NCBI RefSeq assembly: GCF_014633365.1
Contig: NC_068346.1
Location: 15,645,030-15,709,029, forward strand
Source of the DNA: Diospyros lotus
Taxonomy: Eukaryota > Streptophyta > Magnoliopsida > Ericales > Ebenaceae
Direction of reading: 5' to 3'
DNA: 64,000 nucleotides
In this document: positions 1 through 64,000 of the stretch, in pieces
How the letters are laid out: each line of letters begins with the position of its first letter
Position numbering within the stretch: position 1 is the first letter of the stretch
The notes under the pieces: generated by a model
Told to the model about the DNA's origin: nothing
What the model saw: the letters and a program-made list of their open reading frames with translations, nothing else
The model's database searches: none
Program-made: the position numbers and the translations under genes

Positions 1-1300
1 TTATTCTTCTCTTTTCTTTTTTTCTTCCTCATTTTCTTTTTCTTTCTTATTTTTCTTCTTCCTCCTCCTTCTTCTCCTTCCATTCTTCTTCTTCTTCCTT
101 CCAACGCCTGCTGCGCTCGCGAACAGGGCCTCACCCAACCGCCTCCAGCTGGCCTCCGTTGCCCACTTCTACAGCCAATTGTTCCATCTCCGGCCATCCT
201 CGGCCTCCCGTGAGTCATCACCGCCATCGAGGCTGCTCCGCCGTGGCTATGGCCGCACAGCTTTCTGGAAGCTTGCGACCATGGCTGCTGTAAGCTGTTA
301 CAGCTTGTTCCGGCTACTTCCGAGCGCCTCTTCGTGCCACCACAAGCCACCAGATTGCTGCTCCGCCGCGACCAGTTGCTGCCCTGCTCCAGGTCGAGCT
401 TGCACGTCAACCATGGCCACTTAGAGCTCACTACCATGGTTGAGGCTGCTTGCTTCAAGCCACCTCCGCTCGGCCAGCTTCATCACTCTCTCGATCTCTC
501 CATCAATCTCTCTTTCTCAGCCTTGCCCTCTCTCCCTCGATCTTGCCCTCTCTCTCCCTCTACTATAAGCTCTCGGCCAAGCTCGATCTCCCTACGTCTG
601 CCCTCTCATTCTTCCCCTTTTTATAGCCACTTCCACTGCCAACGACCTGCTTTACCCATCCCTCTTAGCGTAAAACACACTCCAATTACAGACATGATTT
701 GGCAGAGGGATGGCTTAAAGATGCAGGGAATAGCTGGGACGCTTGCATACGTACACTTATTATATACATATATATTACATATATATTACACTATAATAAT
801 AATGAAATACATATTTAAATACCCAATTTCATCTCTATTACACTTGGGCAATTCCTTAATTGCAATTACGCTCTCAAATATTAAATTAATTTGCATTACG
901 ATACCGAAAATACAAAATTAATAACTTGAAGTTTATTCGATAAGGATGATTTTGTCTCAGTGTCCTCACCGGTCTATCGTTTCATCCCAAAACTACTGAA
1001 AGGTTGCTCATTATGAAAAATCGAAGCCCCCTCAAGCTTCTATTGACATCCCGAAAGTCCCCCATGACAATTCAATTTTGCAGCCTGAATGACAGCTGCA
1101 TTTTAGCTGTACTGAAAATCGTTCCTGATCTAATTTCTTTCGATACCATAAATCTTATCTTGGAACGCTCATCAAGGCCATATTATTTTCCTTTGGCATC
1201 TCGGCTTCAGGGCACTCCCTACAGTCGATTCGGTACTGATAACTGCTATCAAGCTAATTTTTTGACATTTTAAACTTGTTTAAATTACGTGGCAACTTCA
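1..1300 (+). repeat. Truncated chromovirus-like LTR remnant
   Basis: The stretch at about 1010-1250 aligns by eye with 50430-50690, sharing words such as gcattttagctgta and cagggcactccct, and both lie near the 3' end of an LTR. The pyrimidine-rich, Ser/Pro-coding stretch at 20-640, ending in a tatttatag-like word, resembles 47290-47750. I read it as the 3' part of the same LTR family seen at 4622-11866 and 46188-50756, cut by the window start. The open frames here (179-424, 334-921) are composition artefacts. The right edge is not resolved. Confidence 0.5.
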
Positions 1301-1489
1301 CGAAAATATGAGTTCTTATAGTTCTAATTCTAGTAATTGACATACATGGCATGTCGACTCAAACTTAAACAACCACTATAAACCGAAATGTATATATTGT
1401 ACACTTAAGCTTAGGGATAATGATATTTCTAAGTTGGACAACCTACATACATGGCATGAGGGTTTCGACGGATTAAGTATATATCTCAA

Positions 1490-2670
1490 TCCAAACTTAA
1501 GTGTTTTGTTAAAAATTTAAAAATTAATTTAAACGCCTCAACTTTCAGTAAAGTTCAGCTAACTCGAAAAATTTTGACATCAGACACTGTTCTTACCTTG
1601 GCCTGAGAATTATTTGCCACACATCTTCATTTTTTAATATAGAAAATTAAAGTGCAAAAAAAATAAAATATAGAAAAGTAAATATGCGGTATGCAAATGA
1701 CAGAAATTAAAATTACAGGTATTTAAGTGGTAGAAATTAAATGGCAGTATTTAATTAAAATACAGAAATTTAAAGTACTGAAATTAAAAATATATAATGT
1801 AGATTGTAGTATTGAAATAGACAGAAATTAAATATTGCTGAATGTAAAATCGCGTTAACAGAAATGTAAATGCCAATAATAGAATTAACAAATAGAATGA
1901 AAATTTAACAGAAATGAAATGGAAGAACAATGCTAGAAATTAAACAACATAAATCAACAGTGCTGTGTGTGAAATTAAAAAAAAAAAAAAACCCTTGCTG
2001 TGACCATTCCTCCATTTCTAGCCGTTTGTTTCCTTCTCACAGCCACGGTGTGTTCCTTCCCCGTTGCTGTCCCAGAAAACTCAGTGCTCTTCCCCCGTAT
2101 TCGGATGGTGAACGGGGGATAGAGCTCTTTCAGGACACTGGTCGTGAATATATATGTGTACATTACACACTAAAATTGCCCTTGATTTGATCATTAATTG
2201 CAGAAGAGGGACCGCGTTCTGCTGCCGCTGCTTTTCACGCTGCTGGGCTTTGAATTGGGCTTGTGGCTTTAAACATGTGGGCCCAATTAGACTTATCTTC
2301 AATTGATTTAAGTCTCCCAACTTCACGCAGGCCTGCAGCATAATGTATTATATATATGTACGTGCTTATATAGTATGTTATATGCTTATATATTATATTA
2401 TATATATATATATATTCTTCACGCATGCACTTATATGGTATATAGTCACGCATGAATATATGTATATGTATTATATTATATATTATATTTATTTCTTTAT
2501 TATTATTTATTTTTTTAAATCTTTAAATATGCCCTAATATTGATTTAATCTTTATTTTTCATATAAACTGGCATATAATTACTAAATATTCAATTAAACC
2601 CAATTTTAAGATTAAAATAGGGGTATAATTATAATTTTTTTTTTTTTTACCGCTAAACAATAATTGATTT
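1490..2670 (-). repeat. Degenerate Athila-type LTR remnant
   Basis: Landmarks run in the same order as in the intact Athila LTRs at 30763-32784 and 42450-44483: a word like gacactgtccttgcctt near 1585, runs of aattaaa-rich text, a 'gggctt' block near 2240, AT microsatellites at 2340-2500, and a terminal gggtataattataa near 2620. It is much more diverged than those two copies and I cannot find a target-site duplication. No gene is visible in it. Confidence 0.5.
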
Positions 2671-2679
2671 GAGCAACAG

Positions 2680-4616
2680 GAGACTAGACCTTGCACTCCT
2701 TTCTTATAAGAATAGTCATTTTAGGACATGCTCCAGGTTCAAATATTACTAAGGCAATCTCGAGGTAGCATACAACCCTTGAACAAAGCATAGACAAATA
2801 ATGGATCGAGTAGTGATCAACCATCTAAGCCTCGTCACTTTGGCACCCATTGTGGGGCTGATTTTTGTATTCGTTTGCATATGCTTAATTTGGAGCCACC
2901 CGCTCATCTACCTAGAAACTACCTGGCTCCTTACATAATATGTTACCCAATGAACACCAACCACTAGAAGTCCCGAGCATCCAAACCTAAGCCATACTAA
3001 AGCTTGGGTCTCTATTATTGTGAACCAACTACCTCATGATCACCAAGGGAATCAACCGCCCCTAGATAGAGTTACATAGCTCGAGAATCAAGTATAGCAC
3101 CTCTTGGAATTATTGACCACCTTTCTCAGTTAATAAAGAGGCAGATGAGCCAATCCTAAGGGTCTCCCCCTCTTTGACGGGTGTAAAAATCCATGATGTT
3201 ATTAGTTAACATTCAACAATAGAATGACAAGTCACTAAGAAGCTTCATTACTTAGTTCAATGCGAAAGTGCTTAAAATTCGTGATTTTGATCAATACATT
3301 ACCGTGATGCCCTTTTAAAATGGTTAATAGGGGTAGACTACTTAACTCTCTAGAGAAGAATCCCCTTCTCTACTTCTTAGACATTCTCAACTAACCTACC
3401 AAGTATATTAGTGTTAAGGAGGTACACCACATAAGGAGAGAAAAACAGTTGGAGAAGAAATAAAAGGACAAGAAAGCCATCAAGCATAAGGGGCAATTAG
3501 ATCTTTAAGAGGGAAAGTGCCCAATAGAGAAGGTCGGACCAACCCTCAGAGGAGCCTCGCAAAGTACACTATTGAATGCTCCATGGACTGAGATATTGAT
3601 GACCATTAAAGGAAAGGAATATCTAAAAGGGCCTAAGAAAATAAAGACCCCGACACATAAGCGAGACTAGACAAAGTATTGTTGTTTCCACAATAATCAC
3701 GACGATACATTGAGGAATGAAAATAATTGAGAGAGGAAATCCAAGACTTACTGAATTAGGGTTATCTTTGACAATTCATCTCTTAGGAAATGGAAAAGAT
3801 CGATCGAGAAGAACATAAAGATTAGGGAAGAAAAAGTCCATCCCAAACATGGAGTCCCTTTCAAGGGGATAGGACTCGTACTCCACCTCATTTATAAGGA
3901 AAGTAAATGGTTGTCAAAAATCCTCTGGTCTTCTACACATTCGCTACAATAATTGATTCTCGAGAAAGGTTGGAGGTTGTGAGGTCAAATCCTGGGAATC
4001 AAGTAGCTTGAGAATCACAAAAAAAGCGAGATCCAATGGATTAGTGATATTTTCGAATGAGGACCTCCCTTCTTAGCCTAACTTTAATGACCGCCTTGTG
4101 ATCTTAACTTTGTTGGATTGTTAAAACCTTAGGAGGATCTTGGTAGACACCAAGAATTGAGCAACTCTACTCAATCAAAGTCTCCTTGATAGGATTTGAT
4201 GGAAAGGTATATAATATAGACAGATAGGATGATAAGAATCTTGGTTACAATAGGCTTAGGCTTGAGAAGAGTGACAACAGATTGACACTTCATTGTGGTA
4301 GATGCACACTTGACATATAATATGATCCTCGATAGGTTAAGACTAACAGCCTTCTAGGCCATTCCTTAAACCCACATAATGGTCATGTAGTTCCTTACCC
4401 CAAATGTGACTAAAGAAGTTAAGGTCAATAGGAAAATAACTTGGGAGTGCTACTTAGCCCCTTTTACACCATCTGAGAGAGATCATCCTAAGGATCGTAT
4501 TTGACCATCCACATGTCCTTATCCTAGCAACACTTACTACAAAGGCCATCTAAATAAAGGCATGGTGTCCAAAGGTTCTAGTACGCCATTTTTTACATAT
4601 TTATTGTACTACTATT
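2680..4616 (+). mobile_element. Decayed Tat-like Ty3/gypsy gag-protease region
   Basis: A primer-site-like word at 2839-2861 (ttTGGCACCCATTGTGGGGC) matches the one that follows the 5' LTR of the intact Tat-like element at 7510. Downstream, broken frames still spell Gag-like text: FNAKVLKIRDFDQYIT near 3260 parallels the Gag motif FNEEALSIDEFDQRIT at about 8430. Near 4280-4370 a frame reads FIVVDAHLTYNMILDRLRL, typical of the region after the protease in Tat-lineage pol. Many stops interrupt it, so it is not a gene. It ends where the solo LTR at 4622 begins. Confidence 0.55.
2839..2861 (+). other. Primer-binding-site-like word of decayed Tat-like element
   Basis: The word ttTGGCACCCATTGTGGGGC resembles the post-LTR junction of the younger element at 7510-7530 and marks the likely end of an eroded 5' LTR. 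Confidence 0.4.
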
Positions 4617-7161
4617 GTGTCTGTAGGCCTTTTCAGGGCATTGAATTTTATGTTAGGATTTTGTTTTTTTTATTTATATACTCAAATTATACTAAAAACT
4701 CCAGCATAATCATATAAGAGTAACATTCCTATGAAATTAAGGAAACAATAATCTTAATCATAAATGGAAGCAAAATCGAAACCTAAAGATCTTGCAATTT
4801 AATACATAAAAGGACTCATACAATCACATCACTTTGTCCAACATAATATTACAATAGCAGTTTAAAACCAAATACGAAACCAACTGATATACTAATCCTA
4901 GCCTTGGCATAGGACCCATAAAAACTTCTATCATGCTCATGCCTCGATCACTCCCTTGCCTTTCTGGTTGCTCGTTTCACCTGAAACGTGGAATATTCTA
5001 GGGACAATTGTCCAACATTAGAGATGAATCTTCTAAGAGAATGTTAAAATAATATGTATGCATGATGCATGGACTCACATAACAAATATCCTAGTATAAC
5101 TTCCTTGGAAAACCAGTCTGGCACGGAACCCTAGGCAGTAATTCCGACATGTTTATGGGGATACACCTAACGTTGTTCCATCAATTACCTTTGGAAAATT
5201 CTGGCTACACTATTAGGGCGATATTCCATCTTATGCACAAGTATCAATATGTCAACAATATCATGCCATGAGAAGAGTCACGATTATCGATGCAATAGTA
5301 TATGTACGAATATGACAATATATTCTCAAATTTCATAATACATAGTAATTTTTGAGAATAACATGCATAGAAAAGAAAATATCATTATGTATAAACCTTT
5401 GGTGTAAAATCACTCACATTTGACAAAATTTGGAGCACCTCAAAAAACATGCACATCCTTGATTTTCGTGTCGAACCTCAAAATTCTCACAAATCATTGC
5501 ACCTCAAGCCTCAAAAGCACCCTATCCATTATTTTATTCAAATAAACATTAAAACCCATTTTTTCATAATTTGTTTGCATTTTCTCTATTTTCTTTCTAT
5601 TTTTCTCTTTAGAAAATCTAGAATAACTACCTACTCAAATATTTTTCCAACTATTTTTAAACCAAAATTCCTAAAATAATATTCCAGATTTTCTGAAAAT
5701 TTTTCAGATTTTTATGAATTTTCTCCTATTTTTCTCTAATTTCCATAATCCTCTTTTTCTCAAAAATAAATATTTCTTAAATAATTTTCAAAATTTTTCT
5801 CCAGAATAATTCACAAAACAATATTACCATTTTTTTTAAATTTTCTAAGAATTTTTTCCTTTTTTAATTTTCCTTATTTTTCTATTTTTCTTACCTTCTC
5901 CGGTCGTCTTCTCTGGTGACCTACAATTTGTTTCGATACTCGACCCGACTTCACCTCCTAGAAGATCTCTCAAACCAATCATAATGGTACTCTTGGATGC
6001 TCGAAAAACAATCGGAAGTGCCTTAAATCGATCAATTACAGTCCGGCTCCAGCGATGCCCGATTTTTCGACGAACTCTTAAAACTTTCTCAAATGAATAC
6101 GAAATTTCACTAAACTTTTCAGAAATGCTCCCCAAGACACGAGAAACAAAAACCCCTTATCCTTTTCCCTTAATGTTTCCTCAAACACGTGAATTCACGA
6201 CTCGCTCAATTTTCCGGCGAACTCTTAAAACCAGCTCAAATGAATACGAAATCTCACCAAACTTTTCAGAAATGATCCTCTGGACATGGGGAACAAAACC
6301 ACTCTATCATCTTCCCTCAATTTTTTTTTTAAAATATTCAAATTGATGAGTTTAATTTTTGCAAAATTTGACTACTTTGAAACCTCTATTTATACTCGAA
6401 ACCGAGCCCCCACACGTCTAATCTCGTTTAACCCAAGGCCATAAATGTCTCATTTTGTTTTAGATCGGTCCAAAAACCTCAATTCAAGTCCCCAAAATCC
6501 GATTATAGTGCTCAAAATTTCGATAACTTTCTACCATGTTTTCTATCGACAGGGCTGGTTTGTCGGCCAAGGAATAGCCTAGGCTTAGCCTTGAGGCCCC
6601 TCAGCCCATTTCCTCAACCAATCTTAGCCGAAATCAGGGATGGCCAGCAGGTTGGTTAGCCATGGCTATCCAAGCTTTTGCAAAAAATTCATTTTTGCCC
6701 CTCTCAAGTTGAAAAATTCTATTTCAGCCCTTTCCACAAAGCTTCTGAGCTTTCCAAAATTTCTGTTGAGACCCTCACGTTCTAAACTTCTCATTTGAGC
6801 ACTGAAGATTCAAAAATAATGTCATTTCAACCTTTCTTGAGAAATTTCAAAAATTACACTTTGACCCAAAATTATGCTTTGATTGTGAAACCCCATTGTT
6901 TCATCCCGAAACCACCTAAAAGTTATTTCTCATGCAAAATTTAACTATTTCAAGGGTTTTGTTGACTTTTTGAAAGCCTCTTACAAGAATTCAATTTTTG
7001 AACTCGATCCAAAGCTATATTGAAAATTGTTTATGATCCGATTTTTTTCAACGCTAAAAATCATGTCTTGAGATGTTTGTTAGAGACATACCTATTTCCT
7101 TAGGTATCTAAGTTCCTAGACATCTTTTCCGATTGATTTGATCATTTTATCGGACTATTCT

Positions 7162-7509
7162 TGGCATTACCTAAAATTACCAGAATACCCCTACGCGCTA
7201 ATAGTCTTGCTCGCTACGTGGATTACCCGAGAGGCTGACACGTGACAAGTCAACAATCTTGTGCGGAATTCGAAAGATCCGGGCCGGTCCTCATCAGGTA
7301 TAAAAAGTTCCACAGCTCTTACATTTATTACGACTTGCATTTATTCTACTGATTTGAGCGTCGAGTCCACCCCGGGGGACCCTAGCCCCGCCACTCCATT
7401 GTCTTGCAGGTCCTATCACCGAGGTCCAACATCGCCAAGTTCGAGGTCTGATTCCCGAGGTCCATTTGCAGAGGTGGCACGTGGTGGTCGGTCCCAAAAA
7501 CCATCATCA
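7162..7509 (+). repeat. 5' LTR of Tat-like element
   Basis: It is a direct repeat of 11435-11783 with TG...CA ends. It carries a TATA box and a G+C-rich block before it (gggccggtcc). Confidence 0.85.
7299..7306 (+). promoter_or_regulatory. TATA box of Tat-like LTR
   Basis: TATAAAAA follows the gggccggtcctcatcagg block and is conserved in the 3' LTR near 11573. It is the likely RNA polymerase II promoter of the element. Confidence 0.6.
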
Positions 7510-7530
7510 TTTGGCGACCACCGTGGGGCC
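7510..7530 (+). other. Primer-binding site of Tat-like element
   Basis: tTTGGCGACCACCGTGGGGC lies immediately after the LTR's terminal CA. It has the TTGGCG...GGGG layout of Tat-lineage primer sites. I did not match it to a specific tRNA. Confidence 0.55.
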
Positions 7531-7652
7531 GACGTTCAGACTCGCCAGTCTCTTCTTTCCCTACCTCACGCTTCGGACTTCAACTCCTCACCTCGAACCT
7601 CGGTTTTTCCATAGGTATCACACGACTTTCGGTCCTGGCCATAACTACCTAC

Positions 7653-9041
7653 ATGGCTCCCCGAAAGGATGTGACTCGAAGCCAGGCTGGGGCTAATCTA
7701 GAGGCCCCACCGCAAGGGGAGAATCCACCACCTCCGGCCAATCCAATGCCGGAGGATCGACTCACCAGGATAGAGAATCAAGTCCAACAGTTAACAGGGT
7801 TGTTGATTGGTTATTTACACCAGAATGAACAACATCGTCCGCACGTGCCCTCTCGGAGGGCGGAGCACCAGTCGTCTCCTCCTACTCGGGAGCCTCGTCA
7901 ATCCCGCCAGTCGGGCCAAGAAATCCACTCCTTTGAGGTGGCAGGATCTACTTCTTCCCTCTCACGAGAAGAATGGACTTCACAGGAGAGGCGATTGCGT
8001 TTCCTAGAGAGTCAAGTCTAGGAACTCAAAATGGGAAAGGAAGAGCTGCCCCACCTAGGCTCTAACCAACCCTTGAGCAAGGGCATCATGTCAGAGGTTC
8101 CACCAGAAAGGTTTCGTATCCCATCCATCAAGCTCTATGACGGAAGCACAGACCCCTATGATCACGTAGAACTTTTCTCCTCTCACATGCTGGTGCAATT
8201 GGGGTCCGACGCGATGTGGTGTCGGGCATTTTCAGCTACTTTCGGAGGTCATGCCCGGACTTGGTACACCTGTCTTCCCCATCGTTCCATCAACAGTTGG
8301 GAAGAGCTAAAGACCTACTTCCTAGCCCATTACGCTCCCTTGAAGCGCTACCGGAAGTCTTCCATGGCTTTGGTGAACACCAAGCAAAACCAGGGTGAAT
8401 CCCTAAGGGATTTCGTGGCTAGATTCAATGAGGAGGCATTGAGCATTGACGAGTTCGATCAGCGGATCACAATGGTAACTCTCCAGAATGGCTTGAGGGC
8501 CGGACCATTCGCTCAGTCCTTGGCCAAGACTCCACCTCGTACTTTCACAGAAGCCCTTACACGGGCTAATAAGTACATCAATGCGGAAGAGGTGATGAAG
8601 GTGAAGCGAGCTGAACAACCTGACAAGAAAGAAAGAGAAAAGGAAAAGAAAAGGCCAATGATGGAACATAAGACAGACTATCACCCCTCTCGAACCCAGG
8701 ATCGCCTGGGCTTTGGGGGTGCCCATGGTAGCCCGGTGAGTTATACTCCCCTCAACGCCAGTCGAGCAGAAATTTTATTGGCATTAGAGGATAAAGATTA
8801 TCTGCGGCGTCCTCCACTGCTGAGGTCTCCACCCAATACTCGAAGCAAAAGAAAGTATTTTCGTTTCCACTGCAACCATGGTCATGTTACAGAGGACTGC
8901 ATCCAGTTAAAAGAAGAGATTCAGGAGCTTATCAACCGGGGTTACCTCCGAGATTTCGTTGGCCAAGAAGGCGTGAGTTCGGGTAGAGTTGAGTCCAAGT
9001 CAGATAATAGGAGAAGGTCTCCTACTCGGGATTACTTCTGA
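7653..9041 (+). pseudogene. Tat-like Gag, one amber stop, no pol
   Basis: The ATG at 7653 opens a frame of about 462 codons interrupted only by a TAG at 8019-8021. The ATG at 8031 is in the same frame. The first part (MAPRKDVTRSQAG...) has a low-complexity N-terminus and a heptad-like segment (LTRIENQVQQL). The second carries the retrotransposon Gag capsid domain (AFSATFGGHARTWY through LTRANKYINAEE), a basic KKEREKEKKR stretch, and a C-terminal zinc-knuckle-like segment (FRFHCNHGHVTEDC). In the Tat lineage that segment normally begins with a Cys two residues before Arg-Phe-His; here it is Phe. It would form the particle core. Without pol it could act only in trans. Confidence 0.8.
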
Positions 9042-9429
9042 GAGCGAAGTTGGACACCGTCCCGGAGAGAAGGAAAACAGCCTACTGGGGATGGATGAGC
9101 TCCGAGACCTGTCCTAAATCCGAAAGGCCACATTACTATGTACTATAACCGATGAGTCCACGCTAGGAGTTTCATGCCATGAGATCTTGTATTGCGAACG
9201 TTCGACGTGAGCCATCCTCAAGAAGCGAATAAACTAACTTCGAATTAGAAAGGACCGTACCGGGTGATAGAATCCTTAAGTCAAGGGGGCATATCGACTA
9301 GAAGACATGGAAAGCAAGTCCTTGAAGCATACCTGGAATGTCCAAAACTTAAGGAAGTTTTTTCAATGAGGAGGGGAATTCCTCGAACCTCTTTGTACTC
9401 TTTTTTTTACGACTAATGGCAAGACTTCG
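9042..9429 (+). other. Non-coding stretch after Tat-like gag
   Basis: No open frame or pol motif is visible. The text moves straight from the Gag stop into the repeat array, so the whole pol region has been lost or was never present. Confidence 0.5.
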
Positions 9430-10640
9430 GATTCTCTCCATTTAATAGCAATCTCACGAAGGCCAACACTTCGCCAAAGAAAAATCCAAGGGTTACGAGC
9501 CCTAGGCCGTCCCCAAAGGTGGACTAATGGCCACGGAAAAACTCATCCAAGAGTCACGAGCCCTAGGCCATCCACAAGCCGAAGATGAACAAATGGCCAA
9601 GGAAAAACTCTAGGCCAACACCCTCCTCCGTGAGGGAGTGACTAAAATCCAAGGGTCATGAGCCCTAGGCCGTCCACAAGCCAAAGATGGACTAATAGCC
9701 AGAAGAAACTCAACACCCTCCTTCGCGTGGGAGTGGCGACAATCCAAGGGTCAAGTACCCTAGGCCGTCCACAAGTCGAAGATGGACTAATGGCTAAGGA
9801 AAAACTTTAGCCCAATACCCTCCTCTGTAAGGGAGTGGCTAAAATCTAAGGGTCACGAGCCATAGGCCGTACACAAGCCGAAGATGGACTAATGGCCAAG
9901 GAAAAATTCTAGCCCAACACCCTTCTCCGCGAGGGAATGGCTAAAATCTAAGGGTTACGAACCCTAGGCCGTCCCCAAAGGTGGACTAATGGCCAAGAAA
10001 AAAATTCAGAGCCCAACATCCTCTTTCGCGTGGGAGTGGCGACAATCCAAGGGTCAATAGCCCTAGGCCGTCCCCAAGACAAAGAGGGACTAATGGCCGG
10101 AAGAAACTCAACACCCTCCTCGGTGAGGGAGTGACGAAAATTCAAGGGTCAAGTGCCCTAGGCTATCCACAAGCCAAAGATGGACTAATGGCCGGAAGAA
10201 ACTCAACACCCTCCTTTGCGTGGGAGTGGCGACAATCCAAGGGTCAAGTACCCTAGGCCGTCCACAAGCCAAAGATGGACTAATGGCCGGAAGAAACTCA
10301 ACACCCTCTTTCGCGTGGGAGTGGCGATAATCCAAGGGTCAACAGCCCTAGGCTGTCCTCAAGACGAAGGCGAACTAGTGGCCGGAAGAAACTCAACACC
10401 CTCATTCGCATGGGAGTGGCGACAATCCAAGGGTCAAGAGCCCTAGGCTGTCCCCAAGACGAAGGCGAACTAGTGGCTGGAAGAAACTCAACACCCTTCT
10501 TCGCGTGGGAGTGATGACAATCCAAGGGTCAAGAGCCATTGGCTGTCCCTAAGACGAAGACGAACTAGTGGCCGGAAGGAAATCAACACCCTCATGGAAG
10601 TAGTTAAATCCAAGGTTCAAGAGCCCTGACTCATTCTCGA
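9430..10640 (+). repeat. 95-bp tandem repeat array inside Tat-like element
   Basis: The word aagaaactca recurs at 10101, 10196, 10291, 10386 and 10481, with a variant at 10576, exactly 95 bp apart. Upstream units (about 9490-10100) are more diverged and vary in length. Each unit holds 'caacaccctc', a Cys-poor 'gtgggagtgg' block, 'aatccaagggtcaag' and 'ccctaggc'. About a dozen units are recognisable. The minus-strand frames here (for example 10108-10335) are repeat artefacts. Internal tandem repeats between gag/pol and the 3' LTR are known for Tat-lineage elements. Confidence 0.85.
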
Positions 10641-10849
10641 ATTAAAGGAATGTAGAAGGTTAAAAAAGGAAAACCACAGCTGGGCACAAACCAAATGGAG
10701 CTTAAATAGGTACGACCTACCTTGGAAAATCTCGAGCCACATCTGCGACAAAGAAAAGCCAAAGAAGCGGGTTAGTCAAGTTAAGGCTTATTTTGTTATT
10801 ATTAAAAAAAAATTCATATATATATTTATATATATTAAAAAAAAAAGAG

Positions 10850-11165
10850 GCAAAAGCCCCAAGGGTCGGCCATGGCCCACCCAATGTGCGCCCATATATA
10901 TATATTTATATATATATATATGTAATAATAAAATAATAAAAGCAACAAGCAAGCAGGAAGGGGGCTCCCAGAGGGAGGTCGGCCATGGCCAAACTCCCCG
11001 GCCTTGGCCGACCTTAGCCAGGCCGAGCCAAGCTCTTGGCCATGGCCGAGCATGGTCGAGCTCTGGGTCGGCCACGAGCCAAGGTCGACCTCGACCAAGG
11101 CCGGGGAGTTCGGCCAGGCCGAGCCAGGGCCGACCTTGGCCAGGCAAGCCTTTGCCTGGCTGAGG
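10850..11165. repeat. GC-rich inverted repeats flanked by AT microsatellites
   Basis: An arm at about 10993-11013 (aactccccggccttggccga) is nearly the reverse complement of text at about 11089-11111. Between and around them are repeated ggtcggccatggcc and tggccaggc words, so the RNA could fold into a long hairpin. The open frames on both strands here (such as 10788-11336) are by-products of this composition. Confidence 0.6.
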
Positions 11166-11411
11166 AAGAAGATGAATTAAAAAAAAAAAAAAAGACAAAA
11201 AACAAGCAACAAATAAGGAGCAAAATAATATAAATAAAAAAAGCAATGGAAGAAGTAAAAAAAAAAAAAGAAGGAAAAAACTAACTTCAAGAGTTTGGGG
11301 CTTAGTTGTCTCATACTTAAAAATACTCCTGCACATCTTGAGAAAAATTTACAGTTAAATAGCCTTAGAAATTAAGTTACTTCTCGACCCAGCATAATTC
11401 TCAGCTTAGCT

Positions 11412-11434
11412 CAAGGAGTGGGGGGCAAGTGATG
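11412..11434 (+). other. Polypurine tract of Tat-like element
   Basis: caaggagtggggggcaagtg lies directly before the 3' LTR, where plus-strand DNA priming takes place. Confidence 0.65.
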
Positions 11435-11783
11435 TGGCATTACCTAAAATTACCAGAATACCCCTACGCGCTAATAGTCTTGCTCGCCACGTGAATTACC
11501 CGAGAGGCTGACACGTGACAAGTCAACAATCTTGTGCGGAATCCGAAAGATCCGGGCCGGTCCTCATCAGGTATAAAAAGTTTCACAGCTCTTACATTTA
11601 TTACGACTTGCATTTATTCTACTGATTTGAGCGTCGGAGTCCACCCCGAGAGATCTTAGCCCCGCCACTTCGTTGTCTTACAGGTCCTATCACCGAGGTT
11701 CGACATCGCCAAGTTCGAGGTCTGATTCCCGAGATTCATTTACAGAGGTGACACGTAGTGATCGGTCTCCAAAACCATCATCA
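11435..11783 (+). repeat. 3' LTR of Tat-like element
   Basis: It repeats 7162-7509 with about 20 differences and one single-base length change. The TSD copy ATTCT follows at 11784-11788. Confidence 0.85.
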
Positions 11784-11871
11784 ATTCTAATATTAATTCT
11801 TTTAAAATTTTATATTTTCTTCCTAATACTTATTTTGAAAGCAACTCAAAGTTTCTTAATATTACAGTGTC

Positions 11872-12180
11872 ATTTACAAGTATAATGATTGAATGTCGAA
11901 AGACCTGTCAGGGCCTAGACCCATCATTCTTTCTTGCAACCCATTATTCTTTCTTGCAAGAAAGCCCTTTCAAAACACACTCAGTACTAGGAATTATCGA
12001 TCAGGTAATGATCAAGCATTTAAACCCATCACTTCCGAAGTCTACTCAGATTTAAAGGATACAAGCTCCATTTGTTGATAATCAATGAAATAACAAACAC
12101 AATTTATTCAATATTTCTATATATTATATATTACAAATTAAATACTTCTATGATTTCTCATTATTTATAGCCGTTAGATG
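11872..12180 (+). repeat. Possible 3' LTR remnant of the decayed Tat-like element
   Basis: Text such as 'ttctttcttgcaa' followed by 'gatcaggtaatgatcaagcattt' loosely parallels 2690-2840, which precedes the primer-site-like word at 2839. If so, the solo LTR landed inside that older element. The similarity is weak and no gene is visible. Confidence 0.25.
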
Positions 12181-12262
12181 GGCTTTGACAATTCAAACAG
12201 AAAATATTGCATATATATATATATGGTTTTGCATGGATCAACATCATCTTAAATTTCGCACG

Positions 12263-12658
12263 TCAACCTCCACGGATGGACATCCATTTGCTGAGCTCAA
12301 ACTTGCCATGCTCGCGTTTGATGAACTCTTCAGCCTCGGCATCAATGTCTTCTCCATCGTCTCCGCCATTGCCTGCAGCTCCGACGTGATGCCCTTGGCC
12401 CGCGGTTCCAACCTTGCCCTTCGCCCCCGGCCTGGGAGCCTGGAATCCATGGGACGTCCTGTAGATGTCCGAATAAGGCGGCGCATCGACGAGCTTGTGC
12501 GGGGTCAACTCAGGCATTTCGACGAGCACCTGGTGGGCACTCTGAGAAGCAGCCGCACGATGGTGGTGCTTGAAACGATGATCTCCGCTTCCGTTCTGCA
12601 TTCTGGAAAGCGCTTGATTGTTCGATGTGGATTGGATGTAGGTCTCGATGGACGCCAT
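12263..12658 (-). CDS. Small plant protein, DUF761-like C-terminus
   Basis: This is a single-exon frame of 131 codons on the minus strand, starting MASIETYIQSTSNNQALSRM and ending SKWMSIRGG. The middle is rich in His, Ser, Pro and Gly and probably disordered. The C-terminal 33 residues (about 99-131) form an acidic run followed by IDAEAEEFIKREHGKFELSK, resembling the short amphipathic 'aEEFI' helix of plant DUF761/cotton-fibre-type proteins. I do not know its function. Support for a real gene: base composition richer in G+C than the surroundings, codon-like texture, an A/T-rich flank on both sides, and a G-box upstream. The overlapping frames on the plus strand (12185-12664) read as shadows. 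Expression data would settle it. Confidence 0.6.
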   Translation of the reverse strand: MASIETYIQSTSNNQALSRMQNGSGDHRFKHHHRAAASQSAHQVLVEMPELTPHKLVDAPPYSDIYRTSHGFQAPRPGAKGKVGTAGQGHHVGAAGNGGDDGEDIDAEAEEFIKREHGKFELSKWMSIRGG

Positions 12659-12893
12659 TTATAGAGGAAGAGGAGGAAGGCTTGATATTCGGGCTCCTTG
12701 GCTCTGAAGCTTGAGCGCCTTTACAAGGCAACCTAAGGAATCTGAGAGTTTGGAGGGGCCGGAGAAATCAAGGAAATGTTTGGCGAAGGAGCATTCTTCT
12801 TTTGGCTCGGGTGTTTTCTCTTCTCTTTTCTTTTCTTTTATTCCATTTGACTTTCTTTCATTTGAAGATTCAAATGCCCAAGTGATAAAAACG

Positions 12894-12899
12894 CACGTG
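12894..12899. promoter_or_regulatory. G-box upstream of small gene
   Basis: CACGTG lies about 240 bp upstream of the minus-strand ATG at 12658. bZIP and bHLH factors bind this palindrome in plants. Placement makes it plausible, but one hexamer is weak evidence. Confidence 0.3.
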
Positions 12900-14474
12900 T
12901 AATAAATTACATTTGTACCTAAAATAAGTTAGAAAAAATTGAAAAAAAAAATAGTATCATGGCACTGACTTGTCACTTGTCATTTTAATAGGAAAATACT
13001 ATTTGTATTTTTTGAATTACATATTGAGTTACATAATATAGTTAAAATAATAAAATTACCCCTTATTCAAATCGGTGAGGCAACGTGAGCTGGCGAGATG
13101 CATAACTAAAATATTCATCACCCAAAATAGTGAATTCGCACGAGTAGATGAGACGCAAGGCGTATTTTAGTTATTTACGTTTATGTAATCTAAGGTATAA
13201 CTCTTGATTTACAAGTAGTATGATCTATTTTAATAACAATTAATAGAGATAGATGATGATTCAGAGTTGAAACTAAATAAAACAAAATTAGGTTGTTATT
13301 ATTAAAATGTTAAAAAATGAAGATTGAAAATTGAAATAAAGTAATTAGTGTTTATTTATAATAAATATTTTAATGTTATTTAATGATAAAATCCAGTTAT
13401 TCCACGTGTGCATCAAATTAGCATTCGTCATGTCATAGATCATAATAATTTCTTCTTGGCTGGCTGGCTCATAAAATCCTTCCTTTTGGCTTGGAATTCA
13501 ACGAAGGGAAAGTTGCTTCTTCTTTCTTCCCATTTCGTGAAGGATTTGAGATGTCTGCCCACACCCATAGTCTCGGACCAAAAAGATATATTCCTTCATT
13601 ATTACTAGTAATCACAGCTTATTCTTTTGGAACAGAAATTTTAACGAGGAGGTATAAGAGATATTCTTTTATTCTTTTAATCTTTCAGAGTTCCTTTACA
13701 AAGTGGGTTTGAAACATGTGTTTTAGAATGTATGTAGCAACCGTGATCAATGAAAGCCCAAGTGATAAAATTTTGCAGAAAAGCTCTGGCGAAGCATATA
13801 CATGCATGCATGTACATCTCCTCCTCTCCTCTTCGTTAATGAAACCTCACAAGTAGTTTTCCTCTAGTATTCTGCTTTCTAAGGCATCTTTGAATGTCCC
13901 AACGTTCACAATTCAAAGCCAATCTACAGATGATATACGTCTTTTCTTTGATTCTTTCCATGAAACAAAGCACGAGGGCATCTGAGCAGCAGACGGTAAA
14001 GCTGAGTGTTGGCTGCCTACCTTTGGAGGTATTTGTTTGCTTTCATTTGAGGTGTGGGATTCTCTCTTCTCAATATACACTCCTTGGTCAAGAATGAGTT
14101 GTAATTTCGATATGAATTTTCCACATACAATGGCATATGATATGGCCCAAAGTTTACCATCTCACAAGAGATACTACTTGTTTTGGCCAAAGGTGCATGG
14201 CTGACATGCAGAGTTTTATTCTTAAAGGGAGCCTTGTGAGGTCAGAGGCCACCTCATTGCTTACAAGTTAAGAACTCTCTTCTTAAACCCTTCCCTGCCA
14301 AGAAGAGGGTTGAAGAAAGCAGAGATCTTACTCACTGTAAACCATAATCTCGCTATTATTAGTATTTATTTGTGTTTGCTTGTTCGGCAAATACATTTAA
14401 GTTTGTAGTAGCTAGTACCTTCAACATTATTCTGACAGGTGTTTGATGAAATGCCAAACAAAACTTTAAGCATA
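12900..14474. other. AT-rich intergenic DNA, no gene seen
   Basis: Short open frames occur (13408-13608, 13491-13712, 13894-14097) but none has a recognisable domain or a coding-like composition. I see no repeats or structural RNA. Confidence 0.5.
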
Positions 14475-14482
14475 CCAACAAG

Positions 14483-15314
14483 TAGGGCCAGACCTTCCAT
14501 GAGACCCATGAAGCGGCTACCTCAGGGCCCATGGAAATTTCATAATTTAGGGACCCATAAATTGAAAATGGCCCATACAAATTTCACAACTAGGGGCCCA
14601 TGGAAATTTCACAACTTAGGGCCCCATGCTTTTTTCGCCCACCCACCCCCTTCTCGCGACTCTTTTCTCTCTGTTTTTTTCGCTCGTTGCCCTAGTCCTA
14701 CCTCTTTGGCTTCGCCACGCCTCGCCCTTGCCCCCTTTCTTGCGACCCTTCTCCCTCTCTCTTTCGCTCGCTGTCCTAACCCTACCTTTTTGGCTCCGTC
14801 GCGCCTCACCCTTGCCCTCGCTCTCGCCTCTCATTGCTCGATCGGCGATCGCTCATCCTCACCGACTTGCCTTGCTCTCGTGGTCGGTGGCTTGCTGCTC
14901 GGGCGCTTGCCTAGCAAGCATCGCTTCTCGCTGCTCTGCTCGGTTGCTGGCTCGCCATCGCCCTCCGTCGCTCGCCCTTGTGGGTTGTGGCCGGTGGCTC
15001 GCTACCTCTCGATTGCCGATTGGGTCATCATATTAGATCTACTTCTCAGATGCTCTAACTCCAGATCTGCTTCAACTTTCAGCGATTAGTTGCTCATTCA
15101 TTTTATTTCGATTATGGTAATATTCTTCATTTCGTTTCATTTATGGTAGTTTTTAATTGATAATTTTTTAAAAAAATAATTTTATTCTTATGTTATAAAT
15201 ATTTATTTATTTTTTATATTTTATTATAAAAAAATAAAATTTGAATGTAATATACAATTCGGGGCCCATTTTCACGTCTCGACTCAGGGACCCAAAAACT
15301 TAGGTCCGGCACTA
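14483..15314. mobile_element. Non-autonomous hAT-like DNA transposon
   Basis: The left end reads TAGGGCCAGACCT and the right end, reverse complemented, reads TAGTGCCGGACCT: a 13-bp terminal inverted repeat with two mismatches. The flanks are CCAACAAG (14475-14482) and GCAACAAG (15315-15322), an 8-bp duplication with one mismatch, which is the hAT size. The 832-bp interior has sub-terminal copies of gggcccatggaaatttca (near 14526 and 14595) and a pyrimidine-rich block repeated with a period of about 84 bp (cgctcg at 14681 and 14765). No transposase is encoded. The open frame 14439-15089 merely crosses the element. Confidence 0.75.
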
Positions 15315-15334
15315 GCAACAAGCAGCCAGGCGAC

Positions 15335-15735
15335 ACCTTCTTGGTAACTAGACCCCCTTTGGTGTGCAGTAGTTCCCATTCCAACACCCTGTGCTGGAAT
15401 ACTTCTGACCATAACTCCACGGGTAATACGCACACCCATCCGGCTGCACCTGGTAAGACGGGTACCCACTGATAGCTGCTGCGCTGTTCGACATGTCTGG
15501 ACCACAGCCATAAGGGTAAGCTGAAGGTTGCCACACGGTTTGGTGGTTGACCCAGCCAGTCCACACTTCCAGTGGTGGAGCGCAGCTTCCATGAGCAATC
15601 CGTTAGATTTGGGGGAGGAGAGGCGGGATGCCGGGGGCCATAAGTATGCCAGCAGTGTAACCGCTGCCCTGCTGCTGCAAGGCATGGGCTGCTTGGTGTT
15701 GGTAGCCGGATAGAGGGCAGGGATCAGGCCCAGTG
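15335..15735 (-). pseudogene. Unidentified Pro/Gly/Tyr/Gln-rich coding fragment
   Basis: One minus-strand frame reads as protein-like text broken by a single TAA near 15604. The upstream part contains GYQHQAAHALQQQGSGY and the downstream part WTGWVNHQTVWQPSAYPYGC followed by an AYYPWSYGQ segment, then a stop close to the hAT-like insertion. The composition recalls the disordered C-terminal tails of plant RNA-binding or transcription factors, but I cannot name a family. It may be the last exon of a gene disabled by the nonsense codon and the neighbouring insertion, or a captured fragment. The other frames over the same DNA (15214-15564, 15284-15685) look like shadows. Confidence 0.35.
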
Positions 15736-17814
15736 AAAATCATTCTGGTATTTGCTTTCTGAGGTATGCATGTTTTGCAATTCGCTGCGCTTCAAAATGC
15801 TATTTATAAGGTTTGTCCTTGATTCCAAGTAGATGATAATGCATCTAATGCCTATTTGTGTGTCCTAACTCAGGCTCTTGATATGGCATATTGTCAGGAA
15901 TTGGAACTCTAAGCTGTAAAATCCAGCTTTATTTGCAACTGTCAAGAATCTTAAACGCCAAGGGGAAAAGGAGAAAAAAAAGATGCTCGCCTGAGGAATG
16001 CCACAGCAGCATCAGCATTTCGCATGGCATTGACGTCACTTCTGTGTAATTAACTAGCATGAGTAGTTTGTGAACTATTGAATTTACCAGTGAACGAACT
16101 TAATGTACACTTGAGAACTGAAGAGTGTAGTGGCTGTGGATTCTAGTTGTTACCAGGAAAGGGGGAAAAAAAATAGGACATCCCTTTCTATTACACTTTA
16201 CCCCCTAGTTTGAGCATTCCCAAAGTTAAAGGCAGCATGAAACTCACTCTTCAATACATGAGGTCCGTGAACAAAGAAAACCCACATTGTAAAACAGCAA
16301 GATCATTAGCCCAGTCTCATACAAATCAGCATCATAATCTTTTCATATAGCTTGCTTGGTTTTTCTAGGATGTGATGCTTCAGTCTAGGTTTTCAATTGT
16401 TTCCAACAAGGATAATAGTGATCTTTTTGGATCCAATCTTCTTACAAGCAATACTAGTCAGGGATTATGCAATGATCTTAAAAACTCAAAGCGTAGCTCT
16501 TTATTGAGCCTGGGTTAGCATGATGCAAGAAAGAAGGTTCCGGGGGCTTCTTCTGGGAAGGTTTGAATGATTCTAGAAGATGCCAAATTGGCTGCCTGCT
16601 CAGGTCAGTTTTCCCCATCTTATTTCAGTGGCTAACGAAGTACTTAACCTTTTATGCACAGGTATACAGAAAACAATTGCTGGCTAGGAATTTCTACTCC
16701 ACTAGGAAGGATTCAGCAGCCAACATAAACCGATCTTAGAAACAGTGACTGAAACACATCACTTAGCCTAATGGTTTGCAGATGCCAACAGCAAAACATT
16801 CAAGAACCTGACAGAAACGTCTATTGCTTAAGCCAAATCACCTTCTTTCAAGTTTTAACCTCTACAGGCTCAAAATGCACAGCAAACATGTCATCAGTTG
16901 CAAAAGGGTGCCTGGAGTGCCAACCAGAAAACATTCAAAAACCTGACAAAGGGTCTATTACTGAAGCTAAATCATGGACTTCCTTTCAAGTCTAAACCTA
17001 TAAAAGCTCAAAGTGCAAAGAATCTTCCCTCCTCTCATTTTCCAGGATTCCCCTAACCAACCTTTGATCAGAACAAGAGGCAGTACAAAGTATGGTTAGC
17101 CAACCTAGTTAAGTTACAATCACATTTTTTTTTTTTCCATGTAACAATCACAAGTTAAATGTGTGTACACGCAGCCAACATAATCAGAAAACTGCACATT
17201 AAAAAATTTTTCCACCATTTTATCTATCATTGTTCTTTCATTTTTGGCATAATACTGATAGTTATATGAGAGAGGAAGCAATAAGCAAAGTAGCAACAAC
17301 TGTAGATCAGACAATAAAATTTATGGACAAGAATATACCAAGAAGTCACTCAAGGAAAAGCCATGAAGCTAAATAACACTTCAAAAATATATAAATAGAT
17401 TAGTCTCAATCAAAATTTCCTAAGGTAACTGCAGGAACAGAGCCATATTTCTTCTTTGGGTGCACAGGGACCGTACCACATAATGCAAATAAGGCTTGGA
17501 AATCCTATAGCAACTTTATCTGTCTCCATAACAACGCTAGGGCCCCCTTGTTGAATATGTGCATTCCTTCTTGAATGAAAACTGTCTCTAGGATGAAGTC
17601 ACATACTAACTTCGTCCCAGAAATCCGAGAATTCATCCAGTTTCTCAGAACAGTTCTGGAAGAATGATATAAATATGGATCACCATGTACCAGATCTGTA
17701 AGGGTGAATGCTGAAGTCATTCATCAACCGTTAATTAAAAATCTTCAAGATGCCTCGCTCTAGCTGTAACTTCAACCTTTATCAAGACAGACTTGTAACT
17801 GACCCCACAGGGAA
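15736..17814. other. Non-coding DNA downstream of the GT17-like gene
   Basis: It includes the probable 3' untranslated region of the minus-strand GT17-like gene next to 17815. No further coding frame is convincing. One diverged duplication lies at 16763-17010. Confidence 0.45.
16763..17010. repeat. Diverged tandem duplication
   Basis: Two halves, about 16763-16875 and 16906-17012, share the order 'gccaac', 'aaaacattca', 'aacctgaca', 'gtctatt', 'ttcaag' and 'gctcaaa', with a period near 143 bp. Confidence 0.55.
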
Positions 17815-19582
17815 TCAGCCTCTTTCTCTTAAGCAATTCCCAGGCAAGAGAAATTTATACTTGTCGGCATTTTCCAAGAGATATGACGGAAGATGAACTG
17901 CAGAATAGGAGTGGGGAATTGGCCCCATTTTCCCAATGATTTCCTTAAATGTATACTCCTCGGGTAACATATCAAACAAGTCAGCCCCTTCGCAGATCAC
18001 TTTCTGAACTCTTTTAGGGTTCAAATAACGAGAGAACCTCACTCTGTCATAATGGCTGTAAGCTTTCATTTTGAATATGAACTCATCAATGTGACGGAAG
18101 CAAAAGCTACAATGCCACCCAGCATCAGCCAAGATAACCTCAGACTGTCGATAATGTGCATACTTTGTCTTACCGGACTGATACCTGTGGACTGAAGCTC
18201 TCCAGCTGTTATTGTCCACAAGGAACTCAAAGGAGTATAGATAGTTCTTCAGCCGAAGATGGAGCACTGGAGGTATGTCATCACACCACCTCAAGAGATC
18301 AATAGTGTGTCTGCTTGGAATCTCATCAACATCCGACATTATCAACAAATCATCATCTGAAATACTGGCTAGTTTGAGAAGATGATCCAATGCTAGTCGC
18401 TGGTATGCCTCTTCAATAAATGGATTTTCCCCCTTCCTAAACCTTCCTCCAATTTTACCATATGTCAATCGTGGCTCCACAAATGTGAATAGATTTCGGT
18501 TTTTCTCAAAAACCAGAGGCTTTGGTAATCCAGTGAAGGTTGAGTTCGACTCAAGGAGGACAAATCCTGTCACATATGGGTACAATTCCTTCCACCTAAT
18601 GGTGAGAATCTCTATCTCATTACTAAACAACACTGCATCAAAAACTCGCCTTGGGTATTCGCGAATTCCCCACCCATGAAGTTTGCAGAGGTTCTCCATT
18701 GGTACATTCTCATGATAATAGTGAGGGATTTCGAAGAAGGGCTTGGGAGGCGACTCCCACAATGGTCGCAAGAAGTACGAGATCTTCTGCCCATGCAAAT
18801 AAACAACAAAGGTGCATGTAGGGATCAACACAAATAGAAATATATAAATTTTCAAATCCATTCCTCGCAGAAAACATCGCAATCTCGACATGCTAAACAT
18901 TCCACCTGGCTCCTGCAAATTCAAAAAGAGACACCATCTCCTATATTCAGCACAACGACACATAAATATAAGAACAAAATTCATGTATAGGGTACTGATG
19001 GGAAACATGGATAATCCATCTTTCTAACCAATGAGCAGTCAGCTTTTGCTTCACAATCAGAGTAAGCGAGCAGATTAGGGCTAGCCTAAAAGTGCAAACA
19101 AAACCCTAATCAATGAAAATTAGGGCATTATGCAATGAGAGTAGGCAAATTCCATAATCCATTTCCATGGGTTCCACGAATAACATTAGTATCTTCAGTT
19201 TTCATGTGATAAAGGACTTTTCAGAAAGTGAAATAAAACAATGAACTTTCTCATCCGCTTCTGGGTTCGTTCATTCAAGCTCCAGGCACAAAAAAAAGGT
19301 TGAAAAACAACCCCCCGCCCCCCCCCCCCCCCCAAAAAAAAAAAAAAAAAACTCGAAAATAAAAAAGAAATCAGCCTTTTCTTTTCCTTACCATTTATCA
19401 GCAGCCCAGAAAATCACGACCCAAGGCCATAAAATTAAACCTAATCGAAACATTGAGACAAGCAAAATCCAAACAATGTTGCGAGAAACAAGCAGAAGGG
19501 AGATAAGAATTACCTCATCGCCGCTACGGCCGCAAATATCGTCGCTCTTCTTAGAGCAGTAACGAGATCCTCCTTCGGCCAT
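17815..19582 (-). CDS. GT17 beta-1,4-N-acetylglucosaminyltransferase-like protein
   Basis: The gene reads complement(join(17815..18912,19514..19582)). Exon 1 encodes [20 protein letters not shown] and three further residues, then GTAATT. Exon 2 begins after TTTGCAG. The phase-0 join gives 388 residues. Residues about 44-62 ([19 protein letters not shown]) form one membrane anchor, giving a type II Golgi topology. Then come the conserved [13 protein letters not shown] stem, CKLHGWG, the [15 protein letters not shown] segment, and an acidic SDVDE motif at 216-220 of the type expected to bind a metal-nucleotide sugar. The C-terminal half ([25 protein letters not shown]) is typical of family GT17, the relatives of mannosyl-glycoprotein bisecting GlcNAc transferase; the plant acceptor is not established. 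Exon 1 resembles the short N-terminus with a Ser-Lys-Lys-x-Asp-Asp-Ile-Cys core seen in plant homologues. The long open frame to 19008 extends into the intron and should not be used as the start. No lesions are seen. Confidence 0.88.
18913..19513 (-). other. Intron 1 of GT17-like gene
   Basis: 601 bp with donor GAG|GTAATT and acceptor TTTGCAG|GAG. It contains a poly-C/poly-A run (19318-19351) that is likely to be length-variable. Confidence 0.75.
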
Positions 19583-19762
19583 GGCACTCAATTTCTCAAA
19601 ATATCTCGAAATACTACCACTCCACATGCCTCTTTGCCGTTTGTTATCGGAATCTCAAACCCTTTCTGGGAATCCCAGCCGTCAAAACCCGGATCAAAAT
19701 CAAACCCACCAGAAATCGATCGGAAAAATCGGAGGCCCCCAAGCCTGGCCGCTTTATGAGTC

Positions 19763-19767
<5 letters not shown>

Positions 19768-19793
<26 letters not shown>
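19768..19793. repeat. (TC)n microsatellite in GT17-like 5' flank
   Basis: An uninterrupted ct run, which reads (GA)n on the gene's strand about 190 bp upstream of the ATG. Plant GAGA/BPC factors bind such tracts in leaders and promoters. Any role here is inferred. Confidence 0.6.
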
Positions 19794-19797
<4 letters not shown>

Positions 19798-20368
19798 CTT
19801 TTTATTTTATTCTTTTCTTATTGCCTCTCTCTACCATTCCCCCGGATAAATCACAGCCTTCTGATGATTAAATCCCTAAAATTGAAAAGGGGGAGAGGAT
19901 AATGAGTGGGTTTAAATGAATAAATAAATGAAATTGGAAGAGACAGATGGGCCAAGGAAGTTGGCTGGCTGGTATTCAACTCTACAATGGAGCCGTTTCT
20001 CCTGTCGTCTGCCCATTCTTCTCTACAAACGACTAATAAATAAGTACACCCAGTAACCCTTTATCTTCAGTTTAACTCCTGTTTATATGAGTTTAACATT
20101 AAATGTGGTAAATGGGATATTTGAAAATTTTATAATTTTTTAACTTAACTCTTGTAATTGTGTAATTTGTGTTAAGAGGGTAAAAGAAAGTAATTTGAAT
20201 ATTTTATTAAATAATTATAATTAAACTTCAACTTGACGCTTATTTCATTCTTTTATGTAATCAAATCACATACTTTTAATGACATGAATCACAATATTGG
20301 GTAAAAATCAAATTTTGAACTTAATAGATAATTTTGTTGGTTAATGTTTATTTAATTTGGGTAAATCA

Positions 20369-20682
20369 AATGGACACATTCGTTTTTAACCATTTTGTAG
20401 AAATTTTTTTTTTTTTACCTCCCTCAAACAAACTAATTACATTCTATAACCACTTTTAAGTGTTAATTTCGATTGTGGTTGTGAATTGAACATGTTAAAC
20501 TAGATCTAAACTAAAAATTGTGTGAAAAAATCAAAACTAAAATTACACTCGTAATTGGGTTTAACTGTGTAATGAAACTGCACTAATAAAAGTAACTATA
20601 GAATATAATTAGTTTGTTTGAGGGGGTAAATATATATATATATATTTTTAGGGAATGGGTTAAAAATGAATTTTCTATTTGA
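20369..20682. mobile_element. Foldback MITE-like element
   Basis: The text ccctcaaacaaactaattac (about 20422) returns reverse complemented near 20605-20630 (ataattagtttgtttgaggg). The inverted repeat extends outward to cgtttttaaccattttg (20381) against aatgggttaaaaatgaa (20654). Both arms are about 100 bp around a small non-coding centre. The target duplication is unclear. Confidence 0.55.
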
Positions 20683-20883
20683 AATGTGGTTAGTTTTCGC
20701 AATTTCCATCTCTTTAAAACATGTAAGTGGCATTTCAAACACTTAAAAAATTACAACAAATACCATAACTGTGCATATGGTATTTCGATTTTTTCATATC
20801 ATTAGTTAACTCTAGTTAAATAATTAAAAATAACTAAAATGCCTTTACATTTGTAAATCACTTCTCTTAACAAGCAAATAAGG

Positions 20884-23090
20884 TGGTAGATTGAAACATA
20901 CCCTAAAGCCTTAAGACTAGGCTTTATTCAGCGAAAAACCTGTGGGTTTATGAACTCCCCAATTACTTTGGGTGTTTCATACCTTAATAAAAAAGAAACC
21001 CATTCTTTCTAGCTTTTAGGACTAGAACACTCCTCCTAATAGAGATTGGAGTCTAAGGCCACATGGTCACAAGCTATGACGTAGACCTGTTGTAGCATAG
21101 CCCGCTAGGAGAGTCATTTTCAAAATAGCCAATGCATATGCATCACTTTAGAGAAAACGTCTCCGTCGATGAAAAGACTTTCCCAGTGTCAGAGCCTATA
21201 TCCCTTGGGGAATCCCCTTATCACTCATCATTTATTCGAGACCACCTTCTCGTATATTCATGATTTCTCCATGGTTAAGCTTTGCTCTTATGAGGAATCC
21301 AAAGAGATACGTCCCTTACCTGTATTACCTTGCATTGTCCTATGGCAATGCGACTTGCCTATTCCAAGTCCACCTCATTCTTGGGGGCCTTCCCCATGGT
21401 GAGGGGGGGAGGGGAAGGGTTTCTCACTTAACCCTGAGTCAACACCAGAGACGGGGGAGAAGTAACGCCTTTTCTGAGGAAGGAGCGCACTCTCACATGC
21501 ATGTGTCACATGTTCTTATCATTTATGTTGCCTATAAATACCCCTTAAACTCCTCAATTTAGGAACAAGTAGAAATAAGCTAATAAACAACCACAAACAC
21601 GACATTACACTGAAAAACCATTATCGCTGTATCACTTTTCCTCTTTTTGTTTCCCTCTCCACACAACATCCTTACATTGCATTCTGTCTTGTAGACCTTC
21701 TCAAAAGATGATGAGTACTTTGCCACTATTCCACAATCTAGACCTTTTTGGCTTGATGGCTCAACCCATCGATAGATCGAGCCTTCTCTAGGCTAGTGAA
21801 TTGGGCCATCACTAGACGACTATCCTTTTCCTTGGCTCTCGTGGACCAAGTAGGGAGTTGAAGGGGATCCTCATGTTCTTTTAGCTATTTGCTAAGTTTC
21901 CACACAACAAATAAATTTTAAATGTTGTATCTCGGTAATAATAATTTGGCGTTGTCCGTGAGAAACGTACAAAACGTCAAATGCGAGGTCCCCCGAAAGA
22001 TCCTCAGAACCCTTTTTACCCTTCATCAGAGCCATACTAGAAAACCCTAAGAACCAAAGCCAATTCCTTAGGGACAACCTCTGCCTTCAGTGGCTAATAT
22101 TATGTAAGGTCTTTGGAGCCATTCTTGATGGGGCTACACTTTCAAGCCTCTAGGATTAGCATTCATGGAGGAGAATGTAGCTATCCATACCTTATCTGAA
22201 AGACTCCCTAGCTTTCGGATCTCCTAGAATGCTCTCTTCTCATGTTCCATGAGTCAACCGAAGGATGCATCGTGGAATATCAGGATCTCTCCCAAGTGGG
22301 AGACAAAGCCCAAAGATGGCCCTACCATGCCCAACAAAATTTCTAACCTTTCTTCTCATGATCAGCTTTTGTCATTACAAAGGCACTTGGCTAGGGTCAT
22401 CAGGCTCCACCCTTCATCATCATCATCCCTCGAGACTGCCCTTATAGATCATATACAAAAGGAGGGAAAATATGGTGGAGAAGTTTGAGAAAGCACTCGA
22501 CGCCCCTCAAATTGCTAGGAAAAGGATTGCCCACCTTCTGTTGTTTTGTAGAAGTACTTGTTCCCCATGGCCTCCTGCAACTATTTCTCCTTCATATCTA
22601 AAGCTGCGATAGAAATGGTGCATCAACGTTCCAAAATCCTATGTACCTACCTATGGAGGAAGGTGTTTACCACGATATAGGCCCATCTAACATTCTATCA
22701 AGTTCATTTGGATGGTAGACTACAAGTAAAAGACATCCAACGGGCATAGCTCCCCAAGCCAGCATAACCCTTCCAGTCACCCTAGATAGGCTTGTTCTTA
22801 GCTGTCACTTTGAAAGAAGACAGAAGTACTTGAAGACATGTTTTCTTCCTTTAAAACAACATTGTATTTGAACCAAGAAGCAAAGAGCAATTGTGAAAAT
22901 AAACGAGGGACTGTTCAAAGAAGTACCTCTAACAAAGTTTTTCTCATACCTATATACATGCCTTGCACATAACTTCTGGCCTTTCGGAACAATTCAAAGA
23001 CATATTCTTTCCCGGAGAATAACTACGAATGAAAGGCCATCTTCCCAAGACAAAGAATAATTGCGCTCCGGAGTGAAGCTCTCAACTAAG
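20884..23090 (+). mobile_element. Decayed Tat-like retroelement
   Basis: An LTR-like stretch has a TATA-like word (cctataaatacccc near 21531) and runs to about 21944. There a primer-site-like word follows, tttggcgttgtccgtgagaa (21945-21964), close to the TTGGCGCCGTCTGTGGGAA type used by Tat-lineage elements. Beyond it are only broken frames (for example 22249-22488). No TSD or 3' LTR was found. Confidence 0.45.
21945..21964 (+). other. Degenerate Tat-type primer-binding site
   Basis: tttggcgttgtccgtgagaa has the layout of Tat-lineage primer sites with CpG-to-TpG changes. Confidence 0.45.
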
Positions 23091-23097
23091 ATATGAA

Positions 23098-26000
23098 GTG
23101 AGAAAGAGTAGACACCCAAGAGGGGGGTGAAATGGGTTTTTAAAAACTTTTCAATTTAAAGCAACCTTATGCATAGAAAAATGCTTAACCTTTTAAGGGC
23201 TTTTTGAAAATATCTATTAAAAGATTTGTCTTTAGTTGATCAAGGAAATAATGATGTGAGAATATCTTGGAGAGAAAAAGTATTTTACAAGACCAAATTT
23301 TAGAACAAATATTGAAAACTGCAAATGCTGGAAATAAAACTTGATTAGCTGAAATGTAAGGAGAAATTAACAATGCAGCACACAAGGAATTTTATAGTGG
23401 TTCAACCCAACTAGCTTACTCCACTTCCTTAGCTCCTCACCAAATATTTCAAAAATCCACTATAGCTTTTACAGGGTTAGTTATAACCTCAGATTTTGAC
23501 AGGTGCAACTATAACCACTGCTTTTCATTGGCTCAGTAGCAACAAATTACAAAGCTTTACAAAGATTTTTAAATGCTCAAACTGAAACCACTGCCTTTTA
23601 AAGGATGAGGCATAACCTCTTTCCTTTTAGAGATCATGCAAAACCATAGAAGATTACAAGAAGTAAAGAATAAAGCCTAGAGAAATTTTTACAATATATC
23701 ACTTAAAGAAGATAACTTCTCACAAAATAAAGAGAGAGTAGAAGAATTAAGAAGATAAGCACTATTTCTTTCTTTTTTTGATTGAGGATAAAGACTTGAA
23801 GAATCTTTTTAGCTCAAGATATAAGTAGAAGGTATTCGAGAACAACAACCTTGATCTTTGTAATACCTCGGATTTTTAAACTCAAATATGAGGTGATACC
23901 TAAGGTTATTAGGTTCTAATACTTGAGGAAATATGTCATTTAAAAGGATTATAGAAGCCTTGAGACAAATGTTCAATTTCTGAACCAGTGGCAAAATCGT
24001 AAATATTGAAGTCGGGTAAAAGTATAATTTATCTAAAATCTTGTGGTGCTAAGTGTAATTTATCCATTTTTCAGGGACCAAAAAGTGCAATTTAAAAATA
24101 GCCCGGGGACCAAGTTGCAAAGGGTCTAAGTGTAGTTACGTGAAAAGTTCAGGCCGAAGCGTCGTTTGTTGAAACCTTAAAATATCGCTTCAAAATATAT
24201 TGGATTTCAAACTCAAATCAAATGTAGCTTTGGATCGTTTTGAAATCCAAGTCTAAGTCTTTGTTAAAGTAAGTCTTCTCCAAGTCTTCTTTAAGTCTTT
24301 GTTAAGTCTTTTCCAAGTATTTTCTAAGTCTTTTGCTTAGTCTCCAAGCTAGAGACATGTGGCAAGCTTCCATTAGTTATTTGGAAGAAAAGATAAGATC
24401 ACATGATGGCTCATAATGACCCCCTGAGGTGGCATTGCATGATTGGCCATAAAAACTAATTAGTCTCCAAGTTTGATAAAGTCTCCAAACCTTATCTTCA
24501 ATGACACATGGCAAACAACTATTGGACTACTTGGAAGCTAAGTTAAGGACTCATGATGACCCTTGAGGTGGTGACATGTGGTTGGTTCAAAAAGTCTATA
24601 AATAGGGGCCTATGTTAATCACAAATCATTTCAAACATTCTAAAGGAGAATCTCTTCCAAATTGCGGGAAACAAAGGGGAAGGTATTGTTCTTGAGAAAA
24701 AGAAGAGAATCATGCAAAAAAAAGGAAGAAAATCAGTGGAGAATCGAGGGGGAACGAGCCTCGTCGGAGTTTTTGAGTCTTTCTCGAAGTTCATGTCAAG
24801 CAGTCAGAAAACCCATCCTGCTCGTTGTAAACCATGCTTCCTAAGATAATTATTCAAGGTGAGTGATTCCTGCATGTTTTGTGACACTTTGAGTATTTGT
24901 TGCTTCACTTGTGTGTGGATGTTGGCTTGCATAACATGCCTTTGTGGCTTACACGTCTTATTTTCCCTTGGCTATGCATATTCCTTCTGCTTTGTCATAT
25001 ATCATGTTTGTGTTGGTGACTGTGGCTAGTTGTTGGGCCATCATGGAGGAACTTTTGCTCTTACGGTGAGCCAGGGGTGACTGTGATAACTGCGGGGGTG
25101 ATTGCAACACCCTGACATTGTTACCACAGGGGTGGATTTCATAACAACATTATTGCATTTGCACACACATGCATTTCCTTTTCTGAGTCACTCACTTAGA
25201 TGTTATTATCTAACTTGGGTGTTTCATACCCCTGAGATATTCAACATCCCAGGTATATCGGAAGTACCAGGTGTTCCAGGTTCTAGTTCGAGCAAAGGCA
25301 ACGAGGTGGTGCTGAGCTAGCTTTGGGTTTTGCAACTAACTTTAGCTTTTATTTCATTATGTACCCTTATAACCAAGTGATGTATTGTAATAGCAGCTAG
25401 GACACTCAAAGTTGTAAAGGGTGTGTGTGTGGGTGTCCTACAATTGTACCTGCTGTGATGTGTTATGTTTTATGGAGTATTGAAGGTCGTATGCATTTCT
25501 TGAACTTGCAAAGGAAATCTAGTGGAAATCCCTTTATTTAGATTTGGTTAAGCTTTCAGGTTCGATCCAATACTTCTGTTGGTAAGGGTTTCCATAATGC
25601 CCGTAGGTGATGTCTTAATTATATTTTAAGTTATTGCGTATTTGGAAAAGTGGGGTGTTATAATCTTCATCTTCATCTCCTTTTATAGTTGCTGTCATGA
25701 GGGAGATATATTCAAGAAATAGCTTTTTCTTTCCTTAAAATAATCATTAGAATATTTAAATATCATGCTAAATAATTGAGAAAAAATTGAGAGCAATTTT
25801 GAAGCCTTAATTGTCAAGAATGTGCATTAAAATCACTTGCAATGGCTAGTTTAACGGTTATATTTTTTAGTTTCAGCACAAAAATAATCAACTCATATAG
25901 GTCTTAATTACTCGAGTAAGTTTGATCATTAATCGACTATTGATGCTCATTAGTCGAGTAACTTTTGATTACACTCGATTATACTCAACAAATACTCGAT

Positions 26001-27180
26001 TATACTCAACAGCTACTCGATTATGTAAAGACATGAATTTAATACTCAACTATCACTTACAAATAGTCGATTATACAATAACTTTTACTCAATTGCTCAT
26101 GAAAAATACTCGATTAAAAGAGAATAAAACTTCATAATCATTGTTCAAACATAATTACTCGATTATGGAATAGAGATACTTGACTAATACAAGATTTTAC
26201 TTGACTTTGCTCATCTTTTAGTTGACTAATCAAGAAATGAAATTTGAAATTTGTCTTGGAATAATGTTCGATTTAACACAAATAATACTTGAGTATGACT
26301 TTGATCACTCGATTACTTTTGATATAACCAAAACTTGCAATAAATACTCGATTTATTCTATGCCTTACTCGACTATTCAATCAACATATATTGTTTTGAA
26401 TATCATCTTCAAAATAATCAACATCTAAATATCATAAGCATTAAGCTTAACTATAAAACACAATTTTCTTATCAACATAAAAATAATATAAACCTTAAGC
26501 TCAAACAAACACAAGTGTTATTTGTGAACTAACTTTCCAAATACATTTATTTGGTTACATAGAAAGCCTTAGAAGATAAATGAGATATTTTAAAGCACAT
26601 GGCTTTGACAACAAGTTGAGAATAATATATGTTACTCAACTAAAAGATTCCCTTTTCTAGATTTAAATGAGAATAATTTTACTAGGATCATACATTACTA
26701 TACAGTATGTAACATAAAGGTGCATCATGATAACTTTATGAAACACTCACATGAAATATTCATAAGTTAAGTAACTTACATTTACTTGACTAAAACATAT
26801 AGAACATAGCAAATATGTTGAGCCCAAAATATGTTAATTAACAACACAACATATATCACAAAGATGCCATAGCTTGATCATCATGATATCTTGTTTATAT
26901 TTATCAAAACAAGAGCACATATCAACTTAACAAAGCATATATGACTTCTATTATATAAGCTCTAAGCCATCATACACATATACTAATAATGCATACTTCG
27001 AGTAATTCTTGAAAGATAGAAACTTTAGAATCTTATTACTCAAATGCATTGATCCTAAACTTGATTCTTAGAATAGACAAGCAACACTTGAAATATTTTT
27101 GCTTATCATGTGACTGCTACACTACCCTACACATTTATTTATCAAAATAATAACCAAATTCATCAAACATTAATCCTCTT
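23098..27180 (-). repeat. SIRE-like copia LTR remnant, split by a solo LTR
   Basis: The start (tgagaaagagtagacacccaag followed by aggggggtgaaatggg) matches the first bases of the intact copia LTR at 61133, and 'tttatagtggttcaacccaa' near 23391 matches its position about 250 bp in. After the solo LTR (23859-25662) the remnant resumes and carries many tactcgatta words, comparable to the TAGTCGACTA array of the intact LTR. The right edge is approximate. Confidence 0.5.
23859..25662 (-). mobile_element. Chromovirus-like solo LTR, 1.8 kb
   Basis: On the plus strand it begins TGTAATACCTCGG and ends GGGGTGTTATA, flanked by ATCTT at 23854-23858 and 25663-25667. Read on the minus strand it starts TATAACACCCC, which matches the tgtaacacccc start at 46188 apart from one change that looks like CpG decay. 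It contains the gene-like but unsupported frames 24662-24844 and 25102-25320. Confidence 0.75.
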
Positions 27181-27189
27181 GTTAAAGCA

Positions 27190-27545
27190 GGTATAGGGCG
27201 ATTATACTCGACAGTGTGCGAGTATGCGTGTAGTATAATTTTAAATTTATATTTCGGTGAGTTCGAGTCAGTTCACAGGGAGATTATTTATAGATTAAAA
27301 CAAAAATCACAAAAGATTTGATTTTAGGAGGTGATTAAGATGATTTAAAGGCAAGAATTAAAACTAAACTAACATTGAATTTAAGCAATTTGGGTTAAGA
27401 CAATTTTAGTGTTAAAATCAATTAATTCCCAATTTAATAGAAAAGATCAGTAATATTCATTTGAATTAAGTTTTGCAGATCTATCAGTAATTTTATTTCA
27501 AGATAATGATAATTCTTGTTTAAAGAATCTCCATAATGATAATTC
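27190..27545 (-). repeat. Athila-type LTR fragment
   Basis: 'tatactcgacagtgtgcgag', 'gggttaagacaattttagtg' and 'agataatgataattcttg' follow the same order as tatactcgtcagtgtacgag and its followers in the intact Athila LTR at 30848-31225. It is truncated at its right by the next LTR fragment. Confidence 0.55.
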
Positions 27546-28881
27546 TGAGGCTGTGCGCGGAGGAGGCTGACGGTGGACGTGGTGGCGGCTGGCGAGGACG
27601 GCGGTGCGGTTGCAACTAGCGGCGGCTGCGGAGGTGGCTGGCAGCTGGCATGCGTAGGGGGGTGGCTGCGAGGTTGTTCATGCACATAAGAAGTTGGGAG
27701 GAGAAAGGAAGAAGAAAGAAAAAGAGAAAAAGAAAAAAAGAAAAAGAAAAGAAAGGAAAAAAAAAAGATGAAGAAAATAGGGAAAATGAGAAAAAATTTG
27801 AGAAAAATAGGAAAAAGCTTTAAAAAATTTTCAAAAAATTCTAAGAATTAATTTGGATCTATAGAAGCATGCCGAAGCCAAGAAATTGTCTAGGCACGCA
27901 TTTCGAGGTTAGGGCACTCATACCAAGGAAACTTGAGAGCTAAGTTAAGGTGAGTGATTCGATTTAGCACTTGGTTTTGGTTTATTGCAAATGATTTTGA
28001 CTCTTGATCAGTTAGCTTCAAGTGCCTAATCTGGTTTCATACAAACGATTTTTGCATATGGTTGGTTAGTGAGTGGTTTTACCCTCTAAACCTTGGGTGG
28101 TTCTATGCGAATGATTTGCCCAAATTATTTTTGATTTATCAACATATTGTGCATGTTAAATTTATTATATCATGTGTCAAGTGGATATGTTTTGTAAAAA
28201 TGAAAGGCGTGTGGTTTTCATAGCATTGATATATTTGGATTCATGTCATTGTTATGATGTTCAGTGGAACGAGATGAGGTCTCCTTGAGAATGTCGCTAC
28301 GTTAATCCCGCTAGAGGTGTGGAATGTGTTTTCCATGGGTGACCGTCGATGTGCAACCAGGGATTAAGTATGTTGAGGTGTTTTCTCAAGGTTGACATGT
28401 TATTCGTTTATGTTGTGCTTATGATCATACATATGTTCTATAAAACTGTTTTGTACCATCATTTAAATGTTTCAATATCTAATCTGGGTTATGCCCCTAG
28501 AATATTCAAATGTTCTAGATGGGGATTTAACAAAGGCGAAGGCGTGGCTAGTTAAGGGCCAATGGAAAATGAGCGAGATCACTATTTACATTTTCAAGTC
28601 ATGTAATCCTTATTTGATTTAGAAGATAATATGTATGAATGGTTTAGTAATCTATGTTATTTAGTCTTGTTATTTTTGTTGCGTAATGATATGCCTTACT
28701 TAGTTTAAGTCTACTGAACTTGTTAGCTAAGTGGGCAAGATTGGGGTTCTAGGATTTTGTGAGCATGTGAAAATTGTTCTTTGAGACACTATGTGTGACA
28801 AACTTATGTATGGCAAAAAAAAAAAAAAAAAATCCCACTAAATCCCTTATAGTGGCATGCCCGACAAGGTGGGGTGTTACA
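27546..28881 (-). repeat. Chromovirus-like LTR fragment, reversed
   Basis: It ends in ggtggggtgttaca, the reverse complement of TGTAACACCCC at 46188. Its GC-rich and purine-rich front (27550-27780) mirrors 47290-47700 on the other strand. It is truncated at its left, so no TSD can be tested. The frame 27434-27685 is an artefact of the GC-rich block. Confidence 0.5.
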
Positions 28882-29999
28882 CAAAAAGACTAATGCAAGA
28901 CTTTCACGAAAGAGATTGAGTACTTTACGAGGCAGGGATATCGACCAAACGAGAAAAATCCAACAAACTAGCCACTAAGTAAGAAGACCTTATCAAGTTA
29001 GCAAAGTAATCTAATATGGGGTTTATAAGTTTCACTCCCTAGATGAAGTATTACCACACACCTAGGCGTTGGACAACTTGAAGAGATACTACTAGTAATA
29101 ATCCAAATAGTTATGTTTTTCTTTAATTTTTATTACGTGTAATCTAGTTTTTGTCATTGTTATTTTAAGTTCTCCTTGCAATCATGAATTTGCTTCCCTA
29201 CGAGGCCTTATCTATTTAGAAGTCGTTAACCCAAATAGAGGTAACATTAGTTATAATTTAGTATCTCTCACTTAAGCAATAACTATTTGTGTATCATACA
29301 TGCATAAACTAAACAAAGGGATTGGTAACCAGCTAGCTAGCACTAGACCATGCAGAATGTGAACATGGTACCTTTTTTCACAAATGATGACCCATTTTAG
29401 GGTCAAACTAATAATTAGATACACCAACGCACAAATCGAATGGTATGCAATGTGATCGTCCCCAATAAGAGATGATAGATAGACTTAATCTACTCAAGAA
29501 AGTATACAACTAACAAAGGTTAACAATAGCGAAGACATTCAAATATCCTTAGGCAACTAAGATGCCCAAAACGAACCCAAGGACTTGGATTCTCAAAGGA
29601 TTGTTGAACCCTTGGGGGTTTACTTAACAAACTTGGTCATGATTATGAAACATTCAAAACATGAATGAGAATTAAAACAAAACATTCAAGTACAATAGAG
29701 AAAAGAAAGAAACAAACAGAAATAGCCTATTCATTAAACTATAAAATACATTAAAAAAGAATTTAACAAAATGAAGCTAAGGTAGAGAAAATGAAAAACT
29801 ACCTCTAGGTTAAAAGTGATTGCATCTATATCTACACCTAGTAAGCATTCACGAATCTCATGAGCAAGGAATTAAAATCCTCATCCAGTAGCTTGCTTGT
29901 GAACAATAATGTGGACATTAGATTAACAAAACTCGATAAGTCCTTATTGATATTCCAAGTAAGCCAATTACAGCATGTCAATTGCCTTTTTCTCAACAT
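28882..29999. other. Unassigned repeat-rich DNA, no gene seen
   Basis: I find no coding frame with recognisable motifs, no RNA gene and no clear terminal repeats. It is probably older retroelement debris. Confidence 0.4.
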
Positions 30000-30004
30000 C
30001 CTTT

Positions 30005-30699
30005 TGATGTGAACCCATGATGGAACAAAGCCAAAGGAACCCATAAAAGATTGAAACGAACCCTAGAAAAGCTAAAATCGAATATAAGGCAAAGAATTCT
30101 CGACCTGTTGATTCATGAACCAAGAACCTAGATTATATTAAAATCTAGACCCGTTGATATGCATAAACAAGAACCAAGAATTGTGTTGTTGAACGCCACA
30201 AAGACTGCCCAAATCTTTGATAAGTTCAGGTCTTGAACGCCACAAATAAATAAATCCTTTGATAAGTTTGAAGTTTTGTTCTTTGAAGGACAAGATAGAA
30301 AAACGCAAAATCTCTCAAATTCAATTCATAATAATCTTCTTCTTTCGTTTGCAATGGAAAAACCTTTAAATAAGAAAAAATAATTAAATCCTAATTCTAC
30401 TTGAAAAATAATAAAAATCCTAAACCTATTCATAAACTAAATCCTAAATCTAATGGGTTTTAGTTAGCCCAATCCAAATAGAAGTAGAAATAACAAAAGT
30501 AACTAAATCAAACTACAAGTTGGAATAACAAAACTAACATAATGCAACTACAAGTTGAAATAATAAAACTAACTCAATCCTAAATTACATAGGAAATAAG
30601 TAAATAACTTGCTAAACAAGAATCCAATTTTTGATAAGGATGACTGGATTGACTGATAACATTGCATCATTGTTAGTCGGCTCTCCATGATTCTCATCA
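30005..30699 (-). repeat. 3' LTR of gutted element
   Basis: It starts TGATGTGAACCC and ends TTCTCATCA on the plus strand. It is a direct repeat of 44715-45451; the right copy has a few short insertions. Confidence 0.75.
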
Positions 30700-30757
30700 T
30701 TCCCTTCCTCTTGAAGACGATTCGTCCTCGAATCATAAACTAGAACAATCAACTTGT
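30700..30757 (-). other. Polypurine tract and pol tail of gutted element
   Basis: Plus-strand ttcccttcctcttg (30700-30713) is a purine tract on the minus strand, next to the LTR. It lies in the frame that encodes DSRTNRLQEEGNDE, the last recognisable piece of a pol polyprotein. The interior is interrupted here by the Athila TSD TCGGC. Confidence 0.6.
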
Positions 30758-30762
30758 CGGCT

Positions 30763-32784
30763 GACTGCACTCTCACCCTGCAATTAAAACACAAAACAAA
30801 ACACAATAAAAATTTTATATTTTATTTATTTATTTAGGCGAGAGGTTTATACTCGTCAGTGTACGAGTGCAGTTGTAGTTCAAATTTAAATTTATACTTT
30901 CTGGATAAGTCCAGGTCGTCTACTGAGAGATTTATTTATGGCAAAAGAAAAAAAAGAATGTCACACACACGCACACGCATTTAGATGGATTGATAACATG
31001 ATTTTTTATAATTTTTTTAGATAACAAATACTAGAAAATAAAGCAAGACAGAAGTTGAAATAAATACTAAACGTGAGAATATGAAATTGGAAAGTACTTG
31101 AGTTAAGACAATTTCAGTGCCAACCCGTTGATTCCCAAATATTAGCATAAAAGATTAGCAACATTAATTTAATTTCAGATATGAGGATTTGTTATTAAAT
31201 GCAATTAAAGATAATGATAGCTTTAGTTTAAGCAATCCCCATACATGATATGCGGGATTCTAATTTAAGAAACTACCATAAATTTAATTACAATTAATAC
31301 ACAAAACAACTAAATTAATTATCCGGGTTTGGGTATGATAGCGTTTCCAGTTCTAGTAACTCTCATGCGTGACATGAAAGCTCTAAGTTAGGTTTACGCT
31401 CCAATCCAAACCTAGTGATTTTTCAATAATCAAAACAAACTCATATTGAAGTTTAAACCAATGTTACTCATTTAAAGCGTAGCTTTCTTTGGGAATCATT
31501 GGCGTTAGACACTGTCCTTGCCTTAACCCAAGATTAGATTTAGCTACTCATCTCTATTAAATTAATTGACAACAATTTAAATGACATAATTTAAATAACA
31601 GAATTTAAATGACAGGAATTAAAATAGAAGAAACTAACCGGCCATTTAGGCGGTAGATAATTAAAATACAAGAATTAAAATTGCAAGAATTTAAAGGCAT
31701 AAACTAACCGTCCATTTAGGCGGTGAACAATTAAATGACAAGAATTAAAATTGCAAGAATTTAAAGGCATAAACTAACCGTCCATTTAGGCGGTGAATAA
31801 TAAAGTAATAATAAATGACATAAGAATTTAAAAGAAGAAAGGAAGAAAGTAAGATCACAAGAGAAAATACTAAAGAAAATGAGAGAGAACAAAAGCAATT
31901 CTCAAAGAGAGAATTCTAAGGAAATAACTAAACTTTGATTCAAGAATAATAATCACACTTACAAATGCAATCAAGTGATCTATTTATAGGCCACAAGATG
32001 CAATACAAACCACACAATTTCAATTATTCAACTAGACATAATTATATCTAATGGGCACTCACACACTTAAAGTTAAATGGATTTTAGCTATAATACACAT
32101 CTAATATTAAATGGATTTTAGCTATAATATCCACCTAATAGTTAAGTGGATTTTAGCTAAAAAACACACCTAATAAAGCTCTCACATAAAAAATAAAAAT
32201 AGATTTCTATAAATTGATTTTTAATCTTCATTAGGATTAAAAATAATCCTTGGGCCTTCTCCAAATAATATCTTCCATGGGTTGCTCAAATTGGGCCTTA
32301 ATTCTTCATGGGCTTAAATTCTTCATGGACTTTAATTTTTCATGTGCTTGATTTCTTCATGGACTTGAATTCTTCATGGGCTTGATTTCTCCATGGGTTT
32401 GATTTCTTCATGGACTTGAATTCTTCATGGACTTTAAGTCTTCATGGGCTTTAATTCTTCATGCCTAAAAAAAATAAAAATAATTTAATATTATTAATAA
32501 ATTATATATTATATATATGTATTACACATGGCACATATATATATATATTATATTATATTATATATATTACATGAATGCATATAATGATGTATATGTATTA
32601 TATATAATTTTATATATTATTATTATTATTATTAAATTTTACTTTAAAATTTCATTTCATTCATTTTTCAATTTAAACTTGCATATAACCATAAAATATA
32701 TATTAATATCTAATTTAAACTATTTTTAAGATCAAAAGAAGGGTATAATTATAACAAAATTTTTATAAAATTAACCACTAATCA
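30763..32784 (-). repeat. 3' LTR of Athila-type element
   Basis: Plus-strand ends are TGACTGCACTC and CCACTAATCA. It is nearly identical to 42450-44483. The internal triplicated 'tttaggcggt' words (31650, 31720, 31790) and the run of 'cttcatgg' words (32270-32460) are shared by both copies. Confidence 0.9.
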
Positions 32785-32797
32785 TACCCCCCAACTT
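32785..32797 (-). other. Polypurine tract of Athila-type element
   Basis: Plus taccccccaactt reads aagttggggggta on the minus strand, directly next to the 3' LTR. Two further copies of this tract occur inside the element. Confidence 0.75.
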
Positions 32798-34216
32798 AAA
32801 CATTGCTAGTCCCTTAGCAATCAGATTATACACCTGCCAAACTTTATTCACAATAACTGTATGAATGTAAAAATTTCAAATTCGAAACCGAAATGCATAA
32901 AATTAAATAAATAATTTAGCATTCTAAATCAGATTTTTGGTTAAAGGTCATACAATCTCAGGAATGGAAATTAGGATAACCAACACACAGACTTACTCCC
33001 TCGAAGTTTTGACTTCAAATCTTACTATGGATTTTCTCTCCAATAAAAAGGATTCCTCAAGTGTACACACAAGGGGGTGCACCGTTATAAGAGTAAATGC
33101 AGAACAAGTTCAAAACTCGGTGCCATCCCAAATACAAGGAACGTATTTTCATGAAAGAACAGGGAAATTGACATAGCTTCATGATTGGAATAATGCTCTA
33201 GACGAGTAACTTCTGAATTTAAACATGATTCCCTACTCCAAACTCAAATTCTGAGATCACATGATTTATAGCATAAAAAAGGACCAGACTGGGTTGTAAT
33301 GGGGCTATAAGGTTAATACGGGTTGTCAAAGAAAAGGTAGAGTGTGCAAAGGGTGTGTCGGGATTTTTTTTTTTAGCATTTATTTTGAAACAGTTATGCT
33401 GAATAACTAAGAGAATTTGCCCCCTTTTTTCACTTTTTTTTTTCTTCTTTTTTTTTTTCTTCTTTTTTTTCTTCTTCTTCTTTTGAAATATGAAAATAGA
33501 TAAACAGACTAATTCCCAAAGTCACACCAGGTTGGATAAAATTCATATGGTTATGGGTTAAACAAGGGTAACGAAAGAAGTTGTACTACAAATGGCTCAA
33601 ATGGGCTAACAAGAGGTTGATTTAAAGAAAAAAAAAAATAGGCTCAAAATGAAAGAAATTGATCCCCCTATCATGCTTCTCAGTCATCTAATTCATAGTT
33701 TGAAACCAGTCAAATTCATCCGCTATCATACTAGACATTCAAAGCGAATTGATATTTTGAAGCCATTGAAAAGATAAGATAAACAAGAGAGCATATTTAG
33801 AGTAAGTGTTATTTCACTCAGAATTAACGGTTATTAGGCTCAAACACTTGCTTAGGTAATAGTCTCCACTTCTGTTGAGGGATCATACAGTGTACTAATC
33901 AGTTAATTACTGTTACCTTTGACTTTATGACCGATAACCAATTTCTAAATTTTGAATCCCTGATGAATGTAAATTACTTATTCTCATGCATAAACGTTTT
34001 CAAATGAGAAATCAATGCATTCATGTTTCGTATTGTAAACTTAACCGGCTATCAGTGCATAACTTTAAAGCTTTAGGAATAGCATTATTTAAAACACATA
34101 ATAATTTTTGTTTTTTATAAGAGCAGATAAAGACAATCAATTCCCACAAGACTACAAACTAGTAATTACAAACTCACAGTTAAATATAAACCAGATGATT
34201 CATGACTAGACCTTAC

Positions 34217-34228
34217 ACCCCCCAACTT
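34217..34228 (-). other. Internal polypurine-tract copy
   Basis: accccccaactt, followed by gaattgca, matches the tract at 32786 and the one at 36501. It lies just beyond the 3' side of the LOG-like ORF. Confidence 0.5.
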
Positions 34229-34392
34229 GAATTGCAGTAATAAATCAGGGTTGTTAGGAATACCTGTAACTCCACAAGTCCATAGATTTGCTGTGAACTG
34301 CTAAAACTTAAACAACAAATGAGCACACCATATATATATATTTATATTTTCACACCAAAATAAAAATTTCATGCAAGTCATAAGATAAGCAA

Positions 34393-34590
34393 AATGCGTC
34401 TCAAGAGTACAAAAAGTACTCCTTACTCAGCCATCTTATCAAAGACTTTGCTAACAACATTCCACAGTTTTGTTTTGTTTTGTTTTTTTTTTTTTTTAAA
34501 AAACACAACCAAGAAAAATTCTGCGAGTTGTACAATAACTAGATGCGTCTCAAGAGTACAAAAAGTACTCCTTACTCAGCCATCTTATTA
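34393..34590. repeat. 48-bp direct repeat pair related to the Cys-rich ORF
   Basis: Two nearly identical copies (34393-34442 and 34541-34590) begin 'atgcgtctcaagagt' and hold 'actccttactcagccatctt'. A third, longer version of the same wording lies at 35579-35625 inside the Cys-rich ORF. Thus part of the ORF sequence was duplicated into the region downstream of the LOG-like gene. Confidence 0.65.
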
Positions 34591-34601
34591 AAGAGCATTT
34601 C

Positions 34602-35261
34602 TCACAGTGATAAATCTAAATTAATCGGACCCCTTTGGCGCTTGTTACTAATTGCCTTAGACCAGTCTATCCGAGGCTCATGAGGATCGTACTGTGGAAC
34701 ATAAGCATGTAATTTCTCTAACAGCTTATCAATGGTGGATGCAGAAATGAGAATCTTTCTTGCTGAACGAGAAATGAACTGTTGGTCCACAGCCTGATCA
34801 AGAAAAGAGAGTAACCCATCGAAAAAATGGTTAACATTTAAAAGTCCAATGGGTTTGGTATGGAGATTACTCTTGGCCCAGGAGATTATACAAAAGATTT
34901 CTTCAAGTGTTCCAAAACCTCCTAGTAAAGCAATGAAGGCATCTGACTGATAAATCTTACAAGCCATGCGCTCAGACATAGAAGTCGTTTCTATAAGTTG
35001 ACCGCGTGTAATCCAGGAAATATGTGGTTCAGCTAAAGGGATTGGCATTATACCTACCACAGATGAATTTCCAAGATGTACAGCTTGTGAAACATAACCA
35101 TTCAATCCACGACTTCCCCCTCCATATACCAAATTAATTTTTTTCTCTCCTAATTTTTTACCAAGTTCGTTCGCTGCAAGTGCGTAACAAATATCACTCC
35201 CAAGTTGAGAGCCACAAAGTACACATATGGTTTTAATTTGACGAACGAACTGCCCTTCCAT
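34602..35261 (-). CDS. LOG: LOG-like cytokinin riboside 5'-monophosphate phosphoribohydrolase
   Basis: An intact 219-codon frame with a true ATG. LOG enzymes hydrolyse cytokinin nucleotides directly to free, active bases and ribose 5-phosphate in the plant cytosol and nucleus. The whole fold is recognisable: KTICVLCGSQLGS at the N-terminus, LVYGGGSRGLNG at 44-55 (nucleotide loop), VSQAVHLGNSSVVGIMP, then SMSERMACKIYQSDAFIAL (94-112) and LGGFGTLEEI (113-122), the signature GGxGTxxE. Arg98 and Glu121, the positions of the catalytic pair in the family, are kept. The Pro that usually precedes GGxGT is Leu113, the usual GLMG is GLNG, and the C-terminus is atypical. Length fits plant LOGs (about 210-225). 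Plant LOG genes have several introns and this copy has none in its coding region, so an RNA-derived capture is likely. It lies on the element's sense strand between pol and the 3' LTR, 167 bp after the Cys-rich ORF. Activity is unproven. Confidence 0.93.
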   Translation of the reverse strand: MEGQFVRQIKTICVLCGSQLGSDICYALAANELGKKLGEKKINLVYGGGSRGLNGYVSQAVHLGNSSVVGIMPIPLAEPHISWITRGQLIETTSMSERMACKIYQSDAFIALLGGFGTLEEIFCIISWAKSNLHTKPIGLLNVNHFFDGLLSFLDQAVDQQFISRSARKILISASTIDKLLEKLHAYVPQYDPHEPRIDWSKAISNKRQRGPINLDLSL

Positions 35262-35281
35262 GTTTGTTTCTTTTGTATGTC

Positions 35282-35386
35282 CTGAAAAGAAGTTTGGAGA
35301 TCAAAAGTAGCTATACAACAATTCAACAAGAAATAAATACAAACAAAAATCTTGTGTATATATAAGTAGTTGTGATTGTGGCTCAC
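35282..35386 (-). other. Candidate 105-nt intron between the accessory ORFs
   Basis: Minus-strand text reads GAAGAT|GTGAGC, then a U-rich stretch, then CTTCTTTTCAG|GACATAC, 20 bases before the LOG-like ATG. Length, U-content and splice sites suit a plant intron. Removal would shorten the leader in front of the LOG-like ORF and discard an upstream open stretch. Not demonstrated. Confidence 0.45.
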
Positions 35387-35428
35387 ATCTTCCTCTGGTT
35401 TTACGTCCAGAAACGGCTTAAACACTTT

Positions 35429-35974
35429 CTATGAAGTGGGGATAAGCTTCCCATCCAATTTTCTTATAGATTGGAAAACATGGTCGTTTTTAGTCAGATT
35501 CCCAAGACTATAGCGTTGGTGGTCACTTCTGAACTGGGTCCATAAAGCAAGAAGTTCTCTTTGCACTATTCCACACGGATGCGTCTCAAGAGTCAATCGG
35601 ATATCATCCAGAGACTCCTTACTCAGTCCATCCTTTATGAAACTAATTTTATCTTCTCGATTTATGGACGTAAACCCCACAGATTTGCATCGTGTGTTAC
35701 AGGTCCATCGAGCACATTTGTAACAACCATTCACTCTTTTCGCTCTTCTTTTCTTCGCAAAACTACTCTTCCCTAAGTCTGGAAAATGCTTAAAACTAGG
35801 TGAAGTTTCACCAGCTAATCGAACTTTTGTTTCGATCAGCCAACGAATATCTTCAGGGATGTTATTAAGCATCAACAACCTAAGTCTTTCACACCTAGCA
35901 ACATAAATTTTTTTCAAATCATTCTGCGGGAGAGATGTATAGTACTTGTGAATTTTTGAGAGATAAAGATCCAT
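35429..35974 (-). CDS. Cys-rich basic accessory protein of the Athila element
   Basis: An intact 181-codon frame with a true ATG after an A-rich leader. I cannot assign a family. Residues 1-70 look helical and charged (LKKIYVARCERLRLLMLNN, then DIRWLIETKVRLAGE). Residues 74-80 are a basic KKRRAKR run, followed at 84-96 by C-x2-C-x4-C-x3-C (CYKCARWTCNTRC). The C-terminal part (DDIRLTLETHPCGIVQRELL) is again helical. A basic patch directly before a short Cys cluster recalls the nucleic-acid-binding, silencing-suppressing proteins of several plant RNA viruses (for example carlaviruses), but this is an architectural resemblance only. It is not a Gag knuckle (no CCHC) and not an env-like protein (no signal peptide or membrane segment). 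It precedes the LOG-like ORF on the same strand and shares its promoter-like region. Confidence 0.7.
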   Translation of the reverse strand: MDLYLSKIHKYYTSLPQNDLKKIYVARCERLRLLMLNNIPEDIRWLIETKVRLAGETSPSFKHFPDLGKSSFAKKRRAKRVNGCYKCARWTCNTRCKSVGFTSINREDKISFIKDGLSKESLDDIRLTLETHPCGIVQRELLALWTQFRSDHQRYSLGNLTKNDHVFQSIRKLDGKLIPTS

Positions 35975-36060
35975 TTTTTTTTTTTTTAACTATACTAAGA
36001 AGAAAGTAAAGAACTATAAACTTTACAAAAGGGATGAGAGTACCTGATCGGAGAATAACA

Positions 36061-36290
36061 CAAAGGAGAGAAGACTGAGCTCAAGAAGGGTGGCTTGCCT
36101 TATACAGATATGGAGTCTCTTATAGAGCAATGACCATTACCATTTTACACTCGGCTCGAGGCATGCCATAATTACAGGGTCAGGCTTGGCGTCTCTTTTT
36201 CAACGCTTGGTGCCTCATTTTTCAACATTTGGCAGTGTGCCTTATTCTTTATAGGGCAGTGTGATTGCACTGCCCAAGAAAAGATAGCTA
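36061..36290 (-). promoter_or_regulatory. Promoter-like block upstream of the accessory ORFs
   Basis: Three related 22-bp units lie at 36183-36204, 36205-36226 and 36227-36248 (cttgg... ttttcaac). A perfect 8-bp palindrome (GGGCAGTG, 6-nt loop, CACTGCCC at 36254-36275) sits next to a minus-strand CTATAAAG (TATA at 36247-36253). Two more TATA-like words read on the minus strand at 36118-36124 (TATAAGA) and 36098-36104 (TATAAGG), about 130 bp before the ATG at 35974. Iterated elements, palindrome and TATA in that order look like an RNA polymerase II promoter that would give a separate accessory transcript. Inferred from sequence only. Confidence 0.5.
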
Positions 36291-36410
36291 CCACCAGCGT
36301 CAATTCTGTCTCTCAATTCAATTTTTTTTTTTATATTATTATTTTATTGTTTTATTCTTATTCTTATTATTATTATTATTAATTATTTTTGTTTTTGATG
36401 ATTTTTTTTT

Positions 36411-36486
36411 TTTTTTGCACAATGGATCAGTTTCAAACACCAATAATTTTTTTTTGCACAATGGATCAGTTTCAAACACCAATAAA
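36411..36486. repeat. Short tandem duplication after pol
   Basis: The text gcacaatggatcagtttcaa followed by acaccaata occurs twice, about 38 bp apart, each preceded by a T run. Confidence 0.8.
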
Positions 36487-36500
36487 ATCAAGTACACCTT

Positions 36501-36512
36501 ACCCCCCAACTT
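36501..36512 (-). other. Internal polypurine-tract copy after pol
   Basis: accccccaactt followed by aaattgcg matches the tract beside the 3' LTR (32786-32797). It sits between pol and the promoter-like block. Confidence 0.55.
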
Positions 36513-36814
36513 AAATTGCGCATTGTCCTCAATCGACAATAAAAGGATAGAAGATAGGCATACCTGGTGGTCTTCAATGCATGAACTTGTATGCAAAAAA
36601 ATTTTATTTAGACTGCACACAGAGAAACACTCTTTGAATCAAAGTTAATTAAGTAATGCAGAAAATGAACAACTTATATATATAATTCTTTATTATTTTA
36701 TTTTATTTTATTTTTTTATTTTTTAATTTTTTTTTCAGATCTATAAACATCCATTTAACCTAAATGGAAAGGTGGTCTTTTAACGTCAGATTCCCAGACG
36801 ATAGGAAACTTTCC

Positions 36815-39589
36815 CTACTCATCAGATGATGATGGATCATCTAAATCCACAACTCCTTCATTCTCCTCAACACTACCCTGGTATGGTTTCAACCTATGAC
36901 CATTGACTGTTAGAAGCTGTCCTGACTCCAGATTTTCTATCTCAAATGCCCCATATCCTGAGATGGACTTGATTACAAAGGGGCCGACCCATCGAGACTT
37001 CAATTTTCCTGGGAATAGATGCAATCGAGAATCATACAAGAGTACCCGTTGCCCTACCTGAAAGCTTTTTCGAATGATGTGCCGATCATGTAACTCTTTC
37101 ATGCGAACCTTGGCCAATCTTGCATTTTCAAATGCTTCATTCCGAATTTCTTCAAGTTCATTCAATTGGAGCTTCCTGGATAAGCCTGCTTCAGTTAGAC
37201 TCTTGTTGATCTTATGAATTGCCCAATATGCTTTATGCTCAATTTCCACCGGCAGATGACAAGATTTACCGTATACTAGCCTATAGGGAGACATTCCCAA
37301 AATTGTTTTGTAAGCTGTCCTGTACGCCCAAAGAGCGTCTACTAGTCTTAAGGACCAATCCTTACGATTAGCAGCAATAGTCTTTTCCAATATGCGCTTA
37401 ATCTCCCTATTGGCTAACTCGGCTTGACCATTGGTTTGGGGATGGTATGGTGTTGCAACCTTATGCAGTACACCATATTTCTTCATTAATCCTGCCACAA
37501 CTTTATTACAAAAATGGGAACCCCCATCACTGATGATTGCTCGTGGCATCCCAAATTGACTGAATATATTTTCTTTCAAAAATTTCACGACAGTCCTATG
37601 GTCATTTGTTCTGGCCGGGATTGCTTCTACCCATTTGGACACATAGTCAACAGCAAGTAAGATGTATTCATGACCAAATGAATTGACAAATGGGCCCATA
37701 AAATCCATACCCCAACAGTCAAAAACTTCTAACACTTGGATCGGATGTAATGGCATCATGTTTCTCCTTGACAGACTTCCTAACCTTTGACATCGATCAC
37801 AATTTGAACAGAACTTGTACACATCCTTGAACAGTGTCGGCCAATAAAATCCACTCTGAAAAATTTTTGCAACTGTTTTCTTGACAGAAAAATGGCCTCC
37901 ACATGCAAGAGTATGACTGAAATTGATAACACTTTGTTGCTCATGATCGGGTATGCATCTACGGATGATTTGGTCAGGACAATACTTGAAGAGGTAGGGC
38001 TCATCCCAAAAGAAGGTTCTGACTTTTCTGAAGAATTTATGCCTATCTTGCTTACTCCAATGGTCTGGGATCAGACCAGTTGCCAGGTAGTTCGCAATGT
38101 CGGCATACCAAGGGACAACAGATGATGCACGAATAACATTCACTTTAAACAGTTGTTCATCAGGGAAATTGTCATGAATTGGTTCATCAAATTGTGTGAG
38201 ATCTTGACTTGGAATCCTTGACAAATGGTTAGCCACCACATTTTCTACTCCCTTCTTGTCTCTGATTTCAATGTTGAACTCTTGCAGGAGTAAGATCCAT
38301 CGGAGCAGACGGGGTTTTGCATCTTGCTTTGTGAACAAATACTTCAGAGCAGCGTGATCAGTAAAAATGATCACTAGTGACCCTACGAGGTAAGATCGAA
38401 ACTTGTCCAGGGCAAAGACAACTGCTAGTAACTCTTTCTCTGTAGTGGTGTAATTCTTTTGTGCCTCATTAAGAGTTTTGCTAGCATAATATATCACATG
38501 AGGTTTCTTATCCTTCCTCTGCCCTAACACAGCTCCTACCGCATAATCACTAGTATCGCACATAAGTTCAAATGGGAGGGACCAATCAGGGGACTGAATG
38601 ATAGGTGCTGAAATGAGTGCATCTTTCAATTTATCAAAAGCATTTTGACAGGCAGGACTCCATTCAAACGGAACATCTTGAGACAACAAATGGCACAAGG
38701 GTCTTGTTATGGTGCTAAAGGAAGCAATGAATCTCCTATAAAACCCTGCATGTCCCAAAAAACTTCTGATGTCTTTCACATTCCTAGGGATGTGGAGTTT
38801 TTGAATTGTTTCAATTTTTGACCTGTCTACCTCCATCCCCCTAGATGAAACGATGTGCCCCAAGACTATGCCCTGTTTCACCATGAAGTGACATTTTTCC
38901 CAATTGAGTATCAGATTTGTTTCCTCACATCTTGCTAAAACATTTTTCAGATTCTCCAAACAGGCCTCAAAGTTACTTCCATAAACAGAAAAGTCATCCA
39001 TAAACACTTCAACAATTTGCTCAACCATTTCACTGAAAATGCTCATCATACACCTTTGAAAGGTGGCTGGAGCATTGCATAACCCAAATGGCATGCGCCT
39101 GTATGCAAATGTCCCAAATGGACATGTGAAAGTTGTTTTCTCTTGATCTTCTAGTGCAATTTCTATCTGATTGTACCCTGAGTACCCATCTAAGAAACAA
39201 TAGTAGGCTTGGCCTGCTATTCTCTCCAGAACTTGATCCAAGAAAGGCAAAGGAAAATGATCTTTCCTTGTCACAGAATTGAGCTTTCTATAATCAATGC
39301 ACATACGCCATCCTGTCTGGATGCGCGTGGGAATCAGTTCATTGTTCTCATTTTTTACAACAGTGACTCCAGACTTTTTGGGTACTACCTGTGTTGGACT
39401 TACCCACTTAGAATCAGAGATTGGGTAAATTATTCCAGCATCCAATAGCTTAAGCACTTCTTTTCTGACAACTTCTTTCATGTTGGGATTTAATCTCCTT
39501 TGCATTTGCCTAACTGGTTTTGCTCCTTCTTCCAAGAATATCTTATGAGTACATATCAAAGGGCTAATACCTTGCAAATCTGAAATGGT
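36815..39589 (-). pseudogene. pol: Athila Pol: RT, RNase H, integrase (after amber codon)
   Basis: This is the continuation of the Gag-protease frame after a single TAG at 39590-39592; about 924 codons are open to the stop at 36815. Domains in order: reverse transcriptase ([28 protein letters not shown], catalytic FMDDFSVYG near 38990), RNase H ([17 protein letters not shown] and [10 protein letters not shown]), integrase with its zinc-binding HHCC motif (CGGHFSVKK... CSNCDRCQR), and the DDE core (WGMDFMGPF near 37705, [15 protein letters not shown]). The C-terminal [13 protein letters not shown] stretch is the chromatin-side tail. FMDD rather than YVDD is usual for this lineage. All catalytic residues are present. 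An apparent start at 39577 is a TTG and not an independent initiation site. Replication of the element would need the amber codon to be read through, or helper proteins. Confidence 0.88.
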
Positions 39590-42322
39590 CTATCCTAATG
39601 ACTTCCTGTGTGCTTTTAGAACTTCTATCAATTGTTGCTCTTGCTGAGGTGTCAAACTTGAAGAGATCACCACTGGGAATGCTTCCCCTTCTCCTAGAAA
39701 GACATACTTCAAATCACTGGGCAATGGCTTTCTCTCAGGCGTGGACTGATGGCTATCAGGATCCATGAGCTTACTGTCCAAGTTTCTTAATGGCTCTAAA
39801 CCAGGCATCCATGTAGGCTTCTCACTTTCTTTGCTTATGACTTCCACTTCTTTTATTTCTTCAAGATCTTGATTTCCTTCTTTGGGTCTTCTCATGAACT
39901 CTTCAAAACAGTCATTGGTCAGTGTTTGGATCAAGTCTACCTCCTCCACTTCACTCTCAGTGTCCTGATGTTTGGCTACCCTGAAGATATTCATTTCTAC
40001 AGTCATGTTCCCAAAAGATAGCTTTAACACACCATTCCTACAGTTGATGATGGCATTTGATGTGGCAAGGAATGGTCGACCTAAGATGACTGGCACAGGA
40101 GGTTGAGGCCCCTGATGTGGCTGGGTGTCCAAAACGATGAAGTCTACTGGAAAGTAGAACTTATCGATTTGTACCAGAACATCCTCCACAATTCCTCGTG
40201 GAACTTTGACTGATCGATCAGCCAGCTGAAGGGTCACTCTAGTGGGTTTAAGCTCACCTAATCCCAACTGTTGATACACACTGTATGGCAACAAATTGAC
40301 ACTAGCTCCTAAATCCAAGAGTGCCCGATCAACCTTTTGACTTCCTATGATGCATGTAATGGTTGGACAGCCTGGATCTTTGTATTTGAGAGGAGTTTTC
40401 AATTGGAGAATGGCGCTGACTTGTTCAGTTAAGAATGCCTTTTCATGCACATTTGTTTTCCTTTTTACAGTGCACAGATCTTTCAAAAACTTTGCATATG
40501 AAGGTGTTTGTTTGATTGCATCCAACAACGGGATGTTGATTCTCACTTGCTTAAACACTTCATATATATCTGCATTTTGTTGCCCTTTTTTCAAATGATT
40601 CAACCTTTGTGGAAAAGGTGGTTTGGGCCTGTATTGAATTTCTTTCTCATCTTCTTTTTGTTTTTCATTTTTCTCATTTTTTTTATTTTTTTCATTTTTC
40701 TCATTTTTTTCATTTTTCTCCACGGTGGATTCATGATCTTTTGGTTCTTTTTCTTCATCAACATGTTGGTTTATCCTAGGATCAGTTGGTTTCTCAATTA
40801 TTCTTCCACTTCTTAGGGCAGTCACTGCTTGCACTTGTTCATGAGTGTTGGTTTCACTATTTGAAGCTTCTACCTGGTTGGTTTGCCTAATTGGGTTAGG
40901 ATTAGTTTGGGATGGAAACCTTCCGGGTTCTCTCACACTCAATGTTTGTGTTATCTTGGTCAACTGGCTCCTAATGTCTTCTATGGCTCTATTTGTTTGG
41001 TCTTGATTTTTGACAAGCTGAGCAACCTGATTGTTGATACCTGTTTGACTTTGGATGAACTGGTGCAAGGTATCTTCCAAAGATCTCCTATGAGGAGGTT
41101 GGTAAGTATTGGATGAAGAACCTTGATTTTGTTGAAAGGTGTGTTGTTGTGTAGGGAAGGGAGGTTGAGAATGATTTCCAGAATCATTTCTCCAAGAAAA
41201 ATTGGGGTGATTTCTATTATTGGGATGGTATGAATTGTAATTCTGATTATTCCCATAATAGGCTCCACTCTGATTTTGATTTAGTCTCCCCTCAAAGTTG
41301 TGTGAATGATTATTATTAGTCTGCCCATACAATACCTCCTTGAAAGCAGGTAGGGTAGGACATTCTTCAGTTGAATGATCTGTTGCATCACACACAACAC
41401 ACTTTACTTCCACTTGATTAACAGATTGCACCTTTTTGGGTTGCATGTTTTCAACTTTCTTTGTTAAAGCAGTTAGTCTTGCATTTAAATCATCACTCTC
41501 ACTCAGTTGGTATCTCCCTCTAGGTTGTGGATTTTCTCTTGAATCAAGAGCAGATGTTGGACCAACTTCCCAGTTCCTTGTATTCTCAGCCAATGTGTCA
41601 AAGAAGTGGAAAGCTTCTTCTGGAGTCTTCTCATAGAATTCTCCATTGTACATTGTAGAAACTAGCATTTTCAATTGGGGAGTGAGTGAATCATGAAAGA
41701 AACTGACCACTCTCCATTGCTCAAAAGCATGGTGCGGACAAGTGTGAATAAGGTCTTTAAACCTTTCCCACGCTTGAGCAAAATTCTCATTTGGTTTACA
41801 GGCAAAGTTCATGATTTGTCTTTGAAGAGTAGCAGTTCTGTTGGCAGGGAAGTATTTTTTTAAGAAAGTTGTTTGCATTTCTCTCCAAGTTCCTATAGAT
41901 CTAGGTGGGAGAGTGCTTAACCATATTTTTGCCTTATCTTTCAGTGAGAATGGAAAGAGTTTTAATCTTATGACATCTTCATTTGCTGTATGGTCCATGC
42001 AAGTGCTACATACTTCCTCAAATTCTTTCATATGAGTATATGGATTTTCAGAATCCATGCCATGAAAAGTTGGTAACAATTGGATTATGCCAGGTTTGAA
42101 GTTAAACCTATGATGGTTGATGGGAAGAATAATGCATGAGGGGGTTGTCTGCCTAGGAGGATGAAGATACTCCCTAAGGGGTCTGATCATCTCCTGATCA
42201 ATGGGATCAGGGTCACCGTGGTCACTACCACGTGCAGACATGTTCTGTGGAAGTGGCATGTTCTCATTATGTTGAGACATGAGTGACTGATTTTCTACAG
42301 TTTTACCTGACCTAAGTATCAT
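39590..42322 (-). CDS. gag: Athila Gag-protease polyprotein (stops at amber)
   Basis: The frame starts MILRSGKTVENQ, 105 bp inside the primer site, and runs 910 codons. About residues 80-260 form the retrotransposon Gag domain (DVIRLKLFPFSLKDKAKIWL, then NFAQAWERFKDLIHTCPHHA). A CVVCDATDHSTEEC knuckle follows, then a long Gln/Asn-rich segment, and a KNEKNEKNEK repeat near residue 545. The aspartic protease lies near residue 668 (RALLDLGASVNLLP, at 40290-40333) with the later VILGRPFLATSNA flap-side motif. The frame ends at TAG (39590-39592) in a position where neighbouring codons continue straight into RT. Related elements have one continuous Gag-Pol frame, and the codon here differs by one base from a Trp codon. 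The stop is therefore a recent nonsense change or a readthrough site. Confidence 0.9.
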   Translation of the reverse strand: MILRSGKTVENQSLMSQHNENMPLPQNMSARGSDHGDPDPIDQEMIRPLREYLHPPRQTTPSCIILPINHHRFNFKPGIIQLLPTFHGMDSENPYTHMKEFEEVCSTCMDHTANEDVIRLKLFPFSLKDKAKIWLSTLPPRSIGTWREMQTTFLKKYFPANRTATLQRQIMNFACKPNENFAQAWERFKDLIHTCPHHAFEQWRVVSFFHDSLTPQLKMLVSTMYNGEFYEKTPEEAFHFFDTLAENTRNWEVGPTSALDSRENPQPRGRYQLSESDDLNARLTALTKKVENMQPKKVQSVNQVEVKCVVCDATDHSTEECPTLPAFKEVLYGQTNNNHSHNFEGRLNQNQSGAYYGNNQNYNSYHPNNRNHPNFSWRNDSGNHSQPPFPTQQHTFQQNQGSSSNTYQPPHRRSLEDTLHQFIQSQTGINNQVAQLVKNQDQTNRAIEDIRSQLTKITQTLSVREPGRFPSQTNPNPIRQTNQVEASNSETNTHEQVQAVTALRSGRIIEKPTDPRINQHVDEEKEPKDHESTVEKNEKNEKNEKNKKNEKNEKQKEDEKEIQYRPKPPFPQRLNHLKKGQQNADIYEVFKQVRINIPLLDAIKQTPSYAKFLKDLCTVKRKTNVHEKAFLTEQVSAILQLKTPLKYKDPGCPTITCIIGSQKVDRALLDLGASVNLLPYSVYQQLGLGELKPTRVTLQLADRSVKVPRGIVEDVLVQIDKFYFPVDFIVLDTQPHQGPQPPVPVILGRPFLATSNAIINCRNGVLKLSFGNMTVEMNIFRVAKHQDTESEVEEVDLIQTLTNDCFEEFMRRPKEGNQDLEEIKEVEVISKESEKPTWMPGLEPLRNLDSKLMDPDSHQSTPERKPLPSDLKYVFLGEGEAFPVVISSSLTPQQEQQLIEVLKAHRKSLG

Positions 42323-42426
42323 ACACTATGCACAAATAAAAATAAAGTAAAAAGAAACAGAGTTACCGAATTTATCAGGAGATGCTTATTCTTATATTTT
42401 TTTTCCTTTTTGTTTTTGCCTCAATC

Positions 42427-42444
42427 TCCCCGGCAACGGCGCCA
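42427..42444 (-). other. tRNA-Asp primer-binding site of Athila-type element
   Basis: The minus strand reads TGGCGCCGTTGCCGGGGA, five bases from the LTR end. It is complementary to the 3' end of plant tRNA-Asp(GUC), the primer used by Athila elements. Confidence 0.85.
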
Positions 42445-42449
42445 AAATT

Positions 42450-44483
42450 TGACTGCACTCTCACCCTGCAATTAAAACACAAAACAAAACACAATAAAAA
42501 TTTTATATTTTATTTATTTATTTAGGCGAGAGGTTTATACTCGTCAGTGTACGAGTGTAGTTGTAGTTCAAATTTAAATTTATACTTTCTGGATAAGTCC
42601 AGGTCGTCCACTGAGAGATTTATTTATGGCAAAAGAAAAAAAAGAATGTCACACACACGCACACGCATTTAGATGGATTGATAACATGATTTTTTATAAT
42701 TTTTTTAGATAACAAATACTAGAAAATAAAGCAAGACAGAAGTTGAAATAAATACTAAACGTGAGAATATGAAATTGGAAAGTACTTGAGTTAAGACAAT
42801 TTCAGTGCCAACCCGTTGATTCCCAAATATTAGCATAAAAGATTAGCAACATTAATTTAATTTCAGATATGAGGATTTGTTATTAAATGCAATTAAAGAT
42901 AATGATAGCTTTAGTTTAAGCAATCCCCATACATGATATGCGGGATTCTAATTTAAGAAACTACCATAAATTTAATTACAATTAATACACAAAACAACTA
43001 AATTAATCATCCGGGTTTGGGTATGATAGCGTTCCCAGTTCTAGTAACTCTCATGCGTGACATGAAAGCTCTAAGTTAGGTTTACGCTCCAATCCAAACC
43101 TAGTGATTTTTCAATAATCAAAACAAACTCATATTGAAGTTTAAACCAATGTTACTCATTTAAAGCGTAGCTTTCTTTGGGAATCATTGGCGTTAGACAC
43201 TGTCCTTGCCTTAACCCAAGATTAGATTTAGCTACTCATCTCTATTAAATTAATTGACAACAATTTAAATGACATAATTTAAATAACAGAATTTAAATGA
43301 CAGGAATTAAAATAGAAGAAACTAATCGGCCATTTAGGCGGTAGATAATTAAAATATAAGAATTAAAATTGCAAGAATTTAAAGGCATAAACTAACCGTC
43401 CATTTAGGCGGTGAACAATTAAATGACAAGAATTAAAATTGCAAGAATTTAAAGGCATAAACTAACCGTCCATTTAGGCGGTGAATAATAAAGTAATAAT
43501 AAATGACATAAGAATTTAAAAGAAGAAAGGAAGAAAGGAAGAAAGTAAGATCACAAGAGAAAATACTAAAGAAAATGAGAGAGAACAAAAGCAATTCTCA
43601 AAGAGAGAATTCTAAGGAAATAACTAAACTTTGATTCAAGAATAATAATCACACTTACAAATGCAATCAAGTGATCTATTTATAGGCTACAAGATGCAAT
43701 ACAAACCACACAATTTCAATTATTCAACTAGACATAATTATATCTAATGGGCACTCACACACTTAAAGTTAAATGGATTTTAGCTATAATACACACCTAA
43801 TATTAAATGGATTTTAGCTATAATATCCACCTAATAGTTAAGTGGATTTTAGCTAAAAAACACACCTAATAAAGCTCTCACATAAAAAATAAAAATAGAT
43901 TTCTATAAATTGATTTTTAATCTTCATTAGGATTAAAAATAATCCTTGGGCCTTCTCCAAATAATATCTTCCATGGGTTGCTCAAATTGGGCCTTAATTC
44001 TTCATGGGCTTAAATTCTTCATGGACTTTAATTTTTCATGTGCTTGATTTCTTCATGGACTTGAATTCTTCATGGGCTTGATTTCTCCATGGGTTTGATT
44101 TCTTCATGGACTTGAATTCTTCATGGACTTTAAGTCTTCATGGGCTTTAATTCTTCATGCCTAAAAAAAATAAAAATAATTTAATATTATTAATAAATTA
44201 TATATTATATATATGTATTACACATGGCACATATATATATATATTATATTATATTATATATATTACATGAATGCATATAATGATGTATATGTATTATATA
44301 TAATTTTAAATATTATTATTATTATTATTATTAAATTTTACTTTAAAATTTCATTTCATTCATTTTTCAATTTAAACTTGCATATAACCATAAAATATAT
44401 ATTAATATCTAATTTAAACTATTTTTAAGATCAAAAGAAGGGTATAATTATAACAAAATTTTTATAAAATTAACCACTAATCA
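42450..44483 (-). repeat. 5' LTR of Athila-type element
   Basis: Nearly identical to 30763-32784. It differs by about ten substitutions, an extra ggaagaaa unit near 43530 and a longer att run near 44320. The TSD TCGGC follows. Confidence 0.9.
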
Positions 44484-44611
44484 TCGGCATCTTTGCCACC
44501 CAGCATTAAGAAATTTTTGTGGTCGCCCCATTTCCAAATTTTCAAGCATCTTTTTTTATGTAGGAATGAAAAAGAAGAAAACAAGGATAGATAAAATACC
44601 CGAAATTCAAA

Positions 44612-44730
44612 GCTCTGATACCAACTGATACACGATCTGGTGCTCTAATACCAATTGATGTGAACCTGGTGCTTTGATAGCAACTGATGCGTGACCCAGA
44701 GCTCTGATCCCAACTAATGTGAACTCGCGA
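44612..44730 (-). repeat. Four tandem copies of a primer-site/LTR junction
   Basis: Units begin gctct(g/a)ata-like at 44612, 44642, 44671 and 44701 (periods 30, 29, 30). Each has the form gctctgatnccaactgatgtg: the reverse complement of a TTGGTATCAGAGC initiator-Met primer site fused to the first bases of the LTR (TGATGTGAAC). Only the last unit continues into the full LTR at 44715. Confidence 0.75.
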
Positions 44731-45451
44731 TGGAATGAAGCCAAAGGAACCCACAAAAGATTGAAACGAACCCTAGAAAAGTCAAAATCGGATATAAGGC
44801 AAAGAATTCTTGACTCATTGATTCACGAACCAAGAACCTAGATTATATTAAAATCTAAACCCGTTGATATGCAAAAACAAGAACAAAGAATTGTGTTGCC
44901 AAGAATTGTGTTGTTGAACGCCACAAAGACTGCCCAAATTTTTGATAAGTTCAGGTCTTGAACGCCACAAATAAATAAATCCTTTGATAAGTTCGAAGTT
45001 TTGTTCTGTGAAGGACAAGATAGAAAAAAAGCAAAATCTCTCAATTTCAATTCATAATAATCTTCTTCTTTCGTTTACAATGGAAAAACCTTTAAATAAG
45101 AAAAAATAATTAAATCCTAATTCTACTTGAAAATTAATAAGAATCTTAAACCTATTCATAAACTAAATCCTAAATCTAATGGGTTTTAGTTAGCCCAATC
45201 CAAATAGAAGTAGAAATAACAAAAGTAACTCAATCAAACTACAAGTTAGAATAACAAAACTAACATAATGCAACTACAAGTTGGAATAATAAAACTAACT
45301 CAATCCTAAATTAAATAGGAAATAAGTAAATAACTTGCTAAACAAGAATCCTAGTAAAAAAAGAATTCGTATTCATCCAATTCCAACCCAATTAACTGGA
45401 TTGACTGATTCGATTGAGTCATTGTTAGTCGACCCTCCATGATTCTCATCA
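44715..45451 (-). repeat. 5' LTR of gutted element
   Basis: Direct repeat of 30005-30699; its first bases read TAATGTGAAC, one change from the other copy. The TSD CCTTT follows at 45452-45456. Confidence 0.75.
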
Positions 45452-45456
45452 CCTTT

Positions 45457-46187
45457 AGTCAACCAATAAGGGTATCGACACTTTGCTAAGCTTTATTCTT
45501 TTGAGCAACTACCTTTTCGATATTCGCCTTGACTTGATCTCTCTTACTTCAAACCTTTGACATTTCAGTTCTTTACTCTGAAGATTTCTTAAGGAGTTTA
45601 GAGTACTCTTCTTCCACCTTCTTGTAAACCTTGTAGAATGTATTGTAAGTGGAAGTTAATAGCCCAAGCTCCTACTTTGCCTATGTGGCCAACTCAACAT
45701 GCTCTAAAAGCTACTAGTGCAAATCCTCAAGCTATGTCACCATAAAGGATAACCTTGATGCCTCAATTAGACATTTGTTGCACTCACCTCAAAGACCACA
45801 ACCAAGCTTTTTAACCTTGGACTATTACTGTAACAAGTCTTGCAACTGCAACTCCATCTAAAAAACACAAGTCTCAAACTCAAACATGCACTCGCTTAGG
45901 ACATCCAATGCATTATCATTCAATTTGATGTCAAACTCACGAATGCAATCCTCACCGCCAGCAACAAACATTTGCAAAAAATGCTTGTGGTCCATTGTTG
46001 GAAAATTGACACAAAATTAGCATGCGACATGGTATATTGAGGCTAAAATTTTAGTGGGACCTCTTAAATCTTTTAACTAGGTAAAGTGAATTTTTATTCT
46101 TCGTCATGAGAAAATCGATTTGGTATATTTATATGCTCAAAAGGTAAATGAGTGAATGAGAAATTGATGCTCAAAGTATACCCGTTG
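45457..46187 (-). pseudogene. Degenerate retroelement coding remnant
   Basis: On the minus strand broken frames read protein-like text (FDIKLNDNALDVLSECMFEF, then YKKVEEEYSKLLKKSSE) with stops between them. The coiled-coil wording resembles the leader proteins of some Tat-lineage elements. No intact frame remains. Confidence 0.3.
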
Positions 46188-47839
46188 TGTAACACCCCGC
46201 TTTCTCAAGGGCGTGTCACTATGTTGGGGCTCAACATAAAAATATACATTCTCTTCATACAACACATTTTTTAACACCTCAAGTACCATATTCCAAAGAA
46301 AATCCCCCAACACATCATTACAAATGCGGAAGTTAAAATCAAAACCTGATATGGTACATAACCGAATTCACTTTATTCATCACATGGAAATCGTACCATA
46401 GTTTAAACATCACCATATTCTAAACTAAATACATGAAAACTCATTTCTCAAAGATAACAACGAATTACCTCAACATAATCAAATGATTCCTCAAATAACA
46501 TCAAATTATAATAGTATTGCACTATCAATTTCTCAATCATCATTCGCAATACATAACATTCTTACATTTAACAAGGCTGATCCTCAATGGGACTTAAGTT
46601 CCAACATGACTACATCAAATTTGAATCTTCATGAAGAAGCAAAATACCAAAACAACTCTCCAAATCCATCGGACACGTCATCACATGTCGTCACATCTCG
46701 ACCACTTCCCTGCCTATACTGCAAGTCTCAACTGGAATGTTTGAATATTCCAGGGGCATAGCCCAATTAGAAGATGAACCTTCAGTGAAGGTTTAAAAAT
46801 AGATACATGAATGCATAATGCAACGACATGAACAAACATATGGCCTAGTGTAATTTTCCTGGCAATCAATGCCCGGCACGGAACCCTAGGTAGTAATCCT
46901 GACCTATTTACGGGGTAGTACTCCTATACGTTGTTCAGACAATACCCTTAGGGAATTACAACTACACTATCAAGGCGACATCCTATCCCATGCATAGATA
47001 TCAATATGCTAACAATATCATGTCATGTGAAATAATCACGACTATTAATGCAATAGAACATGTACGGATATGATAATATGTGCATAAATTACAAATAATT
47101 TAGCAATCCTTCGTGAATATCATGCATAAAATAGGCAAACATATCATATATAAGTTTTTAAGGAAAAACCACTCACCTTAACTTAGCCTCTCAGTCTTCC
47201 TCGGTATGCGTGTCTTGACCTCAAAATGCGTGCCCAGATAATTTTTTTAGTTTCGGCATGTTCCTCTAGCCCCAAATTAATTCCTAGAATTTTTTAGTTA
47301 TTTTCTCTATTTTTTTTTCTATTTCTTTTCTTTCTTTTTTTTTTCTTTTTCTTTTTCTTTTTTCTTCTTCTTCTTTCTTCTTCTCCCCTGCTAGCTTTTC
47401 TTGCGCGCGAACAGCCTCGCGACCATCCCTTGCGCGTGCCAGCCACCAGGCGCTACCGCCTTCACTGGCCGCCACTAGCCTCGCCGGTCATCGCGCAACC
47501 AACGACTCCCCCTACTTGCCGTTCACAGCAGCTGTGTGCTTCCATGGTCGCGCCTGGCTGCTGTAACGGCCAGCCCACCGCTGCTCTTTCTCATCGTCGG
47601 CCACCTCCGCGATCGCTGCTACCATTCTTACTCGCCGCTGACTAGCCTTAGTTGCTCCCATTGTGGCCCAGCCATGGCCACTCCTATTCGCTGCCATCTT
47701 GCTTCCTCTATTGCGACTATCTCTCTCAATCTCTTCTCCTATTTATAGAAAATCCACCGCCTCAAGTTTCCTTAGCCATCACTCCTTGAATCCACTTGCA
47801 TCAAAACTTAATCACAAAGCTTTCACAGAGGCTGGACAC

Positions 47840-47872
<33 letters not shown>

Positions 47873-47890
47873 TACACATCATATTAATGC
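46188..47890 (+). repeat. Left LTR part of chromovirus-like element
   Basis: It starts TGTAACACCCCGC. It contains the shared landmarks at 46330 and 46870-47010, a pyrimidine-rich block, and a CA/TA microsatellite (47838-47872). It is truncated relative to 48290-50756, lacking the last kilobase of the LTR. Confidence 0.55.
47837..47873. repeat. (CA)n(TA)n microsatellite
   Basis: A run of ca dinucleotides followed directly by a ta run. Length is likely to be polymorphic. Confidence 0.85.
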
Positions 47891-47929
47891 TTCAATCTTC
47901 TCAAATCTTTCTGCAAATTCAGGACCGCA

Positions 47930-48190
47930 GGATGGGAAAATTCAAAAAAAGGGAAGGCATGTTTTAGATGCAAAAAGAGGCACCCGGGTAAGAGGTGCGA
48001 TGGCCAAAGCATTGTTTGTTACACCTGTGGATAGCCCGGGCAAACTTCCAGAAATTGCTCAAAGGAAACAGTTTAAAAAGGTAAGGCCATAGCAGCAGCA
48101 CCAGTGAGTATGATCTACTACAATTGCAACCAGCACGGGCACATCGCGAGGAATTGCCCAAATAAGAAAGAGCAGCAGCTAAAGATTGAA
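47930..48190 (+). pseudogene. Chromovirus gag zinc-knuckle remnant
   Basis: Frames read CFRCKKRHPGKRC, then CYTCG, a stop, PGQTSRNC, and further on CNQHGHIARNCPNKKEQQ. These are successive CCHC-type knuckles as found at the C-terminus of chromovirus Gag. At least two stops and no N-terminal Gag or pol sequence remain. Confidence 0.6.
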
Positions 48191-48289
48191 GAAGAAAAGG
48201 GGACCAGACAGGGGCGGGTCTATAATTTGACCAAGGATACTAAAATAAAATAATAATTGTGGAAGCTAAAATAATAATCAATAAGCTAA

Positions 48290-50756
48290 GACAGGTAATC
48301 ATCATAAATGCGGAAGCTAAAATCGAAACCTGATATGGTACAAAATCGAAATCCACTTTAATCATAAAATAAGAATCCATACCATTACATCTTTAAATAC
48401 TTAATTACATGGAGACTCATCATCAAGAGATAACAACTAAGTACCTCAAATGATACAATCTAATGATACTTCAAAAATACATTAAACCATAACAATTATA
48501 CATGATCATCAATATCATAATATATCCTGAATCCTCATGAGGAAGCAAATAGCGGGACAACTCGTCAAACCCATCGGCCACGTCATCATGTGCCGTTACG
48601 TCTCAATCATCTCCTTACCATATCTGCAAGTCCTAACTAGAACGTTTGAATGTTCCAGGGGCATAACCGATTAGAAGATGAATCTTCTAGTGAGGGTTTA
48701 AAAACATGATATGTGAATGCATGATGTAAATACATGAACAAACATTTACCTTAGTGTAACTTCCCAGACCTAGCTCAGCATGGAACCCTAAACAGATTCC
48801 TGACACTTTTGGCAAGATAATCCTAACATTGTTCCAACAATTGCCTTTGGGGAATTATAGCTACACTATCGGGGCGACATCCCAATCCTATGCACAAGTA
48901 CCAATATGCCAATAATATCATGCCATGTGAAAATCACGTTTTTCCATGCAATAGTATATGAACAAGTATGACAAAATGATCATAACTTTCATAAATATCA
49001 TATCATATATAAGCTTTTGGGGGAAAATTACTCACTTTTAGCACGAAGTTTTGGATATCTCAAAAAATGCGCATCGCCTCGATTTGCGTGTCAGACCTCA
49101 ATTTTAGTGCCAACCCTCAAAAGTTGTACCCATCACTTTATCTCGAGCACAATAATCCTATAAATCATATTTAATCACTAATAATCTCAAAACATCAATT
49201 TCCACTTTTTCTATGTATTTTCTTCCATTTTCCATTCTAAAAATTCAAATAAATACATTCAAGATTATTTTCTTCTATATTTTTCCATAACAATTCATTA
49301 AAGTTTAAGGACATCAAAGGAAAATTACTAGACTTACCTAAAACCCTCGTTTGCACGTAAAATGAGACTAGTTGATGCGAAAATTGAGACATCGGGAAGG
49401 TCAACATCAAAACGTTTTGCACAAACCCCCATAACTTATTTTTCTAGATTTTTCCATGATTTTTATCGATTTTTCCCACCTTCCACGCGCCCACATGCGT
49501 TAGGGCAAGTGGCCCGCGTGAAGACCAGCGCTTGTGACCCACGCACTAGTCATCTTCTCTGGCCACGGCACACCAAAAAATTTAGTTCTCTCCACCAGCT
49601 TGCTCTTCTAGATGAATCGATCAGGATGGCACCGGTATTGGCTTGAAAGGACCACTCGAAATGGCTCAACCGAAGGCTTAAAGCCTCGACTTAGGTGTTC
49701 ACCTCTCATTTCTGGTGAGGCTTCGAAACCGCATCAAATAGCCACCAAAATGTACCAAAATTTCTAGAAATCTTCCTCACCTCATGGGCAACAAAAGTCC
49801 CTTAATTTTGACTCTCAATTTATTCGAAAATGACCTCGATTTGAAGCTTAAATCCCCTTCAGAATCGGCCACCATGAACACCTATTTATAGGCATTTTCG
49901 GACCTTCAAACGCCCGATATCGACCAACCCATGATCCTTAGAGTCTCTACCTTCCCCAAGTCGGTCCAAAAACCCATCGAAAGGCTCCAATTTCACGATC
50001 TTAGTGGCCAAAATTTTGGCCACTTTTGGCCGAAAGTTGGCTCGATTCCGACGAGTTTTAGGCCATTTGTCAGCCAAGAAACTTGTCTTGGCCTTGCCCT
50101 GAGGCCCCCCAACCACTTCCTCAGGTCTCCCATGGCCAAATTCGGTGATGGAATGGGCTGGTCGGTAATGGCTATTTGAAGGTTTTCTTGAAATTACACT
50201 TTGGCCCTTCAAACTTTGGCTTTCTCACTTTGACCCATTTTCACATAGCCCCTAAACTTTGCATAATTGCAATTAAGTTCCTAGAGTCCTAAAAATTCAT
50301 TTGACTCTTGAAGATTTCGAAAAAATATCGTTTCAACCTCCCTTTGGCAATTTTAAAAAACTGCACTTAGGCCCGAATATTTGTTTTGGCTATAAACCTT
50401 TTCGTTTCTTCCTAAAACCACCGAAGGGTTGTCCTACATACCGAATATGAACCCCCTCAAGGTTCCGTTGACTTCCCAGAAGCCCCCTACGATAATTCGA
50501 TTTTACAGCTTAAATCGTACTTGCATTTTAGCTGTATCAAAAATCATTCCTGATTCGATTTCTCTCGATACAAAAAATCATTTCTCAAGATGCTCGTCAT
50601 TGCCATATCATTTTCCTTAGATATCTCAGCTCCAGGGCACTCCCTTTAGTCGATTCGATCAATTTTTCGGGCTATTTAGATACCAATCATCCCTGAAATT
50701 CCATTTTTCTAATAAAACGCTTATTTTCAAATAATCCTAATTTCTTGGGTACTACA
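48290..50756 (+). repeat. Right LTR part of chromovirus-like element
   Basis: It repeats the landmarks of 46188-47890 and of the solo LTR at 4622-7161, including the 3' text at 50430-50700. It ends TACTACA. It begins inside the LTR, so its first ~140 bp are missing. Confidence 0.55.
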
Positions 50757-50960
50757 AGAGTAGGTTGATTTAGCTGAATCACTATAAAATATGTGTGTGC
50801 TGCATTATTTATTTCAACCTTTCATTTTAGCAAGTTAAGTTTTTATTTCCAGCATTCAAAGTTTGCAGTTACAACTATATAATTTGATCTTGTAAAGCTC
50901 ATTCTTTTTCATATCATATTTGCATCATATTTTCTTTAAGCAACAAGGGTTAAAACTTTC
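50757..50960 (+). repeat. SIRE-like LTR fragment, reversed
   Basis: 'cactataaaat', 'tgtgctgcatt', 'tttatttccagca' and 'gtcttgtaaa'-like words are the reverse complement, in order, of 23230-23400. It is truncated on both sides. Confidence 0.5.
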
Positions 50961-51417
50961 AATAAACTCTCTTATATCAATGTCAATCCACGCTCCAGCG
51001 AGATAGTGAACCCCAACACTCTCTCTTTGTGCTAGACAGAGAGAGTAAGGGAGATTAGGGTTATAAATGAAGTGGGTTCAAATCAAAGTGGCTTCTCAAG
51101 CTTGATAATCTCACTATCATGAACAGTAAGCTACAATAGGTATTAGGAAACAAGAGGAGCAATGGAAGAAGGGCAATCAAAGGGTCTTCTAAGCTCTGAA
51201 GTTAGAGAAGAATTCACGCTAGGGTTGAGAGAAACTCAATGCCACAATTCGTTCTCGTTTTTGGCTTATATATCAAATATATAAAACCCTAGCCGCCCAA
51301 ATCTCCTCACTAGAGACAAGAGACATGGAAATTAGGCTGGGAACAAGGAGGGGTTGTAACGATCGAGATTTTTACCTCAATTCAACAATGGAAGCAAATT
51401 GATTAAAAATACACATT
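50961..51417. other. Unassigned DNA between LTR remnants
   Basis: No coding frame or RNA gene is recognisable. It may be the internal leader of the minus-strand chromovirus-like element whose LTR starts at 51431. Confidence 0.35.
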
Positions 51418-51430
51418 TCTGATACCAACT
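51418..51430 (-). other. Initiator-Met-type primer site of chromovirus-like LTR
   Basis: Plus tctgataccaact reads AGTTGGTATCAGA on the minus strand, one step from the LTR end at 51431. This is the core of a tRNA-iMet primer site and fixes the LTR orientation as minus. Confidence 0.55.
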
Positions 51431-52860
51431 TGTAATGGCCGAAAATTGTAACGACCAAAAATTAAATTTCCATGTCGAATAAATTCTTTTATTCCTACAC
51501 AATATTCTGATACCAGTCTCATTTCACAACAGCGAAAGCGTAAATAAATTAAAATTACCCATTTTAGGGGCTCTTACATACACCTTAAAGCATCAACTAT
51601 TCAAATCTAACAAAACACATCATTTGAGCCCTTGACACCCTCAAGATCTTTTCGGTCGGGAGAGCCCTGTACACCTGGAATGATGCAAGTAAATATGAGC
51701 CATAAGGCCTGTCAAGTTTAACTGAAATAAAGGGAGCATGAGACTTATAGGCAATGAGAAAACATAAGGATCGTGAATAACATTTATGGCATTCATACCG
51801 CAGCTCTTTACCTCTCTTCATGATAACATGATGTAAAATGCAATCATGCTCATATACAATTTTTTTAAAACCATTTATGGGACCAAAGTCCAAAACCATG
51901 GAACCGAAGTCCATACCATAAACCTGGGACCGAAGTCAAACTCTAAGCCAAAGCATTCTTTGCGGATATACCCCGCGGACTCGTTTGCTGCGCACATCAT
52001 GAAGCCTTTACATATTTTTAAAAACCATTTTCATCCACATGCTTCATGCTTCCTCATAACATGCATATTTGTAATAACTTTTCATATATAACTGACATGT
52101 GATTAACGAAGCAATATGCACAATAGGGCAACATTCATGCAAGACAACATCGAACCCTTGCATATCCTCAATAAGACATCATTCCCAAACCCTATTTGAG
52201 ACTCAGGAGTTATAAATGAGAACCATAAAATAATTTACTAGAAAAGGGGAATAACTTGCAAAATGACTAGCTAAATTGGAAGCATAAACTTGCAAATTAG
52301 GAAATTAAACAACAAAGGCTTGCAACTTGGAGAATTTAGCAACATGAACTTGTGAAGAAGAGCAACTGAACTTAAATTTTAGAAAATTAAGAAATATGAA
52401 CTTGCGATAACAAGAATAAAAGAATGGAACTTACAAAAATAGGAAGAAAACTTGCATAAAGAGGAATTGAACTTGCATATTAATAAGAAGGTTGAGATCT
52501 TGCCTCTTAAATGAAACAAAGAGGAAGAAGAACTTACCTTAGATACTTTACTTTAACCTCTACTACGAACTGGGTTGCTTATGTTACAGCCCAAGCTCAC
52601 ACCGCCAGAATTTCCCTTAATTTATCCAAAAATTCTCCCATTTCTCTCAAGCTTAAATTCTCCAAAATTCTACCGTTTCACTGCTTATTTATAGGCCAAG
52701 AGGAGGGACGTTGCAAAGGCACCAAGGGAAGCAAATTCTAAGCAAAACAACATATGGCATGGCTATTGGACAGGTGGTAGCCATTGGGCGCGCGGCAAGG
52801 CCACGCAGGGCCTTGCATGGAGTGGCTTGGTTGTGCATGGGCACGCGGCCGCGCCCATGG

Positions 52861-54208
52861 TGATAGAATTGAAATGATATGGCACACACCAAGAAGGGGG
52901 TGAATTGGTATAATTAAAATTTCTTTTGAGAAACAGAGATGTCGTCGATGAAGACCACGGATTCGTTAAACCTTAAGACCTTGAAATGGAATGATGAGGT
53001 ATCAATCGTGTAAAGACAATCTCATTTTGTGAAAAATAAATTTGAAAGCTTATAAATGAATTAACAGAAAGAGTAAGGATAAAAATGAAAACATGAACAC
53101 ATAAAAATAGAAGGCACAGAAGACACAAATTTATAGTGGTTTGGCTTTCCAAGCTTAGTCCACTATCTTAACTACCCACTAAGGATTTTTTAGCAAATTC
53201 ACTATCAACCCCCTACTCAAAACCCGAGTAGGTCCACTAGTCCGAGACTAGGAAATATACAAGCCTCCTAATCAAATGGGCCCTCTAGCTAATGCTAGGA
53301 AAAGCTACAGAAATTGTGAGAATGAAAATCTAAGAGAACAACTCTTAGTTACAAGCTCTCTCTTTAAATAAAGAATCGAGGCTTAAAATAAATGTAACAG
53401 TGAGATACATAAGCCGAAAAAATGAAAATACAGAGAGTAAAATTTAAAGCTCGATGTAACAATGAAAGCTTAGTAAATCAAGATATTTAATGTGTTCAGC
53501 AGCTTTCAATGCGTCTTCAACCACCTATTTATAGTTGATGGTGGATAAATTTGAATTTTGAACCATTGTGGGTGGTTGGACGAGTATTAATTGAGCAAAA
53601 AACTAGCCTTTATAAGTTTTTGAGAAACAAACGGTCGATGGACAAAATTGATTAGTCGACTATTTCTTCAAATAAAACTAGGCATAGTCGACAAACAAGA
53701 AAATATAGTCGACTATCTTCTAATACAAATTATCCATAGTCGACAAAACATTCACATAGTTGACAGATACAAAAATATGAAGAAGATTTTAAAAATCATA
53801 TATAAACATAGTTGACAAAAGTAAAACTATAGTCGACTATCCTTACATGATAGTCGGCAGAATAAAAAATAGTCGACAAAAGCCTTATATAGTCGACAGA
53901 TTATACAAGCATAGTCAATTATCCTTAGGCATAGTCGACTATCCTTAATAACATAGTCAACTATCCATTTTGAAAAAATGAAAACTTAACATATCTTCAT
54001 TTTGATTCTTTTGAAAGCAAGTTGAGATTATCAAAAATATATTTATTTTGAATTTAACCACACTCAACAATTCTTTTATAGATTTTCATACCTTGCTTCA
54101 AACTCATTTATTAAAGATTGATTTTCTCATTCATATAATCCATATAGCAGAGATTGATTTTCATATAGTCATTATCAAAACCATTTTATTACCAAGAGTA
54201 AAATATCA
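52861..54208 (-). repeat. 3' LTR of copia element
   Basis: It begins TGATAGAATTG and ends AAAATATCA on the plus strand. It carries a TATAAATAG box on the minus strand (53525-53533), with about 13 TAGTCGACTA-like words on its U3 side (53640-53960). Confidence 0.9.
53640..53965. repeat. TAGTCGACTA palindrome array, 3' LTR copy
   Basis: About 13 words of the form tagtcgacta or tagtcgacag, several with CpG changed to TpG or CpA, spaced roughly 20-35 bp apart, upstream of the LTR TATA box on the minus strand. Confidence 0.75.
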
Positions 54209-54222
54209 ATCTCCCCCCTTTT
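54209..54222 (-). other. Polypurine tract of copia element
   Basis: Plus atctcccccctttt is a purine tract on the minus strand immediately before the 3' LTR. Confidence 0.8.
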
Positions 54223-54589
54223 GATTGATGACAAAACAAATATGAAAATCAATTCACTCACTTTATCTACCCCTTTTTGTCAATATCAAAAAGATGAATA
54301 CTCCCCCTTTTTGAAACACACTGAGACTCCCCCTTAAACCAAGAAACACATAGATTGATCAACTATTGAAGCATACAGTTAGATTTAAACATATGTTAAT
54401 AAGAGTAAAATGTCAATACTTAAGCATTCATTCATAAAGTGATGATGTAGTCTAACAAAACATATGATGAAAGCAACATTTAAGACTGCCAAGGTAAACA
54501 TACACAAAGTAAGCATCTAAAAGTAAAGTAAAATGTATGATAAAGGCAACATCTAAACATCTGGAGAGATGGAGGAAGGAGAAGACTGA

Positions 54590-55702
54590 GCTGGTGAAGG
54601 AGATGAAGCTAATGGAATAGATGGAGATGCAGCAGGAGGAGGGAATTGAGAAGAAAGCATCTGAATAAGGTGTCCCATCTGAGATGAGAGATCTTCTTGC
54701 TGCTGATGGAGACTCTATCAAATTGGCTTCAACTCTTGATATGTCAAATTTTAAATTTGCCATCCCTTGAACCACTAACTCTTCATGAGATGAAGATGGT
54801 CCTTCTTATCTTCTCTTCTTCCTAGGATTCTCAAGCTTATCAACCTTGAGCCATTCCCCATTCTTATTTGCATAGCCAATTCTAATGGCTGTCTTATCAT
54901 TTATATGCTGAGAGGGGCTGAGATAGACTTTTCTAGCACTTTCCATGTTTCCCACTAAACTATCTAGTAATTCACCGATTGCCATGCCATAGGGAAGTGA
55001 CCTAGTCTTTGTTGAAAAGAAGTCTATCATCAAGTTGATCATCAGTAGACATAGATTTGGCCTTCTCTTAGCCTTAGTACATTGAAGTAGCCACAAATCA
55101 AGTCTAGTAATAAGAGAAAAACTGCCATTCCTAGGGTAAATCATCTGATAATAAATGAGATGAAGAATTATAGTGTTCAAGTCCATACTTGTTGTGTCAG
55201 TGATTTTAGATGTAAGAGAGTCATCTCCTATGACTTCTTTGCTAGCCTGAATATAGTCTTGTGTCCAAGAGGCATAATTCTCACCATCTAAAGGAATTCC
55301 AAATCGATTATGGATCAGCATCAAGGTGACTTCCATATGAGAATCCCCAATGTTGGTTTTAAACTTCTTATCTGACTTCCTCTTGTGATATGTATTATTA
55401 GCATTTGAATAAAAATCCCTAACAACATCTTCATATATGCATCGATGAATTGTTAAGAAGTCCCACCAACCAAAATCCTTAAACATTTGAATATAGGGAA
55501 AACCAATGGTTTTTAGAAACGTTAAGTCCAAGTAACTACCTTCTAGGATTTCTCGAGACTCGAAGTGAATGGAGTACCTTTCTTGTTGTCCTTTAGAATT
55601 GAAAAGTTGGATTTGAGGCCTTGGTTGAGATGGATGACGGCTTGAGGAGGCCGGTTCCTTTCCTTTTCCTCTGCCCATGTTTGAATTCTTCATTTGAGCC
55701 AT
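54590..55702 (-). pseudogene. Additional ORF after copia pol (plant transposon protein-like)
   Basis: The true ATG is at 55702 (MAQMKNSNMGRGKG). The open frame runs 298 codons to a TAA at 54806-54808. Coding-like text continues in the same frame (SSSHEELVVQGMANLKFDIS) and then in another frame (QQQEDLSSQMGHLIQML to a PSIPLASSPSPAQSSPSS tail), so a stop and a frameshift near 54720 have broken it. The core (ILEGSYLDLTFLKTIGFPYI, then DVVRDFYSNANNTYHKRKSD and LMLIHNRFGIPLDGENY) resembles the 'putative plant transposon protein' domain found in retrotransposon-borne extra ORFs of plants. It is sense to pol. Its function is unknown. It lacks a signal peptide or transmembrane segment, so I do not call it env. 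The apparent upstream start at 55798 is a TTG. Confidence 0.7.
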
Positions 55703-55924
55703 TGAGAGTGATGAGACACGATGCAATAGAGAGAGAGCAAGAGAAGCCGCAGGATATGGCCGAGAAACCAAGCGAAGGATAGAGCCGAGAGAGATCAAAG
55801 GAACAATTTGGATAGGTCAGCACTTCTAGAACACAAACGAATCAAATGCAAGATGATAGAGAGAGATAAGGATTTGGTACACAAGGAGAGCAGTTCGGCC
55901 ACACAAGGAGAAGTTAGGGTTTAA

Positions 55925-56165
55925 AATGAAAACCGATAGTCGCCCGTTCTTTAAATAGGTGGATCTGAATAGTCGACAGAATCTAGAGGCATAGTCGACT
56001 ATTATAGCAAGAATCTAGGATATAGTCGATAGATACTGAGGTGCTGTCGACAGATTGGGTTTAAAATATAACGCATAGTTGACTAGGGCTGAATCTCCTG
56101 TCAACTATCTTGGCAATCTCATATCACTTTAGTTGATAAAGACATGAAATTTGTTGACTATACTT
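55925..56165 (-). promoter_or_regulatory. TAGTCGACTA-word block upstream of the additional ORF
   Basis: Seven to nine words related to tagtcgacta lie here, matching those of the LTR U3. A plus-strand tttaaataggtgg (about 55954-55966) resembles the LTR's tataaataggtgg, but on the opposite strand. On the additional ORF's own strand the same site reads CCTATTTAAAG, also TATA-like. It could be a second promoter. Direction is ambiguous. Confidence 0.4.
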
Positions 56166-56350
56166 GAAGAGGAAAGATTGAATTATCATAGATGTGCCCA
56201 ATCATCACTTATAAATTTTAGCCCAAATGCATATTGTCAATAAATTATTTCATTTAATTGATAGATTTACCAGCTTGGCCTTATAATAGGAAAAACACAA
56301 AAAGAATAATAAACCAATGATAATATCTAGGAAAATAATATCACAGACAA

Positions 56351-57606
56351 TCATGTAATAATTAATCTTAGCTCACTCCTAAAATATTCAAACTTTTCTC
56401 TATCAAGGGGCTTTGTAAAGATATTTGCTACTTGATGATTTGTATCTATGAATTCAAGACTTATATCTCCTTTTTGAAGATGGTCTCTAATAAAGTGATG
56501 CTTTACTTCTATGTGTTTAGTTCTTGCATGAAACATTGGATTTCTTGTTAAAGCTATAGCACTAGTATTGTCACATTTTATTGGGATATTTTGAAGTCTT
56601 GTGCCGTAGTCTTCTACTTGATATTTAATCCACAGTATTTGAGCACAACAATTTCCAGCTGCTACATATTCAGCCTCTGTAGATGATAGAGCCACTGTGT
56701 TTTGCTTCCTACTTGACTAAGATACCAAACCATCTCCTAAGAATTGACATGAACCACTTGTACTTTTCCTATCTATTTTACATCCATCATAATCTGCATC
56801 AGTGTATGCTATTAGATCAAAATTGTTTGATTTAGCAGAAAATAGTTTTAGATTTGCAGTTCCTTTTAGATATCTTAAAATCCTTTTAACTGCTTTCAAG
56901 TGTGATTCTTTTGGATTAGATTGGAACCTAGCACATAAACACACACTAAACATAATGTCAGGTCTACTAGCTGTTAAATAAAGCAAAGAACCAATCATGC
57001 TTCTATAAAGCTTGTTGTCTATAGCCTTGCCTAACTCATCTTTATCTAGGCTTTGAGAACTACTCATAGGTGTAGCCATAGGTTTACAATCTTGAACATC
57101 AAATCTTTTAAGAAGATCTCTTATGTATTTTTGTTGAGAAATATATATACCCTCATCTTCTTGTTTTATTTGTAGTCCTAGAAAGTATTTAAGCTCACCC
57201 ATCATGCTCATCTCAAATTCTCCTTGCATAAGATTTGCAAATTGATCACATAGAGACTTATTTGTAGATCCAAATATGATATCATCCACATAGATTTGAA
57301 CTAATAGAATATCCTTATCATGACTTCTTATAAATAAGATTGTATCTATTTGGCCTCTTTTAAATCCTTTATCTAAGAGAAATTTACTAAGCCTTTCATA
57401 CCATGCTCTAGGGGCTTATTTTAGACCATATAAAGCTTTAGACAATTTGAACACATGGTCTTCATACTTGTGATTTTCAAAGCCTTGGGGTTGTTCTACA
57501 TAAACTTCTTCATTGATATATCCATTTAAGAAAGAACTCTTGACATCCATTTGATATAACTTGAAGTTTTTGTAACAAGCAAATGCTAATAACATTCTTA
57601 TGGCTT
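56351..57606 (-). pseudogene. pol: Copia RT-RNase H, disrupted
   Basis: The RT part reads MLLAFACYKNFKLYQMDVKS, then ALYGLK, a stop at about 57418, APRAWYERL, and the intact catalytic IYVDDIIFGS near 57285. RNase H follows with YTDADYDGCKIDRKSTSG and ALSSTEAEYVAAGN, ending EYFRSELRLIIT. Another stop at about 56718, where the codon differs by one base from Trp, cuts the last domain in two. Upstream, a one-base deletion at about 57606 separates it from the preceding frame. The motifs are otherwise well kept, so the lesions are young relative to the domain sequence. Confidence 0.85.
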
Positions 57607-58655
57607 CTAACCTAGCAAAGGGGCATAAGTTTCATCATAGTCAATACCTTCTTCTTGGCTATAACCTTGAGCCACTAGCCTTGCTTTATTTATAGTTACA
57701 ACTCCATTTTCATCCATCTTATTTCTAAATACCCATTTTGTGCCTAAAACTGGATAATCTTTTGATCTTGGAACTAGTTTCCAAATTCCATTTCTTTCAA
57801 ATTGATTTAATTCTTCTTGCATGGCTATAATCCAATTCTCATCCTCTAAAGCTTCTTTGACTTTTTTAGGTTCTACTTGAGATAGAAAGGCAGCATATTG
57901 CCATTCATTTCCAATGGATGATCTAATTCTAATGCCTTTGGATGGATCTCCTGTGATTTCATTCTCTTTGACATATTTCCTTTCTCTTGGAAATGTTAGT
58001 TCTTTTTCTACTTGATGCTCTTGTTCTCCTTCAAACGGATCATTCTCTTGAGTATTAGATTCATTTTTCTCTATTGAAAGCTTTTTAAAAGTTTGGGTTA
58101 CTTCATTTTCACCATCTTCCCTAAGTTTTGGAACTTCAATGCTTTTATCATCAACTATTACTTGAATTGTTTTCTCTACTACTAGGGTTCTTTTGTTGAA
58201 TACCCTATAACCTTTACTTTGAGATGAATATCCTAAAAATATACCTTTATCACTTTTAGCATCAAACTTTCCTAGAGATTCTTTTCCATTATTGAGAATA
58301 TAGCAAGTGCTACCAAAAACATGAAAATGACTTATGTTAGGCTTTCTTCCTTTGAATAGTTCATAGGGAGTCTTTTTCAATATAGGCCTTATTGAAACTC
58401 TATTTAATATGTGACAAGCAGTATGAATAGCCTCTGCCCAAAAATACTTAGGAATATTTTTATCACAAATCATTGTTCTAGCCATTTCTTGTAAGGATCT
58501 ATTATTTCTTTCTACTACACCATTTTGTTAGGGAGTCCTAGCACAAGAGAAATTATGATCTATTCCATTTTCTTCACAAAACAGTTTGAAAGATTCATTT
58601 TCAAATTCTCCTCCATGATCACTTCTTATCTTTGAAATACAAAAACATTTTTCTC
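57607..58655 (-). pseudogene. pol: Copia integrase C-terminal half and RT N-terminus
   Basis: The frame begins REKCFCISKIRSDHGGEFEN (second catalytic Asp of integrase), meets a stop near 58530 before QNGVVERNNRSLQ (catalytic Glu), then is open from 58485. It contains the HVFGSTCYILNNGKESLGKF linker of copia integrases, the acidic variable tail, and the RT start (ENWIIAMQEELNQFERNGIW, then GTKWVFRNKMDE). It ends at a one-base deletion after ETYAP. Confidence 0.85.
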
Positions 58656-58656
58656 T

Positions 58657-59480
58657 TTAAATTATTTCATTGAATATTTCAAAAGATCTAAAAGTTTCAT
58701 TCTTAGAGGCAAGAAAAATTACCCATGTGAATCTAGAATAATCATCTACTATTACAAAAACATATTGTTTACCTCCTAAGCTTAGAGTTCTCATTGGGCC
58801 AAACAAGTCTAAATGAAGTAGTGTTAGAGGTCTTGATGTTGATACTTCATTTTTTGGTTTGAATGATACACTAATTTGCTTACCTTTCATGCATGTGCCA
58901 CAAATATGATCTCTTTCAAATTTAAGCTTTGGCAATCCATTAACAAGGTCATGCTTAACTAACTTGTTGATTAAGTTCATACTAGCATGTCCTAGCCTAT
59001 TATGCCACAACCATGAGTTTTGAGAAGAATTTGCAACTAAACAATTTTCTATCTTAGATGATCCTAGAAAAGTAAGATAAACATTTCCTACTCTTTTTCC
59101 TTTTATCTTTATTCCTTTCATTTTTGGACAAATTACCTTACAGGAATTAGCATCAAAATGAACTTCTTAGTTCATATCACATAATTGACTTATGCTTATT
59201 AAATTATGTTTTAAATCATCAACAAGAAACACATTATCTAATGTAATGTTTTCAAAAGAAATGGAACCCATACCTATGATCTTACCTTGGGGAGTTGTCA
59301 CCATAGAAGACCTTATGTCCTTCCTTGAAGATGATATTGCTAAGAAGATCTTGATCTCCTGTCATGTGCCTTGAGCACCCACTATTAAGGAACCACTTGC
59401 TCCTTGAATCATTTGAAACCAACGCAGCCTACACAAAGAATCATTCACGTTGTTCCCTTTAGTACCCACATCATCTTGGG
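58657..59480 (-). pseudogene. pol: Copia protease remnant and integrase N-terminus
   Basis: Near 59360-59400 the protease signature reads SKWFLNSGCSRHMTG: the catalytic Asp of the usual DSG is Asn. The intervening frame has stops. From 59121 it is open: WLWHNRLGHAS with CGTCMKG (integrase zinc-binding HHCC) and LHLDLFGPM (first catalytic Asp), then VIVDDYSRFTWV. It stops at FNEII, followed by the next part in the same frame. Confidence 0.8.
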
Positions 59481-59500
59481 TCCATTCTTGTTAGAAGATA

Positions 59501-60300
59501 TTACATTTTAGGAACCCAGACTTGTTTGAATTTTTGAGGAAAATTTTGTATAAAGCATTTGTTAACTGAGTGACCATTTCCTCCACAGTAATGACATGTA
59601 ATACTTCTTTTTGAAAACTTTGGTTTAACGAATGGTTTTCTTTGAATAAACTTTTGATTTGAAGCTTTAACAAAAACTGTTTTACTGGAGCTTGTTTGGA
59701 ATGAATCAAATCCAATTTCTTGTTTATCTTCAAAATTTCTTTGAGCTCCAAGGATCATTTCTAGTTTATTTTTCCCTTCAACTAATTTTTCTAAAGATTT
59801 CTTCATGTCTTTGTTTTCTTTCAAGAGATTTTCTTTTTCAGTACTCAGACTGTTTCTTTCATCCTCTAATATTCCTATTTTATTTTTCAGCTCATTTACT
59901 TCGATTTTTAGAGAACTTGATTCCCTTTTTAAATCAATGTTTTTCTCTTTCAGATGCTCACATTCACTTAGCAGATCATTGAATGCATCATGTAGTTCTT
60001 CAAATGTAAAATCAAAAATTGAAGTAGGATGCTGAGAAGTTACCTCATCTTCAATATTAGCTATAAAGCAAATGTTGGCAACTTCATCATCTTGTGATTC
60101 ATCACTTGATGAGAGATCCTCTTCACCCCATGCAACTAGAGCCTTCTTCTTCATTTTCTTTCCTTGTGATCCTTCGTTTTTAGCTGAGGGCAGTCATTTC
60201 TCCTATGACCTAGCTTTTTACACTCAAAACATCGAATCTCATTAGAAGGGTTAGTTTCACTTTGATCTTTATCCTTCTTAAAACTTCATTTTTGATTAAA
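59501..60300 (-). pseudogene. gag: Copia Gag C-terminal half with two zinc knuckles
   Basis: A first knuckle, CFECKKLGHRRNDC, is encoded near 60190-60230. The open frame 59501-60154 then holds an acidic stretch (GEEDLSSSDESQDD), a long coiled coil (about residues 60-140, for example LKEKNIDLKRESSSLKIEVN), and a second knuckle, CHYCGGNGHSVNKC. It ends FKQVWVPKM, the usual junction to protease in SIRE-type elements. Confidence 0.8.
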
Positions 60301-61064
60301 TCTTCCTTTTTTCATAAATTTTCTAAATCTCCTTGCTAGTAGAGCAAACTCATCATCATCACTGTCTTGAGAGTCTTTTTCTTCATTTTCAACTTTAAAG
60401 GCTACATTCTTATCTTTCTTTGGTTTTGCATTATCACTTCATTTCATCATGATTTCATGAGTCATTAGTGATCCTAGTAGATTATCAAATTCAAGTTTGT
60501 TTACATCTTTTGCCTCAGTAATAGTAGTGACTTTAGGATCCCATGATCTAGGTAAACTTCTTAGAATCTTCCTAACTTTTTCACCATTTGTAAAAGTTTT
60601 TCCTAGAGAAAGGTTGAAACAATATCATTAAATCTGGTGTACATGTCTTTAATAGATTCATCTTCTTTCATAGTAAATAACTCATAGTCATGAACTAGAA
60701 TATTTATTTTTGTTTCTTTTACCTGGTTTATACCCTCATGAGTTACCTTTAGTTTATTCCAAATTTATTTAGCTGTCTTGCATGTTGATATTTGGTTGAA
60801 TTCCTTGGGGCATAGTGCACAAATCAATGTGTTCATTGCTTTTGCATTTGTCTCCATACTCATTCTCTCTTCAGCTGTCCATTTGTCCATTTTTTCCATG
60901 TCAGCCAAGGTGACTCCTTTCTTAATAGCTTGCATAAGACTTGAGTCCTGCATAAGATAGATATTCATTCTTGCTTTCCAATAATTGTAGTTAGTACCAT
61001 CAAAATAAGGTGGACGTGAAGTGCTCTGTCCTTCATGATGAGAGGACCTAGCAAAGTATGCCAT
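60301..61064 (-). pseudogene. gag: Copia Gag N-terminal half, disrupted
   Basis: The ATG at 61064 starts MAYFARSSHHEGQSTSRPPY, then FDGTNYNYWKARMNIYLMQD, the copia Gag (DUF4219/UBN2-type) signature. A TAA follows CKTAK at 60765; in the same frame the text resumes (IWNKLKVTHEGINQVKETKI), and a further lesion lies near 60600 after NDIVSTFL. Confidence 0.8.
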
Positions 61065-61117
61065 TATGTGGATCTTGACCCTAGGTTGTTAGACCTAATT
61101 GAAAACAATGGGAACCA

Positions 61118-61131
61118 GGCTCTAATACCAA
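61118..61131 (-). other. tRNA-iMet primer-binding site of copia element
   Basis: The minus strand reads TTGGTATTAGAGCC next to the 5' LTR. It is complementary to initiator tRNA-Met with one mismatch. Confidence 0.8.
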
Positions 61132-61132
61132 T

Positions 61133-62480
61133 TGATAGAATTGAAATGATATGGCACACACCAAGAGGGGGGTGAATTGGTATAATTAAAATTTCTTTTG
61201 AGGAACAGAGATGTCATTGATAAAGACCATGGATTCGTTAAACCTCAAGACCTTGAAATGGCACGATGAGGTATCAACCGTGTAAAGATAATCTCGTTTT
61301 GTGAAAAATAAATTTGAAATCTTATAAATGAATGAACAGAAAAAGTAAGGATAAACATGCAAACATGAATAAGTAAAAATAGAAGGCACAAAAGACACAG
61401 ATTTATAGTGGTTCGATTTTCCAAGGTTAGTCCACTACCTTAGCTACCCACTAAGGATTTTTAAGCAAATTCACTATCAACCCCCTACTCAAAACCCGAG
61501 TAGGTCCACTAGTCCGAGACTAGGAAATATACAAGCCTCCCAATTAAATGGGCCCTCTAGCTAATGCTAGGAAAAGCTACAGAAATTGTGAGAATGAAAA
61601 TCTAAGAGAACAACTCTTAGTTACAAGCTCTCTCTTTAAATAAAGAATCGAGGCTTAAAATAAATGTAACAGTGAGATACACAAGCCTCAGAAATAAAGT
61701 ACAGAGAGTAAAATTTAAAGCTCGATGTAACAGTGAAATCTTAGTAAATCAAGATATTCAATGTGTTCAACAGCTTTCAATTTGTCTTCAACCACCTATT
61801 TATAGTTGATGATGGATGAATTTGAATTTTGGACCGTTGTGGGTGGTTGGACGAGTATTAATTGTGCCAAAAACTAGTCGTTATAAGTTTCTGAGAAACA
61901 AACAGTCGATAGACAAAATAGGTTAGTCGACTATTTCTTCAAATAAAACTAGGCATAGTCTACAGACAAGAAAGCATACTCGACTATCTTCTAACATAAA
62001 TTACCCATAGTTAACAAACATATTCACATAGTCGACAGATACAAAAATATGAAGAAGATTTTAAAAATCATATACAAACATAGTCGACAGAAGAAAAATC
62101 ATAGTCAATTATCCTTACATGATAGTTGACAGAATGAAAAATAGTCAACAGAAGCCATATATAGTCGATAGATTATACAAGCATAGTTGACTATCCTTAG
62201 GCATAGTCGACTATCCTTAATAACATAGTCGACTATGCATTTTGAAAAAATGAAAACTTAACATATCTTCATTTTGATTCTTTTGAAAGCAAGTTGAGAT
62301 TATAAAAAATATATTTATTTTGAATTTAACCACACTCAACAATTCTTCTATAGATTTTCATACCTTGCTTCAAACTCATTTATTAAAGATTGATTTTCTC
62401 ATTCATATAATCCATATAGTAGAGATTGATTTTTATATAGTCATTATCAAAACCATTTTATTACCAAGAGTAAAATATCA
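61133..62480 (-). repeat. 5' LTR of copia element
   Basis: Same length and ends as 52861-54208. The TATA box reads on the minus strand at 61796-61804, and about 13 TAGTCGACTA-like words lie upstream of it at 61920-62240. Confidence 0.9.
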
Positions 62481-62989
62481 CATGGCCCCCCGCGGGGCCG
62501 CGCGCGCTCTCGTGAATGGGTGCTACCTAGTGCTTTAAAATGGCATCGTTTTGGCGCCTGGTTGGTTTATAAAAACCAGCCATTCTCCTCACACGGCTGC
62601 GGGTTCGATCCTACGACCATCCTGAGCCCCCTACGCCCGCCTGACCGTCTAATCCAGCCTCACCTTCATTTAGCGTTGCACTCATTTTATATTTATAGTG
62701 CTACTGCCTCCAGCTTCTTTTATTCCACTTATACCCCAAAACTTTTTCAAAAATTCCTCCAAGAAAACTTAATATTTGCTATTAAATTCCTCAAATCCTC
62801 TAATTTAATTTATTTTATTATTCCATAATTACTCCCAAATAAAATAATTAATTGCCTTAATTTTCCATTTCCTCAAAAACACCATAAATAAATATTTTCT
62901 CTAAAATTTCTAAATATTCAATAATAACCCAAAATATCATAATTAATAATTGCTATTTGTCTCCAAAATTCTAAGATGTTATAGGGGTG

Positions 62990-64000
62990 AACTGGTGATA
63001 GTTCGTCCGCCTTCTCCATGTGCCCCAACATTTTCACCTCACGAATCGACAAACAATCGTGCATTCTACCAGCGAGATTGAAAGAAACTATTGATAGTTT
63101 GCAAAGAGTTGGTGATAGTTTGTCTCACAATGGTGGACAGTTTCCCAAGGTTGTCGATTGTTTTAGCCTCTTTGCCCAAAACTTTCAAAAATTGCATCTA
63201 GATTCGCTATTAACTTTTAATAGCACTTTTATTATCTCATAATGACACTAAGGTCCTCGTTAACTCTTAATGACATGCAATTACAAAGAGCCAAAGAGCT
63301 TTTAAATCTAAAAGATCAAATAGGTAAAGAGCCTTTAAATCTAAAGATCTATTTCAGTCAAAGATCAAATAGTTTTCTTTGCACAAAGAGCTTTTAAATC
63401 TAAGAAGTTTTTGAAGCACCCAATTCACCCCCCCTCTTGGATATATATTTTTCTTACAATTACAAAGAGCCATTCACTATTAGTTTTAATTCATTTGATT
63501 GAGATAAAAAATATACTCAAATGAAATGACATTGGTTGCATACCAAATAATTATCATTCGAATAGTCAAATAAACACCATGAAAAACATTCAAATGAGGA
63601 TTTTCAGTAAGTCGATTGAGCATGTCACCACTCGAATACTCAATATCATTCAGTTGATTGGTGAATGAGACACAAAAACTTGTTTTTTGTTTCTTTCAAA
63701 GTATTTGACTGATGATAACACTTATTTGACTGAAATAGAGATACTCAAATGAGCACAAGGTGCCAGTTGATAACTGTCATATTATAGAGACTTTGGCACA
63801 CATGACAAATCTATCATTCGATTGGTACTTTCCATATTCTATTGAGGAGATTTATTAATGGATTGATATTTTATACAACATATTTTCTTCGCTTAAAAAG
63901 TAGTAAGTCCAACACATTTCCTTACTTGATAATTAACCTGATCCAAGTGATGGTTTAAAAGTTGAATAAACTAATTTTTGCATTACATTCAGTTAAATAC
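62990..64000. repeat. LTR-derived remnants at window end
   Basis: 'caattcaccccccctcttgg' (63420-63439) is the reverse complement of the start of SIRE-like LTRs at 23110 and 61160, so a plus-oriented copy ends here. Before it, gagcttttaaatctaa-like words recur four times (63286-63405). After it, words such as actcgaatactc and tcgattgag recall the LTR motif arrays. No gene is visible. Confidence 0.4.

Follow-up and report, generated by a model that had tools for sequence, protein, structure and literature searches.

A conserved cassette of two extra genes, a CRP-like zinc-finger gene and a LOG-type gene, was found in a high-copy family of Athila-type LTR retrotransposons of Diospyros lotus, and we propose with moderate confidence that it reprograms the host cell to the element's favour. 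One copy lies in the window, i.e. the whole stretch of 64,000 nucleotides that was analysed. The CRP-like gene is directly upstream of the LOG-type ORF and was missed in a preliminary description of this DNA, as were the basic and LxLxL tail of the LOG-type protein, a putative internal promoter and splice layout, and an RNA hairpin.

Structure and class of the element

The host element of the LOG-type ORF is an Athila-type LTR retrotransposon of 13.7 kb that reads on the minus strand, with the following parts:

44484..44488, no strand, target-site duplication TCGGC (read from the sequence)
42450..44483, minus strand, 5' LTR (the two LTRs share 99.0% identity across 2035 columns)
42427..42444, minus strand, primer-binding site TGGCGCCGTTGCCGGGGA (read from the sequence), presumably of the tRNA-Asp type
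39590..42322, minus strand, gag-protease ORF of 910 codons, closed by an in-frame TAG (ORF list, Pfam)
36815..39577, minus strand, RT-RNaseH-integrase with a single RNase H region (ORF list, Pfam)
36501..36514, minus strand, internal polypurine-tract-like second occurrence of TTAAGTTGGGGGGT, between pol and the two-gene cassette
35429..35974, minus strand, CRP-like zinc-finger ORF ('NABP') of 181 aa (Pfam Viral_NABP 1.4e-8, Carla_C4 3.5e-4)
34602..35261, minus strand, LOG-type ORF of 219 aa (ORF list, Pfam, TIGR, fold prediction)
32786..32799, minus strand, polypurine tract TTAAGTTGGGGGGT, upstream of the 3' LTR (read from the sequence)
30762..32784, minus strand, 3' LTR (pairwise LTR comparison)
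30757..30761, no strand, target-site duplication TCGGC (read from the sequence)

The TCGGC duplications and nearly identical LTRs of the preliminary description were confirmed, the LTRs differing by 9 substitutions over 2023 aligned sites (K2P 0.0045). At the rates behind LTR dating, 1.3e-8 and 6.5e-9 substitutions per site per year, the insertion is ~0.17-0.34 My old. The gag-PR, RT-RH-INT and LOG-type ORFs are all on the same strand. The gene order is gag-PR-RT-RH-INT with the integrase last, as in Athila, and an additional RNase H (aRH) is likewise missing, the lone RNase H occupying residues 306-434 and only 107 residues being left between this region and the integrase zinc domain. The aRH is given as the mark of Tat elements in the part of the source available (PMC6317226), and the Tat lineage was excluded because the second RNase H is missing. 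Moreover, the in-frame TAG between PR and RT is private to the window copy: a sense codon was found at this position in all 19 readable copies among 20 others fetched, which excludes programmed read-through at the gag-pol TAG.

The LOG-type protein, its relatives and its tail

The LOG-type ORF has 219 codons, is intronless, starts with ATG and contains no internal stop. Its position on the element's sense strand between pol and the 3' LTR, and the motifs previously quoted for it, were borne out by the ORF list, Pfam, TIGR and the motifs themselves: it matched Pfam Lysine_decarbox (PF03641, 4.5e-31) and TIGR00730 (7.4e-41), both above the cut-off, and presented CVLCGS, YGGGSRGLNG, SERM with Arg98 and GGFGTLEE with Glu121, these two residues being, we assume, the catalytic ones of LOG. 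Its closest solved relatives by sequence were Arabidopsis At2g37210 (2.7e-50) and At5g11950 (2.6e-43), which we take to be LOG3 and LOG8, respectively. The predicted structure (pLDDT 87.6) has the type-I LOG fold, with 2a33 as the best match (TM 0.95 by target length), and the best fold matches were the two Arabidopsis LOG-type proteins together with type-I LOGs from P. aeruginosa and C. glutamicum. A chance ORF was thus excluded by the Pfam match, the solved sequence relatives and the fold match. The LOG-type enzyme likely activates the plant growth hormone cytokinin. The NCBI equivalog model for ribotide hydrolases (NF058542) scored the ORF at 84.9, below its cut-off of 300; since the host LOG P0343 also fell below it (131.4), this model is indecisive for plant LOGs.

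The gene had been called intact, which is not supported: its frame is open, but the element carries the TAG in pol, and the window LOG has two residues that are unusual in the family. Residue 83 is Trp, versus Gly in 115 of the 120 relatives listed, and residue 113 is Leu, versus Pro in 110 of them. Each was exclusive to the window among 40 rows selected by pol, and they appeared in two (Trp83) and four (Leu113) of 60 LOG-selected rows, an alignment in which the window was entered twice. The signature PGGxGTxxE, exact in 98 of the 120 listed relatives and with its Pro kept in 39 of the 40 pol-selected family rows, reads LGGFGTLEE in the window copy, for which reason the protein family was filed as LOG-type; from its sequence, enzyme activity of this particular copy is doubtful.

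Among the 120 relatives listed, Arg98 was kept in 115 and Glu121 in 116. Lys74 was present in all 120 listed host LOGs versus 70 of the 120 listed element LOGs, and residue 74 was Ile in 60 out of 60 rows of the Diospyros lotus family. In the tree, the element LOGs fell into a single clade (support 100/97) that excludes the host LOGs sampled and takes in proteins from a further six named eudicot genera (Xanthoceras, Reevesia, Diplodiscus, Populus, Rehmannia and Primulina), which presumably span several eudicot orders. This speaks against the earlier suggestion that the young element itself captured the gene. Furthermore, two Xanthoceras LOG proteins include an Athila-like gag piece. Host LOG genes contain introns. 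The element proteins share with the plant cytokinin ribotide hydrolases LOG1/3/4 the fold, Arg98, Glu121, GGGxxGLxG and GGxGTLEE; unlike them, they are encoded in a single ORF, form a separate clade, have often lost Lys74 and carry an LxLxL tail. A Diospyros lotus protein 99% identical to the element LOG (P0001) is labelled 'LOGL10' at NCBI, which is a caution for annotators. In searches for further relatives, the IMG/VR viral contigs yielded four weak LOG matches only (L001-L004), and a search with P0129 yielded 150 places that look like the same Diospyros family (71-74% to P0129) and no diverged LOG DNA.

A retrotransposon LOG gene had been thought undescribed, but a LOG domain in plant Ty3/gypsy elements is already in print: LOG/YgdH domains are reported for Citrus and Populus in the available part of Alvarado-Marchena 2022 (PMC9289625), citing Steinbauerova 2011. 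Those elements resemble the present one in having a LOG-type domain within a plant Ty3/gypsy element and, as Populus proteins fall in the element LOG clade, probably belong to the same lineage. The text available from that account mentions neither a CRP-like partner nor a tail motif, and is likewise silent on clade, selection and splice layout. Beyond these Citrus and Populus cases, a search of open-licence papers for retrotransposons with a LOG or CRP-like gene found none, an absence of little weight given that scope.

Two motifs were located at the C-terminus of the window protein:

34632..34643, minus strand, codons of the basic cluster KRQR, residues 207-210, a putative NLS
34605..34619, minus strand, codons of C-terminal LDLSL, residues 215-219, a putative EAR-type LxLxL motif

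The basic cluster and C-terminal LxLxL were found in 95 of the 120 listed related LOGs, with LxLxL in none of the 120 listed host LOGs and a shuffled-tail control giving a mean of 1.4 and a maximum of 7 of 120. The 25 relatives without LxLxL include the Xanthoceras rows, the first branch of the element clade. Among the 95 proteins with a length of 214-222 residues, the three leucines were kept in 95, 93 and 93, being among the most conserved residues, and they were kept in 40 out of 40 pol-selected rows. The family LOGs thus agree with the definition of the EAR motif as LxLxL or DLNxxP (PMC6479872, as far as the source was available). Foreign proteins with an EAR-type motif are also found in the effectors HaRxL21 and Jsi1, for which TOPLESS binding is reported in the available parts of PMC7446885 and PMC8126959; here such binding is predicted. 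Those effectors are secreted by an oomycete or a fungus, in contrast to the present tail, which is transposon-encoded and fused to an enzyme.

The CRP-like gene and the putative control elements

Against the Pfam gathering scores, the CRP-like protein of the window reached 20.9 for Carla_C4 (threshold 20.9) and 35.5 for Viral_NABP (threshold 23), and the two models matched 27 and 26 of 27 CRP-like proteins, respectively. The four finger cysteines were kept in 111-119 of the 120 listed CRP-like proteins. As in the CRPs of carlaviruses and allexiviruses (Carla_C4, Viral_NABP), a basic stretch, KKRRAKR, stands directly before the Cys finger. However, the finger spacing is CX2CX4CX3C, unlike the CX2CX12CX4C given for the CRP of a carlavirus in the available text of PMC10141686, and therefore the protein was named CRP-like and not CRP; moreover, unlike the viral proteins, it is 181 aa in size, its C-terminal half being long and conserved, and belongs to a retrotransposon, not an RNA virus. 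Its structure was predicted with a pLDDT of 57. Compared with contig L005, another element of known DNA, the CRP-like gene showed a dN of 0.25 and a dS of 0.88 (ratio 0.29), and the dS of pol was saturated. No LOG was present in the 3330 bases of L005, which does contain the CRP-like gene, so the gene pair is not obligatory. In Orobanche gracilis, three gene models matched both CRP-like and LOG (including P0164, which was rescanned).

Several non-coding features accompany the two genes:

36115..36127, minus strand, TATA-like CTCTATAAGAGAC, putative internal promoter, exact in 59/60 aligned rows
36038..36046, minus strand, putative splice donor CAG|GTACTC; bases 36048-36040 (9 nt) unchanged in 59/60 rows
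35282..35292, minus strand, putative splice acceptor CTTCTTTTCAG, just upstream of the LOG start; the 14 bases 35294-35281 exact in 56/60 rows
35579..35624, minus strand, conserved RNA hairpin within the CRP-like ORF, of putative role
35366..35428, minus strand, conserved block directly 3' of the CRP-like stop codon, 56/63 bases as in L005
34543..34577, minus strand, shortened hairpin copy 3' of LOG, exact in 54/60 rows
34394..34428, minus strand, second shortened hairpin copy

An ATG was present within the leader in 1 of 60 rows and within the 145 nt preceding it in all 60. With this arrangement of TATA box, donor and acceptor, both mRNAs could come from one internal promoter; inspection of L005 by eye found no similar promoter. 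The fold of the post-stop block itself was not unusual (z -0.83), and an Rfam scan of the element gave five sub-threshold matches, none of them on the hairpin (best, snoR71).

Selection on the cassette and its proposed role

A total of 1126 candidate LOG places were found in the Diospyros lotus genome. Of the 150 that were scored, 149 matched residues 1-219 and one residues 1-218, with identities of 96-100% and a stop in nine. That other element copies carry the ORF was therefore seen in 150 out of 150 scored candidates and, independently of LOG, in 39 out of 39 copies picked by pol DNA, all of which had full-length CRP-like and LOG genes. Of 99 loci fetched, 98 had the CRP-like gene next to LOG, and these sets overlap. 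A lone capture in the window copy only was thereby excluded.

The main selection test used the pol-selected copies, none being dropped, and a LOG-selected test was kept as secondary because its copies had been picked via LOG similarity; from the latter, L060 was dropped, having no CRP-like gene. Sites with at least three alleles were excluded from the N:S counts (one in LOG and six in the CRP-like gene for the LOG-selected set; three and two for the pol-selected set). In the pol-selected set, shared LOG variants were 19 nonsynonymous to 20 synonymous versus 2.4:1 expected (p 0.0034) and singletons were 26:5 (Fisher, singleton vs. shared, p 0.0027), although all LOG variants pooled, 45:25, showed no depletion (p 0.15). 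In the LOG-selected set, the difference between LOG singletons (34:20) and shared variants (15:19) was not significant (p 0.12). For the CRP-like gene, the shared variants were 7:8 (p 0.04; singleton vs. shared p 0.36) in the pol-selected set, a weaker signal than that of LOG, and 18:11 (p 0.14, not significant) in the LOG-selected one. These counts support purifying selection on the LOG variants passed on between copies, so that the element-borne copies do not evolve neutrally. Broken copies among the 40 pol-selected rows comprised three with a LOG stop, two with a LOG gap and two with a CRP-like stop.

As both genes bear marks of selection, the element likely steers host cells to its own benefit. 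Transcription would start at the internal TATA promoter behind pol and give an ATG-free leader, so that the CRP-like gene would supply the first ATG; once a 762-nt intron (36043-35282) is spliced out, the start codon of LOG would take that place. The CRP-like protein may enter the nucleus via KKRRAKR and use its Cys4 finger to bind nucleic acid, and would likely damp RNA silencing or alter host transcription; carlavirus CRPs are reported as silencing suppressors, and one as a hyperplasia inducer, in the available part of PMC12172455. The LOG domain would free cytokinin from ribotides, and its tail may confer nuclear targeting and attract corepressors of the TOPLESS type. Acting together, the two proteins would shift the balance towards cells that are competent to divide and less defended, and new insertions in such cells would more often be inherited. 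That raised cytokinin opens access to the germline, as previously suggested, may be the case, and the idea gains plausibility from the CRP-like neighbour because of the hyperplasia reported for the carlavirus protein. An extra enzyme acting against host control was also proposed, in the accessible text of PMC9289625, for orchid (Phalaenopsis) Ty3/gypsy elements with an AlkB RNA demethylase ORF, which differ in the enzyme and in the element lineage. A bolder version, which we advance tentatively, is that an old retrotransposon lineage runs a module resembling that of complex retroviruses. Its parts would be one internal promoter with alternative splicing, a nuclear CRP-like protein that binds RNA or DNA and targets the element's repeated hairpin, and a hormone-activating enzyme with a TOPLESS-recruiting tail, which jointly would turn host cells to division and away from silencing.

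It is rather unlikely that the LOG domain serves chiefly as a scaffold for a nuclear tail that titrates or redirects TOPLESS (e.g. from silencing or defence genes), cytokinin release being secondary or lost. The conserved tail leucines, the frequent loss of Lys74 and the low NF058542 score point that way, but a host LOG fails the same model, Arg98 and Glu121 are kept in nearly all listed relatives, and a pure tail would not need a whole fold of ~190 residues. We also regard as unlikely an enzyme acting on ordinary nucleotides (AMP-type ribotides) and not cytokinin, shifting the purine/dNTP supply for reverse transcription or relieving a nucleotide-based defence: AMP-bound type-I LOG structures are among the best fold matches, the nucleosidase PpnN is among the weaker ones and residue 74 is unlike that of host LOGs, yet the nearest solved sequence relatives are plant LOG-type proteins. 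Quite improbable is a cassette that stands in for the Athila env-like gene and works for the particle, be it in packaging, as an RNA chaperone or in movement; the CRP-like protein would then bind the element's own hairpin RNA, with LOG as an auxiliary. The cassette does sit at the 3' end, where Athila extra ORFs lie according to the available text of PMC11728184, and the hairpin and post-stop block are conserved at the nucleotide level, the hairpin being copied twice downstream; however, the finger and basic stretch fit a nuclear regulator as well, and LOG is left unexplained. Finally, passive passengers, i.e. a host LOG transcript and a viral gene caught by chance and copied without function, are very improbable: the pooled LOG variants show no deviation from the neutral ratio, the window LOG has drifted at two conserved residues and, for extra ORFs in plant LTR retrotransposons, high heterogeneity and a questioned function are described (PMC6317226, available part), but the depletion among shared variants already speaks against it, the frame is open in most rows and the same residues are kept across species.

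Both extra genes were seen side by side in Diospyros and also in Orobanche, where linked cases were few. The reference survey, in its available part, counted extra ORFs of at least 250 codons only (PMC6317226), and the CRP-like (181) and LOG (219 codons) genes are below that line, which may explain why the pair was overlooked. Should the proposal hold, a transposon would be acting on both a plant hormone and a corepressor of its host, and the purpose of the extra genes of plant retrotransposons would become a directly testable question.

The LOG-type protein and its relatives

A total of 219 residues are encoded by the minus-strand ORF at 34602-35261, which matched PF03641 (4.5e-31) and TIGR00730 (7.4e-41) and contains all the residues named in the preliminary description of a LOG gene at this position. 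The best solved relatives were Arabidopsis At2g37210 and At5g11950, which also appeared as best fold matches of the predicted structure (pLDDT 87.6), together with type-I LOGs from P. aeruginosa and C. glutamicum. Among the best 120 of 1294 relatives found, Arg98 was kept in 115, Glu121 in 116 and each of glycines 47-49 in 118, while Lys74 was present in only 70, compared with 120 of 120 host LOGs listed; in Diospyros, residue 74 was Ile in all 60 rows. With the former residues kept and Lys74 often not, such proteins would probably act on cytokinin ribotides.

The named genera among the relatives listed were Diospyros, Xanthoceras, Reevesia, Diplodiscus, Populus, Rehmannia and Primulina, the closest being P0001, a Diospyros lotus protein 99% identical to that of the window. 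A tree of 83 rows was built from 53 representatives and the window, 26 host LOGs (from 120 listed), LOG8 and two bacterial sequences. All the element LOGs fell on one side of a branch with a support of 100/97, found in 100% of 200 bootstrap trees, the host side being of the LOG1/3/4 kind plus LOG8 only, the bootstrap not settled and long branches joining at the outgroup. Linkage and clade, taken collectively rather than case by case, suggest that these relatives are element-borne.

Moreover, the final seven residues contained LxLxL in 95 of the 120 relatives listed and in none of the 120 host LOGs listed, counts that are non-independent as many of these relatives are closely related (shuffled tails: mean 1.4, maximum 7, per 120). 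Among the representatives, the proportions were 40 of 53 on the element side and 0 of 26 hosts. Tail statistics were taken from the 95 proteins with lengths of 214-222 residues (91 with the full LxLxL), in which Leu occupied the last, third-last and fifth-last positions in 95, 93 and 93, with variable residues in between, and Lys or Arg was found at -10 and -11 in 93 and 85, respectively. By its sequence, this tail has the form of an EAR motif, and it was modelled with low confidence, as disordered tails are. Against the EAR reading, 25 of the 120 relatives listed lack LxLxL, and the earliest-branching Xanthoceras rows stop after the basic cluster.

The carrier element and its CRP-like partner

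The element carrying the LOG-type ORF comprises 13,722 bases, with a TSD (TCGGC), gag-PR, RT-RH-INT, a PBS and a polypurine tract, between two LTRs differing by 9 substitutions per 2023 sites:

30762-32784, minus strand: LTR
42450-44483, minus strand: LTR

An additional RNase H is reported as a feature of Tat (PMC6317226), a lineage that was ruled out since a second RNase H is missing. Thus, the element was named Athila-type for its single RNase H, an assignment by domain content. It is nested in an older LTR element, with flanks (30007-30699 and 44717-45451) 88.6% alike and a PBS-like TGGTATCAGAGC at about 44613-44624 (minus strand). Tandem arrays of 70-bp, 34-bp and 17-bp units were found within both inner LTRs (31586-32463 and 43274-44159).

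Directly upstream of LOG, a gene of 181 residues (35429-35974, minus strand) matched Viral_NABP (1.4e-8) and Carla_C4 (3.5e-4, at the cut-off). A total of 453 relatives were found, the named genera among the best 120 being Populus, Orobanche, Acer, Rhamnella and Xanthoceras. In an alignment of 27 of these proteins, with 26 invariant columns, 27 matched Carla_C4 and 26 Viral_NABP. The four finger cysteines were kept in 111, 118, 119 and 117 of the 120 listed, the exact CX2CX4CX3C in 103, and a basic KKRRAK stretch precedes the finger. This spacing differs from that reported for a carlavirus, hence the label CRP-like. Silencing suppression is reported for viral CRPs, and that of chrysanthemum virus B is described as a transcription factor that induces hyperplasia (PMC12172455).

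The search of the 630-Mb Diospyros lotus assembly gave 1126 candidate places for the LOG protein, bearing out its presence beyond the window. Of the 150 scored, 149 spanned residues 1-219 and one 1-218, with identities of 96-100% and stops in nine. Both genes were present at 59 of 60 LOG loci (including the window's own place, L006) and in all 39 copies selected by pol, two sets that overlap in some copies. Stops appeared in LOG at 7 of 60 loci and in the CRP-like gene at 4 of 59. Outside Diospyros, all three Pfam labels were found on three gene models of Orobanche gracilis, taken from the 120 CRP-like matches listed and matched by the LOG search as well, and an Athila-like gag piece forms part of two LOG proteins of Xanthoceras. 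In three cases, a LOG and a CRP-like protein are on contigs equally long (8723, 4511 and 2128) and of common source, each pair probably lying on one same contig. The pair is not obligatory, since L005 (DAIEQH010000041.1), 3330 bp of plant DNA from the record of a bacterial MAG, presents RH-INT and then the CRP-like gene, without LOG. This record is filed under a Candidatus Nomurabacteria MAG and has plant-type retrotransposon genes, being probably a contamination.

The polypurine tract TTAAGTTGGGGGGT appeared twice in the element, at 32786-32799 and at 36501-36514, the latter between pol and the two genes. In L005, a matching stretch sits behind the CRP-like gene, so the order of tract and gene differs between lineages.

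Elsewhere in the window, a second LTR pair (52861-54218 and 61133-62491, 93% identical) bounds a Ty1/copia element (RVT_2; 52861-62491), whose extra ORF (54806-55798) matched Transposase_32 below the cut-off (3.4e-9), a domain reported to be related to Athila ORF1 (PMC11728184). A tandem 95-bp unit in about 11 copies (9545-10593) lies behind a separate retrotransposon gag ORF (8031-9041), and a glycosyltransferase family 17 ORF (17815-19008, minus strand; 1.1e-184) is apparently an ordinary host gene.

Decay of the window copy and selection on both genes

The LOG gene had been described as intact; its frame is open, but the window copy of the element has started to decay. An in-frame TAG lies between PR and RT, where a sense codon was found in 19 of 19 readable other copies (20 tried). 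In LOG, residue 83 is Trp (Gly in 115 of the 120 relatives listed) and residue 113 is Leu (Pro in 110). In the 40 pol-selected rows, neither was seen outside the window; among the 60 rows aligned after selection by LOG, in which the window is present twice, Trp83 occurred in 2 and Leu113 in 4.

The pol-selected set was obtained with a 1-kb pol piece as query (908 candidates, 40 scored, 39 besides the window, none dropped), and the neutral expectation of 2.4:1 nonsynonymous to synonymous changes was taken from the substitution spectrum of the flanks. LOG variants in at least two copies comprised 19 nonsynonymous and 20 synonymous changes (p 0.0034), while singletons were 26:5 (Fisher p 0.0027 against shared variants) and pooled variants 45:25 (p 0.15). 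This contrast is as expected with filtering during replication and none for post-insertion variants. For the CRP-like gene, shared variants were 7:8 (p 0.04) and all variants 25:19 (p 0.03), with p 0.36 between singletons and shared ones. Broken frames in these 40 rows comprised three LOG stops, two LOG gaps and two CRP-like stops. In the LOG-selected set, biased towards similar LOG proteins and made of 59 loci plus the window (counted twice, also as L006), LOG gave 15:19 for shared variants (p 0.0007) and 34:20 for singletons (contrast p 0.12), and the CRP-like gene 18:11 for shared ones (p 0.14). Between Diospyros and L005, the CRP-like dN/dS was 0.29. LOG is thus under selection among shared variants, and the CRP-like gene across species.

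Putative expression layout and candidate RNA elements

Three stretches, located by sequence, may form a promoter and splice layout for both genes:

36127, minus strand: TATA stretch CTCTATAAGAGAC behind pol, exact in 59 of 60 rows
36046, minus strand: putative splice donor CAG/GTACTC (slash, exon boundary), exact in 59 of 60 rows
35292-35282, minus strand: putative splice acceptor CTTCTTTTCAG, 20 bases ahead of the LOG ATG, exact in 56 of 60 rows

The window is ATG-free from 36137 to the CRP-like ATG at 35974; an ATG was found in this leader in one of 60 rows, and in the preceding 145 nt in all 60. The CRP-like protein would be made from unspliced RNA, and LOG from RNA spliced from 36043 to 35282. 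No comparable candidate promoter was seen in L005 on inspection by eye.

Between Diospyros and L005, 34 of the 103 fourfold sites of pol were alike; for the CRP-like gene, the figures were 8 of 22 over residues 1-100 and 15 of 20 over residues 101-181, these halves having been pooled from four segments post hoc, after the results were seen. The block behind the stop (35366-35428) exceeded the gene in conservation, with 56 of its 63 bases shared and a frame open for about 20 codons in both. It may act as an RNA element or else extend the protein by read-through; its fold alone was unremarkable (z -0.83). The window contains the motif GAGTAAGGAGT...ACTCTTGAGACGCAT at three sites (mean of 0.00 in shuffled sequence), once in the conserved CRP-like zone and twice, shortened, behind LOG. 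An inner stem was predicted in the three window hairpins and L005, and an outer GAUG/CAUC stem in three of these four, being missing from the 34394-34428 copy (fold z of the four: -2.0, -2.0, -2.0 and -3.6). Paired changes, read by eye, were found in the outer stem (GGATG/CATCC vs. AGATG/CATCT) and also where the inner stem meets its loop end. The hairpin may have a cis-acting role.

The preliminary description knew of no retrotransposon LOG, a novelty that does not stand, as Ty3/gypsy elements with LOG/YgdH domains had been published from Citrus and Populus (PMC9289625). In the open-licence full texts searched, no publication was found on a CRP-like gene in a retrotransposon, its pairing with LOG or the tail; a survey of extra ORFs took in those from 250 codons upwards (PMC6317226), and both cassette ORFs are shorter. 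The LOG part was already known as a domain, while the partner, the tail, the selection and the RNA layout appear to be new. The mechanism by which the cassette would work is put forward with even confidence for and against; the accessory cassette of two genes in this Athila-type family is real.
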